NCBI GenBank assembly: GCA_030018455.1
Contig: JASEFU010000002.1
Coordinates: forward strand, 205,480-269,479
Source of the DNA: Dehalococcoidia bacterium
GTDB lineage: Bacteria; Chloroflexota; Dehalococcoidia; DSTF01; JALHUB01
DNA: 64,000 nucleotides
Direction of reading: 5' to 3'
In this document: positions 1 to 64,000 of the stretch, piece after piece
How the letters are laid out: each line of letters opens with the position of its first letter
How positions within the stretch are numbered: the stretch's first letter is position 1
Program-made: the position numbers and the translations under genes
The notes under the pieces: model-generated
What the model was told of the DNA's origin: nothing
Database searches by the model: none
What the model saw: only the letters and a program-made list of their open reading frames with translations

Positions 1-1368
1 CCCGCAACCGATGACGAAGCCGTGCTGCGACGCCTGCTCGAGTCCGGCGTCGATGTCGTCCGCCTCAACTTCTCCCACGAGGACCGCGCTGCCCACGGCC
101 GTCGCATCGCCCTGGTCCGGCGCATCGCTTCCGAGCTGGGGCGCGTGGTTGCCGTGATGCAGGACCTCCAGGGGCCGCGCATTCGCGTGGGCGAGATGGC
201 CGGCGGCAAGCCCGTGCGGCTAAAGGCGGGCGAGCGGCTCGACATAAGCGCGCGCCCCGTCGAAGGGACGGAAAGCGTCATCTCCACCAGCTACGAGAAG
301 CTCCCCCAGGTCGTCCGGCCCGGCGATCCCGTCCTTCTCAACGATGGTCTGCTCCAGCTCCGCGTTACCGCCGTCCACTCCGACCGTGTCGAGACCGTTG
401 TCGTTCAGGGCGGCGTGCTCTCGGCCCGCAAGGGCGTCAACCTGCCGCAGTCCACCATCGACGCGCCCGCCCTGACCGCGAAAGACCGCGACGACCTGCG
501 GTTCGGGCTGGAGCAAGGGGTCGATATGGTGGCCCTCAGCTTCGTGCGGCGCCCTCGGGACGCCGACCCGGCGCGCAGGCTGATGCGGGAGCGCGGCGCC
601 AGGGTTCCGCTGCTCGCCAAGATCGAGAGGCCGGAGGCGCTCGACGCCCTCGACGGCATCCTCGGCGCGTTCGACGGCGTGATGGTCGCGCGCGGCGACC
701 TTGCGATCGAGGTGTCGCCCGAGAAGGTACCGGTGGAGCAGAAACGCATCATCGAGCGGGCAAACATAGTGGGGAAGGCCGTCATCACGGCCACCCAGAT
801 GCTGGAATCGATGACGCGCAACCCCACGCCAACGCGCGCCGAGGCGTCGGACGTCGCGAACGCCGTGCTCGACGGCAGCGACGCGGTCATGCTCAGCGCC
901 GAGACGTCGATAGGGCGCTACCCCGTCCTCGCCGTCCAGGCCATGGACCGCATTATCCGGCAGGCGGAGACGCTCCCCGTGAGCGCGCCCGTCTCCCGTC
1001 GCCGTGGCCGCGGCCATGCCGTCGCACGCGCCGCCGCCACCCTTGCCGTCGAGGTCGATGCCCGCGCTCTTGCCGCCTACACGCGCTCCGGGCGGACGGC
1101 GCGCACCCTCTCGAAACTGCTCCCGCCGCTGCCGATCTTCGCCCTCACCGACCGCGAGGCGATGGCGCGACAGCTTGCTCTCTGGCGCGGTGTCTATCCC
1201 CTATTTGTCGAGGGCACAGAGCATATCGAGGAGGTGACGGCCGAGATCGACCGCGAACTGGGGCGCAGGCAGTTGCTCGCGCCCGGCGACCTCGTGGTCA
1301 TCGTCGGCGCCGCCCCACAGGCGCCTGCCGGCGAGACGAACTTCATCCGTCTCGTGGCTATCTCCTGA
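1..1368 (+). CDS. pyk: pyruvate kinase, 5' end outside window
   Basis: Final ATP-forming step of glycolysis (phosphoenolpyruvate to pyruvate), cytoplasmic. The reading frame is open from base 1 and the first residues (PATDDEAVLRRLLESG) match the family just after its N-terminal TIGPA motif, so only about 10-15 residues are missing. Visible are the RLNFSH motif, DLQGPRIRVG of the B-domain junction, LLAKIERPEALD with the catalytic Lys/Glu, the VARGDLAIEV metal-binding segment and ITATQMLESM. The C-terminal allosteric domain is complete. Family identity is clear; only the start is unseen. Confidence 0.95.
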   Translation, partial: PATDDEAVLRRLLESGVDVVRLNFSHEDRAAHGRRIALVRRIASELGRVVAVMQDLQGPRIRVGEMAGGKPVRLKAGERLDISARPVEGTESVISTSYEKLPQVVRPGDPVLLNDGLLQLRVTAVHSDRVETVVVQGGVLSARKGVNLPQSTIDAPALTAKDRDDLRFGLEQGVDMVALSFVRRPRDADPARRLMRERGARVPLLAKIERPEALDALDGILGAFDGVMVARGDLAIEVSPEKVPVEQKRIIERANIVGKAVITATQMLESMTRNPTPTRAEASDVANAVLDGSDAVMLSAETSIGRYPVLAVQAMDRIIRQAETLPVSAPVSRRRGRGHAVARAAATLAVEVDARALAAYTRSGRTARTLSKLLPPLPIFALTDREAMARQLALWRGVYPLFVEGTEHIEEVTAEIDRELGRRQLLAPGDLVVIVGAAPQAPAGETNFIRLVAIS

Positions 1369-1387
1369 CGTCCGGCAAGAGAGGAGT

Positions 1388-1407
1388 GCAGAGGAGCACC
1401 CCTCTGC
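1388..1407 (+). terminator. hairpin downstream of pyk
   Basis: Seven-base-pair inverted repeat GCAGAGG / CCTCTGC with a six-base loop, 20 bases after the pyk stop. There is no clean T-run after it, only a GGGGGTTT stretch, so termination is inferred from position. The rest of the 1369-1620 gap is GC-rich with one small palindromic GCCTGCAGGC-type element near 1460. Confidence 0.4.
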
Positions 1408-1607
1408 CGGGGGTTTCAGGGGGTGTCCCCGGAAAAGATCTCTCGCGGGTGGGAGGGCCCGCCTGCAGGCAGGCAGGTGGGAAGAAGAGCGCTCATGTTA
1501 CGGCGACATCGTCGCACGCTGTCCCTTGGCCCGGACGTCCGCTCTCGAAGGAACGGCTGCCTCGGGGAAGTGCACACGGCGGCGTAGCTCGGATTCGCCC
1601 TCCCCGC

Positions 1608-1613
1608 TATAAT
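1608..1613 (+). promoter_or_regulatory. -10 box of a probably leaderless gene
   Basis: A perfect TATAAT ends 7 bases before the ATG at 1621, so the transcript should begin at or next to the start codon. No Shine-Dalgarno sequence precedes the ATG. No good -35 is seen at 16-18 bases. Confidence 0.55.
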
Positions 1614-1620
1614 TGGGCGT

Positions 1621-3084
1621 ATGGAAAGTCCTTCTCTTGCCCGGCAGCTGGAGTCGATCTTCAACCCCGGCCCGGTCGCCGTGATCGGCGCTTCTAACAC
1701 CCCCGGCAAGTGGGGGTTCAACATCTTCAGCCGCGTCATCGCCTCGGCCGCCGTCCGGCAGGTCTACCCGGTGAACAGCCGCGCCCGCGACGTTCTCGGT
1801 GTTCCGGCCTATCCGAGCATCCTCGATATCCCCGGTCCCGTCGAGCTGGCGATAATCGTCGTCCCCGTCGAGAGCGTCCCGCTGGCCATGCAGCACTGTG
1901 TGCAAAAGGGGGTGAAGGCGGCCGTCGTCATCACCGCAGGCTTCGGCGAAGTGGGGGAGGAAGGCAAGGCGGCGGAGCGCGAGATCGTCAGGATCGCCCG
2001 CGAGGGCGGGCTCCGGTTCGTCGGCCCGAATTGCATGGGGCACTTCAGCACCGCGAGCAAGCTCTTCACCACCGGCGAGGTGGGCGAGAACGCGATACGC
2101 GAGGGGCCCATCGCCTGCGTTTCCCAGAGCGGCAACTTCGGTGGCTACATCCTCCGCCGCGGCGCCGAGATGGGCGTCGGCTTCAGCAAGTTCGTCAGCA
2201 CGGGCAACGAGGCCGATCTGCACCTGGAGGACTACATTGAGTACCTGGCGCAGGATGAGCAGACGAAGGTGATAACCACCTACGTCGAGGGGCTGCGGGA
2301 CCGCCGTCGCTTCTTCACCCTCGCGAAGGAGGTGACGCGGCGCAAGCCCATCGTCGTCATGAAGGTGGGGCGGACGCCGCAGGGGGCGCAGGCCGCGTGG
2401 TCGCACACGGCGGCCCTTGCCGGCGAAGACGCGGTGCACGACGCCGCCTTTCGCCAGTCGGGGGTTATACGCGTGGAAGAGATCGACGAGATGTTCGATG
2501 TCGCCGTTGCGCTTATTGGGCAGCCACGGCCGCGCGGCCGTCGCGTCGCCATACTCACCGGCGGCGGCGGCTTCGGCGTCGTCGCTACAGACGCCTGCGT
2601 GCGCCTCGGCCTGGAGATGGCGACGCTCCCGCCCGAGACGCTGGAGACGCTCGACAGGCAGCTTCCGCCCCGGTGGTCGCACGGCAACCCGGTCGATATG
2701 GCGGGCACCTCCGACATGTCTTACTTCTGCCTCGGCACGCTGCTAAAGTCGCCCGCGGTCGACGCCGTTCTCGGCATATCGTGTGTGGGCTACCCATCCG
2801 GCCCGGCGCCGGAGCGGATCGAGGACCCGGTGACGCGGAAGCTGGCCGAGCACGCGTCTGCGATGGCGCAGGCAGAAGCGGGCCTCGTCGACGGGCTGGT
2901 GGAGCGCGTGTGGCGCTACGGCAAGCCCCTCCTCCTGGCCGATGCCCCCGCCGGGAGGCGCTCGCCCGCCGTCTTGGCGCTGCAGGAGAAGGGGATCTTC
3001 GTCTATCCGACGCCGGAACGGGCGGCAAAGGTCCTCGGCCACCTCGTCCGTTACGGCGAATACCTCGCCGATACCAACGGCTAG
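1621..3084 (+). CDS. ADP-forming acyl-CoA synthetase alpha-type subunit (CoA-binding protein)
   Basis: Probably interconverts acyl-CoA and acid plus ATP through a phosphohistidine, as in ADP-forming acetyl-CoA synthetases. A CoA-binding Rossmann domain (residues about 10-130, VAVIGASNTPGKWG) is followed by a succinyl-CoA-ligase-like domain (CVSQSGNFGG). SHTAALAGED near residue 262 carries the conserved phosphorylated His, and a second ligase-like domain contains TGGGGFGVVATDAC. At 487 residues it has the alpha-type part only; no ATP-grasp beta subunit gene lies next to it, so the partner must be elsewhere or the substrate differs. The start is fixed by the family N-terminus (LESIFNPGPVAVIGAS) and the adjacent TATAAT. 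Confidence 0.85.
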   Translation: MESPSLARQLESIFNPGPVAVIGASNTPGKWGFNIFSRVIASAAVRQVYPVNSRARDVLGVPAYPSILDIPGPVELAIIVVPVESVPLAMQHCVQKGVKAAVVITAGFGEVGEEGKAAEREIVRIAREGGLRFVGPNCMGHFSTASKLFTTGEVGENAIREGPIACVSQSGNFGGYILRRGAEMGVGFSKFVSTGNEADLHLEDYIEYLAQDEQTKVITTYVEGLRDRRRFFTLAKEVTRRKPIVVMKVGRTPQGAQAAWSHTAALAGEDAVHDAAFRQSGVIRVEEIDEMFDVAVALIGQPRPRGRRVAILTGGGGFGVVATDACVRLGLEMATLPPETLETLDRQLPPRWSHGNPVDMAGTSDMSYFCLGTLLKSPAVDAVLGISCVGYPSGPAPERIEDPVTRKLAEHASAMAQAEAGLVDGLVERVWRYGKPLLLADAPAGRRSPAVLALQEKGIFVYPTPERAAKVLGHLVRYGEYLADTNG

Positions 3085-3161
3085 TCTTCCTGACTCCCGG
3101 TTCTTCTCCTCCGCGTTCGGTGGCCTCGCCTCGTGGCGCGCGCGGGCGCGCAGGGGCGCCC

Positions 3162-4628
3162 TCAGCCGGGAGGATCGGCGGTTGCTTCAGCCGTGAGCGA
3201 TGGGCGCTCCGGCGGCGCCGGTCGCTTCGCTGCCGCGGCCAGCGCTTCCTTGTCGCTGAGCAGCAGCGCGGCGAAGAATGCGAGCACGGGGAAGATGGAG
3301 GCAACAACGAACGCTTCGTGGAAGGCGAGGAGCGCGCCGTCTCGCGTCATCGGGTTGCCGAGCTGGGCGCCGTGATAGACGAGCCGGTCCGTGAGAACTG
3401 TGGCGATAAGCGCAACCCCAAAGCTGGCCGCCACCTGAGGGATAGCCATCCCCATCGCTGTGGCGCGGCCCGTTTCCTGCGGCCTGATCGTGAGGTAGGC
3501 CGTCGTCTGACCGGGTACCATGACGAAGGCGAAGGCGCAGCCGCGGAGCAGCATCAGCAGCCTTATCCACCAGACATCGGTCTGCAGGTCGACGAGTAGG
3601 AAGGCGAGGGTCGTCGCCAGCAACCCCGCCGTGCCGAACATGATCATGCGCCGGGGGCCGATGAGCGGAAAGATGCGCCCCGCGGGCTGCGCCATCAGGG
3701 CGATGCCGATGGCCTGGGGGAACGTGGCCAGGCCCGACTCCAGCGGCGTCAGACCCATCTCGGCCTGGAGGAGGAGGGGGAGCAGGAAGAGGGCGCCGAT
3801 GAACGCCGCCTGGCCGGGCAGGAAGATGATCATGATGGCGCGAAACAGTCTGTCCCTCAGCAGCCGCACGTCGATGAGGGGCATCTTCGTCCGCAGCTCC
3901 ACGGCCGCGAACGCCGCCAGCAAAGCCGCTCCCGTCGCGGCGACAGCAACCACGCGCCCATCATCAAGGCCGCGCGTCCCCGCCTCCGCGAACGCGTAAA
4001 GCAGCAGCGCCAGCCCGGAAGCCGATAGCAGGAATCCCGGAACGTCCAGCCGGCCCGGCTGCGCCTGCTTCTCCTCCCGCAAGAAAATGCCGGCGATCAG
4101 CAGTGCCAGCGCGCCCACGGGAATATTGATCAGGAAAATCCAGGGCCACGACTGGTATTCGACGAGATAGCCCCCGAGCACGGGGCCGCTCGCCGGCGCG
4201 ACTGCTGTCGGGATGGCGATTATCGCCGCCGACTGAGCCCTTTCATGCGGGGGGAACGCCCGGAACAGAATAGCCATCCCCACCGGAGTGAGCATTCCGG
4301 CGCCGATGCCCTGCAGGACGCGGAAGGCGATGAGCGCTTCGACGCGGCCCGCAAGTGCGCACAGGAAGGACGCCGCCGTGAATGTTCCCAGCGCCAGCAT
4401 GAGTGTGCGCTTGGTGCCAAAGCGATCGCCGATCCAGCCGCTCATCGGGATAGCGACAGCCAGGCTGAGAAGGTAGCCGGTGACTATCCACTGAATGGTG
4501 GCGGCCGAAGCCTGGAACTCACGCGCGAAGGTGGGAAGCGCGACGTTAACGATCGTCGCGTCCAGCAGGTTCATGAACATGCCGAACGCGAAGACGATCC
4601 CAACGATCCACTTGTACTCGAGCCGCAC
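3162..4628 (-). CDS. MFS transporter, DHA2 (EmrB/QacA) drug efflux type
   Basis: Proton-driven efflux permease of the inner membrane with about 14 predicted membrane segments in 488 residues. The N-terminal segment contains the DHA2 signature LLDATIVNVALPTFA and the loop GDRFGTKRTLM (motif A). PVLGGYLVEYQSWPWIFLINIP matches motif C and the next conserved stretch. The start is GTG, preceded by a strong AGGAGGGG. It is convergent with the acyl-CoA synthetase gene; 76 bases separate them. The substrate cannot be told from sequence. Confidence 0.9.
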   Translation of the reverse strand: MRLEYKWIVGIVFAFGMFMNLLDATIVNVALPTFAREFQASAATIQWIVTGYLLSLAVAIPMSGWIGDRFGTKRTLMLALGTFTAASFLCALAGRVEALIAFRVLQGIGAGMLTPVGMAILFRAFPPHERAQSAAIIAIPTAVAPASGPVLGGYLVEYQSWPWIFLINIPVGALALLIAGIFLREEKQAQPGRLDVPGFLLSASGLALLLYAFAEAGTRGLDDGRVVAVAATGAALLAAFAAVELRTKMPLIDVRLLRDRLFRAIMIIFLPGQAAFIGALFLLPLLLQAEMGLTPLESGLATFPQAIGIALMAQPAGRIFPLIGPRRMIMFGTAGLLATTLAFLLVDLQTDVWWIRLLMLLRGCAFAFVMVPGQTTAYLTIRPQETGRATAMGMAIPQVAASFGVALIATVLTDRLVYHGAQLGNPMTRDGALLAFHEAFVVASIFPVLAFFAALLLSDKEALAAAAKRPAPPERPSLTAEATADPPG

Positions 4629-4705
4629 TCTGCCCCTCCTGCGATTGAGGCGTATCTGGGGTCAGTTGCAGTATGCGGTACGGCGAGTCTGCGGGGAAGA
4701 GGAGA

Positions 4706-5863
4706 CTAGGCGATCCCCAAATGGTAGGCGGGTGTGAAGTGACTGCGGCTGAGCTGAGTGGGATCGGCGGGAGTCGCCGGTTCCCATTCGACTCTCAGTT
4801 CCTCCAGCCGCGCCCCGTCGAGCCGGATCGCCTCCTCGCGTATCTCGCCCAGCCCCTGCTCGTATGCCATGGTGAGCTGACGCGTCGTCCACACATCGTG
4901 GTTGATCATTCGGGCCGCCGTCGCGTCCACCGCCACGAGGTCGGTGCCGGCGAGCAGCAGCCAGGAGCCGTTTCGGACCCGCATATCCACTGTCTCGCCT
5001 CGCTCCGGTCCGGCCGAAGGCCCGTCGCCCTCCACGCATATCGAACAGTCGATTATCGCCAGGTCCGGCTTCACCCCCGCCACGATGTCGAGGAACACCT
5101 GCTCGATCCCCGCCAGGTGCAGGCCGATGCGCGGCAGAGTCCCGTCCGTCTTCGCCTGATAGCGCGCCAGCGGCGTCGTTCCCACGAAGTTCTTGAGCGA
5201 GAGGGTGAGCTGCGCCCACTGGTGCGTCTTGAGGACGGGTATCGAGATTACGCGGTCTGCTTCGGCGACGAGGCTTGAGACGGCAATCGTGCCGAGCGAG
5301 GTCTTCGTGGGTACGTCCACCCACGAAGGCGAGTCGACATCAAGGCAGGCGAGGTGGACCTTCTCTCCGTACTGCGCGTTGAGACGTTTGACCTCTTGAT
5401 AAAGGTTAGTCGAGCCGTCAAGGGTCGTGGCGTACTCCCAGGAGAAGTTCGACATCTGCGAGCCATCGCCGATGGTCACGCGCGAGGCGCCGGCGCGGAT
5501 GCATTCTTCCGCCACGGCTGCCAGTATCTCCGGCTTGGTGCACTCGCCGGTCTTGAAGGCGTCGCGGCCTATGCTGGCCCAGCCGAGGGTCACCATGTTC
5601 GGCTTTATGAAAACGCTCTCGCCCTCGTGGACGATGGCGCCGATACCGCCCACGGCTTCGAGGGCCTCGCGCGCCATCGCGGCGAGGTCGCTTCCGCGCA
5701 CGGCCGTCACCACCGTTTGCCCGGGGGCCGGCTCCGCGGGACTCTGCGCCTCTTCAGGCCCGTTGGATGAGCAGCCGGCAAGCGTCGCTCCGGCTCCCGC
5801 GGCGATGCCCATGCCTGCGCCCAGCCGCAGCAGCCCGCGGCGCGTCAGCCTCTCGTGTAGCAT
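4706..5863 (-). CDS. Tat-exported DUF362 lipoprotein
   Basis: Begins MLHERLTRRGLLRLGAG: a twin-arginine signal with hydrophobic stretch and lipobox LAGC, so probably exported folded and lipid-anchored. The body is a DUF362 domain: VFIKPNMVTLGWAS, an AGASRVTIGDGS segment, ISIPVLKTHQWAQLTLSLKNFVG and a conserved DLAIIDCSICVEGDGPSAG motif. Function of DUF362 proteins is largely unknown; some have adjoining ferredoxin domains, which are absent here. The ATG at 5863 is chosen over an upstream start at 5926 because GAAAGGGA lies 7-10 bases before it and the Tat motif follows at once. It lies between two MFS genes on the same strand. Confidence 0.8.
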   Translation of the reverse strand: MLHERLTRRGLLRLGAGMGIAAGAGATLAGCSSNGPEEAQSPAEPAPGQTVVTAVRGSDLAAMAREALEAVGGIGAIVHEGESVFIKPNMVTLGWASIGRDAFKTGECTKPEILAAVAEECIRAGASRVTIGDGSQMSNFSWEYATTLDGSTNLYQEVKRLNAQYGEKVHLACLDVDSPSWVDVPTKTSLGTIAVSSLVAEADRVISIPVLKTHQWAQLTLSLKNFVGTTPLARYQAKTDGTLPRIGLHLAGIEQVFLDIVAGVKPDLAIIDCSICVEGDGPSAGPERGETVDMRVRNGSWLLLAGTDLVAVDATAARMINHDVWTTRQLTMAYEQGLGEIREEAIRLDGARLEELRVEWEPATPADPTQLSRSHFTPAYHLGIA

Positions 5864-5966
5864 GACAGTCCCTTTCGAGCGCTTCCCCGATGTAAAGAGA
5901 ATGCGGGATCGACGGCGGGAGATCAAGTTGCGCGACGGGGCGTCGAGGAGAGTGCGAGAGAAGCGG

Positions 5967-7202
5967 TCAGAAGCGGACGGGCGCTGCTTCTACCTTGCGC
6001 CGCTGCAACTGCTGATGACGTACGTGCACGACGGTCAGCAGAATCGCGACACCCAGCAGGATGGCGGCGAAGTGGAAGGGCGCGAGCGGCCCGTACATTT
6101 CGCTTACCTTCCCACCGACCGCCTGCCCCGCGGCGCCTCCCAGCCCCTGCAACGTGGCGAGCGTGCCGAGAAGCAGGCCTCGACAGTGCACCTGCGTCGC
6201 GTCGATAGCGGCGGCGCACCACGCGGGCACGCTCACGGCGTAAGCCAGACCGGCAAGCACGGCGAGGTTCACCGCCAGGAAGGGGCTGCGCGTCAGCGTC
6301 AGAGCGAACAACGATAGCGCCGTCACCGTCAGTCCGACAATGAGCGGAAGGTGGCGCCCGAAACGGTCGGCAAGGTGGGAGCACTTCAGCGCCACGACGA
6401 CGGCGACGGCTCCCGGAAGCAACAGCAGGTAGGCCGCCTGGTGCATCTCGACGCGGAGCACCTGGTCGGTGTAAGTCCCGATGGCCGGCGTCTGCACCGC
6501 AATCCCCAGGCTGAGGAATAGGATGATGGCGCCCAGTATCATCACGCCCGGCCGCAGCATCGAACGAAGGGCGCTAAGCTGCACCTCTTCACCGCACTCC
6601 CTGCCCACAGGGCACATGGGCGCCGACTGGTGGCGGAGCGATACGAACAGCGCCAGGAGGTTGAAGCTCAGGCAGGCGATGAACACGGAAGTGTAGGAGA
6701 CGAGATCGCCGAGGAAGACGCCTATCATCGTGCCCAACCCGAGGCCGAGAAGTTGCGCCATGTTGAGAAAGTGCAGGGCGCGTCCCCGCCGGTCGGGCTC
6801 GTGCGTGTCTCCCACGTGCGCGAGGAGGGCGGGCCACATCGTCGCCGCGCTCAGACCATAGAGTCCGGAGAACGCGAGGAACAGGTGCTTGCTGGGCAGG
6901 GCCATCATCAGCGCCAGCGCTGGCAGCCCGATGGCGATGCCCGCGCAGAGCATGACGCGCCGCCCCAGCCTGTCGGCGAGCCAGCCCGCTGGCGTCTGCC
7001 ACACAAACCGCGCCAGGCTGTAGGAAGCGAGCGCGTATCCGGGAAACGCCGCCGAGGCGCCCAGCTCCTGCCGGAGGTACTGCTGCACCAGCGCCAGGAA
7101 GAAGATGCCCAGCGCCGCATGCCACAGGAACACGAGGAGGATAAGATCGAGGCCGCGGAGCCTGCGGAACATGACGTCGAGGGGGCGCGACGGAGATATC
7201 AT
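5967..7202 (-). CDS. MFS transporter, 12 membrane segments
   Basis: A single-domain major facilitator permease of about 411 residues. Motif A GWLADRLGRRVML follows the second segment and the second-half equivalent SHLADRFGRHLPLI is present. The C-terminus ends in a basic tail. The start at 7202 (MISPSRPLDVMF) is preferred because AGGAAG precedes it; the longer open frame to 7349 gives a hydrophilic, low-complexity N-terminus foreign to the family. The substrate is unknown. Confidence 0.85.
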   Translation of the reverse strand: MISPSRPLDVMFRRLRGLDLILLVFLWHAALGIFFLALVQQYLRQELGASAAFPGYALASYSLARFVWQTPAGWLADRLGRRVMLCAGIAIGLPALALMMALPSKHLFLAFSGLYGLSAATMWPALLAHVGDTHEPDRRGRALHFLNMAQLLGLGLGTMIGVFLGDLVSYTSVFIACLSFNLLALFVSLRHQSAPMCPVGRECGEEVQLSALRSMLRPGVMILGAIILFLSLGIAVQTPAIGTYTDQVLRVEMHQAAYLLLLPGAVAVVVALKCSHLADRFGRHLPLIVGLTVTALSLFALTLTRSPFLAVNLAVLAGLAYAVSVPAWCAAAIDATQVHCRGLLLGTLATLQGLGGAAGQAVGGKVSEMYGPLAPFHFAAILLGVAILLTVVHVRHQQLQRRKVEAAPVRF

Positions 7203-7726
7203 GGCTTCCTGCTCGACCCGATGGCTCTTTCCAGCAACGGCCTTCTCTTTCTTAGAATCGGCCGTTGCGCCTCGGTTCTGGAGACGCAAAACAACCCTGA
7301 TGTAGCCTGGGCCACCGGAAGGGACCTCCTCCTCTCCGCATCCTCCCAACGAAGCGGGCTACCGCCGCCCGCTGAGGGGCCGTCGAAGACTGGCCTTTGA
7401 GTGGAAAACCGCGCCGCCTCCACCTGCCTGTCGCGGGACAGGCCCAGCCGCGCTTATTGTCGCATGCCGGGAAGGGAAAGGCAAGGCCGGGACGGCAAGA
7501 AGGAGAAGCAAGTCGCTCGGTCGCTCGGCGGCCGATGACTGGCGACCGGCGTTTCCCCGGCGATAGGTGGGGCGTGGGGTGGGGACTGCGCTTGTGGGCG
7601 GGCGGGCCTGCCCGCCCCCGGTGGGTGGGAAGACAGACGCAAATGTTTCGCGAAGCGGCAGCGGCCGCACAGATGGCCGCGGACGTCATCCGCTTCCACG
7701 GCCGATCACGAGGCTCTGCCGGCGGC
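7203..7726. other. 524-base non-coding gap
   Basis: No convincing coding frame. The stretch contains GC-rich inverted repeats, including CCTGCCTGTCGCGGGACAGG near 7424-7445 and GGCGGGCGGGCCTGCCCGCC near 7596-7620, which resemble the short palindromes in other gaps of this window. The upstream region of the MFS gene at 7202 should hold its promoter, but no clear box pair is seen. Confidence 0.5.
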
Positions 7727-8221
7727 TTACCGCTTCAGCGCCGCCTCGACCTCGTCGAGGTGCGCGGCCTCGTGCTCGCAGCACGACCCCTTGATCATCT
7801 CCAGCGGCGTCGACATTCCGCCTCTAAACGGGTCAGGCATCTGCTTGCTCAACAGATCGTCCGCCGCCGACCGTATCATTGCGATACCTTGCTCGTGTCC
7901 CTGGCGGAACTCGTCCAGCAGCTCCTTCAGAGTCTTCTCCTTGCGCGCGCTCACCTGTTGCGCATTGAACGCGTCGATGTCGAACCCTGCGCCCAGGCCG
8001 CCGCCTCCGCTGCCCCCTCCCGATTGCGCTCGCTGCGCCATCGCCAGAAAGAAGCCGGGCGAGCCGCCCATCGATGCGAGGTGCGCGAAGACCTCCTTCA
8101 CCGTCCAGCCGCCCTCGCACGTCGGACACTCCAGGTCCTTCTGATCGAGACGGGCTGCCAGCGCCTCCGCGCGCTCGACAACTGCCTGCAATTCGCTTGC
8201 TACCTCTTCTCTCGTCGCCAC
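7727..8221 (-). CDS. DinB-like / maleylpyruvate isomerase N-terminal-like protein
   Basis: Small four-helix-bundle protein of 164 residues. GGWTVKEVFAHLAS and the C-terminal EHEAAHLDEVEAAL match the DinB/MDMPI-N superfamily, whose three His residues usually bind a divalent metal. A glycine-rich insertion (SGGGSGGGGLGAG) lies in the middle. GTG start with GGAAGGAG upstream. It follows the metF-like gene by 41 bases on the same strand. Members act in thiol-dependent transfers, but no substrate can be assigned. Confidence 0.75.
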   Translation of the reverse strand: MATREEVASELQAVVERAEALAARLDQKDLECPTCEGGWTVKEVFAHLASMGGSPGFFLAMAQRAQSGGGSGGGGLGAGFDIDAFNAQQVSARKEKTLKELLDEFRQGHEQGIAMIRSAADDLLSKQMPDPFRGGMSTPLEMIKGSCCEHEAAHLDEVEAALKR

Positions 8222-8262
8222 TGTTTTCTCCTTCCACCTGTGAGGATGCGCCGTCGTTGCGG

Positions 8263-9168
8263 CTAGCCTCGCAGCCAGCCGATTAGCTCAGCCGCCACGT
8301 CATACCGGTTGAACGAGGGCATCACGCAGACACCCTGCACCTTGTCGCGGACCTGCCCGAGGAGCTCGCGCGCCAGCCTCATCCCTTCAGCGAGACCGTT
8401 GTCTCCCGCCTGGCGCATCCGCTCCCGCACCTCGTCCGGCACCGTCACGCCGCCCATCTCGCGGTGGATGAACTCCGCGTGACGGTGGCTGTGTAGAGGC
8501 ATGATCCCCAGAATGATGGGAATGCGCAAGTGGCCTACTGCCTGCAGGTACCTTTCGACCAGCGCCGCGTCGAAGACGGGCTGCGTCACCAGGAAGTCGG
8601 CCCCTGCTTCCCTCTTGCGCCGTAGCAGCCTCTCCTCCACCTCCAGCGGCGCCATCGGGTTGGCGGCCGCGCCGATGAAGAAAGAAGCCCGCTCGCCTAT
8701 CGGGTTGCCGGCCGCGTCTACCCCCTCGTTCATCCCCTTCAGGATGCGGATGAGGCCGACAGGGCTCACGTCCCACACGCCGACAGGGGTCGCGTATCCA
8801 ACGCCTTTGGGGAAGTCGCCGCGCAGGCAGAGGATGTTGCGCAGGCCCATCGCGTGCGCCCCTAGCAAATCGGCCTGGAGCGCCATCAGATTGCGGTCGC
8901 GAGTGACGAAGTGGAGGATCGTCTCCGTTCCTGTGCGCTGATGGACCATGATAGCCATCACGACGGCGCTCAGGTGCATGCGCGCGAGCGGGCTGTCGCT
9001 GACGTTAATGCAGTCGACGCCGGCCTCCGTCAGCAGCGTCGCCCCTTCGAGCGAGCGCCTCGGATCGAGGCCGCGCGGCGGGTCTACCTCCGCCGTCACC
9101 ACAAAGCGGCCCGCCGCCAGCTTCTCGCGTAGCGTCTGAGGGGCGCCCGATGCTCGTTTTTCTACCAG
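8263..9168 (-). CDS. metF: methylenetetrahydrofolate reductase (MetF family)
   Basis: Flavoprotein that reduces 5,10-methylene- to 5-methyl-tetrahydrofolate, feeding methionine synthesis or the Wood-Ljungdahl methyl branch. The frame shows the family N-terminus TLREKLAAGRFVVTAEVDPPRG, the NVSDSPLARM segment, LRGDFPKG, the GADFLVTQPVFD strand and ILGIMPLHSH. Start choice is unusual: the only Shine-Dalgarno (AAGGAG, 9176-9181) sits 6-7 bases before a CTG at 9168. An upstream in-frame ATG at 9261 has no ribosome site and would add 31 non-family residues. It lies downstream of the PspC gene on the same strand. Confidence 0.88.
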   Translation of the reverse strand: MVEKRASGAPQTLREKLAAGRFVVTAEVDPPRGLDPRRSLEGATLLTEAGVDCINVSDSPLARMHLSAVVMAIMVHQRTGTETILHFVTRDRNLMALQADLLGAHAMGLRNILCLRGDFPKGVGYATPVGVWDVSPVGLIRILKGMNEGVDAAGNPIGERASFFIGAAANPMAPLEVEERLLRRKREAGADFLVTQPVFDAALVERYLQAVGHLRIPIILGIMPLHSHRHAEFIHREMGGVTVPDEVRERMRQAGDNGLAEGMRLARELLGQVRDKVQGVCVMPSFNRYDVAAELIGWLRG

Positions 9169-9265
9169 CGGTATTCTCCTTCGGGAATCGCTTTGCGCCG
9201 GCTGAAAGCACCGTAATTGAGAGGCTCGAACGGACCGAAGGTCGCCGCGCCCCCATCGCACGGGT

Positions 9266-9730
9266 TCAGCGACGGCGCATGAGCAGGAACACGCCGATGA
9301 TAATCAGCAGGAGCGGCCAGAACCTTCCCCAATAGAACCATCGCAGGAGGTCGAGGCTGCTGAGGAGAAACAGCACGCCCGCGACGATGAGGATGAGCCC
9401 GAGCAGCGGCAGCCGGTCCCTTCGCTCCTCTGCTCTGCCTTCGCGGCTGAGCGTCGCCTGCACCTCGCTGCCCAGGTTGCGCGCCGATTGCGCCATCTCC
9501 TCCACGTTTTGCCGCATCGAATCGCGGATCGGCCGGTCGACCGCATCCTCGCTGGGAATAATGAGCCAGAGCACGAGGTAAGCGACAATCCCGAGGAGGA
9601 AGCCTGTCGCTATCGTCACGATGACGAAGATCACGCGGATGATCGTGGGGTCGACGCCGAAGTACTCGCCGAACCCCCCGAGCACGCCCGCGACCATCCT
9701 CTGGTCCGAGCTGCGATACAGTCTGTCCAT
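9266..9730 (-). CDS. PspC-domain membrane protein with C-terminal LiaF-like segments
   Basis: 154 residues. The N-terminal PspC domain (residues about 1-60: LYRSSDQRMVAGVLGGFGEYFGVD, then a hydrophobic helix and WLIIPSED) is followed by a polar linker and two close membrane helices ending in RRR, as in DUF5668/LiaF-type proteins. The family takes part in envelope-stress sensing. The promoter -10 is at 9751-9756, giving a short leader. Confidence 0.85.
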   Translation of the reverse strand: MDRLYRSSDQRMVAGVLGGFGEYFGVDPTIIRVIFVIVTIATGFLLGIVAYLVLWLIIPSEDAVDRPIRDSMRQNVEEMAQSARNLGSEVQATLSREGRAEERRDRLPLLGLILIVAGVLFLLSSLDLLRWFYWGRFWPLLLIIIGVFLLMRRR

Positions 9731-9750
9731 GAAAGCGGCCTCTTCAAGGT

Positions 9751-9756
9751 ATTATA
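9751..9756 (-). promoter_or_regulatory. -10 box for the PspC gene
   Basis: Perfect TATAAT on the minus strand, ending 20 bases before the ATG at 9730. No matching -35 is evident at 17 bases (GCGCGT), so the site may need an activator or use an extended contact. Confidence 0.5.
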
Positions 9757-9864
9757 GCAGGGGCTTTCCCCTCACGCGCATGTGCCGCCGGTCTCGCCGA
9801 CCTTTCACCTCCGGGGTCTGGCGCCGGGACGTGGAATTTCGTTGCACTGGCCTGCCCGCGGGAC

Positions 9865-9892
9865 TTGATCGCCGCCAGTTGTTGGTTATGAT
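9865..9892 (+). promoter_or_regulatory. sigma70-type promoter of the secreted hydrolase
   Basis: TTGATC, 16-base spacer, TATGAT. It predicts transcription from about 9899 and an untranslated leader near 190 bases before the ATG at 10093. Confidence 0.5.
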
Positions 9893-10092
9893 GATTCTGA
9901 CCACTTCTGCCACACGTGTGGCCCCCAAACGACAGCCCGGTTGGGATTGCGCAGCGAAAGGAGGTACCCGCGGCGATACCTGATACCCGGATGGGGAGCG
10001 GCATTAGGCAGGGATAGCCCAAAGCTCCCGAGATGACTTGAAGCATAGCTTACGGAAACCGCGCATGAGAACGAGTACAGAAAGGAAGGTAC
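9893..10092 (+). promoter_or_regulatory. long structured 5' leader of the secreted hydrolase
   Basis: Contains the palindrome CCACACGTGTGG (9910-9921), an orphan AAAGGAGGT at about 9958-9966 with no start codon at usable distance, and GGGAGC / GCTCCC around 9994-10028 enclosing a GGC...GCC pair. The real ribosome site (GAAAGGAAGG) lies just before the ATG. I do not recognise a known riboswitch class here. Confidence 0.3.
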
Positions 10093-11448
10093 ATGCGAAG
10101 GCGCGCGTTGTTAGTACTGCTCATGGCAGCCATCGTGGCCGGTCTTGGGGCGTTCTCGTCGACAGGCACAACGATGGCGGCAGATACCGGTCTGAAGAGT
10201 CCGAGCGCGAACGCCGCGGATACCGGCGGGGACAACAACGGCTTCGAGGTCAACCCCACAAATGCATATGCTGACGCCGGCGGCTACGCGGAGAACGTAA
10301 ACGGCGCCGCGGACCGCCACCGCTACTACAACTACGGTATTTCCGTGCCCGCCGGATCGACGATAAACGGTATCGAGGTGCGCCTCGACTGGTGGCTCGA
10401 TTCCAAGACGGGCACCAATAGCATGGATGTCCAGCTCTCCTGGGACGGCGGCACGTCCTGGACTTCCACAAAGAGGGACTCCACAGAATCGACAAGCGAG
10501 CACTCGAAGACGCTCGGCAGCTCGACGGACAAGTGGGGCCGCACCGCCTGGACAACGTCCGAGCTGAGCGACTCGAATTTCCGCGTTCGCCTCATCTGCA
10601 ACTCCACAGACGCCAACCGCGACTTCCGTCTGGACTGGGTTGCGGTGAAGGTGTACTACACCGCGGGTTCACCGATTGAAAACACGTACAAGGCGCAGGG
10701 CCCCTGGGCGGTTAGCACGGGGACCGCGAACGACGGTCAGGGAAACGCCTTCCACCTGTGGTATCCGACGAACCTGGGTGCCGGGGGCTACCTGCACCCG
10801 ATCCTGACCTGGGGCAACGGCACCGGCGCAAGCCCGACTCAGTACGCGGACACCCTGGACCACCTCGCATCGTGGGGCTTCGTCATCATAGCCTCCGACA
10901 GCGGCTCCGTGGGCGAGGGCTACGAGATGCTGGCCGGAGCCAACTACATGATCGCTAAGAACAGCGACTCGGGCAGCATCTTCTACCAGAAGCTCGCCAC
11001 GAACAAAGTGGGCGCTTTCGGTCACTCCCAGGGCGCCGGCGGGACTCTCAACTGTGTTCTGCTGTCGCCGGCCACGTTCAAGAGCGCCATTACCAACGCG
11101 CTGCCCAACCCGATATGGTGGTCCACGCCCGTGCCCGACATGACCACCTGGCCGACCTCAGTCCCCATTTGGTTCACCAGGGGCTCGGGCGATACATTCA
11201 TCGCCACGGAGTCGGCAGCGGTCACGTGGTACAACGCGGTGCCCGGGCCGGCGGCGAAGGCCACGCTCATAGGGGCGGACCACAACACAATTCAAACGGC
11301 AAACAACGGCTATCAGGGCTACTACGTAGCCTGGTTCAAGTACACTCTCGAAGGTGACACCTACGCGCGAGGCGCGTTTGTGGGGAGCCCGCCTGAGCTC
11401 AACGCGAATAGCGCCTGGCAGAACCAGGCAGAGAAGAACCTGCCCTAG
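10093..11448 (+). CDS. secreted alpha/beta-hydrolase, cutinase/PET-hydrolase-like
   Basis: 451 residues. Signal peptide 1-29 (MRRRALLVLLMAAIVAGLGA, cleaved near AA-D). A beta-sandwich-like region follows (about 35-190, rich in Ser/Thr/Gly, with the segment DVQLSWDGGTSWTS), then an alpha/beta-hydrolase domain (200-425). The nucleophile elbow GHSQGAGG places Ser312; Asp367 (SGDTFI) and His397 (ADHNTI) complete a triad. WGNGTGASPTQYADTLDHLASWGFVIIASD resembles the start of bacterial cutinase/chlorophyllase-type enzymes. It probably cleaves polyesters or lipid esters outside the cell. Monocistronic, with its own promoter and terminator. Confidence 0.8.
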   Translation: MRRRALLVLLMAAIVAGLGAFSSTGTTMAADTGLKSPSANAADTGGDNNGFEVNPTNAYADAGGYAENVNGAADRHRYYNYGISVPAGSTINGIEVRLDWWLDSKTGTNSMDVQLSWDGGTSWTSTKRDSTESTSEHSKTLGSSTDKWGRTAWTTSELSDSNFRVRLICNSTDANRDFRLDWVAVKVYYTAGSPIENTYKAQGPWAVSTGTANDGQGNAFHLWYPTNLGAGGYLHPILTWGNGTGASPTQYADTLDHLASWGFVIIASDSGSVGEGYEMLAGANYMIAKNSDSGSIFYQKLATNKVGAFGHSQGAGGTLNCVLLSPATFKSAITNALPNPIWWSTPVPDMTTWPTSVPIWFTRGSGDTFIATESAAVTWYNAVPGPAAKATLIGADHNTIQTANNGYQGYYVAWFKYTLEGDTYARGAFVGSPPELNANSAWQNQAEKNLP

Positions 11449-11521
11449 AATCGACGGCAAGTAGCGAGCGCCGCCGGTGACCGCCAGCAGCCGCAATCCC
11501 GACTGCGATAGGTGAGGAAGC

Positions 11522-11551
11522 GAGGCGCCGGAGCCTGAGCTCCGGCGCCTC
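11522..11551 (+). terminator. terminator of the secreted hydrolase gene
   Basis: Perfect inverted repeat AGGCGCCGGAGC / GCTCCGGCGCCT (12 base pairs, 4-base loop) 75 bases after the stop. The 3' flank CTGGGTCTTC is only weakly T-rich. Confidence 0.6.
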
Positions 11552-11639
11552 TGGGTCTTCAACAGGCTGTCAGCGGCATTGAGGGACGGTGCGATGGGGG
11601 CCCGCTAAGAGAACCGGCCGCTCTTCTCGGCCTGAAGGG

Positions 11640-12503
11640 TCACGGCCGCATCCGCGGCGTCGACTTGCCGATAAGGCGTCGGACGCCCGCGCGCATCGAC
11701 AGGTATCCTCTTATGATCGGGCTCTGGCGCACCATCGTACCCGCCGTCGTCGCGCCGTCGATGGTATAGGCGATTCCGGACACGAACGAGGCCTCGTCGC
11801 TGGCGAGGAAAGCTATCGAGGCGGCGACGTCTTCAGGGGTCGCCATGCGGCCGAGAGGCGCGCTGGCCCGTAGCGCTGCCCGCCCCGTCCAGCCGCCGAC
11901 CGCGTCCCACACGGGTTCCAGGAAGGGGGTATCCACCCATCCGGGGCAGATCGCTATTGCCCGTATGCCCTCCCCACCGTAGACGACCGCCACGTGACGG
12001 ATCAGCATCACGACGCCGATCTTGGAGACGCTGTACTCGATGCCGGCGGGCATCGGGGTGTGCGCCGCGACACTGGAGGTCGCCAGTATCACGCCGCTCT
12101 TCTGACGACGCATCGGGCGCAAAGCTTCCTTCACACAGAGGTAGACGCCTGTGAGGTTGACGTCGAGCACGTGGCGCCAGGACTCCTCGGGGCAATCGCC
12201 GACGGGGGAGAGGCAGGGCGTGACGCCCGCGTTGGCGAGCATTACGTCCAGGCGGCCGAACCTGCGCAGGGTCTCCTGGAATGCCGCCTCTACCTGGCTG
12301 CTCTGAGTGACATCGGCGACGAGTGATATCGCTTCGCCGCCGGCGTCTTTGATCCGCTGCGCCACCACGTCGGCCGCTGCCGCGTCGATGTCGACGACGG
12401 CGACCTTCGCCCCTTCCTGCGCCAGACGTCGCGCTGTCGCCGCGCCGATGCCCGATCCAGCGCCCGTGATAAGCGCCGTCTTGTTCGCAAATCGCTCGCT
12501 CAT
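11640..12503 (-). CDS. short-chain dehydrogenase/reductase
   Basis: Classical SDR of 287 residues. The cofactor motif TGAGSGIG is at 13-20, an acidic VVDID (36-40) after strand 2 favours NAD over NADP, NAG is at 91-93, the catalytic Ser is in ATSSVAA, and YSVSK gives Tyr157/Lys161. A C-terminal tail of about 35 residues (TMVRQSPIIRGYLS onward) goes beyond the usual core. GGGAGG precedes the ATG, and a TACAAT -10 is at 12539-12544. The substrate is not predictable. Confidence 0.88.
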   Translation of the reverse strand: MSERFANKTALITGAGSGIGAATARRLAQEGAKVAVVDIDAAAADVVAQRIKDAGGEAISLVADVTQSSQVEAAFQETLRRFGRLDVMLANAGVTPCLSPVGDCPEESWRHVLDVNLTGVYLCVKEALRPMRRQKSGVILATSSVAAHTPMPAGIEYSVSKIGVVMLIRHVAVVYGGEGIRAIAICPGWVDTPFLEPVWDAVGGWTGRAALRASAPLGRMATPEDVAASIAFLASDEASFVSGIAYTIDGATTAGTMVRQSPIIRGYLSMRAGVRRLIGKSTPRMRP

Positions 12504-12642
12504 TCAGTGCCTCCCGCCGGGATCTGTATGATGCCGCAATTGTACCGGGAGTGGGCGATATGCGCACCTTGCGAGGCCCTTTGCGCGGTGGCAGACGGCA
12601 GAAGGTGCGCAAACGCGACAGCGGCTGTGGTAGACAAAGCAA

Positions 12643-12667
12643 GAGGCCGGCCTTCGCGGCCGGCCTC
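12643..12667 (-). terminator. intrinsic terminator of the doxX-like gene
   Basis: Perfect 10-base-pair stem GAGGCCGGCC / GGCCGGCCTC with a 5-base loop, followed on the minus strand by TTGCTTTGTC. It lies 31 bases past the stop. Confidence 0.75.
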
Positions 12668-12697
12668 CGGCGGGAATTGTGCCCGCGGTCCCCTTTC

Positions 12698-13264
12698 TTA
12701 TCCAAGCGCGATCGTTGCTACCCGGTTCTTCTTCACCCAGGGCAGACGCTCGACCAGGGCATCGAGACCGAGGATGCGGCCGGCGCCCAACGCCCCCAGC
12801 AGAGCGAACACAATGATGTAGATCAGGTGGTAATCCACGAACGGGTTGTTCTCGGGCGGGAACTGCGCCAGGTAGAACATCATCATCATCGCTCCCGCCC
12901 AGAAGAGGCCGAAGCGGGTGAACAATCCCAGGGCGAGAGAGAGCCCGATCAGTATCTGCCCCCAGATGACCAACGGATTGATTACGTCCAGCGCCAGATC
13001 GTTCCTGCCGAGGCTCTGGAACCACCCGCCGAGAGGGCCCGAAGTAGCGTTGGTGAGGAAGCCGGCGGCGCTGAAGTCCGTCACCAGCTTGTCGAACCCT
13101 GACCAAAGGAATATGAACGCCATCGATACCCGCAGGAACAAAGCGAAGGGCATTATAAGCACCTCCGCCAGTCTTTCGGGCAATGAGTCGAGCCAGGCGC
13201 GTGTGAGAACGCTGTGCTGAACCCAGGTGACTGTTCTTTCCACTGGACGCGTGATCGCAGCCAT
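12698..13264 (-). CDS. DoxX-family membrane protein
   Basis: About 188 residues with four membrane helices. FLRVSMAFIFLWSGFDKL is the DoxX signature helix. Next come a loop region with LGGWFQSLG and helices LVIWGQILIGLSLALGLF and LIYIIVFALLGALGAGRILGLD. The family includes the large subunit of thiosulfate:quinone oxidoreductase and redox-stress proteins; which role applies here is unknown. The start at 13264 (MAAITRP) is chosen because AAAGGGGA precedes it; the longer frame to 13339 runs through the promoter. Confidence 0.85.
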   Translation of the reverse strand: MAAITRPVERTVTWVQHSVLTRAWLDSLPERLAEVLIMPFALFLRVSMAFIFLWSGFDKLVTDFSAAGFLTNATSGPLGGWFQSLGRNDLALDVINPLVIWGQILIGLSLALGLFTRFGLFWAGAMMMMFYLAQFPPENNPFVDYHLIYIIVFALLGALGAGRILGLDALVERLPWVKKNRVATIALG

Positions 13265-13328
13265 GTAACCGTTCCCCTTTCTGCCTCCCCGGGGTCGTCC
13301 GGAGGAGAATATACCTAAGGTTTGTACT

Positions 13329-13358
13329 ATTTTATGCACAGAAAGCGCGCTAAGTCAA
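13329..13358 (-). promoter_or_regulatory. promoter of the doxX-like gene
   Basis: TTGACT, 18-base spacer, TAAAAT on the minus strand, in a locally AT-rich patch. It predicts a leader of about 60 bases. Overlap with the longer open frame argues for the internal ATG at 13264. Confidence 0.65.
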
Positions 13359-13471
13359 GTGGATTGGGTCACGTTCTGACAAAGAAAGCGGAGCCGATCG
13401 CCGTTGCCTCGGACCGGCGCGCAGTGTAATCTCGCCCGTAGCAATTCGCCCAACGCCGAGGAGAGCCCGAG

Positions 13472-14407
13472 ATGCGATTGTGCAACTTCTATCAGCGGGA
13501 CGCGGTGCGGGTCGGCGCCGTCGCGAACGAATGGATCGTCGATCTCGAGCGGGCGGCGAAGGCGGCGGGAGCGAGCCGCTGGCCGTCCGGCGCCGACATG
13601 AAGGGCTTGCTCGAGACGGGGCCCGCGGCGCTCGATGAGGCGAGACGTCTGACGGACTACGTGGCGCAGCGTCTGGAATCAGGGGAAGGGGAGCTGCTGC
13701 TGTCGGAAGGTCTGCTGCTCCCGGCGGCGGAAACGAGACTCGCCGCGCCTGTCCCGAATCCGTCGAAGGTCGTCGCTATCGGGCTGAACTACCGCGACCA
13801 CGCCCGCGAGCAGGGGGCGCGCATCCCCGACCGTCCCATCATCTTCGCCAAGTTCCCGACATCCGTCATCGGGCCCGGCGACGAGATCGTTTGGGACCCC
13901 GCCTTGACCGAGCAGGTGGACTATGAGGCTGAGCTGGCGTTCGTAATCGGGCGGGCGGCGCGCAACGTGCCGCCGGAGCACGCCTACGACTACATCGCCG
14001 GCTATACCTGTCTCGACGACGTCAGCGCCCGCGATCTGCAGTTCGGGGACCGGCAGTGGGTGCGGGGCAAAAGCCTCGATACGTTCTGCCCTATCGGCCC
14101 CGTCCTGGTGACCACGGACGAGATCGCCGACCCGCACAACTTGCGCATCCGCGCCCTCCTCAACGGTGAAGTGATGCAGGACTCGAACACGTCGGAGTTA
14201 ATCTTCGGCGTGCCGGAGCTTGTCGCCTTCATTAGCCGCGCTTTCACTCTGCTGCCGGGCGACGTCGTGGCGACGGGGACGCCGCACGGCGTGGGGATGT
14301 TCCGCGATCCGCCAGTGTTCATGAAGGACGGCGACCGCATCGTGATCGAGATCGAGGGGATAGGCCGTCTGGAAAACGTGTGCCGCACAGTGCGAGCGAG
14401 CGGCTAA
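13472..14407 (+). CDS. fumarylacetoacetate hydrolase-family enzyme
   Basis: 311 residues. N-terminal small domain followed by the FAH core: KVVAIGLNYRDHAREQG, then DYEAELAFVIG and DDVSARDLQ, which carry the acidic metal ligands, KSLDTFCPIGP, and the conserved GTPHGVGMFRDPP. Members hydrolyse or decarboxylate 2-hydroxy-hepta/hexa-diene-dioates in aromatic breakdown, or act as acylpyruvases. The exact reaction cannot be told. A GAGGAGAG ribosome site precedes the ATG. Confidence 0.88.
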   Translation: MRLCNFYQRDAVRVGAVANEWIVDLERAAKAAGASRWPSGADMKGLLETGPAALDEARRLTDYVAQRLESGEGELLLSEGLLLPAAETRLAAPVPNPSKVVAIGLNYRDHAREQGARIPDRPIIFAKFPTSVIGPGDEIVWDPALTEQVDYEAELAFVIGRAARNVPPEHAYDYIAGYTCLDDVSARDLQFGDRQWVRGKSLDTFCPIGPVLVTTDEIADPHNLRIRALLNGEVMQDSNTSELIFGVPELVAFISRAFTLLPGDVVATGTPHGVGMFRDPPVFMKDGDRIVIEIEGIGRLENVCRTVRASG

Positions 14408-14662
14408 CAGGGGCTGGACTGTCAACGCATAGAGAACTGATAGGCGGATGACGAAGAGCGTGTGTCCGGTAATCGGGCTCTGCGTGATGAATCCCGCAGT
14501 TTCTCGTGAAGCGACTGCGTCGCCGCTCTGCTGAAGCGGCGCCTGGCCGCTGGCATCGCGGCGTTTGTCTGCTGAAGCGGCGCTTGGCCGCAAGCCTGCC
14601 TGCGCAGGCGGGCAAGCGCCGTCCGGCAGCAAACAAAGGCCCGCCGTCCTGCGAGGCGGGCG
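14408..14662. repeat. non-coding gap with dispersed repeat copies
   Basis: Two copies of a GCTGAAGCGGCGCCTGGCCG-type element (near 14532 and 14572) and a palindrome GCCTGC / GCAGGC (14594-14609) flanked by CCGCAA and GGGCAAGC. The same pieces recur at 28.9-29.1 kb and 39.0-39.2 kb. No coding frame is supported. Confidence 0.6.
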
Positions 14663-15304
14663 CTAGCGGAGCGGCGAGTAGGGCAGCGCAAACACCGGGT
14701 ACAGCCGTTCCCGCGGCGCCAGCGTGCGCACGCCGCGGAAGAACTGGTTCGTTCCCTCGTTCGACGGTTCGTACCCCGACTGCCGCATCGGCCCCTTCCA
14801 GAGGTCGATCACCTCGTTCTGCTTTCCCGTGATTGCGCGCCAGTTCGCGACAAGCGGCAGCGCCTTCGCCGCCGCCTCCATCCCCTGCTTTAGCTGCGCC
14901 ATCTTTCCCGGGGCAACATCCATCGCGGCCACCGTGTACACCTTGAGGGGCGTCTCGCGGCTCTGCGCCGATGCCTCCTTCAGCGTCTCCGGCGGCACGG
15001 CAAACGGCTCGAACAGGCGCCGCGATCGCTCGGGCGCGGCCTCTTCCAGCCGCTTTTCGCACTCCGCCCAGCCTTCGTCCTGCCGCGCTCTCTCGCGAAA
15101 TTCCCCGAGCGCCGCGAAGTCATCGAACTCCAGCACCTGCGTCACCTGACAAAACCACTCGATGTCGCTGTACCAGGCCGCCGCCAGCCGCGCCCTCAGG
15201 CGCTCGTACGCCGGTAGCAGCGTCTCCCCGGCCAGCGTGACGAACTTGTCCAGCCCCTCGGGGCTCGCCGGCTCCACGTTGAAGGTTTCCCACAAGTAGA
15301 TCAT
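14663..15304 (-). CDS. NIPSNAP-like protein, two-domain
   Basis: 213 residues, two tandem ferredoxin-like (dimeric alpha/beta barrel) repeats. The N-terminal MIYLWETFNVEPASPEGLDKFVTLAGETLLPAYERL and the later LKVYTVAAMDVAPGKMAQLKQGMEAAAKAL have the NIPSNAP pattern. An AGGAGGAA overlaps the end region of the upstream TauE gene and favours the second of two adjacent ATGs. Function of bacterial NIPSNAP proteins is unknown. Confidence 0.65.
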   Translation of the reverse strand: MIYLWETFNVEPASPEGLDKFVTLAGETLLPAYERLRARLAAAWYSDIEWFCQVTQVLEFDDFAALGEFRERARQDEGWAECEKRLEEAAPERSRRLFEPFAVPPETLKEASAQSRETPLKVYTVAAMDVAPGKMAQLKQGMEAAAKALPLVANWRAITGKQNEVIDLWKGPMRQSGYEPSNEGTNQFFRGVRTLAPRERLYPVFALPYSPLR

Positions 15305-15316
15305 CATTTCCTCCTG

Positions 15317-16387
15317 CTAGCGCTTGCAGCACAAAGGCTCCACCCAGCGGGGAATGCTGCGTCCGCGCCGGTACAGCACCCCGAGGACGAGCAGCGCCGC
15401 TATCGATACCGTGAGAAAGGCGATCCCGCCGAAAAGAGTGATTGTCGCGGCTGCGTCCAGCGCCCCGATGGTTTCGTCCGTCAGAACGTCCGCCAGCTCG
15501 AAGGCGGTACCCGCCGCCGCCAGGCCGACCGCCAACGCCAGAACGAGGCGCACGGTGGGCCCGGTAACGTAGGCCGTCGCCACCGCGCCCACCTGCGTGC
15601 CCAGCGAGGCGCCGATCAGGAGAAGGAGCGAGGCGAATATCAGGACGTTCGCGCTCATGGTGTGTCTCAGCGTGCCGTAGCTTGCGGTGAAGATCATCTG
15701 GAGCAGGCCGGTGCCCACCGCCAGGTGCGAGGGCACGCCGACCAGGTAAATCAGCGCCGGGTTCAGCACGAAGCCGCCGCCTACGCCGATAAGGCCGGCG
15801 AGGACGCCCGTAAAGAACCCTATCACTATCAGCACCCAGAACGAGATGCGCACCCGCGAACGCGGCAAGTCGACCATCGGCCACAGACGCAGCGCGTGCA
15901 GGCGGCGCCACAGCCCCGACGACACCAGCTCCCTCGGTGAAATGTCGCCGGCGAGCCCCGGCATCGCCATAAGTTGCTGCGAACGTCGCGTCTCCCAGAC
16001 CGTAAACACGCTGATGAACGCCATCAGCGCCAGCGACGCCGAGAGGACGCCTTCGTCGGCCACGCCTCTGTCCTTCAGCCAGTTCACCAGCGCGACGCCC
16101 CCCTCGACGCCCGCCAGCGTGCCGATCACCGTCAGCGCCCCCAGCCTCAGGTCGACGTTGCCCAACTGACGGTGTCGCATCGTCGCCACCACGGCGTTGC
16201 CGGAGATGTGGGCGAGCCCGGTGCCGACGGCAATCGGCGCCGGGAACCCCATGACGATCAGCGCCGGCGTGACGATGAACCCTCCGCCGACGCCCACGAA
16301 TCCCGCGAGCACCCCCAGCGCGAACCCGAGGAACAGGAGAACGACGGGGCTTGCCTCGAGGCCGGGCACCTCGGAGAAGGTGATCAC
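15317..16387 (-). CDS. TauE/SafE-family anion permease
   Basis: 356 residues, 8-9 membrane helices in two homologous halves, each beginning with a glycine-rich GFVGVGGGFIVTPALIVMGFP or GLIGVGGGFVLNPALIYLVGVP block, diagnostic of TauE/SafE transporters. A cytoplasmic loop of about 40 residues separates the halves. Proteins of this family export sulfite, sulfoacetate or similar anions. The GTG start overlaps the stop of the upstream small gene (GTGA), so the two are translationally coupled. Confidence 0.9.
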   Translation of the reverse strand: MITFSEVPGLEASPVVLLFLGFALGVLAGFVGVGGGFIVTPALIVMGFPAPIAVGTGLAHISGNAVVATMRHRQLGNVDLRLGALTVIGTLAGVEGGVALVNWLKDRGVADEGVLSASLALMAFISVFTVWETRRSQQLMAMPGLAGDISPRELVSSGLWRRLHALRLWPMVDLPRSRVRISFWVLIVIGFFTGVLAGLIGVGGGFVLNPALIYLVGVPSHLAVGTGLLQMIFTASYGTLRHTMSANVLIFASLLLLIGASLGTQVGAVATAYVTGPTVRLVLALAVGLAAAGTAFELADVLTDETIGALDAAATITLFGGIAFLTVSIAALLVLGVLYRRGRSIPRWVEPLCCKR

Positions 16388-16671
16388 TCCTGGCCGTCCT
16401 CCTCGAAATGGCGGATCTCGCGCACGCGGTATCCCAGCGCCTCCGTCAGACGGATGAGCAGCAGGCCGAGGAGCGACCCCGTGACGAGCATCAGCCCGAC
16501 GTTGTAGAGGACGGGGAAGAGATCGCGGCCTTCCTGCGCGTCGCGGAAGAGCTCGGCGAGCTCGCCCTCGATATGCCAGTAGACGGCGTGCCCGATGATC
16601 GCGGCGAGCGCCAGGGCAAGGAAGAACGCCTGGATGAAGGCTCTTCGCCTCGATCGGTCGTCCGGCTCCAT
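16384..16671 (-). CDS. small two-helix membrane protein coupled to the TauE gene
   Basis: 95 residues from the ATG at 16671, which has GGAGG 8-9 bases upstream (MEPDDRSRRRAFIQ). Two hydrophobic helices (about 13-32 and 55-78) are separated by an acidic segment EGELAELFRDAQEG. The C-terminus is RVREIRHFEEDGQE. I do not recognise a family. The overlapping stop/start with the permease suggests an accessory subunit. Confidence 0.65.
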   Translation of the reverse strand: MEPDDRSRRRAFIQAFFLALALAAIIGHAVYWHIEGELAELFRDAQEGRDLFPVLYNVGLMLVTGSLLGLLLIRLTEALGYRVREIRHFEEDGQE

Positions 16672-16700
16672 TAGTGGCCTCCAGCGGAACGAAAGCAAGA

Positions 16701-16729
16701 GGGGCGCGCCCCGATCTTAAGCGCGCCCC
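16701..16729 (-). terminator. GC-rich hairpin after the yjbQ-like gene
   Basis: GGGGCGCGC / GCGCGCCCC, 9 base pairs with an 11-base loop, 22 bases past the yjbQ-like stop. The minus-strand flank TCTTGCTTTCG is moderately T-rich. Confidence 0.6.
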
Positions 16730-16751
16730 CGCCTGGCGTCAAAAGCGGCGC

Positions 16752-17165
16752 TTACTCGCCGATGACCTTGACGACCACCCGCTTGCGGCGCTGCCCGTCG
16801 AATTCGGCGTAGAACACCTGCTCCCACGGCCCGAGGTCGAGCCGGCCGTCGGTCACCGGCAGCACCACCTGGTGATGCAGGAGCGAGCGCTTCAGGTGGG
16901 CGTCGGCGTTGGTCTCGCCGGTGCGGTGGTGCCGGTAGTCAGGCCGGAACGGCGCGAGCTGCTCCAGCCACTCCCAGAGGTCCTGCCACAACCCCGGTTC
17001 GTTATCGTTCACCCAGATCGCCGACGTGATGTGCATGGCGCTAACGAGGCACAGGCCCTCGCGCACACCCGATTCCCTGACCGCCGCCTGCACGTCGTCC
17101 GTCACGTTTACGAGCTCTCGAGGCGACTTCGTATTGAACCAGAGGTAGTGGGTGTGCGTCTTCAT
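16752..17165 (-). CDS. YjbQ family (UPF0047) protein
   Basis: 137 residues from [48 protein letters not shown], the [46 protein letters not shown] stretch and RVVVKVIG cover the whole conserved family. E. coli YjbQ has weak thiamine-phosphate-synthase activity; the physiological role is uncertain. The longer open frame upstream is spurious. It follows the Fe-S gene by 17 bases. Confidence 0.88.
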
Positions 17166-17182
17166 CAGATGCGCGACCCGGC

Positions 17183-18253
17183 CTATGCGGTGACGACGCC
17201 GGGGATGAACTCCGGAGGGCGCACCACCTTCATCTTCAACGCCTCCATTGAGCAGCCGACGACGCAGGCGCCGCAGCCGAAGCACTTCTCCGCCTCGATC
17301 GCCGCCTTGAGGCCGTCATCCGTCTCCACCATCTCCACGGCGTCGAACTGGCAGCGGTCGACGCACAGGCCGCAACCGTTGCAGTCGTCCGGCGACGCCA
17401 GATAGGCCTCGTAGCGGCTCTTCTCCCACCACTGCGAGACCGGCACGCCGCCCTGGTCCATCGCCACGTACTCTTCACAGCAGTCGCGACAGCACTGGCA
17501 GCTCGTGTTGATGCCCGTCATGTTGGCGTTGTTCGCCCAGCGGTGGATAAGACCGTCCTCCTCGACGTCGTCGCAGAGCAGGAGCGCCTCCTCCAGCGAC
17601 AGCTTGCGCCCCGAGCCGCGGTTGATGACGTATTCGGCGCCGCGCCCGAACTGGAGGCAGTGCCACGTCTTCGCCTCTTCCGTGTGGGCGCACTGCTCGC
17701 CGACCGCTGTCGTGCGGTAGCGGCAGGAGCAGGGCACGACGGCGATGATGTCCTGCGCCTTCAGGATTTCGTGGAAGTTCTCGGCGGGAAGGATGTCCGG
17801 CAGGTCTTTGATGGCGCGGTAAGCGGGGATTACCCGCGTGATGCGGGTGGTGGCCCCTTTGAACATCGCCGCCATGCGCGGGTACATCTCTTCCTTGCAG
17901 AAGTCGTGCCACTTCTGGAAGAACGGGCGGTCTTTTTCCGGGTCGAGGTTGCTGGTGGCCTGAACCGCGTCGTGGAGTTGGATGATCTGGCGCGCGAAGC
18001 GGTAGTACTCGCGGTTCGCGAAGTCCCCCTTCGGGAAGACCACGCCCTTGTAGTACAGTCTGTCGAGGCTCGCGCGCACCTGTTCCTCGGGGACGCCGGT
18101 CTTCTGCGCGACCTCGGCGATGCTGCCGGGCAGCGCCTCGGCGAGCGCGGCCTCTTCTTTTGTCATCAGCATCTCGAGGATGGAACGCAGGCGGGTCGAT
18201 CCGGGAAAACCGAGCCTCTCGGTCAGCGTGTCGTATGCGTCTGTTTGAGTCAT
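17183..18253 (-). CDS. Fe-S protein with winged-helix-like N-terminus and two C-terminal 4Fe-4S motifs
   Basis: 356 residues from [19 protein letters not shown]. An N-terminal helical region ([35 protein letters not shown]) looks like a winged helix. The middle has [16 protein letters not shown] and [11 protein letters not shown], and the end has [11 protein letters not shown] and [11 protein letters not shown], a bacterial-ferredoxin pair followed by the tail [13 protein letters not shown]. Similar proteins in anaerobes are annotated only as 4Fe-4S proteins. It could pass electrons or sense redox state. The start at 18253 has GGAGTG upstream. Confidence 0.75.
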
Positions 18254-18385
18254 GTCGGCGACACTCCAATCTGCCTTCTTGGTCAAGGGATGGGCCAGTT
18301 TGATGCTCCAAATGCTACACGACAAGGCGCATAAGCGAAAGCAGCGGCGGGCGCCGCCGCTCAGGTGACGGCCTGCCGCGAGGCA

Positions 18386-18655
18386 TTACCCCTCTTTCGG
18401 GCCCGCCTCGTAGTGGATCCAGGCCAGGCGCTTCTTCACGTCCTCGAGGTGCTCGGTGATGAGCTGCGCGTGCTTCGCCTCCTCACCGGCCAGCCAGTCG
18501 AGCATCTGCTTGCTTTCCGGCTTCCACGGCCGCTTCTGCGCCGATTCGAGGTAGAAGGCGCGCGCTTCGTGCTCTCGTCGCAGCGCGTCCTCCAGCACGC
18601 CGATTAGCTCATCCTCGTAGTACTCGTACTTCGTTCCCGCCGTCTGCTCCGACAT
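18386..18655 (-). CDS. ferritin-like / rubrerythrin-type small protein
   Basis: 89 residues. Two helices with REHEARAFYLESAQ and GEEAKHAQLITEHLEDVKK, giving the E...ExxH pattern of half a di-iron ferritin-like bundle, so it would need to dimerise to form the full site. No rubredoxin domain. A run of G (GGGGGGAC) precedes the ATG at 18655. It probably acts in peroxide or iron handling beside the Fe-S gene. Confidence 0.7.
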   Translation of the reverse strand: MSEQTAGTKYEYYEDELIGVLEDALRREHEARAFYLESAQKRPWKPESKQMLDWLAGEEAKHAQLITEHLEDVKKRLAWIHYEAGPKEG

Positions 18656-18746
18656 CAGTCCCCCCAAAATCTCCGCTGATCTAACACGTTTGCAACGACC
18701 GTAAGATCGTATTTCAAAAGGCAGGAAAAGGGTAGTACCCGCCGCC

Positions 18747-19874
18747 TTAGTACGGCTGCACGTTCTCGAATATGCGGCGAGGGTTCTCCCGCGTCATTGT
18801 GTCTATCTGCACCTCAGTTACTCCCGCTTCCAGCAGCATCGGGATCACGTTGTCGATGATGTGGAAGTAGTTCCAGTCCGGCCCCAGCGCCGGCAGCGCC
18901 TCGGGCGGGAACCAGTCGAAATACACCATCGCGTCGTGCGAAAGCACCATCCGCTCCGTGTACCCCAGCTTGCAGAGCTCGGCAATGGTGGCCACCCGCT
19001 TCTCGGTGGACAGGTAGACTTCGAGGCCGAAGCGGTCCATCCCGATGTATGAGCCGCGGTCGAGCAGCTTCGTGAGGTAGCCAAGGTCGTCCGTGTCGCC
19101 GCTGTGCCCGATGATCACCCTCGACAGGTCGACGCCCTCGCTCTCGAAGATATCCTGCTGCTCCAGTCCGCGCTCCGTCCTCGCGTGGGTGTGCGTGGTT
19201 ATGGGCGCGCCCGTGCGGAGGTGCGCCTGCGCCGCCGCCCGCAGCACCTTTTCCACGCCCGGCGTCACTCCGGGCTGATCGGTGGCGCACTTGATGACGG
19301 CGGCCCGCACGCTCGTGCCCTGGATGCCCTCCTCGATCTCGCGGACGAAGACATCCGCCATGTGCTCGACGCTGCGGCTGGCGAAATAGTGCGGCAGCTC
19401 GTCGTAGGTGTAGAGGCCGGTCGCGGGGATGACGTTTATCCCCGCCTTCTCGGCGATGGGGATGAGGAGCGGCACGTCGCGTCCCAGGCCGAGGACCGTC
19501 GGGTCGAGGATGGTGTCGACGCCCTTCGCCTTGAGCCGCGTGAGCGTTTCGACGGCGCGGTCGACCTCCGTCTGCTGGTCCCACAGGAACGGGAACTGGA
19601 ACTGCACTCCCTCCGACCGCGAAAAGATGTGCTCGTGCATGAGGGTGAAGCCCATCTCGCCGGTGCTGATGGGGCCCGTCAGCGTCTCGACTGAGGGGCC
19701 GCTGATCTCCCGCCGCTGGGCGGTCGCCGTCGCCACAGGCTCCTCCTCCTTTTCGTCGCCGCCGCAGGCCGCGAGCGCGGCGCCCGCCAGCCCGGCCGCG
19801 GCGCCGGCTTCGAGCAATCTCCGCCGCGAGAGCCTCTTGCCCAGGACCTCCAGTCCCTCGACCCGTCGTTGCAT
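18747..19874 (-). CDS. Tat-exported phosphotriesterase-like lactonase (PTE family)
   Basis: 375 residues. Twin-arginine signal SRRRLLEAG, lipobox ending at Cys37, then a TIM-barrel amidohydrolase. All binuclear-metal ligands are present: His80/His82 (MHEH), carboxylated Lys195 (AVIKCATD), His228/His230 (TTHTHA), His257 (IIGHSGD) and Asp314 (LSHDA). Relatives hydrolyse lactones (including acyl-homoserine lactones) or organophosphates. It is the last gene of a four-gene minus operon. GGAGGTG precedes the ATG. Confidence 0.88.
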   Translation of the reverse strand: MQRRVEGLEVLGKRLSRRRLLEAGAAAGLAGAALAACGGDEKEEEPVATATAQRREISGPSVETLTGPISTGEMGFTLMHEHIFSRSEGVQFQFPFLWDQQTEVDRAVETLTRLKAKGVDTILDPTVLGLGRDVPLLIPIAEKAGINVIPATGLYTYDELPHYFASRSVEHMADVFVREIEEGIQGTSVRAAVIKCATDQPGVTPGVEKVLRAAAQAHLRTGAPITTHTHARTERGLEQQDIFESEGVDLSRVIIGHSGDTDDLGYLTKLLDRGSYIGMDRFGLEVYLSTEKRVATIAELCKLGYTERMVLSHDAMVYFDWFPPEALPALGPDWNYFHIIDNVIPMLLEAGVTEVQIDTMTRENPRRIFENVQPY

Positions 19875-19909
19875 CTTTCACCTCCATGACCGGCGTTTCG
19901 GGCCGCCGG

Positions 19910-21328
19910 CTAGCCCAGGCGCTCTTGCGCCTCCGCGGCCGCCCACTTGAAGGTGTTGCGCGCCATCATGTTGCCTTCGACGGCCGCCCGCGCTTCGAAA
20001 AGCTCTTTCGACAGCCGGCAGGCGTCCGTGTTGTCGGGCTGGGCCTTTCGCACCCAGCCGACGAGGTGGCACGCCAGCGTCAGGTCGCCTGCCGCCTGCA
20101 GCTCGCGCGCCCGCGCCAGCACGCGGTCGCTTCCCGCCAGCGCGACGATCTCTTGCGCCTGGGCGTCTGTCGCCGCAGGGAAGAAGTTCGCCGGGTCGCC
20201 GTCGTACCAGCCGCCGTACTCTCGCCACACGCCGTGGACGATGAACTTCGGGTGGCCGTATATCGGCGCAAGGTACGGCTCCGAAACGAGGTCCGCCGGC
20301 GGCTCCACTTCGCGCAGGATTTGCTCGAGCCACTGCCCGCGGTTCATCCGCTCTATCACCTGGTCGTGTATCGAGCGCAGGTAGCGGGCGACGTTGAGGG
20401 CTTTCGTCTGGACGTCCTGTTCACCCTCTATGGGCGCGCCGTGTCCCGGCAGCAGCAGCGAGGGCCGGACGCCCGCCATCGCTTCCAGGCCTTCTGCCCA
20501 GCCTTCGGCGAACCGCTGCACCTTCCACGGATTGCCGACGTTGGGGCACGCCCAGATGAAGAAGTCTCCCGAACAAACGAGTTTGCGCTCCGGCGCGTGG
20601 ACCCACGTGTGGTCGTCCGTCTCGCCGATGCCGTGCACGAGCTCGAACTTCTCGCCGCCGACCTCCAGCGTCAGGCGGTCATCGTATGTCTCATCGGGGT
20701 AGACGAAGACAGGGGTCGGAGGTGGTTCGAAATCGGGTTCGATGGGGACGCCGAACTGGATGGAGTTGATGAACTTCGTCCAGCCGGCCATGCGTTCGTA
20801 GCGACGAAAGCGGCCGAGCACGCGCGAATGCGCGATGACGCGGGGCCGCGGATAACCCCTCTGCTGCGCGTCTTCCAGGAAAGCGGGGGCGCCGCCGACG
20901 TGGTCGTAGTGGCCGTGCGTGTAGACGATCGTGTGGACCGGCTCGTCCGTGCGCTTGCGCAGCTCTTCGACGATCGGCGGCCCGTTACCCTGAAGAGACG
21001 TATCGACGATGACGATGCCTTCGTCGGTGATGAGCGCGATGACGTTTCCAAAGTAGGGGAAGAAGATGGTACCCGGCGCCACTTCGCGTATGCCCTCCGG
21101 ATTGCCGCCGATGCTGACGATGGAGCCGCTCGGCGGGGTGGCTGTGGGCGGCCCTTCACCCGGCGATGCAGCCCCCGGCGTCACTGTCTCTGTCGCCGCT
21201 TCCTCGCCTTCGTCGCAGCCCGCCAGGCTCAGGCCGGCGGCGCCCATCGCGAGGGCCCCCGCCTGCAACAGCTCGCGCCGCGAGAGGCGGCATCCCAGCA
21301 GTCCCCAGTCATTCTCCCAGGGTCTCAT
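19910..21328 (-). CDS. Tat-exported MBL-fold hydrolase, alkylsulfatase-like
   Basis: 472 residues. LSRRELLQAGALAMGAAG Tat signal with lipobox Cys38, a low-complexity linker (about 40-70), then a metallo-beta-lactamase domain with THGHYDHVGG (His138, His140, Asp142, His143). GIGETDDHTWVHAPERKLVCSGDFF and LLLPGHGAPIEG supply the other ligands. The segment YGHPKFIVHGVWREYGGWYDGDPANFFPA and the helices after it match the dimerisation domain of SdsA1-type alkyl sulfatases. A full sterol-carrier-like C-terminal domain is missing. It probably cleaves an ester on the outer face. Confidence 0.85.
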   Translation of the reverse strand: MRPWENDWGLLGCRLSRRELLQAGALAMGAAGLSLAGCDEGEEAATETVTPGAASPGEGPPTATPPSGSIVSIGGNPEGIREVAPGTIFFPYFGNVIALITDEGIVIVDTSLQGNGPPIVEELRKRTDEPVHTIVYTHGHYDHVGGAPAFLEDAQQRGYPRPRVIAHSRVLGRFRRYERMAGWTKFINSIQFGVPIEPDFEPPPTPVFVYPDETYDDRLTLEVGGEKFELVHGIGETDDHTWVHAPERKLVCSGDFFIWACPNVGNPWKVQRFAEGWAEGLEAMAGVRPSLLLPGHGAPIEGEQDVQTKALNVARYLRSIHDQVIERMNRGQWLEQILREVEPPADLVSEPYLAPIYGHPKFIVHGVWREYGGWYDGDPANFFPAATDAQAQEIVALAGSDRVLARARELQAAGDLTLACHLVGWVRKAQPDNTDACRLSKELFEARAAVEGNMMARNTFKWAAAEAQERLG

Positions 21329-21369
21329 AGCACCACCCTTTCCAGGTTGCGAGGCAGGGCCTGCTGGGG

Positions 21370-22623
21370 CTATGAGCCCAAGCGTCGCTCCGCCTCTCTT
21401 GCCGCGCCCTTGAAGGTGTTGCGCGCCATCATGTTCACTTCTCGGGCGGCCCGAGCCTCGTAGAGCTCCTTGCTTAGCTGCCAGGCGTCGCGGTTCTCCG
21501 GCTCGGCCTTCGTCAGCCAGTCAACGATGTGGCAGGCAAGCGTCAGATCGCCTTCGGATTGAAGCTCACGCGCCCGCGCCAGCAGCTTCGCGGCGCCTGC
21601 CGCCGCGACGATCTCCTTTGCCTGGCTCACGGTCGGCGCGGGGAAGAAGTTCGCGGGATTGCCGTCATACCAGCCGCCGTACTGCCGCCACACGCCGTGA
21701 ACGATGAACTTGGGGTGGCCATAGACCGGCTGGAGATATGGCTTTGCCGCCAGCTCCGGCGGCGGTTCCACCTCCCGCAGTATCTGCTCCAGCCATTGCC
21801 CCTGGTTCATCCGCTCGATAACCTCCTCGGCGATCGAGCGGAGGTAGCGGGCGGTATCGAGGAGGACGGTCTGCGCTGCCTCGTCGCCGCGAACGGCGGG
21901 CCCGTGCCCGGGGAGAAGCAGGTCGGGGTGCAGGCTGGCCATCGCTTCCAGCGCTTCCGCCCATCCCTCGGCGTAGCGTTGCACTTTCCAGGGGTTGCCG
22001 ACGTTCGGACAGGCGGAAACGACGAAGTCGCCCGCGCAGATGGCGTTCCGCTGCGGCGCCCAGACCCAGGTGGCGTCGTCCGTCTCGCCGACGCCTGCGC
22101 GGAGTTCGAAGGGCTCGCCGCCCACCACCAGGGTCATGCGCTCATCGTAGAGGACGTCTGGATAGATGAACGGCGGCTGAGGCGGCGGCTCGGCGCTTGG
22201 CCCCGCCCGTCGCGCCCACTGGATCGAGTTGATGAACCAGGTCTGGCGCGCCATTCGTTCGTAGCGGTGCAGCCGGTCGGGCACCCGCCGCTGGCCGATG
22301 ACGCGCGGCCGTGGGTGGCCCCGTTCGCGGGCGTCCTCGATGAAGTGGTTGGCGCCGGGCGCGTGGTCGAGATGGCCGTGCGTGTAGATGATGCTGTGGA
22401 TGGGCAGGTCCGTTATCTCTCGCAGCTCCTGCAGCACCTCCTTGCCGCTGGCATAGCTGGACGCGTCGACGAGGACGATGCCGTCGCCGGTCAGAAACGC
22501 GACGACGTTTCCGAAGTAGGGGAAGAAGAAGGTGCCCGGGGCAACCTCCTGCGTTCTTCCCAGTCGCCCCCGTGTCTCGATTTCGACGATTGACGCCCTT
22601 TCGGGCGACTGCTCCGACACCAT
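21370..22623 (-). CDS. cytoplasmic paralogue of the MBL-fold alkylsulfatase-like hydrolase
   Basis: 417 residues, similar over its length to the next gene but with no signal peptide: it begins MVSEQSPERASIVEIETRG. THGHLDHAPG gives His82, His84, Asp86 and His87; the dimerisation segment YGHPKFIVHGVWRQYGGWYDGNPANFFPA is almost identical to its neighbour. The pair therefore arose by tandem duplication and then diverged in location. Gap to the neighbour is 41 bases, so it is co-transcribed. Confidence 0.85.
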   Translation of the reverse strand: MVSEQSPERASIVEIETRGRLGRTQEVAPGTFFFPYFGNVVAFLTGDGIVLVDASSYASGKEVLQELREITDLPIHSIIYTHGHLDHAPGANHFIEDARERGHPRPRVIGQRRVPDRLHRYERMARQTWFINSIQWARRAGPSAEPPPQPPFIYPDVLYDERMTLVVGGEPFELRAGVGETDDATWVWAPQRNAICAGDFVVSACPNVGNPWKVQRYAEGWAEALEAMASLHPDLLLPGHGPAVRGDEAAQTVLLDTARYLRSIAEEVIERMNQGQWLEQILREVEPPPELAAKPYLQPVYGHPKFIVHGVWRQYGGWYDGNPANFFPAPTVSQAKEIVAAAGAAKLLARARELQSEGDLTLACHIVDWLTKAEPENRDAWQLSKELYEARAAREVNMMARNTFKGAAREAERRLGS

Positions 22624-22679
22624 GGTCTAGTCCTCCAGCAACCTGACGAAACTCGTGTTCGGGCGGCGGAGCGCAGCTC

Positions 22680-24122
22680 CTAGTCCTTCGGCTCCACGCC
22701 GGCGGCGAGCAGCGCCATGTCCCGGTACTGCTTCAGCGGCGATTCGTAGAGGATCATCATCCGCTGGGCCGCCATCGAGCCCTCCGCGTGGACTGTCGTC
22801 ACCTCCATGTGGGCGCTGTCGGCGGAAGCGACCATGTTGTGCGCTAGCTGCACCACCCGCATGCGTTCCTCGGCCGTGTACTTCGGCGACGCGCTGAGGT
22901 AGTGGTTCAGGTAGCCGTGTATCTCCTCGTTCTGCCAGTCCAGGTACGTCGGCATCGTCGTGATGATCCCGCCGGAGATATCCTGGATGAGCTTAATGAT
23001 CTCGTGGTAGTTCTTGGCGAAGTGCAGCTTCGCCATGTTGGTGATGAGCGGGCTGGGAACGCAGATCTCGCCGTAGTAGACAGGCGTCTTGATCGCCGCC
23101 TGGCCCAGCGCCTTCAACGTCTCAACGTAGGCGACCACTTCCGACAGCTTGTCGCGGATGTGCCCGACGTTGCCAAGTCCGTTCACGTCGGCCATCGCCA
23201 GGGCGATCCCGCCGAGGATCTCGACGATCGGGATCTTGTAGGAGACGGCGGTGAAGCGGTGGTAGGTCGCGAAGGTGTAGGCGAGGAGCATAGAGTATTG
23301 CCATTCGCCCGCCAGGAACACTCGCTCCCAGGGCACGAACACGTTGTCGAAGACGATCATCGCCTCGACGAGCCCGCGGTTCGGCCGGTTGGAGGGGAAC
23401 TCCGCCGGCGAGCGGTCGCCGTGGCCGGGGCGGCAGATGAGGCTGATCCCGGGGGTCGCGACCGGGATCGCGAACGAAACGGCGTAGTCGGCCTCGTCCT
23501 CGCGCATCTGGCGCGTCGGCACCACGAGCAGCTCGTTGGCGGCGGGAGCGCCGGTGATGTGTATCTTCGCCCCCTTGACCACGATGCCGTCCTTGTTGCG
23601 GTCGACGATGTGGACATAGTAGTCGGGGTGGACCTGCTTCGAGGGCACCTTGCTGCGGTCGCCCTTCACGTCGGTGACGGCGCCGCATAGCATGAGGTCG
23701 TTCGCGCGCAGGTGCTCGAGGTAGGCCTTCGCGCGCTCTTTGTACTCGGGCTTCCCCATCTGCTCTGCGGTGGCCATGATGGCGTTCAGGCAGTCGGTGC
23801 CGATGTCTTTGCCGAAGGGGAGCCCGCCGGTGAGCCGGATCGACTGCTGGACCATCTGCATCCGCTTTTCGATGTCGTCAGGCGTCTTCGGCGTGGTGAA
23901 GTAGCGGCTTATCGGCTCGCCCGTCTCCGGGTGTTCGGCGACGAAGAGGTCGCGTATCGCCGGGTCCTTCGACTCCGTGAGGACGAAATCGGCGGCGGCG
24001 GTCTCAGTGTTTATCTTGAGGATGCGATGGGTCGTTACGTCCTCCACGCGCTCGCCGAACATGTAGACGACGCGCCCGTCTCTCAGACTCTGCCTGTACT
24101 CTTCTGGTGTGCGGATAGCCAT
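22680..24122 (-). CDS. HpaB / 4-hydroxybutyryl-CoA dehydratase superfamily protein
   Basis: 480 residues of acyl-CoA-dehydrogenase-like flavin fold. GAVTDVKGDRSKVPSKQVHPDYYVHIVDR, IVVKGAKIHITGAPAANELLVVPTR and AMIVFDNVFVPWERVFL are the superfamily blocks; DISGGIITTMPTYLDW and the AEGSMAAQRMMILYE end match the 4-hydroxybutyryl-CoA dehydratase branch more than the small flavin monooxygenases. Yet of the dehydratase Fe-S ligands only the His (His288, YHRF) remains: the Cys seven residues later is Tyr295 and the first Cys pair is not seen. It may be a flavin-only oxygenase or isomerase. First gene of the operon. Confidence 0.8.
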   Translation of the reverse strand: MAIRTPEEYRQSLRDGRVVYMFGERVEDVTTHRILKINTETAAADFVLTESKDPAIRDLFVAEHPETGEPISRYFTTPKTPDDIEKRMQMVQQSIRLTGGLPFGKDIGTDCLNAIMATAEQMGKPEYKERAKAYLEHLRANDLMLCGAVTDVKGDRSKVPSKQVHPDYYVHIVDRNKDGIVVKGAKIHITGAPAANELLVVPTRQMREDEADYAVSFAIPVATPGISLICRPGHGDRSPAEFPSNRPNRGLVEAMIVFDNVFVPWERVFLAGEWQYSMLLAYTFATYHRFTAVSYKIPIVEILGGIALAMADVNGLGNVGHIRDKLSEVVAYVETLKALGQAAIKTPVYYGEICVPSPLITNMAKLHFAKNYHEIIKLIQDISGGIITTMPTYLDWQNEEIHGYLNHYLSASPKYTAEERMRVVQLAHNMVASADSAHMEVTTVHAEGSMAAQRMMILYESPLKQYRDMALLAAGVEPKD

Positions 24123-24181
24123 GTCTCACCTCTCCTGCTACCGGCTCCCCTGTTGCGGAGAGCGCCCTTTTTCGCAGGGCT

Positions 24182-24210
24182 ACAATAGGCAACGCCCATT
24201 TAACACGCAA
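24182..24210 (-). promoter_or_regulatory. promoter of the HpaB-MBL-MBL-PTE operon
   Basis: TTGCGT (24205-24210), 17-base spacer, TATTGT (24182-24187) on the minus strand, about 60 bases before the HpaB-like ATG. No other box pair is visible between the four genes, whose gaps are 56, 41 and 35 bases. Confidence 0.6.
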
Positions 24211-24283
24211 GGCAGCCGAGATGGAGCGCTCTTGCCTGCGCTTCTTTCGCTTCCCCTCCTGCCGGACAGTCCATAGGAGGTAG

Positions 24284-24311
24284 TTGCGGCCTAATGTAGA
24301 ATGATTATAGT
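24284..24311 (+). promoter_or_regulatory. promoter of the radical SAM gene
   Basis: TTGCGG, 16-base spacer, TATAGT, ending 15 bases before the ATG at 24327, so the leader would be under 10 bases. The ribosome site is weak. Confidence 0.5.
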
Positions 24312-24326
24312 AAAGGCAGACTCAAG

Positions 24327-25247
24327 ATGCGTGCGGACAACAGTTCCAGCTTCCTTACATACGAACTTCCACCCATACGCCCACCGAGCGAAGCGCGCTC
24401 CCTGCTGATCAGGGTGATGCGCGGCTGCCCCTGGAATTACTGCACGTTCTGTTCCGTGTACAAGGACCTGCCGCGAAAGAACATGCTCCGCTCCACCGAT
24501 GAGGTGAAGGGCGACATCGATGCGCTGCGGGCGAGCGCCGACGAGCTGCGCGCGCAGGGGTACCGCGTGGAGCCGAGGACTGCCTTCCTCGCCGATTCGA
24601 ACGCCGTGATCATCAAGACCGAAGATCTCATTGACATAATCGCCTACCTGCGGGCGGCCTTCCCCTCGCTGGAGCGGGTCACTTCGTATGCGCGCGCCAA
24701 GACGCTGCTTGCGAAGGACACGGGCGAGCTGCGGTTGCTACACGACGCGGGGCTTGACCGCCTGCACGTCGGTCTGGAAAGCGGCGACGACGGCGTCCTC
24801 GCCACCGTGAAAAAGGGCGCGACGGCACGAGAGATGACGGAGGGCGGCCGCAAGGCGAAAGAGGCGGGCTTCGAGCTGTCGCTGTACATCATGCCCGGTC
24901 TGGGAGGCACGGCGCGGTCGGCCGACCACATCAGGGGCACCGTGGACGTGCTGAACGCGGTCGACCCCGACTTCATCCGTGTCCGCCCGCTTCAGGTCGT
25001 CCCCGGCACGCCTCTTTTCGACGACATGATAGCGGGCGCGTTCGAGCCCCTGTCGCTGGTGGAGATGCTGGAAGAGTTGCGGCACATCGTCGCCGGTCTC
25101 CAGACGACGGGCAACATCTGTTTCGATCACTTTATGAACGCGCCGATCTTCGACCAGAGCTGGGAGGGGTACAAGCTCCCCGAATCGAAGGAGCACTTGC
25201 TGACGATCATGGATGAGGCGCTTGCCTCAGCGGCGAGGCGCAAATGA
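24327..25247 (+). CDS. radical SAM protein (Elp3/HemN-like spacing)
   Basis: 306 residues. RGCPWNYCTFC binds the 4Fe-4S cluster through Cys34, Cys39 and Cys42, with four rather than three residues between the first two. LHVGLESGDDGVLATVKKGATAREM is the conserved SAM-binding/barrel strand, followed by LYIMPGLGG and FIRVRPLQVVPGTPL. No B12-binding or C-terminal SPASM domain. Close relatives are annotated only as radical SAM proteins and the substrate is unknown. Confidence 0.85.
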   Translation: MRADNSSSFLTYELPPIRPPSEARSLLIRVMRGCPWNYCTFCSVYKDLPRKNMLRSTDEVKGDIDALRASADELRAQGYRVEPRTAFLADSNAVIIKTEDLIDIIAYLRAAFPSLERVTSYARAKTLLAKDTGELRLLHDAGLDRLHVGLESGDDGVLATVKKGATAREMTEGGRKAKEAGFELSLYIMPGLGGTARSADHIRGTVDVLNAVDPDFIRVRPLQVVPGTPLFDDMIAGAFEPLSLVEMLEELRHIVAGLQTTGNICFDHFMNAPIFDQSWEGYKLPESKEHLLTIMDEALASAARRK

Positions 25248-25399
25248 AGCGGCGCGCGGAGGGGTCATAGGGGATTTCCCGATGCGCCCTTTTCTCTCTG
25301 ATCGTGATAATCGAAAGAGAGGGTGTTCAGGCGCCCCCTTCAGATTGACGTCGGGTTGGGCCTCGAAGGGATCGGTTGAACTGCGAAGGACCGCGAAAG

Positions 25400-26857
25400 A
25401 TGCACCTTGTCTATAGCCTCTTCACATTCCTCTGGAGTATTACTTTTCCCCTTGCCGGAAACGGTTCAGCGAACGTATACGGCGACATCAGCCAGGCGTG
25501 CAGCACCGCCGCGCCCGGCACCGCTGCGGTCACGTTCCGGTGGCCGCAGGCGGGTGGCGCCCTTCAAGTGTGGGTCGATCTCAGCCTGTACGATAACGGC
25601 TTTCGGTCCGGCAGCTTTGTCGGCGCGGGGCCTTTCGGTTCCCAGGCCACGTCTTACACCTGGCATGGCATCAGGCCCGGCCTCCCGCACTACTATCGTG
25701 TCACCGCCCTGTACGCCGACGGCTGGCGCACAATCAAGAGCGGCGGCTTCATCTCCGGCCACTGCAGCCCAGCGGCGGCGCTTCTTCTGCCGCCTCAACA
25801 GCAGTGCAGCGTCCAGGAGCCCGGGAAGGTGCAGGTCACGTTCCGTTGGGCGCCTGCCCTTGCCGCCGGCGCGGAGCAGTGGCTGGACCTCAGCCTTTTC
25901 GATAACGGCTTTGCGCCCGACACCTTCGTAAGCCACGGGCCGATACAAGGCGGCGTTTGGGAGCACACGTGGGACGGGCTGGCCCCGGGACTCCGGCATC
26001 AGTGGCGTGTCAATACGCTCCAGGGAGGCGCCTGGTATCCTTCCACCGCCTCTTTCACGACCCTTAGCTGCGGGGCATCCGCTGCGCCCAATCCTGCCTT
26101 GCTCCAATTGAGGGACAGTCTCGCCGCCCAGATGCAACAGTGGAGCTTTGATTCGGCGGTGGCCGTGACCGATCTGCAGACCGGGGAAACCATAGATGTC
26201 AACGGGAACGTCCCTCACCACGCCGGCTGCAGCATCAACTTCTTCGTCCTTCTCTCCGTAGTCATGGACTTGGAGCAGGGGCGCTACCCGGAAAGCTACG
26301 TCGGCGACCTCATTGCCCGCACGATCTACAGCAGTAACCCCATCACTGCCCGCACGCTCCTGATCCAGACCGGCGGAAGCGTGCCGGCGGGCGTCTTGAA
26401 GATCGGCGATCTGATGCGGCGGCTGGGTCTCCAGGTCTCCTTCTTCGATCATCCGCCGGCGTACTACGAAGAGTTCTCACTGATGGGGCTGGCCAACGTC
26501 CTCACGGCGAACGAGATGAACCGCGCCCTCGCTTCCTTCTACCACGGCGGAGTCGTCGGCTTCTTCTGGCGCGATTACTTGATGCAGAAGATGGTGGGCG
26601 TGAAGCCGGGGTTACAGTACCTCATCCCGGCGGGCGTGGGCGGCGGCGTCGTCTCCCACAAGAACGGCTTCAGCTGGGTCCCCGGCGGCTGGATCGATAA
26701 CGACATCGGCATCGTCACCTTCAGCCGCGGCGGCGTGACGTATGCCTACGCGATTTCGTTCTTCACCCAGAACGTCCCTTACGAGTACGCCGATATCCCC
26801 CTCGGCCAGACCGTCTCGCGGCTGGTCTGGCAGTACTTCTCCAACCGCTACCCGTAA
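25400..26857 (+). CDS. secreted protein with two Fn3-like repeats and a degenerate beta-lactamase-like domain
   Basis: 485 residues. Signal peptide 1-24 (MHLVYSLFTFLWSITFPLAG). Two duplicated domains (about 30-120 and 130-222) share VDLSLYDNGF/LDLSLFDNGF and HYYRVT/HQWRVN motifs. The C-terminal 230 residues follow the class-A beta-lactamase order: AGCSINFFVLLSVVMDLEQGRY in place of SxxK (Ser278 kept, Lys replaced by Phe281), SSN at 311-313 for SDN, and HKNG at 420-423 for KTG. Lack of the Lys suggests no penicillin chemistry. The ATG at 25400 is preferred over 25376 for the signal peptide. Confidence 0.7.
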   Translation: MHLVYSLFTFLWSITFPLAGNGSANVYGDISQACSTAAPGTAAVTFRWPQAGGALQVWVDLSLYDNGFRSGSFVGAGPFGSQATSYTWHGIRPGLPHYYRVTALYADGWRTIKSGGFISGHCSPAAALLLPPQQQCSVQEPGKVQVTFRWAPALAAGAEQWLDLSLFDNGFAPDTFVSHGPIQGGVWEHTWDGLAPGLRHQWRVNTLQGGAWYPSTASFTTLSCGASAAPNPALLQLRDSLAAQMQQWSFDSAVAVTDLQTGETIDVNGNVPHHAGCSINFFVLLSVVMDLEQGRYPESYVGDLIARTIYSSNPITARTLLIQTGGSVPAGVLKIGDLMRRLGLQVSFFDHPPAYYEEFSLMGLANVLTANEMNRALASFYHGGVVGFFWRDYLMQKMVGVKPGLQYLIPAGVGGGVVSHKNGFSWVPGGWIDNDIGIVTFSRGGVTYAYAISFFTQNVPYEYADIPLGQTVSRLVWQYFSNRYP

Positions 26858-27003
26858 CAATTGGCCGCCGACCAGGGCCTGTTCCGGCGCCGTCCAGGAG
26901 CGCCATCCTGTGCCCACGGTGCGTCTGCCCCAACCGAGACCGAAGGCGGCGAGACGGGATTCTGACGGTATTCCGCCGCTGGCGGCAAGAACTACGCTCC
27001 GCA

Positions 27004-27009
27004 TATAAT
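27004..27009 (+). promoter_or_regulatory. -10 box for the CMD-larA pair
   Basis: Perfect TATAAT 48 bases before the ATG at 27057; AAGGAGGG lies 6 bases before that ATG. The -35 region is not convincing. Confidence 0.45.
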
Positions 27010-27056
27010 CAGAAGTTGCCGCTGAGCGCAGTCCGGGAGTCGATAAGGAGGGACTA

Positions 27057-27605
27057 ATGGCCCGTGTGAAGTACGTGAGCGCTGCTGACGCCATCGGAGA
27101 TGCCCGCGTGGTGTTCGCGAAGTGGGAGCAGGAGGGCCGCGACCCCATAAACCTGCACCGCATCGTCGCCAATAGCCCCAACGCCCTGCGCAACTTTCTG
27201 CGGCTGGGCAACTCGCTCCTTCTCTACGGACAGCTTGCTCCCCGCTTGCGTGAGCTCGCCATCCTGCGCATTGCCCAGATCACGGGCGCCGAGTACGAGT
27301 GGGTGCACCACGTCCCGATAGCGGAGGAAGTCGGCGTCAACCATGCGGAGATATCCCATCTCGATGATTGGCAGTACCGCCCCGAGTTCGATGATCGGGA
27401 GAAGGCGGTGGTCCGGTATACGGAGGCGGTGACAAGGGACGTTGAGGTGCCTGACGAAGTCTTCGATGAGCTGCGCAAGCACCTGAGCGAGCCGGAGATA
27501 GTGGAGCTGACGCTCGTCTGCGGCTACTGGGGAATGGTAGCGCGACTCATCGTCGCCCTCAAGATCGATATCGAGCCCGATTTCCAGCGCTTTCTCTCTG
27601 CTTAG
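27057..27605 (+). CDS. carboxymuconolactone decarboxylase / AhpD-like protein
   Basis: 182 residues, all-helical CMD fold. LAPRLRELAILRIAQITGAEYEWVHHVPIAEEVG is the conserved active helix pair, where the AhpD CxxC is replaced by YEWV, so a peroxidase reaction through a disulfide is unlikely. FDDREKAVVRYTEAVTRDVEVPDEVFDELRKHLSEPEIVELTLVCGYWG completes the second repeat. It sits 55 bases before the LarA gene and may act on the same substrate. Confidence 0.85.
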   Translation: MARVKYVSAADAIGDARVVFAKWEQEGRDPINLHRIVANSPNALRNFLRLGNSLLLYGQLAPRLRELAILRIAQITGAEYEWVHHVPIAEEVGVNHAEISHLDDWQYRPEFDDREKAVVRYTEAVTRDVEVPDEVFDELRKHLSEPEIVELTLVCGYWGMVARLIVALKIDIEPDFQRFLSA

Positions 27606-27660
27606 GGGCAGCGTGCCGCGCGATATCCGGTGATGAGATGAGGCGACAAAGGAGCCGGCG

Positions 27661-28893
27661 ATGAGGGTGAAGGTCCCCCAATTGATCTTTGACGGCAATA
27701 CGGAACTGGAGCTGGACTTTCCGTCCGGCTGGGAGGTGACATTCTGCGCTCCGCCGGCCTACGACCGTCCCGAGATGTCGCCGGGGCAGATGCAGCAGGC
27801 GTTTGACCGGCCGGTCGGGTCGCCGCGGCTGCGCGAGATGGCGGCGGGGAAGCGGGAAGCGGTGATCATCTTCGACGACATCACGAGGCCCACGCCCGTC
27901 GGGCAGATCGCGCCGTATGTGCTGGGCGAGCTGGATGCGGCGGGAATGGCCGACGAGCAGATACGGTTCGTCGTCGCCTCCGGTACGCACGGCGCCCACG
28001 ACAACCACGCGCTGCGCAAGAAGCTGGGCCAGGAGATAGTGGAGCGCTACGCCGTCTACAACCACAACCCGTACGAGAACTGTGTCGAAGTGGGCACAAC
28101 GGGCCTGGGCACTGTCCTTTCCATCAACCGCGAGGTCATGGCGTGCGATTTGAGAATCGCCATCGGCGGCGTGCTGCCGCATCCGCAGGCGGGCTTCGGC
28201 GGCGGCGGGAAGATACTGCTTCCCGGCGTCTCTCACATCGACAGCATCGACCAGTTCCACCGCACGATATTCGGCAGCCCGCCGAACGTCGTCGGCATGG
28301 GAAACTGGGACGAGAACCCGATGCGCCGCGAGACGGAGGATGCGGTGCGGCTGGTGGGGCTCGACTTCCTCGTGAACGTGCTGATGAACGGTCACGGGGC
28401 GGTGATGGACCTCGTGGCGGGGGCGCCGCTGCCAGCGCATCATGAGGGGGTCCGGCGCGCGAAGGAGGCGTACGCCACCGTGCCCGCGACTAACGTCGAC
28501 ATAGCGGTAACCAACGCCTACGCCAAGGCCGGCGAGGCCGCGATTGCGATCATCGCCGCCGTCCGCTCGCTAAAGCCGCAAGGCGGGACCATCGTCATGA
28601 TCATGAACTGCCCCGAAGGACAGGTGGTGCACTATTTGCTGCGCCAGTTCGGCAAGGAGTACGGCGGCCGGCAGTACACGCCGCGGGGGATGCTGCCGCC
28701 TCAGTTCAAGCTGATCATCCTTAACCCGCTGCCTGACCTGACATGCACCGACCTCTTCGTGGACCGCCGCTCGGTGATCTGGGCGAAGACGTGGGATGAG
28801 GTGATGTCGCGCCTGCGGGAGCTGCACCCGGACGGCGCGAAGGTGGCGGTCTACCCCGATGGTACAGCACAGTACCTGCGCGCGCCGGACTAG
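27661..28893 (+). CDS. larA: LarA-family nickel-pincer racemase
   Basis: 410 residues. Lactate racemase LarA uses a nickel-pincer cofactor bound to Lys184 with catalytic His108 and His174 and Ni ligand His200 (Lactobacillus numbering). Here His174 (PHPQAGFGG), Lys184 (GGGGKILLPG) and His200 (QFHRT) are at identical positions, and GTH gives His110. DDITRPTP (72-79) is the nucleotide-like motif. It could racemise lactate or another 2-hydroxy acid; the family is broad. No larB/C/E cofactor genes are in the window. Confidence 0.85.
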   Translation: MRVKVPQLIFDGNTELELDFPSGWEVTFCAPPAYDRPEMSPGQMQQAFDRPVGSPRLREMAAGKREAVIIFDDITRPTPVGQIAPYVLGELDAAGMADEQIRFVVASGTHGAHDNHALRKKLGQEIVERYAVYNHNPYENCVEVGTTGLGTVLSINREVMACDLRIAIGGVLPHPQAGFGGGGKILLPGVSHIDSIDQFHRTIFGSPPNVVGMGNWDENPMRRETEDAVRLVGLDFLVNVLMNGHGAVMDLVAGAPLPAHHEGVRRAKEAYATVPATNVDIAVTNAYAKAGEAAIAIIAAVRSLKPQGGTIVMIMNCPEGQVVHYLLRQFGKEYGGRQYTPRGMLPPQFKLIILNPLPDLTCTDLFVDRRSVIWAKTWDEVMSRLRELHPDGAKVAVYPDGTAQYLRAPD

Positions 28894-29081
28894 CGATGGC
28901 GTGAGTCCGGCCGGTCTGTCAGCGGAGAGGAAACGGATAAGCGGATGGCTGAAGCGGCGCCTGCGGTGAAGCTGCGCCGACGGCGCTCTGCGGATGCAAC
29001 GTCTGGCCGCTAGCATCGCGCCGCTCATACGCTGAAGGGGCGACCATCTGCAAGCAAGCGCCGTTGTTCTGCTGAAGCGGT
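28894..29081. repeat. non-coding gap with dispersed repeat copies
   Basis: Contains GTCTGTCAGCGGAGAGGAAACGG-like sequence similar to the gap after 14407, then GCTGAAGCGGCGCCTGCGG near 28949, CTGGCCGCTAGCATCGCG near 29002 and GCTGAAGCGGTGTCCAGCC near 29070. They share cores with the 14.5 and 39.1 kb gaps. The last copy runs straight into the tandem array. No coding frame is supported. Confidence 0.55.
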
Positions 29082-29241
29082 GTCCAGCCACTTGGCACTC
29101 CGTCGTGGCGGGCAAGAAGCCCGCTCTATTGTGGGCGTCCAGCCACTTGGCACTCAGTCGTGGCGGGCAAGATGCCCGCTCTATTGTGGGCGTCCAGCCA
29201 CTTGGCACTCCGTCGTGGCGGGCAAGAAGCCCGCTCTATTG
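29082..29241. repeat. 55-base direct tandem repeat, three copies
   Basis: Copies start at 29082, 29137 and 29192; the third stops at base 50. Units differ at only two or three positions. Each holds a GCGGGC-AAGAA-GCCCGC hairpin (6 base pairs, 5-base loop). Because 55 is not a multiple of three, all frames stay open by chance, which gives false short proteins here. There are no separate spacers, so this is not CRISPR. Confidence 0.9.
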
Positions 29242-29471
29242 GAGAGATGTGGCCGTCAACGATAGCCGCCCCAGTCTGTTCTTTCAGTCCGGCTTCCTGC
29301 TATCATCCCCCCAGAGTTGTAGATAGCGCCGCGCCGCAGTTCGGCCGCCTCTTCGGCCGTGCACGCGGCTGGCCTCCTGTGCGGCGTAATGCTACAATTT
29401 GACATGTGGATACTTTCAAAATCGCTAGCCGGCCGAGGACCGGACTCGACCGTCTCTGAAGGGGGGAGGAG
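29242..29471 (+). promoter_or_regulatory. upstream region of the FrhB-IorAB operon
   Basis: A TACAAT -10-like box lies at 29393-29398, overlapping an orphan TTGACA at 29399-29404. The gene start has a GGGGGGAGGAG ribosome site. Nothing else is recognised in this 230-base stretch. Confidence 0.4.
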
Positions 29472-30593
29472 ATGAGCCCCGACATCAAGGGCGGCCGCCA
29501 GCTACTGGCCGACGTCATAAACCGTGACCTGTGCAGCCTCTGCGGCGCCTGCGTCGGCATGTGCCCCTACCTCACCGCCTACAAGGGACGCGTCGTTGCC
29601 CTCGACGACTGCAACCTCGACCAGGGCCGTTGCTACGCCTTCTGCCCCCGCACCACGACCGACCTCGATGCCGCGTCCCGCGCCGTCTTCGGCGCCCCGT
29701 ACGACGCCGGGCCCATCGGCAAGGCGAGGGATGTCTTCATGACGCGCTCCGCCGCCGGCGACGTGCGGTCGCGCGGCCAGTACGGGGGCACCGTCAGCGC
29801 CCTGGCCGCCTTCGCCCTGGAGCGCGGCCTCATCGATTCCGCCGTCCTCACCGCTACCGGCGGCGGCATGCTGCCCGAAGGGACGCTCGTGCGCGCCGCT
29901 TCGGAGGTCATCGGCTGCGCGCGTTCGAACTACGTCGCCGCGCCGACGCTCGCCGCCTTCAACCGGGAAGCGCGCCGCGAGGACGTCGCGAAGGTGGGCG
30001 TCGTGGCCACCCCCTGCCAGGCGCTGGCGCTGGCGAAGATGCGCGCCTCGCCGCTCGAGAACCGCAACAACGCCGATAAGCTCGGCCCCGTCATCGGTCT
30101 CTTCTGCACCTGGGCGCTGCGCTACCAGGAGTTCGCTCGCTTTCTGCGGGAGAAGGTGGCGCTCAACGAGATCAAGAAGTTCGACATTCCGCCGCCGCCT
30201 GCCAACGTCTTTCAGGTCTTTTCCGACTCCACGTCGCTTTCCATCCCCCTCGACGACGTCCGCGGCTTTATCCGCAACACCTGCAACCTCTGCCTCGACA
30301 TGACGGCGGAGCTTGCCGACGTATCCGTGGGCGCGGCCGAGGGCGTCGAGGGATGGAACACGCTCATCGTGCGCAGCGACCGCGGCGCGGAGCTGGTCGA
30401 GGCCGCGCGCGCGGCCGGCGTCCTTGAGGTCGACGCTCTCCCTGACGAGAACCTGAACCACCTGAAAGGCGCGTCGCTGGGAAAGCGGCGGCGGGCGTTC
30501 GCCAACATCGCGGCGATGACGGGCAGCGAGAGCGACCTGTTGTATCTCGACATAAGCGACGAGCTGCGCCGCAGGCTCGTCGAGGGCGAATAA
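29472..30593 (+). CDS. FrhB-like (coenzyme F420 hydrogenase/dehydrogenase beta family) Fe-S flavoprotein
   Basis: 373 residues. N-terminal ferredoxin part CSLCGACVGMCP (Cys21, 24, 27, 31) and a second partial cluster with Cys47, Cys54 and Cys58. RSRGQYGGTVSALAAFALERGLIDSAVLT is the FrhB N-terminal domain, VGVVATPCQALALAKMRASP and RNTCNLCLDMTAELADVSVGAAEG the C-terminal domain. Family members move electrons between F420, NAD(P)H or ferredoxin and Fe-S partners. It is 32 bases before IorA, so it is likely a third subunit or electron acceptor of that enzyme. Confidence 0.85.
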   Translation: MSPDIKGGRQLLADVINRDLCSLCGACVGMCPYLTAYKGRVVALDDCNLDQGRCYAFCPRTTTDLDAASRAVFGAPYDAGPIGKARDVFMTRSAAGDVRSRGQYGGTVSALAAFALERGLIDSAVLTATGGGMLPEGTLVRAASEVIGCARSNYVAAPTLAAFNREARREDVAKVGVVATPCQALALAKMRASPLENRNNADKLGPVIGLFCTWALRYQEFARFLREKVALNEIKKFDIPPPPANVFQVFSDSTSLSIPLDDVRGFIRNTCNLCLDMTAELADVSVGAAEGVEGWNTLIVRSDRGAELVEAARAAGVLEVDALPDENLNHLKGASLGKRRRAFANIAAMTGSESDLLYLDISDELRRRLVEGE

Positions 30594-30625
30594 CCGGAGC
30601 GTCTTCTGGCAAAGGGGCTGCTGAC

Positions 30626-32545
30626 ATGGCAAACGTAGCGACGTTCGAAGCGGGCACCGCCCAGCTCCTCATGGGCAACGAGGGGATCGCCAGGGGCGCG
30701 CTGGAGGCCGGCATCGGCTTCGCCAGCGCCTACCCCGGGAACCCGTCGTCGGAGATAATCGGCACCCTCGCGGACGTGGCCGCCGACGCCGGCATCTACG
30801 TCGAGTGGTCGATCAACGAAAAGGTGGCGCTGGAAGCCGCTGCTGCCGCCGCATTCGCGGGCGTGCGGTCTATCTGCGCCATGAAGCACAACGGGCTCAA
30901 CGTCGTCCTTGACTTCCTCATGGGGCTGAACGTGACGGGCACAAAAGCCGGCCTTGTCCTCGTTACCTGCGACGACCCCGGCGCACTCTCCAGCACCGAA
31001 GAGGAGGACTCGCGGCCGGTCGCGAAGTGGGCCTGCGTCCCCCTCCTCGAACCGGCGACCTTCCAGGAAGAGAAGGACATGACCCGCTGGGCGTTCGAGC
31101 TCTCGGAGCAGTTCAAGACGATGTTCCTGCTCCGCGGCGTCACGCGCACCTCCCACGCCCGCGGCGACGTGCGCATCGGCGAGCGCCTGCCCCCTAACCG
31201 GGAAGCGCGCTTCACCGTCGACGTGCCCCTCCAGTACACGGCGATCCCGGCGCCTCCCAAGCACATGGCCGCTCACCAGCGGCAGGAGCGCATCCGCGAG
31301 GTCTTCGAGGAGGCGCCCTTCAACTGGTACCAGGGCCCCGAGAAGCCCGAACTGCTCATCGCCACGTGCGGCAGCGGCTGGTTCTACTCCATCGAGGCCG
31401 TGCGGGCGCTGAAGGCGGAGGACCGCGTCGGCATCCTCAAGCTGGGCACGACCTGGCCCCTGCCGGAGAAGCTGGTGCGCCGGAACTTGGCCCGCGCCGA
31501 GAAGGTGCTCGTCGTCGAGGAAATCGACCCCTTCCTCGAGAATAACCTCAAGGAGCTCGTGGGCGAGGACCCGGCCGCCGTCGGCCCGAAGAAGTTCTAC
31601 GGCAAGCGCAGCGGCCACATCCCGTCGGCGGGCGAGATCAACCCCGACATCGTGACGGCGGCGCTGGCGAAGATTCTCGATATCGAGCACGCGCCCGTCG
31701 ACCCCGACTACTCGCAGAAGGCGCTTGCCCTCACTTCGTTCTTCGTCCACCCGCGCATGGTCGGGTTCTGCGCCGGCTGTCCACACCGCGCGACGTTCTG
31801 GTCGGTCAAGAACGCCCTCAAGCTCGACGGACGCGACGGCTTCGTGACCGGCGATATCGGCTGCTACACGATGGCCGTCGGGCCCACCGGCTTCTGGCAG
31901 CTCAAGACGGCGCAGGCGATGGGCTCGGCGGCGGGCATGGCGTGCGGCTTCGGCAACCTGAAGGGCCTCGGTTTCAAGCAGCCGGTCATCGCGGCCTGCG
32001 GCGACTCCACCTTCTTCCACGCGACGATCCCGGCGCTTATCAGCGGCATCTACAACAAGGCCGATTACATCCTGCTGGTGCTCGATAACAGCGCCACCGC
32101 CATGACCGGCTTCCAGCCTCACCCCGGGACGGGACGCACCGCCACCGGCGGGCCCGCGCCCGCCATCGACATCGCCGACGTCTGCCGCGCCCTCGGCGTC
32201 CGCACCGAGGTCACGGACCCGTTCGATCTTCAGGGCACGACGGAGAAGCTGCTCGACCTGCTGGAGGACGATGGCAAGGTGAGGGTGCTGGTATCGCGGC
32301 GCGAGTGCCAGCTCGTGCGGGCGCGTCGCGAGAAGGCGCCCTACGTCATGCGGGTGGACCAGGAGAAGTGCATCGGCGAGACCTGCGGCTGCGCACGCCT
32401 CTGCACGCGCGTCTTCCAGTGCCCCGGCCTGATATGGGACGCGGCGAAGGGCGCCGCCCGTATCGACGAGGTGATTTGCGCGGGGTGCGGCGTCTGCGCC
32501 GACATCTGCTCGGCGGGGGCGATTATCAGAGAGGCTGCCCAATGA
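30626..32545 (+). CDS. iorA: indolepyruvate:ferredoxin oxidoreductase alpha subunit
   Basis: 639 residues. Oxidative decarboxylation of aryl-2-oxoacids to aryl-acetyl-CoA, with reduction of ferredoxin. An N-terminal pyrimidine-like domain (ASAYPGNPSSEI, SINEKVALEAAAAAAF) is followed by the TPP domain with GDSTFFHATIPAL (459-471) and NSATAMTGFQPHPG. C-terminal Fe-S part: Cys582-Cys599 with irregular spacing (CIGETCGCARLC...CP) and the regular C-x2-C-x2-C-x3-C at 618-628. Stop overlaps the iorB ATG (ATGA). Confidence 0.92.
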   Translation: MANVATFEAGTAQLLMGNEGIARGALEAGIGFASAYPGNPSSEIIGTLADVAADAGIYVEWSINEKVALEAAAAAAFAGVRSICAMKHNGLNVVLDFLMGLNVTGTKAGLVLVTCDDPGALSSTEEEDSRPVAKWACVPLLEPATFQEEKDMTRWAFELSEQFKTMFLLRGVTRTSHARGDVRIGERLPPNREARFTVDVPLQYTAIPAPPKHMAAHQRQERIREVFEEAPFNWYQGPEKPELLIATCGSGWFYSIEAVRALKAEDRVGILKLGTTWPLPEKLVRRNLARAEKVLVVEEIDPFLENNLKELVGEDPAAVGPKKFYGKRSGHIPSAGEINPDIVTAALAKILDIEHAPVDPDYSQKALALTSFFVHPRMVGFCAGCPHRATFWSVKNALKLDGRDGFVTGDIGCYTMAVGPTGFWQLKTAQAMGSAAGMACGFGNLKGLGFKQPVIAACGDSTFFHATIPALISGIYNKADYILLVLDNSATAMTGFQPHPGTGRTATGGPAPAIDIADVCRALGVRTEVTDPFDLQGTTEKLLDLLEDDGKVRVLVSRRECQLVRARREKAPYVMRVDQEKCIGETCGCARLCTRVFQCPGLIWDAAKGAARIDEVICAGCGVCADICSAGAIIREAAQ

Positions 32546-33153
32546 CGAAGAACAAGGACCCGCTGAACATAATAATCACCGGCGTCGGTGGCCAGGGGAA
32601 CGTCCTGCTGTCGCAGTTCGTGGGCAAGGCGCTCGTTCGCGAGGGCTACCACGCGACCATCGGCGAGACGTACGGCGCGTCGCAGCGGGGAGGCGCCGTC
32701 ATGAGCCACCTGCGCGTGTCTCGCGACACCCAGTACGGGCCGCTGATCGCGCAGGGCCAGGCCGACATTGTCCTCGGCCTCGAGCCCCTGGAGACGATGC
32801 GCGTCCTCTCGCAGTATGGCAACTCGGAGGTCGTCGTCATCACCAACTCGCGCCCCATCTTCCCCGTCGCCGTCACCACCGGCGAAGGCGTCTACCCATC
32901 GCCGGAGCAGATACAGTCGACCCTCGAAGCGCTGTCGAGCAAGTGCTGGGTGGTCGACGCCACGGAGATCGCGCTCGAGATGGGGGCGCCGATCCTGGCG
33001 AACATCATCATGATGGGCGCGCTCGTGGGCGCGGGACTGCTGCCGATCGGCGCGGCGGCGTTCGAGGCGGAGCTGCGCGACAGCTTTGCGGGCGAGCGGC
33101 TGGAGACGAACCTCGCCGCGTTCCGCCGCGGCATGTCCCTCACCGCTTCCTGA
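32542..33153 (+). CDS. iorB: indolepyruvate:ferredoxin oxidoreductase beta subunit
   Basis: 203 residues, the gamma-type domain of 2-oxoacid oxidoreductases: NIIITGVGGQGNVLLSQFVGKAL, GETYGASQRGGAVMSHLRVS, then GLEPLETMRVL and ANIIMMGALVGAGLLP. The ATG at 32542 overlaps the iorA stop. A longer open frame upstream is out-of-frame iorA sequence. With iorA and the FrhB-like gene it forms one operon. Confidence 0.93.
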   Translation: MTKNKDPLNIIITGVGGQGNVLLSQFVGKALVREGYHATIGETYGASQRGGAVMSHLRVSRDTQYGPLIAQGQADIVLGLEPLETMRVLSQYGNSEVVVITNSRPIFPVAVTTGEGVYPSPEQIQSTLEALSSKCWVVDATEIALEMGAPILANIIMMGALVGAGLLPIGAAAFEAELRDSFAGERLETNLAAFRRGMSLTAS

Positions 33154-33187
33154 CGGTCTTGTTTTCCATGCTGTTGTTCACAATGTA

Positions 33188-33209
33188 GGGGAGGGCTTCA
33201 GCCCTCCCG
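33188..33209. terminator. bidirectional hairpin between iorB and rodA
   Basis: GGGAGGGC / GCCCTCCC with a TTCA loop (8 base pairs) midway between the convergent genes. The surrounding 33154-33326 gap holds nothing else that I can name. Confidence 0.6.
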
Positions 33210-33326
33210 AAACGTGTCCCCTGTGAAGCGCGGCCGCGAGAACGGCCGCGCAGTTCGTCCCTCCGCCGTGTCTCTTGCGGCTTTGGCGGCGCGATTCATC
33301 GCGCGCACAGCGGCGGGCGGCGCCGG

Positions 33327-34439
33327 TCACCACGGGCGCAAGCGCTGGTGGATGCGGATGCTCTGTAATATCCCCAGGGCGATGAACAACGTGATCAGCG
33401 AGCTGCCCCCCTGACTGATGAACGGAAGCGGGATCCCGGTTACCGGCAGCAACCGGATGTTGACCCCCACGTTGATGAACACCTGGAACAGGATGTAGGC
33501 GACGATCCCTATCGCCGTCAGGCGCCCGAACGGATCCTGGCACAGCCGCGCCGTCCGCAGCGCCCTCAGCAGCAACACCACGAACAGCGCGAACAGCACC
33601 ATCGCCCCCACGAAGCCGAGCTCTTCCCCCAGCACGCTGAATATGTAGTCGGTCGTCTGCGTCCGCAGATAGTCGAGCTGCGTCTGCGTCCCCTCCGTCA
33701 GCCCTTTCCCGAACCACCCGCCGGAGCCAATGCCGATCTCCGCCTGTAAGGTGTTGAAGCCCGAACCCAGCGGGTCGCTCTCCGGGTCGAGAAACGTCTG
33801 GATGCGCTCGCGCTGATAGTCGGTGATGAGGGCTATCAGGATGAAGGGCAGCGACGCCAGCAGTGCGCCGGCGAGACCGAGGATGTGGGCCGACCGCGCC
33901 CCGGCGATGATAATCATCGACAGCCAGATCGCGAGCAGGATCACCGCCGATCCGAGGTCGGGCTCGGCGAAAACGAGCAGCGTCGGCAGCAACGCTATCC
34001 CCAGCGAGGTGAGGAAGACCTTGAGTTCGCCCAGGCGCTCCTGGCGGTCGCTGAGGTACTTGGCGAGCACGATGATCAGCGCCAGCTTGGTTATCTCCGA
34101 CGGCTGCACCTGCGTCCCGCCGATCTCGATCCAGCGCCGCGAGCCGTATATGGCGTCGCCGAGGACGAGGACGAACAGGAGGGTGGCGATGGACAGCAGG
34201 TACAGGAGGCCGGCGGCGTAGCCCCACAGGTGGTAGTCCGTCCGCGTCGCCAGCAGCATGACGGCCACCCCCAGGACGGCGAAGGTGATCTGGCGCGCAA
34301 CAGGGTTTGCCAGGGTCTCTGCCGCGCTCTCGTAGCTGGGGAGGCTGCCGCTGTAGATGAGGATGATGCCGTAGGCCACGAGCGCCAGGCTCGTAAGCAG
34401 CAGGACGAGGTCGAAGTTGCGGATGTGCCGGACGTACAA
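33327..34439 (-). CDS. rodA: RodA, peptidoglycan polymerase of the rod complex
   Basis: SEDS-family glycosyltransferase that makes glycan strands from lipid II during elongation, working with PBP2 and MreBCD. About 370 residues and 10 membrane helices. GSRRWIEIGGTQVQPSEITKLALI and FAEPDLGSAVIL are family blocks; GEELGFVGAMVLF and LLPVTGIPLPFISQGGSSLI complete it. The start is taken as TTG at 34439, just after the mrdA stop; the upstream ATG at 34490 lies inside mrdA and would add non-family residues. Confidence 0.9.
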   Translation of the reverse strand: MYVRHIRNFDLVLLLTSLALVAYGIILIYSGSLPSYESAAETLANPVARQITFAVLGVAVMLLATRTDYHLWGYAAGLLYLLSIATLLFVLVLGDAIYGSRRWIEIGGTQVQPSEITKLALIIVLAKYLSDRQERLGELKVFLTSLGIALLPTLLVFAEPDLGSAVILLAIWLSMIIIAGARSAHILGLAGALLASLPFILIALITDYQRERIQTFLDPESDPLGSGFNTLQAEIGIGSGGWFGKGLTEGTQTQLDYLRTQTTDYIFSVLGEELGFVGAMVLFALFVVLLLRALRTARLCQDPFGRLTAIGIVAYILFQVFINVGVNIRLLPVTGIPLPFISQGGSSLITLFIALGILQSIRIHQRLRPW

Positions 34440-34443
34440 ATTG

Positions 34444-36342
34444 CTACCCCGCGCTCTTCCGACTGAAGAAGTAGTTGAGAATCTGGCCACCGATGGGTGC
34501 GGCGTTCTTGGCGCCGTTCCCTTTCTCGAGGAAGACGACGACCGCGACCTGCGGGTCGTTCGCGGGGGCGAAGCCGGTGAACCAGCCGTGGGTGGCGTAG
34601 TGGCCGCCGCCGAGGTCGGGCCCGAATTCCGCCGTGCCGGTCTTGCCTGCCACGCTCACGCTCGATGCGGCAGCCGTCGTCGCCGTGCCCCAGCTCACCG
34701 CCTGTCGCATCCCTTCCCGCAGCACCGACAGGTTCTCGTCGCTGACGCCCGTCTCTCCCGTGACCCGCGGCACAAAGGGGACGACGGTGTTGCCAGCCGG
34801 ATCGATGATCTCCCTCACCACCCGCGGCAGCATCACGTGGCCGCCGTTGGCGACCGCGGCCGTGACTTGCAGCATCTGGAGCGGGGTCGTCGTCACGTAC
34901 CCCTGTCCGATGCTGAAGTTGTACGTGTCGCCGATGAACCAGCCCTCGCCCAGCTCGCGCTCCTTCCACTCCGGGTCGGGCACGTTGCCCTCGGCCTCGC
35001 CGGGCAAGTCGACGCCCGTCGGTCTGCCCAGACCAAAGCGACGGCAGTACTCCGCGAGGCGCTCTGCGCCGAGGCCGCGGAACAGCTCCACGCCGTTTTC
35101 GTAGTACCCTCCGCCCAGGTAGTAGAAGTACACATCGGAGGACATGGCCACGCCGCCGTAGAAGTTGAGCGTCCCCAGCGCCGACCAGTCGCGGAAGACG
35201 TAGAGGATGCTCGGGTCGTACTCGTTGGGCACGGTGATCGATCCGTGGCTGGTGATCGTCGTGCCCGCGTTCGCCACCCCCTCCTGGAGGGCTGCCGACG
35301 CTGTGATCTGCTTGAACGTGCTTCCCGGCGGGTATACCTCCGAGATGGCGTGGTTCACGAGCGGCTTGCGCGGGTCGTCGAGCAGCGCTCTGAACTGCTC
35401 CTCCGTGATGTCTGTGAACATGTTGTCGTCGAAGCCGGGCAGCGAGACCAGCGCCAGCAGCTCGCCGGTGTGCACGTCCATCACCGCCGCGACCGCGTTG
35501 AGGGAGTCGCCCATGGCGGCCTGCAGGATCTCCGCCGTCTTTTGTTGCAGATCGAGGTCGATGGATAGCACGAGGCTGTTCCCGGGCACCGCGGGCGACG
35601 AATCGAGCGTCGAGATCTCGCGGCCGCTGGCATCGACCTCCACCTGGCGGTAGCCCGGCGTCCCGCGCAGCACCTCCTCGTACTGGAGCTCCACGCCGGA
35701 CTTGCCCACGCGGTCGTTCATGCCGTAGCCCTTCGACTTCAGCTCTTCGTACTCGTAGTCCGCCACCTGTCCCACGTAGCCGAGAATGTGCGAAAGCACG
35801 GGCTGTCCCCCGTAGCGCCGGACGGGCTCGACGACCAGCCGGACGCCCGCCAGCTCGGCCTCGGCCTCCCGCACGGCGAACGCCTTCTCCGGCTCGATGC
35901 CCGATTTCACGATCAGCGGCGTGTAGGGGTCATTGCTCGAGCGTCTCTCTTCCAGGTCCTTCGATACGTCGGCCGGGGAGACGCCGAGCAGCTTCTCCAG
36001 CCACTGGAGCACCGGCTCCTCCTTCTCCTCCGGCAGGTCGGCGGGGACAACGCCGACAGAGAAGCGGGGGACGTTCTCGACCAGAGGGACGCCGTTGCGG
36101 TCGAAGATGAGGCCGCGCGAGGGCATGACGGGGACGACGCGCAGGCGGTTGTTCTCCGCCCGCTGCTGGTAGGCCTCGCCCTCGAACACCTGCAGGCGCA
36201 GGAGTTGCAGCGTGAGGACCGCGAACGCCGTGAGGACGAGGAGACGGAAGTAGAAGAACTTGTCCCTTAGCCGTTCGGCGTCGCTTAATGGTTCGCTCTT
36301 CGGCGAGCGCCAGCGTCTTTGCTGCTGTCTGAAGAGCCGCAT
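34444..36342 (-). CDS. mrdA: penicillin-binding protein 2 (elongation transpeptidase)
   Basis: 632 residues. One N-terminal membrane helix (FFYFRLLVLTAFAVLTLQLLRL), then a dimerisation region with RGLIFDRNGVPLVEN and a transpeptidase domain. PPGSTFKQI is SxxK, MSSDVYFYYLGG holds the SxD/N box and KTGTAEFG the KTG box. It cross-links the glycan made by RodA. AGGGAG stands 5 bases before the ATG at 36342; a GTG two codons earlier is the alternative. Part of mreB-mreC-mreD-mrdA-rodA. Confidence 0.93.
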   Translation of the reverse strand: MRLFRQQQRRWRSPKSEPLSDAERLRDKFFYFRLLVLTAFAVLTLQLLRLQVFEGEAYQQRAENNRLRVVPVMPSRGLIFDRNGVPLVENVPRFSVGVVPADLPEEKEEPVLQWLEKLLGVSPADVSKDLEERRSSNDPYTPLIVKSGIEPEKAFAVREAEAELAGVRLVVEPVRRYGGQPVLSHILGYVGQVADYEYEELKSKGYGMNDRVGKSGVELQYEEVLRGTPGYRQVEVDASGREISTLDSSPAVPGNSLVLSIDLDLQQKTAEILQAAMGDSLNAVAAVMDVHTGELLALVSLPGFDDNMFTDITEEQFRALLDDPRKPLVNHAISEVYPPGSTFKQITASAALQEGVANAGTTITSHGSITVPNEYDPSILYVFRDWSALGTLNFYGGVAMSSDVYFYYLGGGYYENGVELFRGLGAERLAEYCRRFGLGRPTGVDLPGEAEGNVPDPEWKERELGEGWFIGDTYNFSIGQGYVTTTPLQMLQVTAAVANGGHVMLPRVVREIIDPAGNTVVPFVPRVTGETGVSDENLSVLREGMRQAVSWGTATTAAASSVSVAGKTGTAEFGPDLGGGHYATHGWFTGFAPANDPQVAVVVFLEKGNGAKNAAPIGGQILNYFFSRKSAG

Positions 36343-36381
36343 CGACACTCCCTGTTCTGCACGCTGGAAAACCCGCTCAGG

Positions 36382-36882
36382 TTATCGCAGGCTGCGGGCT
36401 CTTCGCAGGTCTCTGCTCATCCAGTTGACGAGCCAGTACAGCGGCGGCGTAAACAAAGAGCTTACTATCGATACCGGCAGGGTGACCCAGAAGAAGCTTT
36501 CCCACCACTGCACCGTCTCCCCTCTGAGTGCCAAGGTTACCAAAAAGATGGTCTCGTAGACCATAGCGGAGACGAACACCATCACTATCGAAAGAAGGAC
36601 GTCGCTTTCCGTGAGGCGGGCCTCGCGCACCTCCGCCAGCAGTATCAGCGGGGACACGGCCAGCAGGGCGACGCCCATCGGTTGCCCATCGACGAGGCCG
36701 AGCGCGAGGCCGCCCAGCGGCACGACGATAAGTCCTTCCCGCTGTCCTCGCAGCACGACCCAGCTCACGAGGACGATCAGCACCAAGTTCGGCGTTGCCC
36801 CGAAGATGGGGAACGATGGCAGCACGGCCGATTGCAGGAGGGCGGCCGCCAGCAGCAGCGCCGCCGCAAGCCAGTACCTCAT
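36382..36882 (-). CDS. mreD: rod shape-determining protein MreD
   Basis: 166 residues, five or six membrane helices, with an N-terminal LQSAVLPSFPIFGATPNLVLIVLVSWVVLRG and the conserved GLALGLVDGQPMG segment. The ATG overlaps the mreC stop (ATGA). The gene order mreC-mreD-mrdA fixes the name despite low sequence conservation. Confidence 0.88.
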   Translation of the reverse strand: MRYWLAAALLLAAALLQSAVLPSFPIFGATPNLVLIVLVSWVVLRGQREGLIVVPLGGLALGLVDGQPMGVALLAVSPLILLAEVREARLTESDVLLSIVMVFVSAMVYETIFLVTLALRGETVQWWESFFWVTLPVSIVSSLFTPPLYWLVNWMSRDLRRARSLR

Positions 36883-37703
36883 GGCCCCACAAGCTCCAGC
36901 GGCAAGAAGCTCGTCAGCACGAGCACCGTTTCCAGGTGACCCAGGCGGGCCAGCGGCTGCACCGAGACCTTCTTGAACAGCTCCTGACGGGTGCTCTCCA
37001 CCGCCGTAACCTCGCCGATGACAAGTCCCGCCGGATAATGCCCTCCGATTGCCGACGTCACCACGACGTCGCCTTCGTTCACGGCCGCGCCCTGAGAGAC
37101 GAACTCGATCGAGAGCGTGTGGTTGTAGCTCCCCGTTACCACGCCCTGCGCCCGCGACTCCTGCACCATCGCGGAGACGGCGCTGTTGGGGTCGGTTATG
37201 AGGGTGACCCAGGCGTGGTTCTCAAGCACGGCCGTCACCGTTCCGACAAGGCTGTGCCCTTCGCTGACCACCACCATCCCCTCGCGAAGGCCGTCGCGCT
37301 TCCCGCGGTCGATGGCGACCAGCTCCTTCAGGTTGCTGGGGTCTTTCGCCAGGACGTTCGCCGCCAGGTACTCCTCCTCCGGGTGGGCCTGCTCGATGCG
37401 CAGCAGCTCCTCGAGCTGCTCGAAGCGTATCTCGCTCTCGCGCAGCCGCGTCAGCTCCTCTTTGAGCTTTTCGTTTTCCTCGCGCAGCGCCTTGTTCTCG
37501 TCCGACAGCTCGCCCACTTCGGTCACGTTCGACAGCCAGTCGGCGATGGGGTCGGAAACGTTTCTCAGCCCGCGCTGGAGCGGAGAGATGGCGCGGTGCG
37601 TCCACTCTTCCACGGGGTCGAGGACGCCCCACCGCGAACCGGCGATGAGCGCAACGCTGATGACGAGAAGCGCCGCTGTCCAGTGCACGGGCCGCGAGGT
37701 CAA
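36879..37703 (-). CDS. mreC: rod shape-determining protein MreC
   Basis: 274 residues. One N-terminal membrane helix (WTAALLVISVALIAGS), a coiled coil (about 65-105: LSDENKALREENEKLKEELTRLRESEIRFEQLEELL), then the beta-rich periplasmic domain with VAIDRGKRDGLREGMVVVS and SAIGGHYPAGLVIGEV. It bridges MreB and the PBP2/RodA pair. The start appears to be TTG (37703) with GGAAGGA 10 bases upstream. Confidence 0.92.
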   Translation of the reverse strand: MTSRPVHWTAALLVISVALIAGSRWGVLDPVEEWTHRAISPLQRGLRNVSDPIADWLSNVTEVGELSDENKALREENEKLKEELTRLRESEIRFEQLEELLRIEQAHPEEEYLAANVLAKDPSNLKELVAIDRGKRDGLREGMVVVSEGHSLVGTVTAVLENHAWVTLITDPNSAVSAMVQESRAQGVVTGSYNHTLSIEFVSQGAAVNEGDVVVTSAIGGHYPAGLVIGEVTAVESTRQELFKKVSVQPLARLGHLETVLVLTSFLPLELVGP

Positions 37704-37796
37704 GGTCGCACGTTCCTTCCATTCACAGCGTCGCTAGAGTAGAGCAGCGCGGGGGATGCCGCAAGCGGAGAAACAGGGCGAACAGGGGGTGGAAGC

Positions 37797-38858
37797 CTAG
37801 CGCAGCGGCTTCCTCGCTGCCAGGTTCGATTGCACTTTCGCCAGCAGCGCCGCCTCCTCCAGCACCTCCCCCGTGCCGCGCACGACGCAGCTCAGCGGGT
37901 CCTCGGCGACGTATACGGGGAACTTCGTCTCCTGCGCCAGCCGCCGGTCGAGGCCGCGCAGCAAGGCGCCTCCGCCCGCGAGCGCGATCCCCCGGTACAT
38001 GAGGTCCGCCACCAGCTCGGGCGGCGTTATCTCGATGGTGGAGCGCACGGCGTCGACGATGGCGCTTATCGAGCCGGAGAGGGCGTCGCGGATCTCGACG
38101 GTGCTCACCTCGACCGATTTCGGGAGGCCCGTCGCGAGGTCGCGTCCGCGTAGCACGACGGTACTCTCTTCCTCCAGCGCGAACGCCGATCCTGCCTCGA
38201 TCTTTATCTCCTCCGCCGTCCGCTCGCCGATGAGCAGGTTGTGGACCTGGCGGGCGTAGGCCATGATCTCCTGGTCCATCTCGTCGCCGGCGACGCGTAT
38301 CGACGTGGCGACGACGATGCCGCCGAGGGCGATGACCGCTACCTCGGTCGTGCCGCCGCCGATGTCGACGATCATGCAGCCGCTGGGCTCCATGATCGGG
38401 AGGCCGGAGCCTATGGCCGCCGCCATCGGTTCCTCGACCAGGTAGCAGGCGCGGGCGCCGGCGTTAAGGGCGGCGTCGTGGACGGCCCGCTTCTCCACCT
38501 CGGTCACGCCGCTGGGGATGCCGATGACGACGCGCGGCCGCGGAATACCGAACCCCGACCGCTCGTGCACGGTGCGTATGAAGTACTGGAGCATGCGCTC
38601 GGTGACCTGGAAGTCGGAGATGACGCCGTCGCGCATGGGCCGGACGGCGATTATGTTCGAGGGGGTGCGGCCGACCATCCGCTTGGCCTCAGCGCCGATG
38701 GCGAGGATCTTCTTGGAGACGCGGTCGATGGCGACGACGGACGGCTCGTCGATGACGATGCCGCGCCCCTTGACCATGACCATAGTATTGGCGGTGCCCA
38801 GGTCGACCCCGATGTCGTGAGAGAAGAGGCCGAGCAGGGCGGAGAGCGGGTTGATCAA
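37797..38858 (-). CDS. mreB: actin-like cytoskeletal protein MreB
   Basis: 353 residues. GVDLGTANTMVMVKGRGIVIDEPSVVAID is the phosphate-1 motif, VDIGGGTTEVAVIALGGIV phosphate 2, and GIALAGGGALLRGLD the adenosine site. The protein polymerises under the membrane to guide wall synthesis. TTG at 38858 is chosen because GGGAGAGG lies 4 bases upstream and the family N-terminus follows. The longer frame to 38909 begins inside the -10 box. Confidence 0.95.
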   Translation of the reverse strand: MINPLSALLGLFSHDIGVDLGTANTMVMVKGRGIVIDEPSVVAIDRVSKKILAIGAEAKRMVGRTPSNIIAVRPMRDGVISDFQVTERMLQYFIRTVHERSGFGIPRPRVVIGIPSGVTEVEKRAVHDAALNAGARACYLVEEPMAAAIGSGLPIMEPSGCMIVDIGGGTTEVAVIALGGIVVATSIRVAGDEMDQEIMAYARQVHNLLIGERTAEEIKIEAGSAFALEEESTVVLRGRDLATGLPKSVEVSTVEIRDALSGSISAIVDAVRSTIEITPPELVADLMYRGIALAGGGALLRGLDRRLAQETKFPVYVAEDPLSCVVRGTGEVLEEAALLAKVQSNLAARKPLR

Positions 38859-38907
38859 GATGCCTCTCCCTGGCGTGGCGGGAATTACGCCACACAGCGC
38901 GAAGGGC

Positions 38908-38913
38908 ATTATA
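38908..38913 (-). promoter_or_regulatory. -10 box of the mre operon
   Basis: Perfect TATAAT on the minus strand; predicted transcription start near 38901 and a leader of about 43 bases to the TTG at 38858. The -35 region (TTCTCT) is poor. Confidence 0.55.
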
Positions 38914-39196
38914 GCCCAGGCGCGGCGTGAAGAGAAGAGGGGGAGAAAAAGAAGTCTGCTTAGCGCTTAGGAATGGGCCGAAACCCTATCCAAAGCTGAA
39001 CACATGAAGCACCTCAGCGGCTTTCGCGCTGTTGAACGAGTTGTGGGAACCCATTCCGAATGGTTACCGGTCGACCTGCTGATGCCCCGCCGGGCCGCAA
39101 GCCTGCCCGGCCGGCAGGCGGGCAAGCCCCGTCCCGCTCCTGAAGCGTCGTCCGGCCGCAAGCGACCTTCGTCTTTCCCTTCTCCGGGCCAATCGC
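38914..39196. repeat. non-coding gap with dispersed repeat copies
   Basis: Holds GCCTGCC-CGGCC-GGCAGGC (39101-39119) flanked by CCGCAA and GGGCAAGC, just as at 14.59 kb, and CTGAAGCGTCGTCCGGCCGCAAGCG near 39137. It lies between the mreB start and the ligA end, both on the minus strand. No gene seen. Confidence 0.6.
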
Positions 39197-42701
<3,505 letters not shown>

Positions 42702-42790
42702 GGCGGGCTAACCTCTCCCTGCTCCCCCTGACCGCGCGATTCATAAGTCCGATGGTTGAGCGGCGCGGGCGCGTGGGCGAAGATAGGCGC

Positions 42791-43081
42791 ATGGCGGACG
42801 TGACGCTCAAGCTGCGGGTGACGCCCAGGGCACGATCGACGGAGATCGACGGCTGGGACGGCGAGACGGTATCGATGCGGGTTACCGCTCCTCCCGAGCG
42901 GGGGAAGGCCAACGAGGCGGTGCTGCGCCTGCTGGCAGACGCGCTGGGCGTTCCCGTGTCGTCGCTGCGGCTCGTGCGCGGGCGGGCTTCGCGCGACAAG
43001 CTGGTGGCGGTTGACGGGCTGGCGACGGAAGAGGTTCGGCGGCGGATGGAGCGTTGTATCGCTGAGAGGAATGGCGGGTGA
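42791..43081 (+). CDS. DUF167 / YggU family protein
   Basis: 96 residues from MADVTLKLRVTPRARSTEIDGWDG. VTAPPERGKANEAVLRLLADALGVP and VRGRASRDKLVAVDG are the family motifs. The function is unknown. It is convergent with yggT, and this pairing with yggT/proC/yggS is common in bacteria. The upstream in-frame ATG at 42752 adds a non-family N-terminus. Confidence 0.85.
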   Translation: MADVTLKLRVTPRARSTEIDGWDGETVSMRVTAPPERGKANEAVLRLLADALGVPVSSLRLVRGRASRDKLVAVDGLATEEVRRRMERCIAERNGG

Positions 43082-43087
43082 AGGGGG

Positions 43088-43339
43088 CTAGGCGTAGCTT
43101 GCGACCAGCCGCTGTATGAGTATCAGTATCAGTATCGCCACCATCGGCGTGATATCGATCATCCCCAGTCGCGGCACGACGCGCCGCAGCGGCTCCAGTA
43201 TCGGCTCCGTTATCTGGTCGAGGGCGTTCACCAGGGGGTTTCGCGGGTCGAGCATGAACCACGAGAGGACGGCGCGGATGAATATGGCCGCGATCATGAT
43301 GGAAGTGAAGATCTCGACGAAACGCACCAGCAAGCTCAT
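43088..43339 (-). CDS. YggT family membrane protein
   Basis: 83 residues, two membrane helices around the conserved RAVLSWFMLDPRNPLVNALDQITEPILEPLRRVVP. Relatives affect division or osmotic handling. ATG overlaps the proC stop (ATGA), so it is the last gene of yggS-proC-yggT. Confidence 0.88.
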   Translation of the reverse strand: MSLLVRFVEIFTSIMIAAIFIRAVLSWFMLDPRNPLVNALDQITEPILEPLRRVVPRLGMIDITPMVAILILILIQRLVASYA

Positions 43340-44148
43340 GTTGCAGGACCGCTCCCTAAAGACTTCGATTTCTCGTACGCCGCGATGAGCGCCTCGGCGA
43401 TGGCCGCCCGCACTCCCGCCGCCTCGAGCGCCAGCAGCCCTTCCGCCGTCGTGCCGCCGGGCGTCGTGACGAGTGCGCGAAGCTCAGCCGCCGTTTTCCC
43501 GCTTTCCCGCGCGAGGCGGGCGGCGCCGGCAAAGGTCTGCACCACCATCTCCGCCGCCGCCTGACGCGGCACTCCGATGTGGACCGCGCCGTCGATGAAC
43601 GCCTCCATGAGCACGAAGACGAAGCCGATGCCGCTCCCCGATACCGCCGTCGCCATGTCGATGTACCTCTCGTCGTCGAAGTAGACCTCGCTCCCCAGCG
43701 CCCGCAGGAGGCCGCCGACCCGCTCTCGCGCGTCCGACGTCACGTCCGCTGCCGCCGTCCACGCGGTCGCGGCTTCGCCCACCTGGGCGGCGGTGTTGGG
43801 CATCGCGCGCACGACGGCAAGATGGCGGAGGGCGCCGCGAATTGCGCCGATAGTGATGCCGGCCATGATGGACAGGACGGTCTGCTCCGGCTTCAGCTTG
43901 CCGCTCAGCTCCGCGGCGGCGGCCGGGAACTGCCCCGGCTTGACGGCGAAGACAACGATGTCAGCGCCCTCGAGCGCCTCGACGTTGCCGGAAGCGGCGG
44001 TGACGCCGTAGGCGTCGCGCAGGTGCCGCAGCCGCTCCGGCGCGACGTCGGCGACGACGATATCGGATGGCCGGACGGCATTCTCCCGCAGGAAGGCGCT
44101 CACCATCGCCTCCGCCATCGTCCCGCCGCCGATGAAAGCGATTCGCAT
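43336..44148 (-). CDS. proC: pyrroline-5-carboxylate reductase
   Basis: 270 residues from MRIAFIGGGTMAEAMVSAFL; AGGAGAAG precedes this ATG, so the five upstream codons are not used. Rossmann fold GGGTMAEAM, VFAVKPGQF, RAMPNTAAQVGEA, and the C-terminal LVTTPGGTTAEGLLALE dimer domain. Last step of proline synthesis. Sits 12 bases after yggS. Confidence 0.94.
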   Translation of the reverse strand: MRIAFIGGGTMAEAMVSAFLRENAVRPSDIVVADVAPERLRHLRDAYGVTAASGNVEALEGADIVVFAVKPGQFPAAAAELSGKLKPEQTVLSIMAGITIGAIRGALRHLAVVRAMPNTAAQVGEAATAWTAAADVTSDARERVGGLLRALGSEVYFDDERYIDMATAVSGSGIGFVFVLMEAFIDGAVHIGVPRQAAAEMVVQTFAGAARLARESGKTAAELRALVTTPGGTTAEGLLALEAAGVRAAIAEALIAAYEKSKSLGSGPAT

Positions 44149-44159
44149 TTCTTCTCCTG

Positions 44160-44924
44160 TCACCCCTCGCTCGGACGCGGCATCTCGAACGCGTTCGGCC
44201 GCTCCCCAAAGATGGCGCGTCCAATGCGGACCATCGTTGCCCCTTCTTCGATCGCGACCTCGAAATCGTCCGTCATCCCCATCGACAAATGCAGCAGGCC
44301 AAGCGACCGCGCGAGTTCCCGTAGACGCCGGAAGACGGGGCGCACGCGTTCAGGGTCGTCTGTGATGGGGGCGACGGTCATGAGCCCGAGGACGTCGATG
44401 TTCGGCAGCGCGCGCGCCCGCGCCAGCACCCCGGGGGCGTCGTCGGGCGCGAGACCGAACTTCGATTCCTCGCCCGCCACGTTCACCTCGAAGAGGACGG
44501 GCACGGGCGCGCGCGCCTCCCGCGAGACCAACTCCGCCAGACGGAGCGAATCCACGCTGTGGATTATATCAAACACCCTCAGGGCTGTCTTTACCTTGTT
44601 CGACTGCAGGTGCCCCACCATGTGCCAGCGCGGACGCTCGACAAGCGACTGCTCGAGACCGGCGCGCGCCCCCAGCGCGGCCGCCGCCTCGAACTTGGTC
44701 GCCGCCTCCTGGACGCGGTTTTCGCCCAGGTCGCGGAGTCCCGCCTCGTATGCTGCGACGACGGCGCTCACAGGGAACCCCTTGGTCACGCCGACGACCG
44801 TCACCTCGTCGGGGGAGCGCCCCGAGCGCTCGCAGGCGGCGGCTATGCGCTCCCTGAGCCGCCGCAGGTTGCCGGCGATGCGCTGCTTCAGGTCGAGGAA
44901 GGCGACGTCGTCGGCTAGTGTCAT
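44160..44924 (-). CDS. YggS / PLPBP pyridoxal-phosphate homeostasis protein
   Basis: 254 residues, alanine-racemase-like barrel. PLP Lys48 (VVGVTKGFP), then LGENRVQEAATKFE, WHMVGHLQSNKVKT, EVNVAGEESKFG, and MGMTDDFEVAIEEGATMVRIGRAIFG at the C-terminus. It keeps the free PLP pool in balance rather than catalysing a known reaction. Co-transcribed with proC and yggT. Confidence 0.92.
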   Translation of the reverse strand: MTLADDVAFLDLKQRIAGNLRRLRERIAAACERSGRSPDEVTVVGVTKGFPVSAVVAAYEAGLRDLGENRVQEAATKFEAAAALGARAGLEQSLVERPRWHMVGHLQSNKVKTALRVFDIIHSVDSLRLAELVSREARAPVPVLFEVNVAGEESKFGLAPDDAPGVLARARALPNIDVLGLMTVAPITDDPERVRPVFRRLRELARSLGLLHLSMGMTDDFEVAIEEGATMVRIGRAIFGERPNAFEMPRPSEG

Positions 44925-44934
44925 ATCGGGAAGC

Positions 44935-45189
44935 CTACCGTTTGGGGGGAGTGAAACGTCTTCGTTCCCAGCGGGCGACCGCCAGGGCCGCCAGCAGGAG
45001 CAGGGCGATGGGTATGAGGGCGAGCACGGGGTTCACGAGGAACAGGTATATCACGAGGATGAGTCCTGCCATCGCCGCGAAGAGGGCGAGCAGGGGCCAC
45101 ATGAGCACCGCGAAGGCGGCGCGCGTCAGGACCAGCACGTCGAGGCAGCCCGGCGGCTTCTCCTCGGGCGGCTTCTGCTCGTAGTACAA
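44935..45189 (-). CDS. small two-helix membrane protein
   Basis: 84 residues: proline-rich N-terminus EQKPPEEKPPGCLD, two long hydrophobic helices, basic end RWERRRFTPPKR. The only start is TTG (45189) with AAAGGGA about 10 bases before. Ten bases before yggS. No family recognised. Confidence 0.65.
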   Translation of the reverse strand: MYYEQKPPEEKPPGCLDVLVLTRAAFAVLMWPLLALFAAMAGLILVIYLFLVNPVLALIPIALLLLAALAVARWERRRFTPPKR

Positions 45190-45222
45190 GGGCCCTGTCC
45201 CTTTCTCCGGCGGCGCCGGCCG

Positions 45223-47616
45223 TTAGCCGCACTTCTCGTAGCCGCAGGAGCGGCACACAAGGCACCCCTCTGCGAACACAAGGAGCGAGCCGCAGTCAGG
45301 GCACGCTACCCCCGTGCTGATGTCCCCCGTCTGGGCCCGCGACCCGCCGGTGTGCGCCCCCTTTCGCGCCCTCGCACGACGGCGCCGCGCCGGCCGCTCC
45401 TCGCCGAAGCGCTGCTCCAGCCAGCGGAAGATATAGTCGACAATTGACGTCGCTTGCGGCAAATCGGGGTTGTTCGTGAAGCCGTGCGGCTCGAAACGCA
45501 CGCCGCCGAACTTCCGCGACAGGTCCTCGACCGGCACGCCGTACTGCAGCGCGAGCGACGTCAGCACCGCCACCGAGTCCATGAGACCCCGTATCGTTGA
45601 GCCTTCCTTGGAGATGGTCACGAAGACCTCGCCCGGCTTCCCGTCCTCGAACAGGCCGACGGTGATGTACCCTTCCTGGTCGCCGACGCGGAACTTGTGC
45701 GTTATCGATTCGCGCTCGTCCGGCAGGCGGCGGCGGTAGGGTTGACCGGGCCTGCGCTCGGGTAGGGGCGCCGGCGCCAGCAAGCGCTCGGCGGCGGCGG
45801 CCTCCGCCTGCTCGGGGCCGCGCGTGGTCGCGTGCGACAGCACCTGCAGCTCGCGCGAGCGGTCGCGGTATACCGTTATACCCTTGCAGCCTTCGCGGTA
45901 GGCTAGCAGATAGGCCTTCTCGACCTCCTCGACCGTGGCGTCCTGGCGGAAGTTTATCGTCTTGCTGACGGCGTTGTTCGTGTGGCGCTGGAAGGCCGCC
46001 TGCATGCGCACATGCCACTCGGGCGTCACGTCGTGGGCGGTGACGAAGACGCGCTGCGCCCACTCGGGCACGTTGGAGCGGCCCTTCAGCGGGCGGCCCG
46101 CCGCCAGCTCATCGATGAGGCGCCTGGAGTAGAAGCCGTTTTCGCGCGCGGCCCGCTCGAAGTGCTGGTTGATCTCGGTGAGCTGGACGGTGCGCTCCGG
46201 GCGCCTCGGATCGAGGAAATGCTGGCGGGTGAAGGCGAGAGCGAACGCGGGCTCGATGCCGCCCGAGCAGTCGGCGATTATGGAGAGCGTGCCGGTGGGC
46301 GCCACCGTCGTCCGCGTCGAGTTGCGGAGGCGGCGCCCGGAGCCTTTGCGGGCGTAAATGCTGCCCTCCCACGCCGGGAAGACGCCCCGCTCGCGCGCCA
46401 GTTCTTCAGAGGCGTCGTCCGCTTTCTCCTGGATGAAGGCCATCATCCGCTCACCGAGGCGCAGCGCCTCTTCCGAGTCGTAAGGGATGCGTAGCTGGAA
46501 GAGGAGGTCGGCCCAGCCCATGACGCCGAGGCCGATCTTGCGCGTCTTCTTTGTCATTTCCTCGATCTGGGGCACAGGGTAGCGGTTTACGTCGATCACG
46601 TCATCAAGGAAGCGCACGGCGACGGAGATGGTCTCGTTGAGCGCCTCCCAGTCGACATCGAGGGTGGTCGTCCCGTCGGTCGCCCGTGCGCCCCTCTTCC
46701 GCTTGACGAACTTCGACAGGTTGATCGAGCCCAGGTTGCACGACTCGTAGGGCAGCAGCGGCTGTTCGCCGCAGGGGTTCGTCGCCTCGATGGCGCCGAG
46801 GTGCGGTGTCGGGTTGTCCTTGTTCACGCGGTCGAGGAAGACGAGGCCGGGGTCGCCGTTGAGCCAGGCGTTCTCGACGATCATGCGGAAGATGTCGCGG
46901 GCGCGGCGGCGTCCCGTCACTTCGCCGGTGCGCGGGTTGACGAGGTCGTACTCCTCGTTGCGTTCCACCGCCCTCATGAACGGCTCGTTGACGGCGACGG
47001 AGATGTTGAAGTTCGTGAGCGTCTGCATGTCGGCCTTGACGGTGATGAACTGCTCGATGTCGGGGTGGGTGACGGAGAGGATCGCCATGTTGGCGCCGCG
47101 GCGCGTGCCGCCCTGTTTGATCGCCTCTGTCGCCGCGTCGAAGACCTTCATAAAGGAGACGGGGCCGCTGGCGAGTCCCGCCGTCGTGCGCACCATATCG
47201 CCGGCGGGGCGCAGGCGGCTGAACGAGAAGCCGGTGCCGCCGCCGCTTTTGTGGATGATCGCCATGTCGCGTATCGCCCCGAAGATCTCCTCCATCGAGT
47301 CGCCGACGGGGAGGACGAAGCATGCGGCGAGCTGCTGGAGGGGGCGGCCGGCGTTGCCCAGCGTAGGCGAGTTGGGGAGGAAGCGGAGGTCGGTCATGAT
47401 GTCGTAGAAGCGCGCCTCCCATTCCGCCGTCTGGGCGGGCGACGCGCCGTACGCCGTCTCCGCCTCAGTGATGGCGTGAGCGACGCGACGGAAGAGCTCA
47501 CCCGGCGTCTCGATTATCCGTCCGCGGTCGTCCTTCGCCAGGTAGCGTCGTTCCAGCACGACGCGGGCGTTTTCGGAGAGCTGGACGCCCTCGCGTTCTT
47601 TGACTGCTTTCGCCAT
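45223..47616 (-). CDS. nrdJ: adenosylcobalamin-dependent (class II) ribonucleotide reductase, NPCGE type
   Basis: 797 residues. Makes deoxyribonucleotides without oxygen. LPNSPTLGNAG with Cys99 in AACFVLPV, the thiyl-chemistry motif NPCGE at 280-284, ESCNLGSINL, TVAPTGTLSII and a C-terminal Cys-rich tail CPDCGSLLVFAEGCLVCRSCGYEKCG for re-reduction. No ATP-cone is apparent at the N-terminus. GGAGGTG before the ATG. It is the second class II enzyme in a row; its NPCGE motif differs from the other's NPCSEY, so the two belong to different subgroups. Confidence 0.92.
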   Translation of the reverse strand: MAKAVKEREGVQLSENARVVLERRYLAKDDRGRIIETPGELFRRVAHAITEAETAYGASPAQTAEWEARFYDIMTDLRFLPNSPTLGNAGRPLQQLAACFVLPVGDSMEEIFGAIRDMAIIHKSGGGTGFSFSRLRPAGDMVRTTAGLASGPVSFMKVFDAATEAIKQGGTRRGANMAILSVTHPDIEQFITVKADMQTLTNFNISVAVNEPFMRAVERNEEYDLVNPRTGEVTGRRRARDIFRMIVENAWLNGDPGLVFLDRVNKDNPTPHLGAIEATNPCGEQPLLPYESCNLGSINLSKFVKRKRGARATDGTTTLDVDWEALNETISVAVRFLDDVIDVNRYPVPQIEEMTKKTRKIGLGVMGWADLLFQLRIPYDSEEALRLGERMMAFIQEKADDASEELARERGVFPAWEGSIYARKGSGRRLRNSTRTTVAPTGTLSIIADCSGGIEPAFALAFTRQHFLDPRRPERTVQLTEINQHFERAARENGFYSRRLIDELAAGRPLKGRSNVPEWAQRVFVTAHDVTPEWHVRMQAAFQRHTNNAVSKTINFRQDATVEEVEKAYLLAYREGCKGITVYRDRSRELQVLSHATTRGPEQAEAAAAERLLAPAPLPERRPGQPYRRRLPDERESITHKFRVGDQEGYITVGLFEDGKPGEVFVTISKEGSTIRGLMDSVAVLTSLALQYGVPVEDLSRKFGGVRFEPHGFTNNPDLPQATSIVDYIFRWLEQRFGEERPARRRRARARKGAHTGGSRAQTGDISTGVACPDCGSLLVFAEGCLVCRSCGYEKCG

Positions 47617-47698
47617 GGTTCACCTCCGACGCGCGCCGGCTTCCTGCCGGTCCTGCGGGAGTCTCATCACTTCAGTTTATCACTTCGCCGGCGGGGAC

Positions 47699-47734
47699 GA
47701 AGTGGCGTCCCCGAGGGCTCGAGGACGCCACTTC
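47699..47734 (-). terminator. long perfect hairpin after the large RNR gene
   Basis: GAAGTGGCGTCC / GGACGCCACTTC, 12 base pairs, with an inner CGAG/CTCG continuation around a GG loop. It lies between the two RNR genes, 62 bases past the stop of the upstream one. No U-run on the minus strand. The remainder of 47617-47795 shows a direct GAAGTGAT repeat and no promoter I would call. Confidence 0.55.
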
Positions 47735-47795
47735 CGGAACCCGCCGTCGGCCTAACTGGTGGCGGGGGAGGGGAACTGGCCGGCGGCGACCAACT

Positions 47796-50504
47796 CTACG
47801 AGCACCCGCTCGTGCTCCCGCAGTTCTCGCAGCGATAGCACGTGCCGCTGCGAGTCATTATCCAGCCGCAGTTCATGCACGGCGGCGCGTCGTCCTGGCC
47901 GTTGCGCCCGCCGCCGTTCACCTCGATCACAAACTGGCCCTGGTGCGCGTACTCCGCCGCCAGCCGCGCCCGCACCTCCTCCGACAGGATGCCCAGCTCC
48001 GCCTTCTCGTCCTCGCTCAGGAACTGCGACCCCAGCCAGCGGAACACGTAGTCCACCACCGATTGCGCCACCGGTATCTCGCGGTTTTGCGTGCGGCCCG
48101 CAGGCTCGAAGCGCATGTGGCTGAACTTGTTCACCAGGTCCTTCAAAGGCACGCCGTACTGCAGAGTGAGCGATATCGAGGTGGCGAAAGCGTCCATCAT
48201 CCCCGAGATCGTGCTCCCTTCCTTCGCCATGGTGATGAATATCTCCCCCGGCGACCCGTCCTCGTACGTGCCGACGGTGATGTACCCTTCGTGCCCCTCG
48301 ATGGAGAACTTGTGGGTGATGGAGTGGCGCGTGTCGGGGAGGCGGCGTCGCACCGGCTTCTGCTTCGGCGCTTCGCCGCCCTTGTCCGTGCTCACCGGCT
48401 GGGTCCGCTTCGAGCCGTCGCGGTAGACGGCGATCGCTTTCAGCCCTTGCCGCCACGACTCCACGAACGTCTCCATCACCTCGTCGACGCTTATGCTGTT
48501 GGGCAGGTTGACCGTCTTGGAGATGGCGCCGGAGATGAACGGCTGCACGGCCGCCATCATCCGGACATGCCCCATCGGCTCGATGCAGCGCGTTCCCTTC
48601 GTGCAGAGCGCGCAATCGAAAACGGGCAGGTGCTCCTCTTTGATGTGCGGCGCCCCTTCCATGTGCCCTTCGGCGTCGATGTGCGCCACGATCTCCTCGA
48701 TCTGCTCGTCCGAGTAGCCGAGGCGCCGCAGCGCGATGGGGACGATACGGTTCACCATCCTGATCATGCCGCCGCCGACGAGCCGCTTGTAGCTCACGAG
48801 GGCGATGTCGGGCTCGATGCCCGTCGTATCGCAGTCCATCATGAACGCGATCGTGCCCGTAGGCGCGAGGACGCTGACCTGGGCGTTGCGGTATCCGTGT
48901 GTCCTGCCCAGCTGGAGCGCCTCGTCCCAGGCGGCGCGCGCCGCTTCCGAAAGGTTTTCGGGGAGCAGCGAGGCATCCACCTCTTCCAGCGCTCGGGCGT
49001 GCTTCTCGATTACGCGGAGCATGGGAGCGCGGTTCTTTTCGAATTCGGCGAACGGCCCCATGCGCGCCGCCAGTTGCGCCGACGCGACGTAGGCGTGGCC
49101 GGTCATCAGGGCGGTGACGGCGGCGGCGAAGGCGCGGCCGGCGTCGGAGTCGTAAGGGAGGCCGAGCGCCATCAGCAGCGCGCCCAGGTTGGCGTAGCCG
49201 AGGCCGAGGGCGCGGAAACGCTCCGCGTTCTCCGCTATCTTGGGCGTTGGGTAGGCGGCGTTGCCGACGATTATTTCCTGGGCCGTGATCATGACTGCCA
49301 CCGCCTGCCGGAACGCCTCGACGTCGAACCGGCCCGCCTCGTCGAGAAACCGCATCAGGTTGAGCGAGGCGAGGTTGCAGGCGGAGTCGTCGACGTGCAT
49401 GTACTCGGAGCAGGGATTGGAGGCGTTGATGCGGCCGCTGTTGGGGCAGGTGTGCCACTCATTGATCGTGGTATCGAACTGCATGCCGGGGTCGCCGCAG
49501 GCCCAGGCCGCCTCCGCGATCTTTCTCAGCAGGTCGCGCGCGGGCAGCGTCTCCAGCGTCTGGCCGGTGGTGACCGCCCGCAGCGCCCACTCTTTGTCTT
49601 CGACGGCCGCCCGCATGAACTCGTCGGTGGCGCGGACGGAGTTATTTGCGTTCTGGAACTGTATCGATGTCCATGCCTCGCCGTCGAGCGAGAGGTCGTA
49701 GCCGGCCTCGCCCAGGGCGTAGGCCTTGCGCTCCTCCTTCGACTTGCACTCGATGAACTCGATTATGTCGGGATGCTCGGCGTTGAGAATGACCATCTTC
49801 GCTGCCCGTCTTGTTTTTCCGCCCGACTTGATGGAGCCGGCGATAGCGTCGGCGCCGCGCATGAAGGAGACGGGGCCGGAGGCGAGACCGCCGGTCGAGA
49901 GGGGTTCGCGCGAGGAGCGCAGGCGCGAGAGGTTGACGCCGGAGCCGGAGCCGCCCTTGAAGATCATCCCTTCTGTGCGGCACCACTCGAGGATCGAGTC
50001 CATCGTGTCCTCGACGGAGAGGATGAAGCAGGCGGAGCACTGCGGCTTCTCTTCCACGCCGACGTTGAACCAGACGGGGCTGTTGAAGGTCGCGGTCTGA
50101 TGGAGGATGAGATGAGTCAGCTCGTCGGAGAAGGTCTGCGCCTCGTCCTCCGTTGCGAAATAGCCGTCTTTCCTCCCCCAGGCGGTGATCGTATTCACGA
50201 CGCGGTCGATGAGCTGGCGGACGCTGGTCTCGCGCTTGATCTCGCCGTGGCGGTGGTGGACCACCGTGTCGCTCACAAGCGGCCCGCGGAAATACTTGGA
50301 GACGACGACGTTGGTCGCCCGCTGCGACCACTCTTTCGGCATCTCGACGTCCTGTTGCTCGAAGACGGGCTGCCCGTCCTCGCCGATGATCACGGCGGTG
50401 CGGATCTCCCACTCGATTTCGTCGTAGGGGTGCGTGCCGGGGCGCGTGAAAAAGCGCTTGATTCCGATAGCCGCCGCGGATGGTCTGTCTGTTACCGTCG
50501 TCAT
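47796..50504 (-). CDS. nrdJ: adenosylcobalamin-dependent (class II) ribonucleotide reductase, NPCSEY type
   Basis: 902 residues. FNSPVWFNVGVEEKPQCSACF, FKGGSGSGVNLSRLRSS, NPCSEYMHVDDSACNLASLNLMRF (363 on), LAPTGTIAFMMDCDTTGIEPDIAL, the GYITVGTYEDGSPGEIFITMAKEGSTISGMMDAF domain shared by NrdJ proteins, and a tail CMNCGWIMTRSGTCYRCENCG for electron delivery. No clear ATP-cone at the N-terminus. It follows nrdR and a small gene and is likely the main target of NrdR. Confidence 0.93.
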   Translation of the reverse strand: MTTVTDRPSAAAIGIKRFFTRPGTHPYDEIEWEIRTAVIIGEDGQPVFEQQDVEMPKEWSQRATNVVVSKYFRGPLVSDTVVHHRHGEIKRETSVRQLIDRVVNTITAWGRKDGYFATEDEAQTFSDELTHLILHQTATFNSPVWFNVGVEEKPQCSACFILSVEDTMDSILEWCRTEGMIFKGGSGSGVNLSRLRSSREPLSTGGLASGPVSFMRGADAIAGSIKSGGKTRRAAKMVILNAEHPDIIEFIECKSKEERKAYALGEAGYDLSLDGEAWTSIQFQNANNSVRATDEFMRAAVEDKEWALRAVTTGQTLETLPARDLLRKIAEAAWACGDPGMQFDTTINEWHTCPNSGRINASNPCSEYMHVDDSACNLASLNLMRFLDEAGRFDVEAFRQAVAVMITAQEIIVGNAAYPTPKIAENAERFRALGLGYANLGALLMALGLPYDSDAGRAFAAAVTALMTGHAYVASAQLAARMGPFAEFEKNRAPMLRVIEKHARALEEVDASLLPENLSEAARAAWDEALQLGRTHGYRNAQVSVLAPTGTIAFMMDCDTTGIEPDIALVSYKRLVGGGMIRMVNRIVPIALRRLGYSDEQIEEIVAHIDAEGHMEGAPHIKEEHLPVFDCALCTKGTRCIEPMGHVRMMAAVQPFISGAISKTVNLPNSISVDEVMETFVESWRQGLKAIAVYRDGSKRTQPVSTDKGGEAPKQKPVRRRLPDTRHSITHKFSIEGHEGYITVGTYEDGSPGEIFITMAKEGSTISGMMDAFATSISLTLQYGVPLKDLVNKFSHMRFEPAGRTQNREIPVAQSVVDYVFRWLGSQFLSEDEKAELGILSEEVRARLAAEYAHQGQFVIEVNGGGRNGQDDAPPCMNCGWIMTRSGTCYRCENCGSTSGCS

Positions 50505-50572
50505 GACTCGCCGCCGTTCAAGAATCGTTATGCCTGCGGATGAGAGAAGCGGCCCTCGAAGAGGGTAGTTCG

Positions 50573-50863
50573 CTACTGGCCCGATGCTATGGAATGTGGC
50601 TGCTCCCCGACCACATACCGGAAGCGGTATATCTCCCTACGCTCACCGTCGGCGTCGTACAGGCGGAAGCGCATGTACTTGCGCTCGAGTTCGAGCCGTC
50701 GCCCGTCGTCCAGCTCCATGAAGAGGGGCGCGCTCGTCTTATCGATGAGATAGGTATCGATAGCGGGCCGGAAGGTGATCTCCGGCCGCTCCTCACTAAC
50801 GTCGCCGACGCCGGAGGCAATGAGCTCTCCGTCGCCGTTCAGCACTCGACATTGATGTGACAC
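50573..50863 (-). CDS. hypothetical small protein in the nrdR-nrdJ operon
   Basis: 96 residues from a GTG at 50863 with AAGGGGGG upstream. It looks like a single beta-rich domain (TYLIDKTSAPLFMELDDGRRLELERKYMRFRLYD). No signal or membrane segment. The 22-base gap to nrdR and 68 to nrdJ indicate co-transcription. No family recognised. Confidence 0.6.
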   Translation of the reverse strand: MSHQCRVLNGDGELIASGVGDVSEERPEITFRPAIDTYLIDKTSAPLFMELDDGRRLELERKYMRFRLYDADGERREIYRFRYVVGEQPHSIASGQ

Positions 50864-50885
50864 TTCGCCCCCCTTCCATCGCGTC

Positions 50886-51545
50886 TCAAGGGATTATCTC
50901 CTGGGCCGCCTCATTCGACTGACGGAGAGGCGAGTCCTTTCGCCCTACCGGCAACCGACGAGGCGGCCCCGCTCTTCGCCCTGCCCGGCGGGCCGTGCCT
51001 CTTCTTGCTGTCAACGCGCTAAAGCTGGCGGGCCGCGCGAGCGCGCCCAGGTCTTCTTCGGGGATAAGCGGCGGCTGCTGCCCGCCGCGCGTCCCAGCCG
51101 GCGTTTCTTCCAGAATGCGCAGCTCGTCCTTGAGCTCGTCGATGTCCTCGAACTGGCGGTAGACGCTGGCAAAGCGGATGTACGCTATCTGGTCGAGGCC
51201 GCGCAGCTCTTCCATCGCCATCTCGCCGATCTGCCGGCTGGAGACCTCCGCCATCCCCTGCTCGTAGAGCGCCGACTCGATGCCGTCGACGATCGCCTCC
51301 AGCCTGCCGATGGCGAGCGGCCGCTTCTCGCAGGCCTTGCGTATGCCGAGGAGGAGCTTCTCGCGCGTGAACTCCTCGCGGCGGCCGTCCTTCTTCACCA
51401 CCATGAGTCCGGTGGCCTGCGGGCGCTCGTAGGTGGTGAAGCGCTCGCCGCAGGAGACGCACTCTCGGCGACGGCGAACCCCCTCGTCGCTTTCACGCGA
51501 GTCGATGACTCTCGAGTCCTGAAAGCCGCAGTAGGGGCAGCGCAT
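50886..51545 (-). CDS. nrdR: transcriptional repressor NrdR with C-terminal extension
   Basis: 219 residues; about 155 is normal. Zinc ribbon Cys3, Cys6, Cys29, Cys32 (MRCPYCGFQDSRVIDSRES, RECVSCGERFTTYE) and an ATP-cone (about 48-138). It binds NrdR boxes when dATP-rich and shuts off ribonucleotide reductase genes. After residue 155 comes a basic, low-complexity tail (RRGTARRAGRRAGPPRRLPVGRK) not found in standard NrdR. It is preceded by its own NrdR-box promoter. Confidence 0.92.
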   Translation of the reverse strand: MRCPYCGFQDSRVIDSRESDEGVRRRRECVSCGERFTTYERPQATGLMVVKKDGRREEFTREKLLLGIRKACEKRPLAIGRLEAIVDGIESALYEQGMAEVSSRQIGEMAMEELRGLDQIAYIRFASVYRQFEDIDELKDELRILEETPAGTRGGQQPPLIPEEDLGALARPASFSALTARRGTARRAGRRAGPPRRLPVGRKDSPLRQSNEAAQEIIP

Positions 51546-51585
51546 CCTCCGGCTACCGTCCCTTCACAAACTAGAGACAACCCTG

Positions 51586-51614
51586 TTGATAGCACAACAT
51601 CTTGTGCCTGTCAA
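51586..51614 (-). promoter_or_regulatory. nrdR promoter
   Basis: TTGACA (51609-51614), 17-base spacer, TATCAA (51586-51591) on the minus strand; start near 51579, leader about 34 bases. The downstream NrdR box fills the spacer exactly. Confidence 0.7.
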
Positions 51615-51638
51615 GCTTTTTCTTTCTATATATTGTGG
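51592..51638 (-). promoter_or_regulatory. paired NrdR boxes
   Basis: Box 1 (51623-51638, minus strand CCACAATATATAGAAA) and box 2 (51592-51607, GCACAAGATGTTGTGC) are each 16 bases and 15 bases apart, the spacing known for NrdR box pairs (about three helical turns centre to centre). Box 2 is a near-perfect palindrome between -35 and -10; box 1 overlaps upstream contacts. Both are placed to block RNA polymerase. Confidence 0.75.
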
Positions 51639-51706
51639 TAAAGTTGTCAAACCGTTTTGTCAATTCGGTCAGATTGAAGGGTGTGGCGCGTAGATTCAGG
51701 GCGTCA

Positions 51707-51736
51707 TCGACATAAAGTTGAGGATGACCGTATAAT
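51707..51736 (+). promoter_or_regulatory. plus-strand promoter facing ftsZ
   Basis: TCGACA (51707-51712), 18-base spacer, perfect TATAAT (51731-51736). No gene follows on this strand before the antisense of ftsZ. Confidence 0.5.
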
Positions 51737-51742
51737 GGCGTA

Positions 51743-51902
51743 TGAAAGATTTGTGAAGGATGACGGCCGCGGGCGGCGCATCTCCCCGAACGCCACCCGC
51801 GGCCCCAGCGCCTCGCTCTCCACTCAGTGAGGCGCTTTCAGCTCCCGAATCCTTTCGGGGACCTGGTTGCTCGGCTGGACAGATACCTCCTTTCTATCCA
51901 GT
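51743..51902 (+). ncRNA. candidate structured small RNA, antisense side of ftsZ 3' end
   Basis: Three consecutive hairpins: GGCCGCGGG / CCCGCGGCC (51765-51804, with inner pairing), AGCGCCTC / GAGGCGCT (51807-51836), CCCGAA / TTCGGG (51844-51859). Next is CTGGA / TCCAG (51875-51901) with CCTCC in its loop. The last part, GGCTGGA then ACCTCCTTTCT (51873-51895), resembles the 3' end of 16S rRNA. On the other strand the same stems would act as an ftsZ terminator, which is the plainer reading. I match it to no known RNA family. Confidence 0.35.
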
Positions 51903-51914
51903 ATTTGCGCCCCC

Positions 51915-52985
51915 TTACCGCAACGAGACCGTGCGGCGAAGGAAGGTTGGCAACTCTGTGTCTCCTATCGTCTGAAGGGGCTGGACGTGGAGTTGTCTGA
52001 TCCGCGTCTCCCCCGCCTCCGTCGTCTGGCTCTCGGCGGGCGTGAAGCCGGTGGCGATGAGCGTTACCTTTATCTCGTCGCCCAGGTCGGGGTCCGTCGC
52101 CGTTCCAAAGATGACCTCGGCGTCGGGGTCGACCACCTCGGCGATGACCTGCGCCGCCATATTCAGCTCGTGCAGGCCGATGCTCCGCGACCCCGTCACG
52201 TTGAACAGCACTCCTTTGGCGCCGCTGATGCTGGTATCGAGGAGGGGGCTCGTGATCGCCGCTCTCGCCGCCTCGACGGCGCGGTTCTCCCCCGAGCCGC
52301 GGCCGATGGCGAGCAGGGCGGGGCCCGCTTCCGCCATGATCTTGCGCACGTCCGCGAAGTCGAGGTTGATGTCGCCGGGGACGGTGATGATCTCCGATAT
52401 GCCCTGGATGGACTGACGGAGGACTTCGTCGCCCATGCGGAACGCTTCGGGGACGCTGACGTCGGGGCTGCATACCGCCAGCAGGCGGTCGTTGGGGATG
52501 ACGATGAGCGCGTCGACCTTGTCGCGGAGGTGGGTGATGCCGTCCTCCGCCTGGAAGCGCCGCTTCGCGCCCTCGAAAGCGAAAGGTTTGGTGACGATGG
52601 CGATGGTGAGGGCGCCGGCCTCCCGGGCGACCTCGCCGACGATGGTGGAGGCGCCGGTACCGGTGCCGCCCCCCATGCCGGCGGTGATGAACACCATTTC
52701 CGCGCCCTTGACGGCGTCGAACAGCTCCTCGCGGCTTTCTTCGGCGGCGCGCAGCCCCTTCGCGGGGTCGCCGCCCACACCGAGGCCTTTCGTGAGCCGG
52801 TCGCCGATGCGTATGCGCACCTGGGCCTCCGTATGGGCGAGCGCCTGCGCGTCCGTGTTGACGGCCACAAGCTGCACCCCCGGGATCCGTTCCGATGCCA
52901 TGCGGCTGACAGCGTTGCAGCCGCCGCCTCCCACCCCCACGACCTTGATGGGAGGAAGATTGTCTGTTCCCTCTCTTAGCGTCAC
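51915..52985 (-). CDS. ftsZ: cell division GTPase FtsZ
   Basis: 356 residues. Tubulin signature GGGTGTG at 105-111, NTDAQAL, T7-loop DFADVRKIM, and the C-terminal peptide LPTFLRR that binds FtsA. Forms the division ring. GTG start, 28 bases after ftsA. Last gene of the division/cell wall cluster. Confidence 0.97.
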
Positions 52986-53013
52986 CGTCGCCTCCTTTCG
53001 TCTTGCTTTCGGA

Positions 53014-54258
53014 TTACTCCGGGATCAGCACCCTTATAAACTGGCCGAAGCGTCGGAAGATGCCGCCCAACGCCAGGTTTGCGCCCGAACGCTTCCCCTC
53101 GTAAAGCAGGCTGTTCTCTTTGAGCGCCCACTGCAACAGGCCTACGCTCGTCGCGTAGGCGGGGTCGGACAGCGTCTCCGATAGCCCCTGCAAATGGCCC
53201 GGCACGCCCACCCGCACCGGCAGCCCCGTGATCTGTTCCGCCAGAATATCGATGCCACGCAGGTTCGCGGTGCCGCCCGTCAGCACGACGCCCGCCGACA
53301 GTATGTCGTCGTGCACGGAGCGCTTGACCTCGCCCATCACCATCTCGATAATCTCCTCGCTGCGGGCCTGCAAGATCTCGCAGAGCCGGCGCCGCGGCAC
53401 CGTCTTCTGGCGCTCCGAGCCGAAGCAGTCGAGATCGACCGAATCGTTCGCGTCCACCATGCTGGGGATGGCATGCCCGTGGCTCGCTTTCGCTTCTTCG
53501 GCGACGTGGTAGGGGCAGCGCAGCCCGACGACGAGGTCGCGGGTGAGATGGTTGCCGCCCACAGGGAGGACGGCAGTGTGATGGACGGCGCCCTCCAGGA
53601 AGAGCGCTATCCCCGTCGTGCCGCCGCCGATGTCGGCGACGACGACGCCCTGCTTCTTCTCCTCCTCTTCGAGCACCGCCTCGGCGCTTGCCAACGGCTC
53701 CAGTATCAGGCTTTCGACCTCGACGGCGGCGCCCTCGACGCACTTGCCGATGTTCTGCATCGCCGTCACGGAAGCGGTCACGATGTGCGTCTCCACGTCC
53801 AGCCGCTGGCCGTGCATGCCGACGGGGTCGCTGACGGTGTCCTGCCCGTCGACGACGTAGCGCCGGGGCACGGCGTGGAGCACCTCACGGTTGGAGGGCA
53901 GGTTGACGACGCGGGCGGCTTCGAGGACGCGGTCTATGTCGTCGACGGAGATGGGATGATGACGGTCGGCGATAGCGGCGATGCCGCGGCTGTTGAGCGA
54001 TTGTATGTGCGAGCCGGCGATGCCGACGTGCGCGGAGAGGATGCGCGTGCCGCTGGAGCGCTCCGCCTTCTCCACCGAGTCACGTATCGACTGCGTGGCG
54101 TCGCGGATGTTATCGACCATCCCGCGGCTGAACCCTCTCGCCGGTGAGACGCCCACGCCGAGGATCCGCAGCGAGCCCTCTTCCACTACCTCGCCCACGA
54201 CGGTGCATACTTTGGTGGTGCCGACGTCGATTGCGGCGATGGTGCCGTTTCTTGCCAC
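53014..54258 (-). CDS. ftsA: cell division protein FtsA
   Basis: 414 residues, actin-like. [18 protein letters not shown] phosphate 1, SHA-type 1C domain around residues 85-160, [20 protein letters not shown] phosphate 2, [12 protein letters not shown] adenosine motif, and a C-terminal amphipathic helix ([17 protein letters not shown]) that anchors FtsZ to the membrane. GTG start. Confidence 0.95.
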
Positions 54259-54331
54259 CTCGGGTCCCTCCTTCCTGAGTTGCCGCCCACCCCGGTGCGG
54301 GCAACCCTTGCCTTCGTCATCCGCCGGCCTG

Positions 54332-55096
54332 CTATTGAAAGGAGATCGTATCTCCGAACCGCAGGTCGACGGCGTGGACCTCTAATCCTTCCTTGCGCGC
54401 TTTCTCCAGCAACACGTAGAGGGCGCTTACCTTGTAGTCGAGGTCGCGGCCGTCGCCGAAGGTGGCGCGCACGCCGCCTTCCAGAATCACGGTGAGGCCG
54501 CTCCCGTCGCTGTACTCCAGGCCGGTGACCGCGCGCCCCAGGGAGCGCGGGCTAGATTTGATGAGTTCTTTCGCGAGGGCGACGGCGTTCGGGTCGATGC
54601 GCTCCCCCGGAAGCCAGCGCCGCTCGCTATCGATGTGCACTATCGTCGGCGCCTCCTCAGGCGGGCGGGTGTTGTCGAGGACAAATCCCTCGTCGTCGAT
54701 GACGTAAAGCTGGTCCTTCACCTGCCAGTAGCCCCAGGGCTGGCGCTCCTGCACCCTAAGCACCGCCTTGCCCGGCCAGCGCCGTTCCACCGATACGTCC
54801 TTGACCATCGGCAGCGCCTTCAGCCGCGTTTCTGCTCCGGCAGAATCGAGAAGGAATAGCATCTGCCCCTTGAGGCCCGACGCCTCGGCGAGGAGCGCCG
54901 GGTCGATGGTCTGCGCGCCCACCACTTCGACCTGCGTCACCTTCAGCAGCGGCGACTGGCAGGCGAACCAGCCGAGCGCCGTCACCGCAGCGAGCAGCGG
55001 GAGGAGCAGCAGGGCGCGCCACAGGCGTCTGTGACTGCCCTGGCCGTCGCGCGGCGCGGGCCGCCGCCGTCGCTGCTGATAGCTATAGCGACGCAA
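54332..55096 (-). CDS. ftsQ: cell division protein FtsQ
   Basis: 254 residues from TTG at 55096, which has AAGGAGGG directly upstream inside the ddl end. Basic N-terminus (RRYSYQQRRRRP), one membrane helix (ALLLLPLLAAVTALGWFAC), POTRA domain (LLKVTQVEVVGAQTIDPALLAEASGL) and FtsQ/DivIB domain (VERRWPGKAVLRVQERQPWGYW). An ATG at 55159 would overlap ddl by 77 bases and adds a non-family stretch. Confidence 0.9.
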   Translation of the reverse strand: MRRYSYQQRRRRPAPRDGQGSHRRLWRALLLLPLLAAVTALGWFACQSPLLKVTQVEVVGAQTIDPALLAEASGLKGQMLFLLDSAGAETRLKALPMVKDVSVERRWPGKAVLRVQERQPWGYWQVKDQLYVIDDEGFVLDNTRPPEEAPTIVHIDSERRWLPGERIDPNAVALAKELIKSSPRSLGRAVTGLEYSDGSGLTVILEGGVRATFGDGRDLDYKVSALYVLLEKARKEGLEVHAVDLRFGDTISFQ

Positions 55097-56162
55097 GCTC
55101 CCTCCTTCGCCGGAAGCGTTCCATGCCCAGCTCGACCAGCCGGGTGATGAGCCCCGCATACGAAAGCCCCGCCTCCTGCCACAGGCGCGGGTACATGCTG
55201 CCGGGAGTGAAGCCCGGTACTGTGTTCAACTCGTCGATGTAGAGCTGGCCCGCGGGCGTCAGGAAGCAGTCGACGCGCGCCATCCCCGAGCAGTCGATTG
55301 CCCGATAGGCGGCGACGGCGGTCTCCTGGATGCGCGCCGTCAAATCGGGCGGGAGCCGGGCGGGCGCTATCAGCTCTGTCGAGCCGTCGAGGTACTTCGC
55401 CTCGTAGTCGTAGAACTCGCGCTGGTAGCGGATCTCGCCCAGCGGCGACGCCTCCGGCTCGTCGTTCCCCAGCACAGCGCACTCGATCTCGCGGCACTCC
55501 ACCCCCTGCTCGATTATTAGCTTGCGGTCGTAGCGCAACGCCTCGAGCACGGAGTCGGCGAGGTCTTCGCGGGAACGCACCTTGCTTATGCCGACGCTGC
55601 TGCCGCCGTTGCACGGCTTCACGAAGACGGGGTAAGAGAGGACGCTCTCGACCTCGGCCGCGACTGCCTTCGGCTCCCGCTCCCACCGCGTCTCCGTCAC
55701 GACGACGTAGTCGACGACGGGGAGCCCGGAGGCCCGGAGCAGCCCCTTCATGAATGCTTTGTCGAGGCCGACGGCGCTCGCGCCCACTCCAGCGCCGACG
55801 TACGGGATCTCCGCTAGCTCCAGCAGGCCCTGTAGCGTCCCGTCTTCGCCGCCGGGGCCGTGAATGAGGGGGAACGCCACATCGATGTCGCGCAGCACGG
55901 CGAGCGCCTGCGGCCTCGCCAGCAGCCCCCGCGACTCGCCGAGGCGGAGCGTCTTGCGGTAGGGCTCCGACGGCTCGTCAAGCTGCGCCTGCGTCTCCGA
56001 CGGCGTGAGCCAGGCGCCCGCTTTGGTGACGCCGATGGGCGCCACTTCGAAGCGTTCCCTGTCTGCCGCCGCCATCACGTGCTGCGCCGACACCACCGAC
56101 ACCTCGTGCTCGCCGGAGGCCCCGCCGAATATGACGCCCAGGCGAGTCTTTCGCGCCGTCAT
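55083..56162 (-). CDS. ddl: D-alanine--D-alanine ligase
   Basis: 359 residues, ATP-grasp. LGVIFGGASGEHEVSVVSA, PLIHGPGGEDGTLQGLLE, PVFVKPCNGGSSVGISK, ARVDCFLT and DELNTVPGFTPGSMYPRL give the ATP, Mg and D-Ala sites. Makes the D-Ala-D-Ala end of the peptide stem. Its 3' end overlaps the ftsQ start. Confidence 0.96.
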   Translation of the reverse strand: MTARKTRLGVIFGGASGEHEVSVVSAQHVMAAADRERFEVAPIGVTKAGAWLTPSETQAQLDEPSEPYRKTLRLGESRGLLARPQALAVLRDIDVAFPLIHGPGGEDGTLQGLLELAEIPYVGAGVGASAVGLDKAFMKGLLRASGLPVVDYVVVTETRWEREPKAVAAEVESVLSYPVFVKPCNGGSSVGISKVRSREDLADSVLEALRYDRKLIIEQGVECREIECAVLGNDEPEASPLGEIRYQREFYDYEAKYLDGSTELIAPARLPPDLTARIQETAVAAYRAIDCSGMARVDCFLTPAGQLYIDELNTVPGFTPGSMYPRLWQEAGLSYAGLITRLVELGMERFRRRRELASL

Positions 56163-56163
56163 G

Positions 56164-57087
56164 TCAGAAACCCTCTCCCACCAGCGCCACCTCCGGTTGC
56201 AGTTTGACGGCGAACTCAGCCAGCACGCGCTCCTGCGCCAGCTCCATCAGCGCCTTGACGTCGGATGCGCGCGCCTTGCCGACGTTCAGAATGAAGTTCG
56301 GGTGTTTCTCCGAGATTTCGGCGTCTCCGATGCGATAGCCGCGCAGCCCCACCTGGTCGATCAGCCACCAGGCGGGGTACTCACGCGTGTTCTTGAATAT
56401 GGAGCCGGCGCTGCGGCCCCGCGGCTGCGATTCCGACCGGCTCCTGTCGAACTCCCGCATCTGGCGCACGAGGTCATCGGGATCGCCGGGGAAGAGGCCG
56501 ATCTCGGCCCAGAGGATCACCTGCCCGGCGAAGAGCCGTCGGGTAAAGGCGCTCTCGCGGTAGCCGAGGCCGAGGTCGGCGGCGCTGAGGATGTGTCCCC
56601 TTCCCCGCGCGTCGACCATGCCCACGCGTTTGAGCACGTCGGCAAGCGAGCACTCGTAGGCGCCGGCGTTGTAGACTACGGCGCCGCCGATAGTGCCTGG
56701 AATGCCGCCCGCCCATTCGAGGCCGCTGAAGCCTTTGGCCGAGAGGTCGCGGGCGAGCTTCGCCAGGGGCATTCCGGACTCGATCCGGAATACGCTTCTG
56801 CCGTTACTGCTCGCTTTCGGCCCCTGGACCTGTCGCGCCCTGTTTTCAGCCGTTACGCCGCGTATCCCAAGCTCGCCGACGAGGATGTTGCTGCCGGCGC
56901 CCAGTATGAACAGGGGAGTGTCATGGCGGTGGCAGAGAGCGACCAGGCGCCGGAGACGCCTTGCGCTGTCGACCGTGACGAACGCGTCGGCGGGGCCGCC
57001 GATGCCGAAAGTGGTGTGGCGCGATAGGGGCTCGTCCAGCCGGACTTCGCCTATCCTGCGCAACGCCGCGATCAACTTCTCGTCCAT
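56164..57087 (-). CDS. murB: UDP-N-acetylenolpyruvoylglucosamine reductase MurB
   Basis: 307 residues. FAD-binding SRHTTFGIGGPADAFV and LGAGSNILVG, then GLEWAGGIPGTIGGAVVYNAGAYECSLADVL, and GSIFKNT with the active-site Ser. Type II-like length. Second step of UDP-MurNAc formation. One base separates it from ddl. Confidence 0.95.
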   Translation of the reverse strand: MDEKLIAALRRIGEVRLDEPLSRHTTFGIGGPADAFVTVDSARRLRRLVALCHRHDTPLFILGAGSNILVGELGIRGVTAENRARQVQGPKASSNGRSVFRIESGMPLAKLARDLSAKGFSGLEWAGGIPGTIGGAVVYNAGAYECSLADVLKRVGMVDARGRGHILSAADLGLGYRESAFTRRLFAGQVILWAEIGLFPGDPDDLVRQMREFDRSRSESQPRGRSAGSIFKNTREYPAWWLIDQVGLRGYRIGDAEISEKHPNFILNVGKARASDVKALMELAQERVLAEFAVKLQPEVALVGEGF

Positions 57088-57090
57088 GAG

Positions 57091-58518
57091 CTAGGGATGC
57101 GTCCTTTCCTTCTCCCGGAGCCGTTGCAGCACCAGCGGGCCGACGCGGTCGACGTCGCCGGCGCCGATGGTGAAGAAGACATCGCCTTCGCGGAGTGCCT
57201 TCGCCGCCTCATCCGCCGCCTCCTCGAAGGTGGCGACGTAGCGCGCCTTCGGCTTGACCACCTGCCTCGCCAGCTCAGCGGCGTCGATCCCCTCGGCGAT
57301 GGCCTCGCGGGCGGCGTAGGTCTCGAGGATGAACAGACGGTGCAGCCCGTGGAAGCAGGCGCGGAACTCCTCGAGCAGGTAGAGCGTGCGGCTGTAGGTG
57401 TGGGGCTGGAAGACGGCTATGAGGCGCCGCTTAGGGAAGCGCTCGCGGGCGGCGGCGATGGTGGCCCTGATTTCTGTCGGGTGGTGGGCGTAGTCGTCCA
57501 TCACGGTGACGCCCGCCGCCTCTCCCACGAGCTGGAAGCGGCGTCCGGCGCCCCGGAACTCGCGCACCGCTTTCTGCATCACCGCCAGGGGCACGCCCGC
57601 GTAATGTCCGACGGCGATGGCCGCCAGGGCGTTGCTGACGTTGTGGCGGCCGGGTATCCGGAGGTGGAACTCGCCGTAGGGGCGACCCTCGTGGCCCACC
57701 AGGAACTCGTGCTCTCCTCCCGGTAGTTTGCCCAGGTGGGAGACGACCCAATCGACAGGCGTCTTCAGCCCGTAGAACTCGACCTGCGAGGTCTGGAGCG
57801 GCAGCGGCGGTGATTTGCCGCGGCCGAGCATCTCGGCGGTTACAGGGTCGTCGGCGCAGGCGATGATACGGCCCTGCGGGGGTACGTTCTTGAGGAACTG
57901 CGCGAAGGCCGACTTCAGTTCGTCGAAGGTGCCGTAGAAGTCGAGGTGGTCGGGCTCGATATTGGTGACGACGGCGGTCTCCGGCTCGTAGCTCAGGAAA
58001 GCGGCGTCGAACTCGTCGGCCTCGACGACGATATGGGGGCCGTCGCCGGCGCGGGAGTTCGTCGCCAGGTTAACGACGTCGCCGCCGACGAGGAACGTGG
58101 GTGAGAGGCCGGCCTCGACGAGCATCAGCGACACGAGGGAGGTGGTCGTCGTCTTGCCGTGCGTGCCGGCGATAGCGATCGAGCGCTTTCCTTCCATCAG
58201 GCGCGCGACCATGTCCGCACGTTTGACGACGGGGATGCCGCGGCGCCGCGCCTCGTTGATCTCCGGGTTGTCTTTCGTCGCCGCGGACGTGGTGACGACA
58301 AGCTCGGCGTTGTCCACATACTCGGCGCTGTGCCCCTCGTGGACAGCGGCGCCGCGGGCGGCAAGACGCTCGGTGAGCGCGGAGAGACGGAGGTCGGAGC
58401 CGCTGATCTCGTGGCCCCGCGTGAGCAGGATATCGGCGATAGCGGACATGTGCACGCCGCCGATGCCGACGAGGTGGATCCGTCGCGGGATGGGCCGGCT
58501 GACGCTTGGCTCCGTCAT
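57091..58518 (-). CDS. murC: UDP-N-acetylmuramate--L-alanine ligase MurC
   Basis: 475 residues. HLVGIGGVHMSAIADILL N-terminal domain, IAGTHGKTTTTSLVSLML P-loop, VVEADEFDAAFLSYEPETAVVTNIEPDHLD, HPTEIRATIAAARERFP. Adds L-Ala to UDP-MurNAc. ATG overlaps the murG stop (ATGA). Confidence 0.97.
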   Translation of the reverse strand: MTEPSVSRPIPRRIHLVGIGGVHMSAIADILLTRGHEISGSDLRLSALTERLAARGAAVHEGHSAEYVDNAELVVTTSAATKDNPEINEARRRGIPVVKRADMVARLMEGKRSIAIAGTHGKTTTTSLVSLMLVEAGLSPTFLVGGDVVNLATNSRAGDGPHIVVEADEFDAAFLSYEPETAVVTNIEPDHLDFYGTFDELKSAFAQFLKNVPPQGRIIACADDPVTAEMLGRGKSPPLPLQTSQVEFYGLKTPVDWVVSHLGKLPGGEHEFLVGHEGRPYGEFHLRIPGRHNVSNALAAIAVGHYAGVPLAVMQKAVREFRGAGRRFQLVGEAAGVTVMDDYAHHPTEIRATIAAARERFPKRRLIAVFQPHTYSRTLYLLEEFRACFHGLHRLFILETYAAREAIAEGIDAAELARQVVKPKARYVATFEEAADEAAKALREGDVFFTIGAGDVDRVGPLVLQRLREKERTHP

Positions 58519-59621
58519 CGCTTCCGCTTCTCTTGCGCGATCTCGATCAGCAGATCGGCTATGCGTTCGGCGGCGTCCGGCTGCGCCAGGCTGCGCGCCG
58601 CCTGCGACATCTTCTTCAGGCGGTCCTCGTCGTTGAGGAGCCGTTCAATTTCTTCCTTCGCCAGCGCGAGGTGGCTGTTCGTCAATGTGAGCGCCGCGCC
58701 TTTCTCGCTGAGGTAGCGGGCGTTCTCCTTCTGGTCGGAGAAGGGGCCGGGGATGAGGACGGCCGGCAGTCCGAGGGCGGGCAGCTCGCCGAGGGTCGAG
58801 GCGCCGGCGCGGGTAAGGGCGAGGTCGGCGGCGGCCATCGCCCAGGGCATCTCGTCGCGCAGATAGCGGTAAAGGTGGTAGCGGCCGGCGAGTTCGGGGG
58901 GCAGTTTGTCGCGCAGGCCGGCGAGCCAGGTGTAATCGGAATCACCGGAGATGTGGATGACTTGACATAACGCCACTAGCTGCGGGAGGTGCTCGGCGGC
59001 CATCTTGTTGATGCTGTGAGCGCCCTGGCTGCCGCCGGCGATCAGAAGCGTCTTGCGTGCGGCATCGAGGCCGAGGCGCTCGTAGGCCTCCTCTCGGGCG
59101 GCCGCGGTGAACGCTTTGCGCACCGGATAGCCGGTGACGCGCGTCTTTCCGGCGGGGAGATAGGGGAGCGAGGCCTCATTCGTGACGGCGATGACGCGGG
59201 CGAGACGGCCCATCAGACGCACGGCCCATCCCGGACGTATATCGGGCAGGTAGACGAGAAGGGGACGACCTGAAAGCTTTGCGGCGATGGCGACGGGGAC
59301 GCTGGCGTAGCCGCCGGTGGCGAACACGACGTGGGGCCGGAAGCGCTTGAGGAGCCGGCGGGCTTCGAGGGTGCCGAGAGAGAGGTTGAAGACGCTGCGC
59401 ATGAACTGCCAGGGGGAGCGGCCGCGAAGGGCGCCCGCCCGCACCGTCCGAAACGGCACGATCTCCGACGTCATGAGTTCTTCATCGAGCCGCCCCCGAA
59501 TGCCGATGTACAGCAGTTCTAGGGGGCCGTTGCCGGAAAAGCGTTGCTGCAGGGCGGCGGCCACCGCCAGGGCAGGGTAGACGTGACCGCCGGTCCCTCC
59601 GCCGGAAAGCACTACTCTCAT
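58515..59621 (-). CDS. murG: MurG, lipid II-forming glycosyltransferase
   Basis: 368 residues from MRVVLSGGGTGGHVYPALAVAAALQQ; GAGGGAG precedes this ATG. GGTGGH loop, DIRPGWAVRLMGRLA, IAGGSQGAHSINK and LALTRAGASTLGELPALGLPAVLIP for UDP-GlcNAc binding. Makes lipid II on the inner membrane face. ATG overlaps the ftsW stop; a longer upstream frame is ftsW sequence out of frame. Confidence 0.96.
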   Translation of the reverse strand: MRVVLSGGGTGGHVYPALAVAAALQQRFSGNGPLELLYIGIRGRLDEELMTSEIVPFRTVRAGALRGRSPWQFMRSVFNLSLGTLEARRLLKRFRPHVVFATGGYASVPVAIAAKLSGRPLLVYLPDIRPGWAVRLMGRLARVIAVTNEASLPYLPAGKTRVTGYPVRKAFTAAAREEAYERLGLDAARKTLLIAGGSQGAHSINKMAAEHLPQLVALCQVIHISGDSDYTWLAGLRDKLPPELAGRYHLYRYLRDEMPWAMAAADLALTRAGASTLGELPALGLPAVLIPGPFSDQKENARYLSEKGAALTLTNSHLALAKEEIERLLNDEDRLKKMSQAARSLAQPDAAERIADLLIEIAQEKRKR

Positions 59622-60802
59622 GCCGGCTCCCTCTCTGGTTCGCGCCTGACCGCTGGCCGCGGGACCCGTTCCCTCTGTCGCGCCTGTCGCTTTCCGTACC
59701 TCGAGACACTGAGCAATATGCCAACGCCGGCGAGCATCGCCGCGAGGGCGGAGCCGCCGAAGCTCAGGAAGGGCAGGGGAATGCCGGTCATGGGTATCGT
59801 CCTCGTTATGCCGCCGATGTTGATCAGCGCCTGGTAGGCAATCCACGTGGTGATCCCCACGGCGAGTAGGGCGCCGAAGTTGTCGGGGGCGTTCACCATC
59901 ACCCGAATGCCGCGGTAAACAAGGAGCGCGAAGAGGACGATGACGAAGGTGGCGCCGATGAAGCCCATCTCTTCGCCAATGACTGCGAAGATGCCGTCGG
60001 TGTGGGCGCTCGGTATGTAGAAGAACTTCTGACGGCTGGCGCCGATCCCCAGGCCGCTGATGCCGCCGCTGCCGAGGGCGATGAGAAGCTGGAGGATGTG
60101 GAAGCCGCGCCCGGCGGGGTCATCCTCGGCGGAGATGAATGCGAATATGCGGTCCATTCGATACCCGCCGCTGAGCACGAGGAAGCTGGCGGTGACGCCG
60201 CCGATGGACAAGAGCGTGAAAAGATGGGTTAGAGCGCCGCCGGCGATGAAGAAGAGGGTCACGGTTGTCAGGACGATGATGATGGTGGTGCCCATATCGG
60301 GCTCGGCCATGACGAGTCCGGCGACCATTCCCACCATGATGACGAAAGGCAGGAAGCCGGTGAGGAAGCTCCGGAGCTTGAGTTGCCTGCTGGAAAGCCA
60401 GGCGGAGACGTAGATGATGAGAGCGAGCTTGGCGAACTCGCTCGGCTGGATAGGCGGTAGCGGCCCGAGCGCGATCCAGCGTTGCGCACCATACCTCTCG
60501 ACGCCGGTTCCGGGGACGAGGACGGCGGCGAGCCCGATTAGCGCTCCGAGCATGAGCAAAGGGCTGACGGCGCGCAGCCGGTGATAGTCCATCCGCATGA
60601 AGGCGATAAGCAAGGCGGCGCCGATTACGGCCCATATGGCCTGACGGGTGACGAAGTAGTAGGGGTTGTCGTATTCGAGGCTGCCGAGGGCGAAGCTGGC
60701 GCTGTACACGGTGATAAGGCCCAGCACGACCAGTATCAGCACGAGGCTGATGATGACCGAGTCGGGCTGGCCGGCGCGCAGGCGAGTAGTCTCGGCGGTT
60801 AT
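59618..60802 (-). CDS. ftsW: FtsW, septal peptidoglycan polymerase
   Basis: SEDS-family glycosyltransferase for division, about 394 residues. QRWIALGPLPPIQPSEFAKLALI, MAEPDMGTTIII, GEEMGFIGATFVI, IPMTGIPLPFLSFGGSALA are family blocks; the tail is basic. The first ordinary start, GTG at 60742, falls inside the first membrane helix. The 20 residues before it (ITAETTRLRAGQPDSVIISL) are family-like, and AGGAGG (60812-60817) lies 9 bases before an ATA at 60802 that overlaps the murD stop. I place the start there. Confidence 0.9.
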   Translation of the reverse strand: MTAETTRLRAGQPDSVIISLVLILVVLGLITVYSASFALGSLEYDNPYYFVTRQAIWAVIGAALLIAFMRMDYHRLRAVSPLLMLGALIGLAAVLVPGTGVERYGAQRWIALGPLPPIQPSEFAKLALIIYVSAWLSSRQLKLRSFLTGFLPFVIMVGMVAGLVMAEPDMGTTIIIVLTTVTLFFIAGGALTHLFTLLSIGGVTASFLVLSGGYRMDRIFAFISAEDDPAGRGFHILQLLIALGSGGISGLGIGASRQKFFYIPSAHTDGIFAVIGEEMGFIGATFVIVLFALLVYRGIRVMVNAPDNFGALLAVGITTWIAYQALINIGGITRTIPMTGIPLPFLSFGGSALAAMLAGVGILLSVSRYGKRQARQRERVPRPAVRREPEREPA

Positions 60803-62205
60803 GGCTGCTGCCCTCCTTGCCGTGCGAGTTCGAGAACGAGGCGGCGGAAGTGCTCGCCGCGTTCCTCAAAGTTGTCGTAGGCGTCGAAGCTGGTAGAGGC
60901 GGGCGACAGCAGGACGACGTCGCCGGCTTTGGCGGCGGCGCGGGCCGCCGCGACCGCTTCCTCCAGGGATGCGACGCTCTCCATGTGCAGCGCTTTCTCG
61001 GGGGCGACGACCTCGCCCGCGGCCCGCGCCGCCGCCACCAGCGTCTCCCTCGCCTCCCCGAAGAACACCGCCGCTCGGCATCGACGCCGCATCTCTCTCA
61101 TCATCTCCTCCAGCGGCAGATGCTTCTCGCGACCCCCCAGCAGCAGCACCAGCGGCTCCTTGAACGACCGCATCCCTGCCAGCGTCCGCTCCGGCGTCGT
61201 CGCGATGCTATCGTTGTAGTAGCGCACGCCGTCGATCTCCGCCACGAACTCCAGCCGGTGCGGGACGGCCTTGAAGTCGCGCACCGCTTTCGCGATATCC
61301 CGTGCGTCGACCCCGGCTTCGGAGGCCACCGCCGTCGCGGCGAGCACGTTGGACACGTTGTGCTCGCCTCGCAGCGGTATGTCGCCGACAGCCATCACCC
61401 GCTCCTCGCGGCCGCCGGCGCGCCGGACGACCTGCCCGTCGCGCGTGAACGCCCCGTCGCCCTCGAAACCGCCCCGCAGGCCGAAGCGCACGACCTTCCC
61501 CCGCGCCTTCGACGCCATGAGCCGGCTCTGCTCATCGTCGTGGTTCATCACGGCAACGTCGTCGCCGGTCTGATAGCGCAGGATGTTCTCCTTCAGCGCC
61601 AGGTACTCCGGCCAGCTATACTGGTCGAGGTGGTTAGGCGTGACGTTAAGCACGCAGGCTATGTGCGGGCTCTTCCCCGCCAGCTCGAGTTGGGTGTGGC
61701 TCATCTCCAACACCACCAGCGTGTCGGGCGTGATCTCATCCAGCAGCGCCAGCAGGCCCACGCCGATGTTTCCGCCCACAACGTGACGCTTCCCTGCTGC
61801 CGCCAGAATTGCCCCCGCCAGGCTCGTCACTGTTGTCTTGCCGCTGCTGCCCGTGACGCCGATGACCGGCCCCGGACACAGCTCCAGGAAGAGCCGCGTC
61901 ATCGAGCTCAGGGGCACGCCCTTCTCTCGGGCGGCCGCGAGCGCCGGTATGCGCAGCGGCACCCCCTGCGAGACGAACACGATATCGGCCGCGACGGTGT
62001 CCGCGGGGTCGTTGGCACCGAGGGCGAGCCTTACGGGCAGGCCGTCGAGCTCACGCAGGCGTGGCGCCAGCCGGTCGGCCGTCCTGACGTCGCTTACGGT
62101 GACGTCGGCGCCCTGGAACACGAGGTATCGCGCCAGGTCCACGCCCTCGATGCCCAGCCCCACCACCGTCACCTTCTTGCCCCTGAGTTCCGGTTTATCT
62201 GTCAT
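60799..62205 (-). CDS. murD: UDP-N-acetylmuramoylalanine--D-glutamate ligase MurD
   Basis: 468 residues. VTVVGLGIEGVDLARYL, VTGSSGKTTVTSLAGAIL P-loop, VLNVTPNHLDQY, HRLEFVAEIDGVRYYNDSIATTPE and LLLGGREKHL. Adds D-Glu to UDP-MurNAc-L-Ala. Ten bases after mraY. Confidence 0.96.
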   Translation of the reverse strand: MTDKPELRGKKVTVVGLGIEGVDLARYLVFQGADVTVSDVRTADRLAPRLRELDGLPVRLALGANDPADTVAADIVFVSQGVPLRIPALAAAREKGVPLSSMTRLFLELCPGPVIGVTGSSGKTTVTSLAGAILAAAGKRHVVGGNIGVGLLALLDEITPDTLVVLEMSHTQLELAGKSPHIACVLNVTPNHLDQYSWPEYLALKENILRYQTGDDVAVMNHDDEQSRLMASKARGKVVRFGLRGGFEGDGAFTRDGQVVRRAGGREERVMAVGDIPLRGEHNVSNVLAATAVASEAGVDARDIAKAVRDFKAVPHRLEFVAEIDGVRYYNDSIATTPERTLAGMRSFKEPLVLLLGGREKHLPLEEMMREMRRRCRAAVFFGEARETLVAAARAAGEVVAPEKALHMESVASLEEAVAAARAAAKAGDVVLLSPASTSFDAYDNFEERGEHFRRLVLELARQGGQQP

Positions 62206-62215
62206 AGCATTTTAA

Positions 62216-63178
62216 CTAATCTGTCAAGGCCAGCGCTATACCTAACAGGCCTCCAACCATGCCAATTAACCAGAATCTTGTGACGATCTGCGGCTCCGAC
62301 CAGCCCATAAGCTCGAAGTGATGGTGCAGCGGCGTCATCCGGAAGATGCGCTTCCCGCCGCTCAGCCGGAAATAGGCGATCTGGATCAGCGTGGCCGCGC
62401 CCTCGAGCACGAAGACGACGCCCACGACAGGCAACAGCAGCCACCAGCCGGTCATCAACGCCACCACCGCCAGCGTCGAGCCGAGCGCCAGCGCTCCCGT
62501 GTCGCCCATGAACAGCCGGGCGGGATGGGCGTTGTACCAGAGAAATCCCAGCGTCGCCCCGACGACCGTGAGGCAGAAGGTGGCGAGAAAGTCCTGCTCC
62601 TGGAGGAAGGCGATGACCCCGTAGACCGCGAACGCGAGCGCGGTCGTGCCGCCTGCCAGCGCATCGAGCCCGTCGGTGATTGCCACGGCGCTTGTGGTCA
62701 CAAGAAAGATCACCACCGCCGTGGGAATGTACCAGAGCCCCATGTTGTACTTGCCGAGCGCGGGCACGTTGATACTTTGCGCTTCGAGCCCGTAATAGAG
62801 CACGAGCGCCGCGCTCAGTCCCAGCGCCAGCAGCAGCCCCACTTTCAGCCGTTTGTTCAGCCCCCGACCGTCGCCGCGCCCTTCCAGCGTGAGAAAGTCA
62901 TCGATAAGTCCCAGGGTGCCGGTAGCGACGATGATGCCGAGAGGAAGAAAGATCGATAGCTTATCGAAAAGGTTCGTCGGCGCCGTCACCAGGAAGACCG
63001 TCCCGAAGATCAGTAGCCCGCCCATTGTCGGAGTACCCGCCTTCACGGCGTGCGATGCCGGCCCGAGGGCGGAGATACGCTTCCCCCAGTTGCGGCCGCC
63101 CAGGAAGTTGACGACCCAGTGTCCGGCGATGACCGACACCACGAACGCGGACGCTCCGACAAACAGCGCGTATACCAT
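62216..63178 (-). CDS. mraY: MraY, phospho-MurNAc-pentapeptide translocase
   Basis: 320 residues, about ten membrane helices. AGTPTMGGLLIFG, FLTLEGRGDGRGLNKRLKVG, AITDGLDALAGGTTAL, FLWYNAHPARLFMGDTGALALG with the Asp ligands, and MTPLHHHFELMGWSEPQIVTRFW with the HHH motif. Attaches phospho-MurNAc-pentapeptide to undecaprenyl phosphate, giving lipid I. Confidence 0.97.
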   Translation of the reverse strand: MVYALFVGASAFVVSVIAGHWVVNFLGGRNWGKRISALGPASHAVKAGTPTMGGLLIFGTVFLVTAPTNLFDKLSIFLPLGIIVATGTLGLIDDFLTLEGRGDGRGLNKRLKVGLLLALGLSAALVLYYGLEAQSINVPALGKYNMGLWYIPTAVVIFLVTTSAVAITDGLDALAGGTTALAFAVYGVIAFLQEQDFLATFCLTVVGATLGFLWYNAHPARLFMGDTGALALGSTLAVVALMTGWWLLLPVVGVVFVLEGAATLIQIAYFRLSGGKRIFRMTPLHHHFELMGWSEPQIVTRFWLIGMVGGLLGIALALTD

Positions 63179-63180
63179 GT

Positions 63181-64000
63181 CTATCCTTTCAGCTCCGGGA
63201 GCACCGTCTCCAGCTCCAGCGCCCGCGATGCCTTCAGGAGCACCACGTCGCCCTTGTCCAGCTTTTTCGCCACCGCGCGCGCCGCCTCCTCCTTCGTCGC
63301 CCAGTCCCGCACGGCCTCGTGTCCGCCCCGGCGCGCCTCATCGGCGATGATCCGTCCTAGCTCTCCCACCGTGTGCAACTCGTCGACGACTCGCGCCGCC
63401 TCTCTGCCCACGACCCGGTGCCCTTCTTCCTCCTGCGCCCCCAGTTCCCGCATGTCGCCCAAAACGGCGATGCGTCGCCCGGGAACGTCTGCCAGGAGCG
63501 CGAGGGCGGCGAGCATCGACGCCGGGCTGGCGTTGTACGTGTCGTCGAGGATGACGGAGCCTTTGCGCCCCCTGTACACTTTCAGCCGTAGCTGCGACCG
63601 CGCCTGCGACAGGGCGTCGGCTACCTCCTCCAGCGTCATCCCTTCCATCAGGCCGACGGCGGCGGCGGCGAGGAAGTTGTGCAGCAGGTGGGGGCCGGGA
63701 AGCCTCGTTTGCACCCGCGCCTTCCGGCCCTCGCGCTCGATATCGAACGAGAAGCCGCGCAGTCCGCCGCTCTCCAGCCCGGTGCCGCGCACGTCGCATC
63801 CTTCCGACGCTCCGTACAGGAGGACCGCCGCCCGCGTCCGGCCGGACATTGCCCTGACGCGCGGATCGTCGCCGTTGAGGACGGCGTACCCGTCCGCGGG
63901 CAGCGCTTCGACGAGCTCCGTCTTCGCCTCCGCTATCGCCTCGATGCTGCCGAGGCGCGCCAGATGCACTGGGCCCACGTTCGTCACCACGCCAGCGTGC
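63181..64000 (-). CDS. murF: MurF, 5' end outside window
   Basis: C-terminal 60% or so of UDP-MurNAc-tripeptide--D-Ala-D-Ala ligase. The frame is open to the window edge and begins HAGVVTNVGPVHLARLG, the middle of the ATP domain. Then NGDDPRVRAM, PGPHLLHNFLAAAAVG, ILDDTYNASPASMLAALALL and VLGDMRELG. Adds the D-Ala-D-Ala made by Ddl. Confidence 0.95.
   Translation of the reverse strand, partial: HAGVVTNVGPVHLARLGSIEAIAEAKTELVEALPADGYAVLNGDDPRVRAMSGRTRAAVLLYGASEGCDVRGTGLESGGLRGFSFDIEREGRKARVQTRLPGPHLLHNFLAAAAVGLMEGMTLEEVADALSQARSQLRLKVYRGRKGSVILDDTYNASPASMLAALALLADVPGRRIAVLGDMRELGAQEEEGHRVVGREAARVVDELHTVGELGRIIADEARRGGHEAVRDWATKEEAARAVAKKLDKGDVVLLKASRALELETVLPELKG

Follow-up and report, generated by a model that had tools for sequence, protein, structure and literature searches.

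What do four genes lying head to tail in a Dehalococcoidia genome do together, when their family names alone would suggest a phenylacetate hydroxylase, two alkylsulfatases, and a phosphotriesterase? The locus lies in a 64,000-nucleotide stretch of DNA (hereafter the window; contig 2, positions 205480-269479) from a 2.38 Mb genome assembled in 26 contigs and 97.7% complete. It joins familiar families in a rare combination, and its flavin enzyme comes from an unstudied branch that its domain name misdescribes. Judged by the sequence comparisons below, the hydroxylase and alkylsulfatase labels are probably wrong, and the phosphotriesterase is probably better read as a lactonase.

Gene Arrangement and Transcript Boundaries

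The four open reading frames are real genes with unambiguous domains (Table 1). The flavoprotein matches Pfam HpaB_N (5e-82) and HpaB (1e-52), both metallo-beta-lactamase-fold (MBL) proteins match Lactamase_B together with Alkyl_sulf_dimr (1e-35 and 7e-31), and the phosphotriesterase (PTE)-family protein matches PTE (2.4e-101). All four are encoded on the minus strand with gaps of 56, 41, and 35 bases, exactly as described in an earlier note on this DNA, and each is preceded by a Shine-Dalgarno-like purine run. That note also placed them behind one promoter, for which no support was obtained: a scan of positions 18300-25400 for sigma-70-like promoters found 0 sites, with 0.7 expected by chance. 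Terminator-like sites occurred at chance level in total, the sole minus-strand site lying 3' of the ferritin-like gene. Since no promoter scored, terminators were at chance level, and a further co-directional gene, the ferritin-like one, follows the PTE gene, the transcript may exceed four genes, and a 3' operon boundary at the PTE gene is arbitrary.

Table 1. Features of the locus, in window coordinates
Feature	Position	Strand	Properties and evidence
HpaB/AbfD-superfamily flavoprotein, third uncharacterised clade	22680..24122	-	480 aa; no signal peptide; Pfam HpaB_N/HpaB, structure model, residue mapping
MBL1, metallo-beta-lactamase-fold hydrolase with alkylsulfatase dimerisation domain	21370..22623	-	417 aa; no signal peptide; Pfam, metal ligands
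MBL2, MBL1 paralogue (65% identical), predicted surface lipoprotein	19910..21328	-	472 aa; Tat motif and lipobox; tree
PTE-family protein, phosphotriesterase-like lactonase type	18747..19874	-	375 aa; Tat motif and lipobox; Pfam PTE, SsoPox residues
Small ferritin-like protein (Rubrerythrin family), possibly encoded by a fifth gene of the same transcript	18386..18667	-	Pfam Rubrerythrin 2e-7; 79 bases downstream of PTE
Intergenic region separating the divergent HpaB-like and radical SAM genes, presumably containing the promoter	24123..24326	.	Patchy conservation with G009
Radical SAM protein, divergent neighbor	24327..25247	+	Kept in G009 (68%)
CMD-family protein	27057..27605	+	44% identical to CMD protein near HpaB-like gene in deltaproteobacterial MAG (L092)

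A Flavoprotein Distinct from HpaB and from Canonical AbfD

Among sequences with solved structures, the closest to the flavoprotein is 4-hydroxybutyryl-CoA dehydratase (AbfD), with 265 bits versus 170 for HpaB. The predicted structure (pLDDT 92) gives the same order, matching 4-hydroxybutyryl-CoA dehydratases with a Z score of 46.3 and an rmsd of 2.2-2.3 over 473 residues, versus a Z score of about 41 for HpaB. The label "HpaB-like", under which the protein had been recorded, is therefore misleading, the protein being nearer to AbfD by both sequence and structure while matching neither the HpaB hydroxylase nor the canonical dehydratase.

With HpaB, a 4-hydroxyphenylacetate 3-monooxygenase, the protein shares the Pfam domains and the fold, but not the substrate site: Arg100, Tyr104, and His142 (T. 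thermophilus numbering), which we take to be the HpaB substrate-site residues, are replaced by K, C, and G. Scores against the NCBIfam HpaB models fall far below the curated cut-offs (TIGR02309, 209.4 of 480.2; TIGR02310, 135.6 of 885.2), and these scores together with the substrate residues rule out identity as an HpaB hydroxylase. The operon also lacks a flavin reductase gene; the genome has a single Flavin_Reduct gene, at another locus, which could be the partner of any flavin monooxygenase, and none was detected in the incomplete assemblies G009 and G162.

With AbfD (PDB 1u8v, 6vjr) the protein shares the full-length fold at 33% identity, the position of the histidine ligand, and the lysine following the last cysteine ligand. 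In contrast, the three cysteine ligand positions and those of Tyr296 and Glu455 are replaced throughout the clade to which it belongs. Following the ligand and catalytic numbering that we assume for AbfD, the [4Fe-4S] ligands Cys99, Cys103, His292, and Cys299 become P, D, H, and Y in the window protein. The replaced cluster ligands rule out a canonical AbfD dehydratase although the overall fold is kept, and with the Fe-S ligands lost, AbfD-type dehydration as such is unlikely.

Phylogenetic analysis placed the flavoprotein in a clade of eight sequences (100/100), three from Dehalococcoidia and five from MAGs named Deltaproteobacteria, Syntrophales, Syntrophaceae, or Desulfobacterales. The clade, which takes in syntrophic and sulfate-reducing groups, keeps at least 64% identity between its two major lineages, and the cluster ligands are replaced in every member; it is nested in a larger group (96/91) in which the cluster cysteines are uniformly missing. 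The window's genome also encodes two paralogues that keep the AbfD cysteines and fall on the AbfD side of the tree, so that it holds both kinds.

Members of the clade and of the wider group often have CoA-related neighbors: L092 and L094 have AMP-forming ligases along with a CMD protein and an SDR, L091 has a family III CoA transferase with a zinc alcohol dehydrogenase, and L075 and L077 have acyl-CoA dehydrogenases; no such pattern was recognized by eye at L090, L093, L095, and L097. The two paralogues in the window's genome adjoin genes that are ligase-like as judged by homology between loci and sequence reading, not by Pfam. In L092 the CMD gene lies two genes from the HpaB-like gene, and the related CMD gene of the window lies 3 kb from the flavoprotein gene, a likeness that is suggestive only, since CMD genes are common.

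Two further arrangements were seen around these families. A Lar_N protein gene (window 27661-28893) adjoins the CMD gene, and a distant Lar_N homologue (27%) adjoins the flavoprotein gene in L096. In G162 (L101:6228-9903), an MBL gene of a related clade and an HpaB-family gene encoding the AbfD-type cysteines are divergent neighbors.

The MBL Proteins

The di-metal ligands of MBL1 (H82, H84, D86, H87, E180, D199, and H240) are invariant in an alignment of 24 sequences, and structure comparison returned the alkylsulfatase fold, dimerisation domain included, with a Z score of about 30. The fold, the dimerisation domain, and a complete di-metal site are thus shared with the type III alkylsulfatases SdsA1 and Pisa1, whereas the window MBL proteins differ in lacking the C-terminal SCP-2 domain, in carrying Trp in place of Arg312, and in having a conserved motif of their own. 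An SCP-2 domain is common to SdsA1, Pisa1, and SdsAP, which have a three-domain layout (PMC5426288). The window proteins end after the dimerisation domain and give no SCP2 Pfam match. Arg312 of SdsA1, presumably an active-site residue with a role in sulfate binding, aligns with Trp212 of MBL1, and the MBL relatives share an NPxKVQR motif instead. With both the SCP-2 domain and an Arg312 equivalent missing, the designation "alkylsulfatase-like" proposed for these two proteins is doubtful.

In the MBL tree, MBL2 groups with the MBL protein of G009, a genome of the same family but another genus (100/98), while the branching order of MBL1, the G041 protein, and that pair is left open within one subclade (91/92). 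The grouping of MBL2 rules out MBL1 as a fresh duplicate of MBL2, and indicates that MBL1 is probably older than the split from G009 and was then lost in G009 or gained here. A partial parallel is found on plasmid pBB2 of Cupriavidus necator, where a tandem pair of genes, both named after this dimerisation domain, is followed by an alpha/beta hydrolase gene near a CoA ligase gene; however, the stretch shown holds no PTE or HpaB-like gene, and identity to MBL1 is 33%.

Lactonase Features of the PTE Protein and Predicted Export

All metal ligands and the carbamylated lysine are present in the PTE protein (H80, H82, K195, H228, H257, and D314). Equivalents of SsoPox Y97, Y99, R223, and W263 are kept, with Tyr97, Arg223, and Trp263, which we regard as lactonase-typical residues, corresponding to Y155, R281, and W321. 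The best PDB matches are 4if2, a phosphotriesterase homology protein, and SsoPox-type enzymes, and the score against the organophosphate hydrolase model NF041153 (202.5 of 500) is below the cut-off. The protein therefore shares with phosphotriesterase-like lactonases (SsoPox, PDB 2vc5; PDB 4if2) the metal ligands, the lactonase-typical residues tested, and a full-length core match, but differs from SsoPox in an added Tat lipoprotein signal and a Met at the Cys258 position. With these main hallmarks present, the PTE-like lactonase label of the earlier note is retained as a prediction.

Both MBL2 (SRRELL...LAGC) and PTE (SRRRLL...LAAC) carry a twin-arginine motif and a lipobox cysteine and look like surface lipoproteins. 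Neither motif is found at the N-termini of MBL1 and the HpaB-like protein, and the MBL1 frame opens one codon before its ATG, leaving no room for a signal. The N-terminal motifs are consistent with the proposed division into two Tat lipoproteins outside the membrane and two cytoplasmic proteins. Exported MBL and PTE forms are limited to the window's family among the loci examined; since almost all relatives elsewhere lack signal peptides, export looks like a local acquisition. The PTE frame of G009 contains a TGA inside the Tat motif (L072:4528-4700), which may reflect loss of export, a downstream start, or an assembly error.

Conservation of the Gene Set

Conservation was surveyed in 18 genomes of the order (flavoprotein cut-off E 1e-40) and 393 genomes of the class. 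At this cut-off the flavoprotein occurs in two of the 18 (the window's genome and G009) and is missing from the other 16, and the four-gene order was found only in the window's genome. In G009, the closest relative and the only other genome of the family, whose flavoprotein is 87% identical, the order is radical SAM, HpaB, one MBL, PTE, ferritin-like (74% identical), and Fe-S genes, as in the window. Collinearity extends past the operon, through the ferritin-like and Fe-S protein genes and to neighboring window genes found on other G009 contigs, and may reflect relatedness, so that conservation in G009 is weak evidence for function; we had considered it as strong evidence of a functional operon, and downgraded it on account of the wider collinear region. 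Synteny is low at two other loci, where the homologues may not be true orthologues.

Three genomes of the class (f70) carry a flavoprotein 71% identical and a close PTE, which are unlinked; the MBL of these genomes, insofar as placed in the tree, falls in another clade. In G041, a genome of another family, an MBL gene (59% to MBL1) directly follows a PTE gene (51%), the order of the two being swapped, and the flavoprotein homologue is on a separate contig. Members of the MBL subclade formed by MBL1, MBL2, and the G009 and G041 proteins lie beside a PTE gene at all three known loci. Of the independent evidence for a link, the adjacency in G041 is the strongest, and it comes from a single genome outside the family. 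No PTE was found within 1.5 kb flanks of MBL relatives in other Chloroflexota classes, none is annotated within 5 kb of four plasmid MBL relatives, and one plasmid PTE inspected has no MBL neighbor. The expectation that relatives would keep the gene set holds in part, for HpaB, one MBL, and PTE in collinear G009 and for the MBL-PTE pair in G041, but not for the four-gene order or for most genomes of the order. Outside the family, conservation is largely lacking, an outcome that the earlier note had named as speaking against its reading.

Proposed Pathway and Alternatives

The reading we favor, tentatively and at somewhat less than even chance, is that the operon serves to catabolize a lactone or related ester, with hydrolysis at the cell surface followed by CoA-linked flavin chemistry inside. 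The surface PTE-like lactonase would open the lactone, and surface MBL2 would cleave an ester bond, or one like it, in substrates of that class; the freed hydroxy acid would enter the cell, where MBL1 might act on substrate that had entered intact. A ligase encoded elsewhere would activate the hydroxy acid to its CoA thioester, on which the AbfD-like flavoprotein would carry out a dehydrogenation, isomerization, or elimination. Within this family the PTE and MBL parts appear to have been relocated to the cell surface, nearly all relatives examined elsewhere being without signal peptides. The folds, the metal and lactonase residues, and the export motifs are read directly from sequence, whereas the shared substrate, transport, CoA activation, and flavin reaction are what we infer; the CoA-linked part draws on the nearness of the flavoprotein to CoA-thioester enzymes in sequence and structure and on the CoA-related neighbors of clade members. 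Counting against it, the four-gene run contains no CoA ligase or transporter gene, in the f70 genomes the flavoprotein and a close PTE are both present but not linked, and synteny with G009 is wide. The stepwise lactone or ester breakdown suggested earlier, with a flavin enzyme acting inside, thus survives in its lactonase-type PTE and its split between compartments, while conservation of the set is thin and the flavoprotein and alkylsulfatase labels had to be corrected. As the earlier note also stated, no described pathway combines HpaB-like, two MBL, and PTE genes in the literature searched; in SAR202, lactone intermediates have been proposed that are made by other flavin enzymes (PMC5395668), and flavin-dependent elimination on an acyl-CoA has been described for BbuA, which shares almost no sequence identity with AbfD (PMC8364193).

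The opposite reading, in which general scavenging hydrolases and a flavoprotein are neighbors by chance and share no pathway, is rather unlikely but keeps real weight because conservation is thin: the four-gene order is confined to one genome, the f70 copies are unlinked, and G009 is collinear over a wider stretch. The tight co-directional spacing argues against chance, as does the MBL-PTE pairing in another family within one MBL subclade. Rather unlikely too is a cell-surface module for detoxification or signal quenching, directed for example at acyl-homoserine lactones or antibiotics, in which case the co-transcribed flavoprotein would serve another process. PTE-like lactonases of the SsoPox type are known to hydrolyze acyl-homoserine lactones, MBL2 and PTE look like surface proteins, and a serine beta-lactamase-family gene lies nearby (25376-26857); however, the neighborhoods of the flavoprotein clade look catabolic, and the plasmid MBL relatives lie beside amidases, alpha/beta hydrolases, a CoA ligase, dehydrogenases, and transporters.

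We consider two further readings improbable. In a two-component flavin monooxygenase operon, the HpaB-like protein would use reduced FAD supplied by the genome's flavin reductase to hydroxylate an aromatic, which the hydrolases would free from esters. The HpaB_N/HpaB domains and the single Flavin_Reduct gene are compatible with this, but the sub-threshold NCBIfam scores, the altered substrate-site residues, and the lack of a reductase gene in the operon and of a detectable one in the incomplete G009 and G162 assemblies are not what it predicts, and close relatives of the flavoprotein occur in Syntrophales and Desulfobacterales MAGs, largely anaerobic groups. The other is organosulfate scavenging, with the MBL proteins as true sulfatases, PTE as a side activity, and a TauE protein exporting sulfite or sulfate. 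The alkylsulfatase fold and dimerisation domain would fit, as would a co-directional TauE/SafE gene (15317-16387) lying 2.4 kb past PTE, but several unrelated genes intervene, the SCP-2 domain is missing, and the Arg312 position is Trp in MBL1, with the NPxKVQR motif shared among relatives instead.

Returning to the lactone or ester operon, a bolder extension, which we regard as unlikely, is that the clade of the flavoprotein represents a new class of acyl-CoA flavoenzymes in the HpaB/AbfD superfamily that is free of Fe-S clusters, common to Dehalococcoidia, Syntrophales, and Desulfobacterales, and coupled in the window's family to a surface lactonase and MBL module feeding on lactones. The clade is a clear target for biochemistry, and the surface lactonase module, if true, would point to one possible route by which uncultured Dehalococcoidia gain access to the lactones of organic matter.

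Other hydrolase-related genes were noted in the same genome. The N-terminal part of the serine beta-lactamase-family protein at window 25376-26857 twice resembles a domain of the protein at L116:5251-6102, the gene of which adjoins an AbfD-like paralogue. Upstream of the window (L106; G000:C2:176000-195000), a second hydrolase cluster on one strand (7840-16947) encodes PTE-family, beta-lactamase-family, BKACE, MBL-fold, and alpha/beta hydrolase proteins, a family-5 solute-binding protein, and an amidase.
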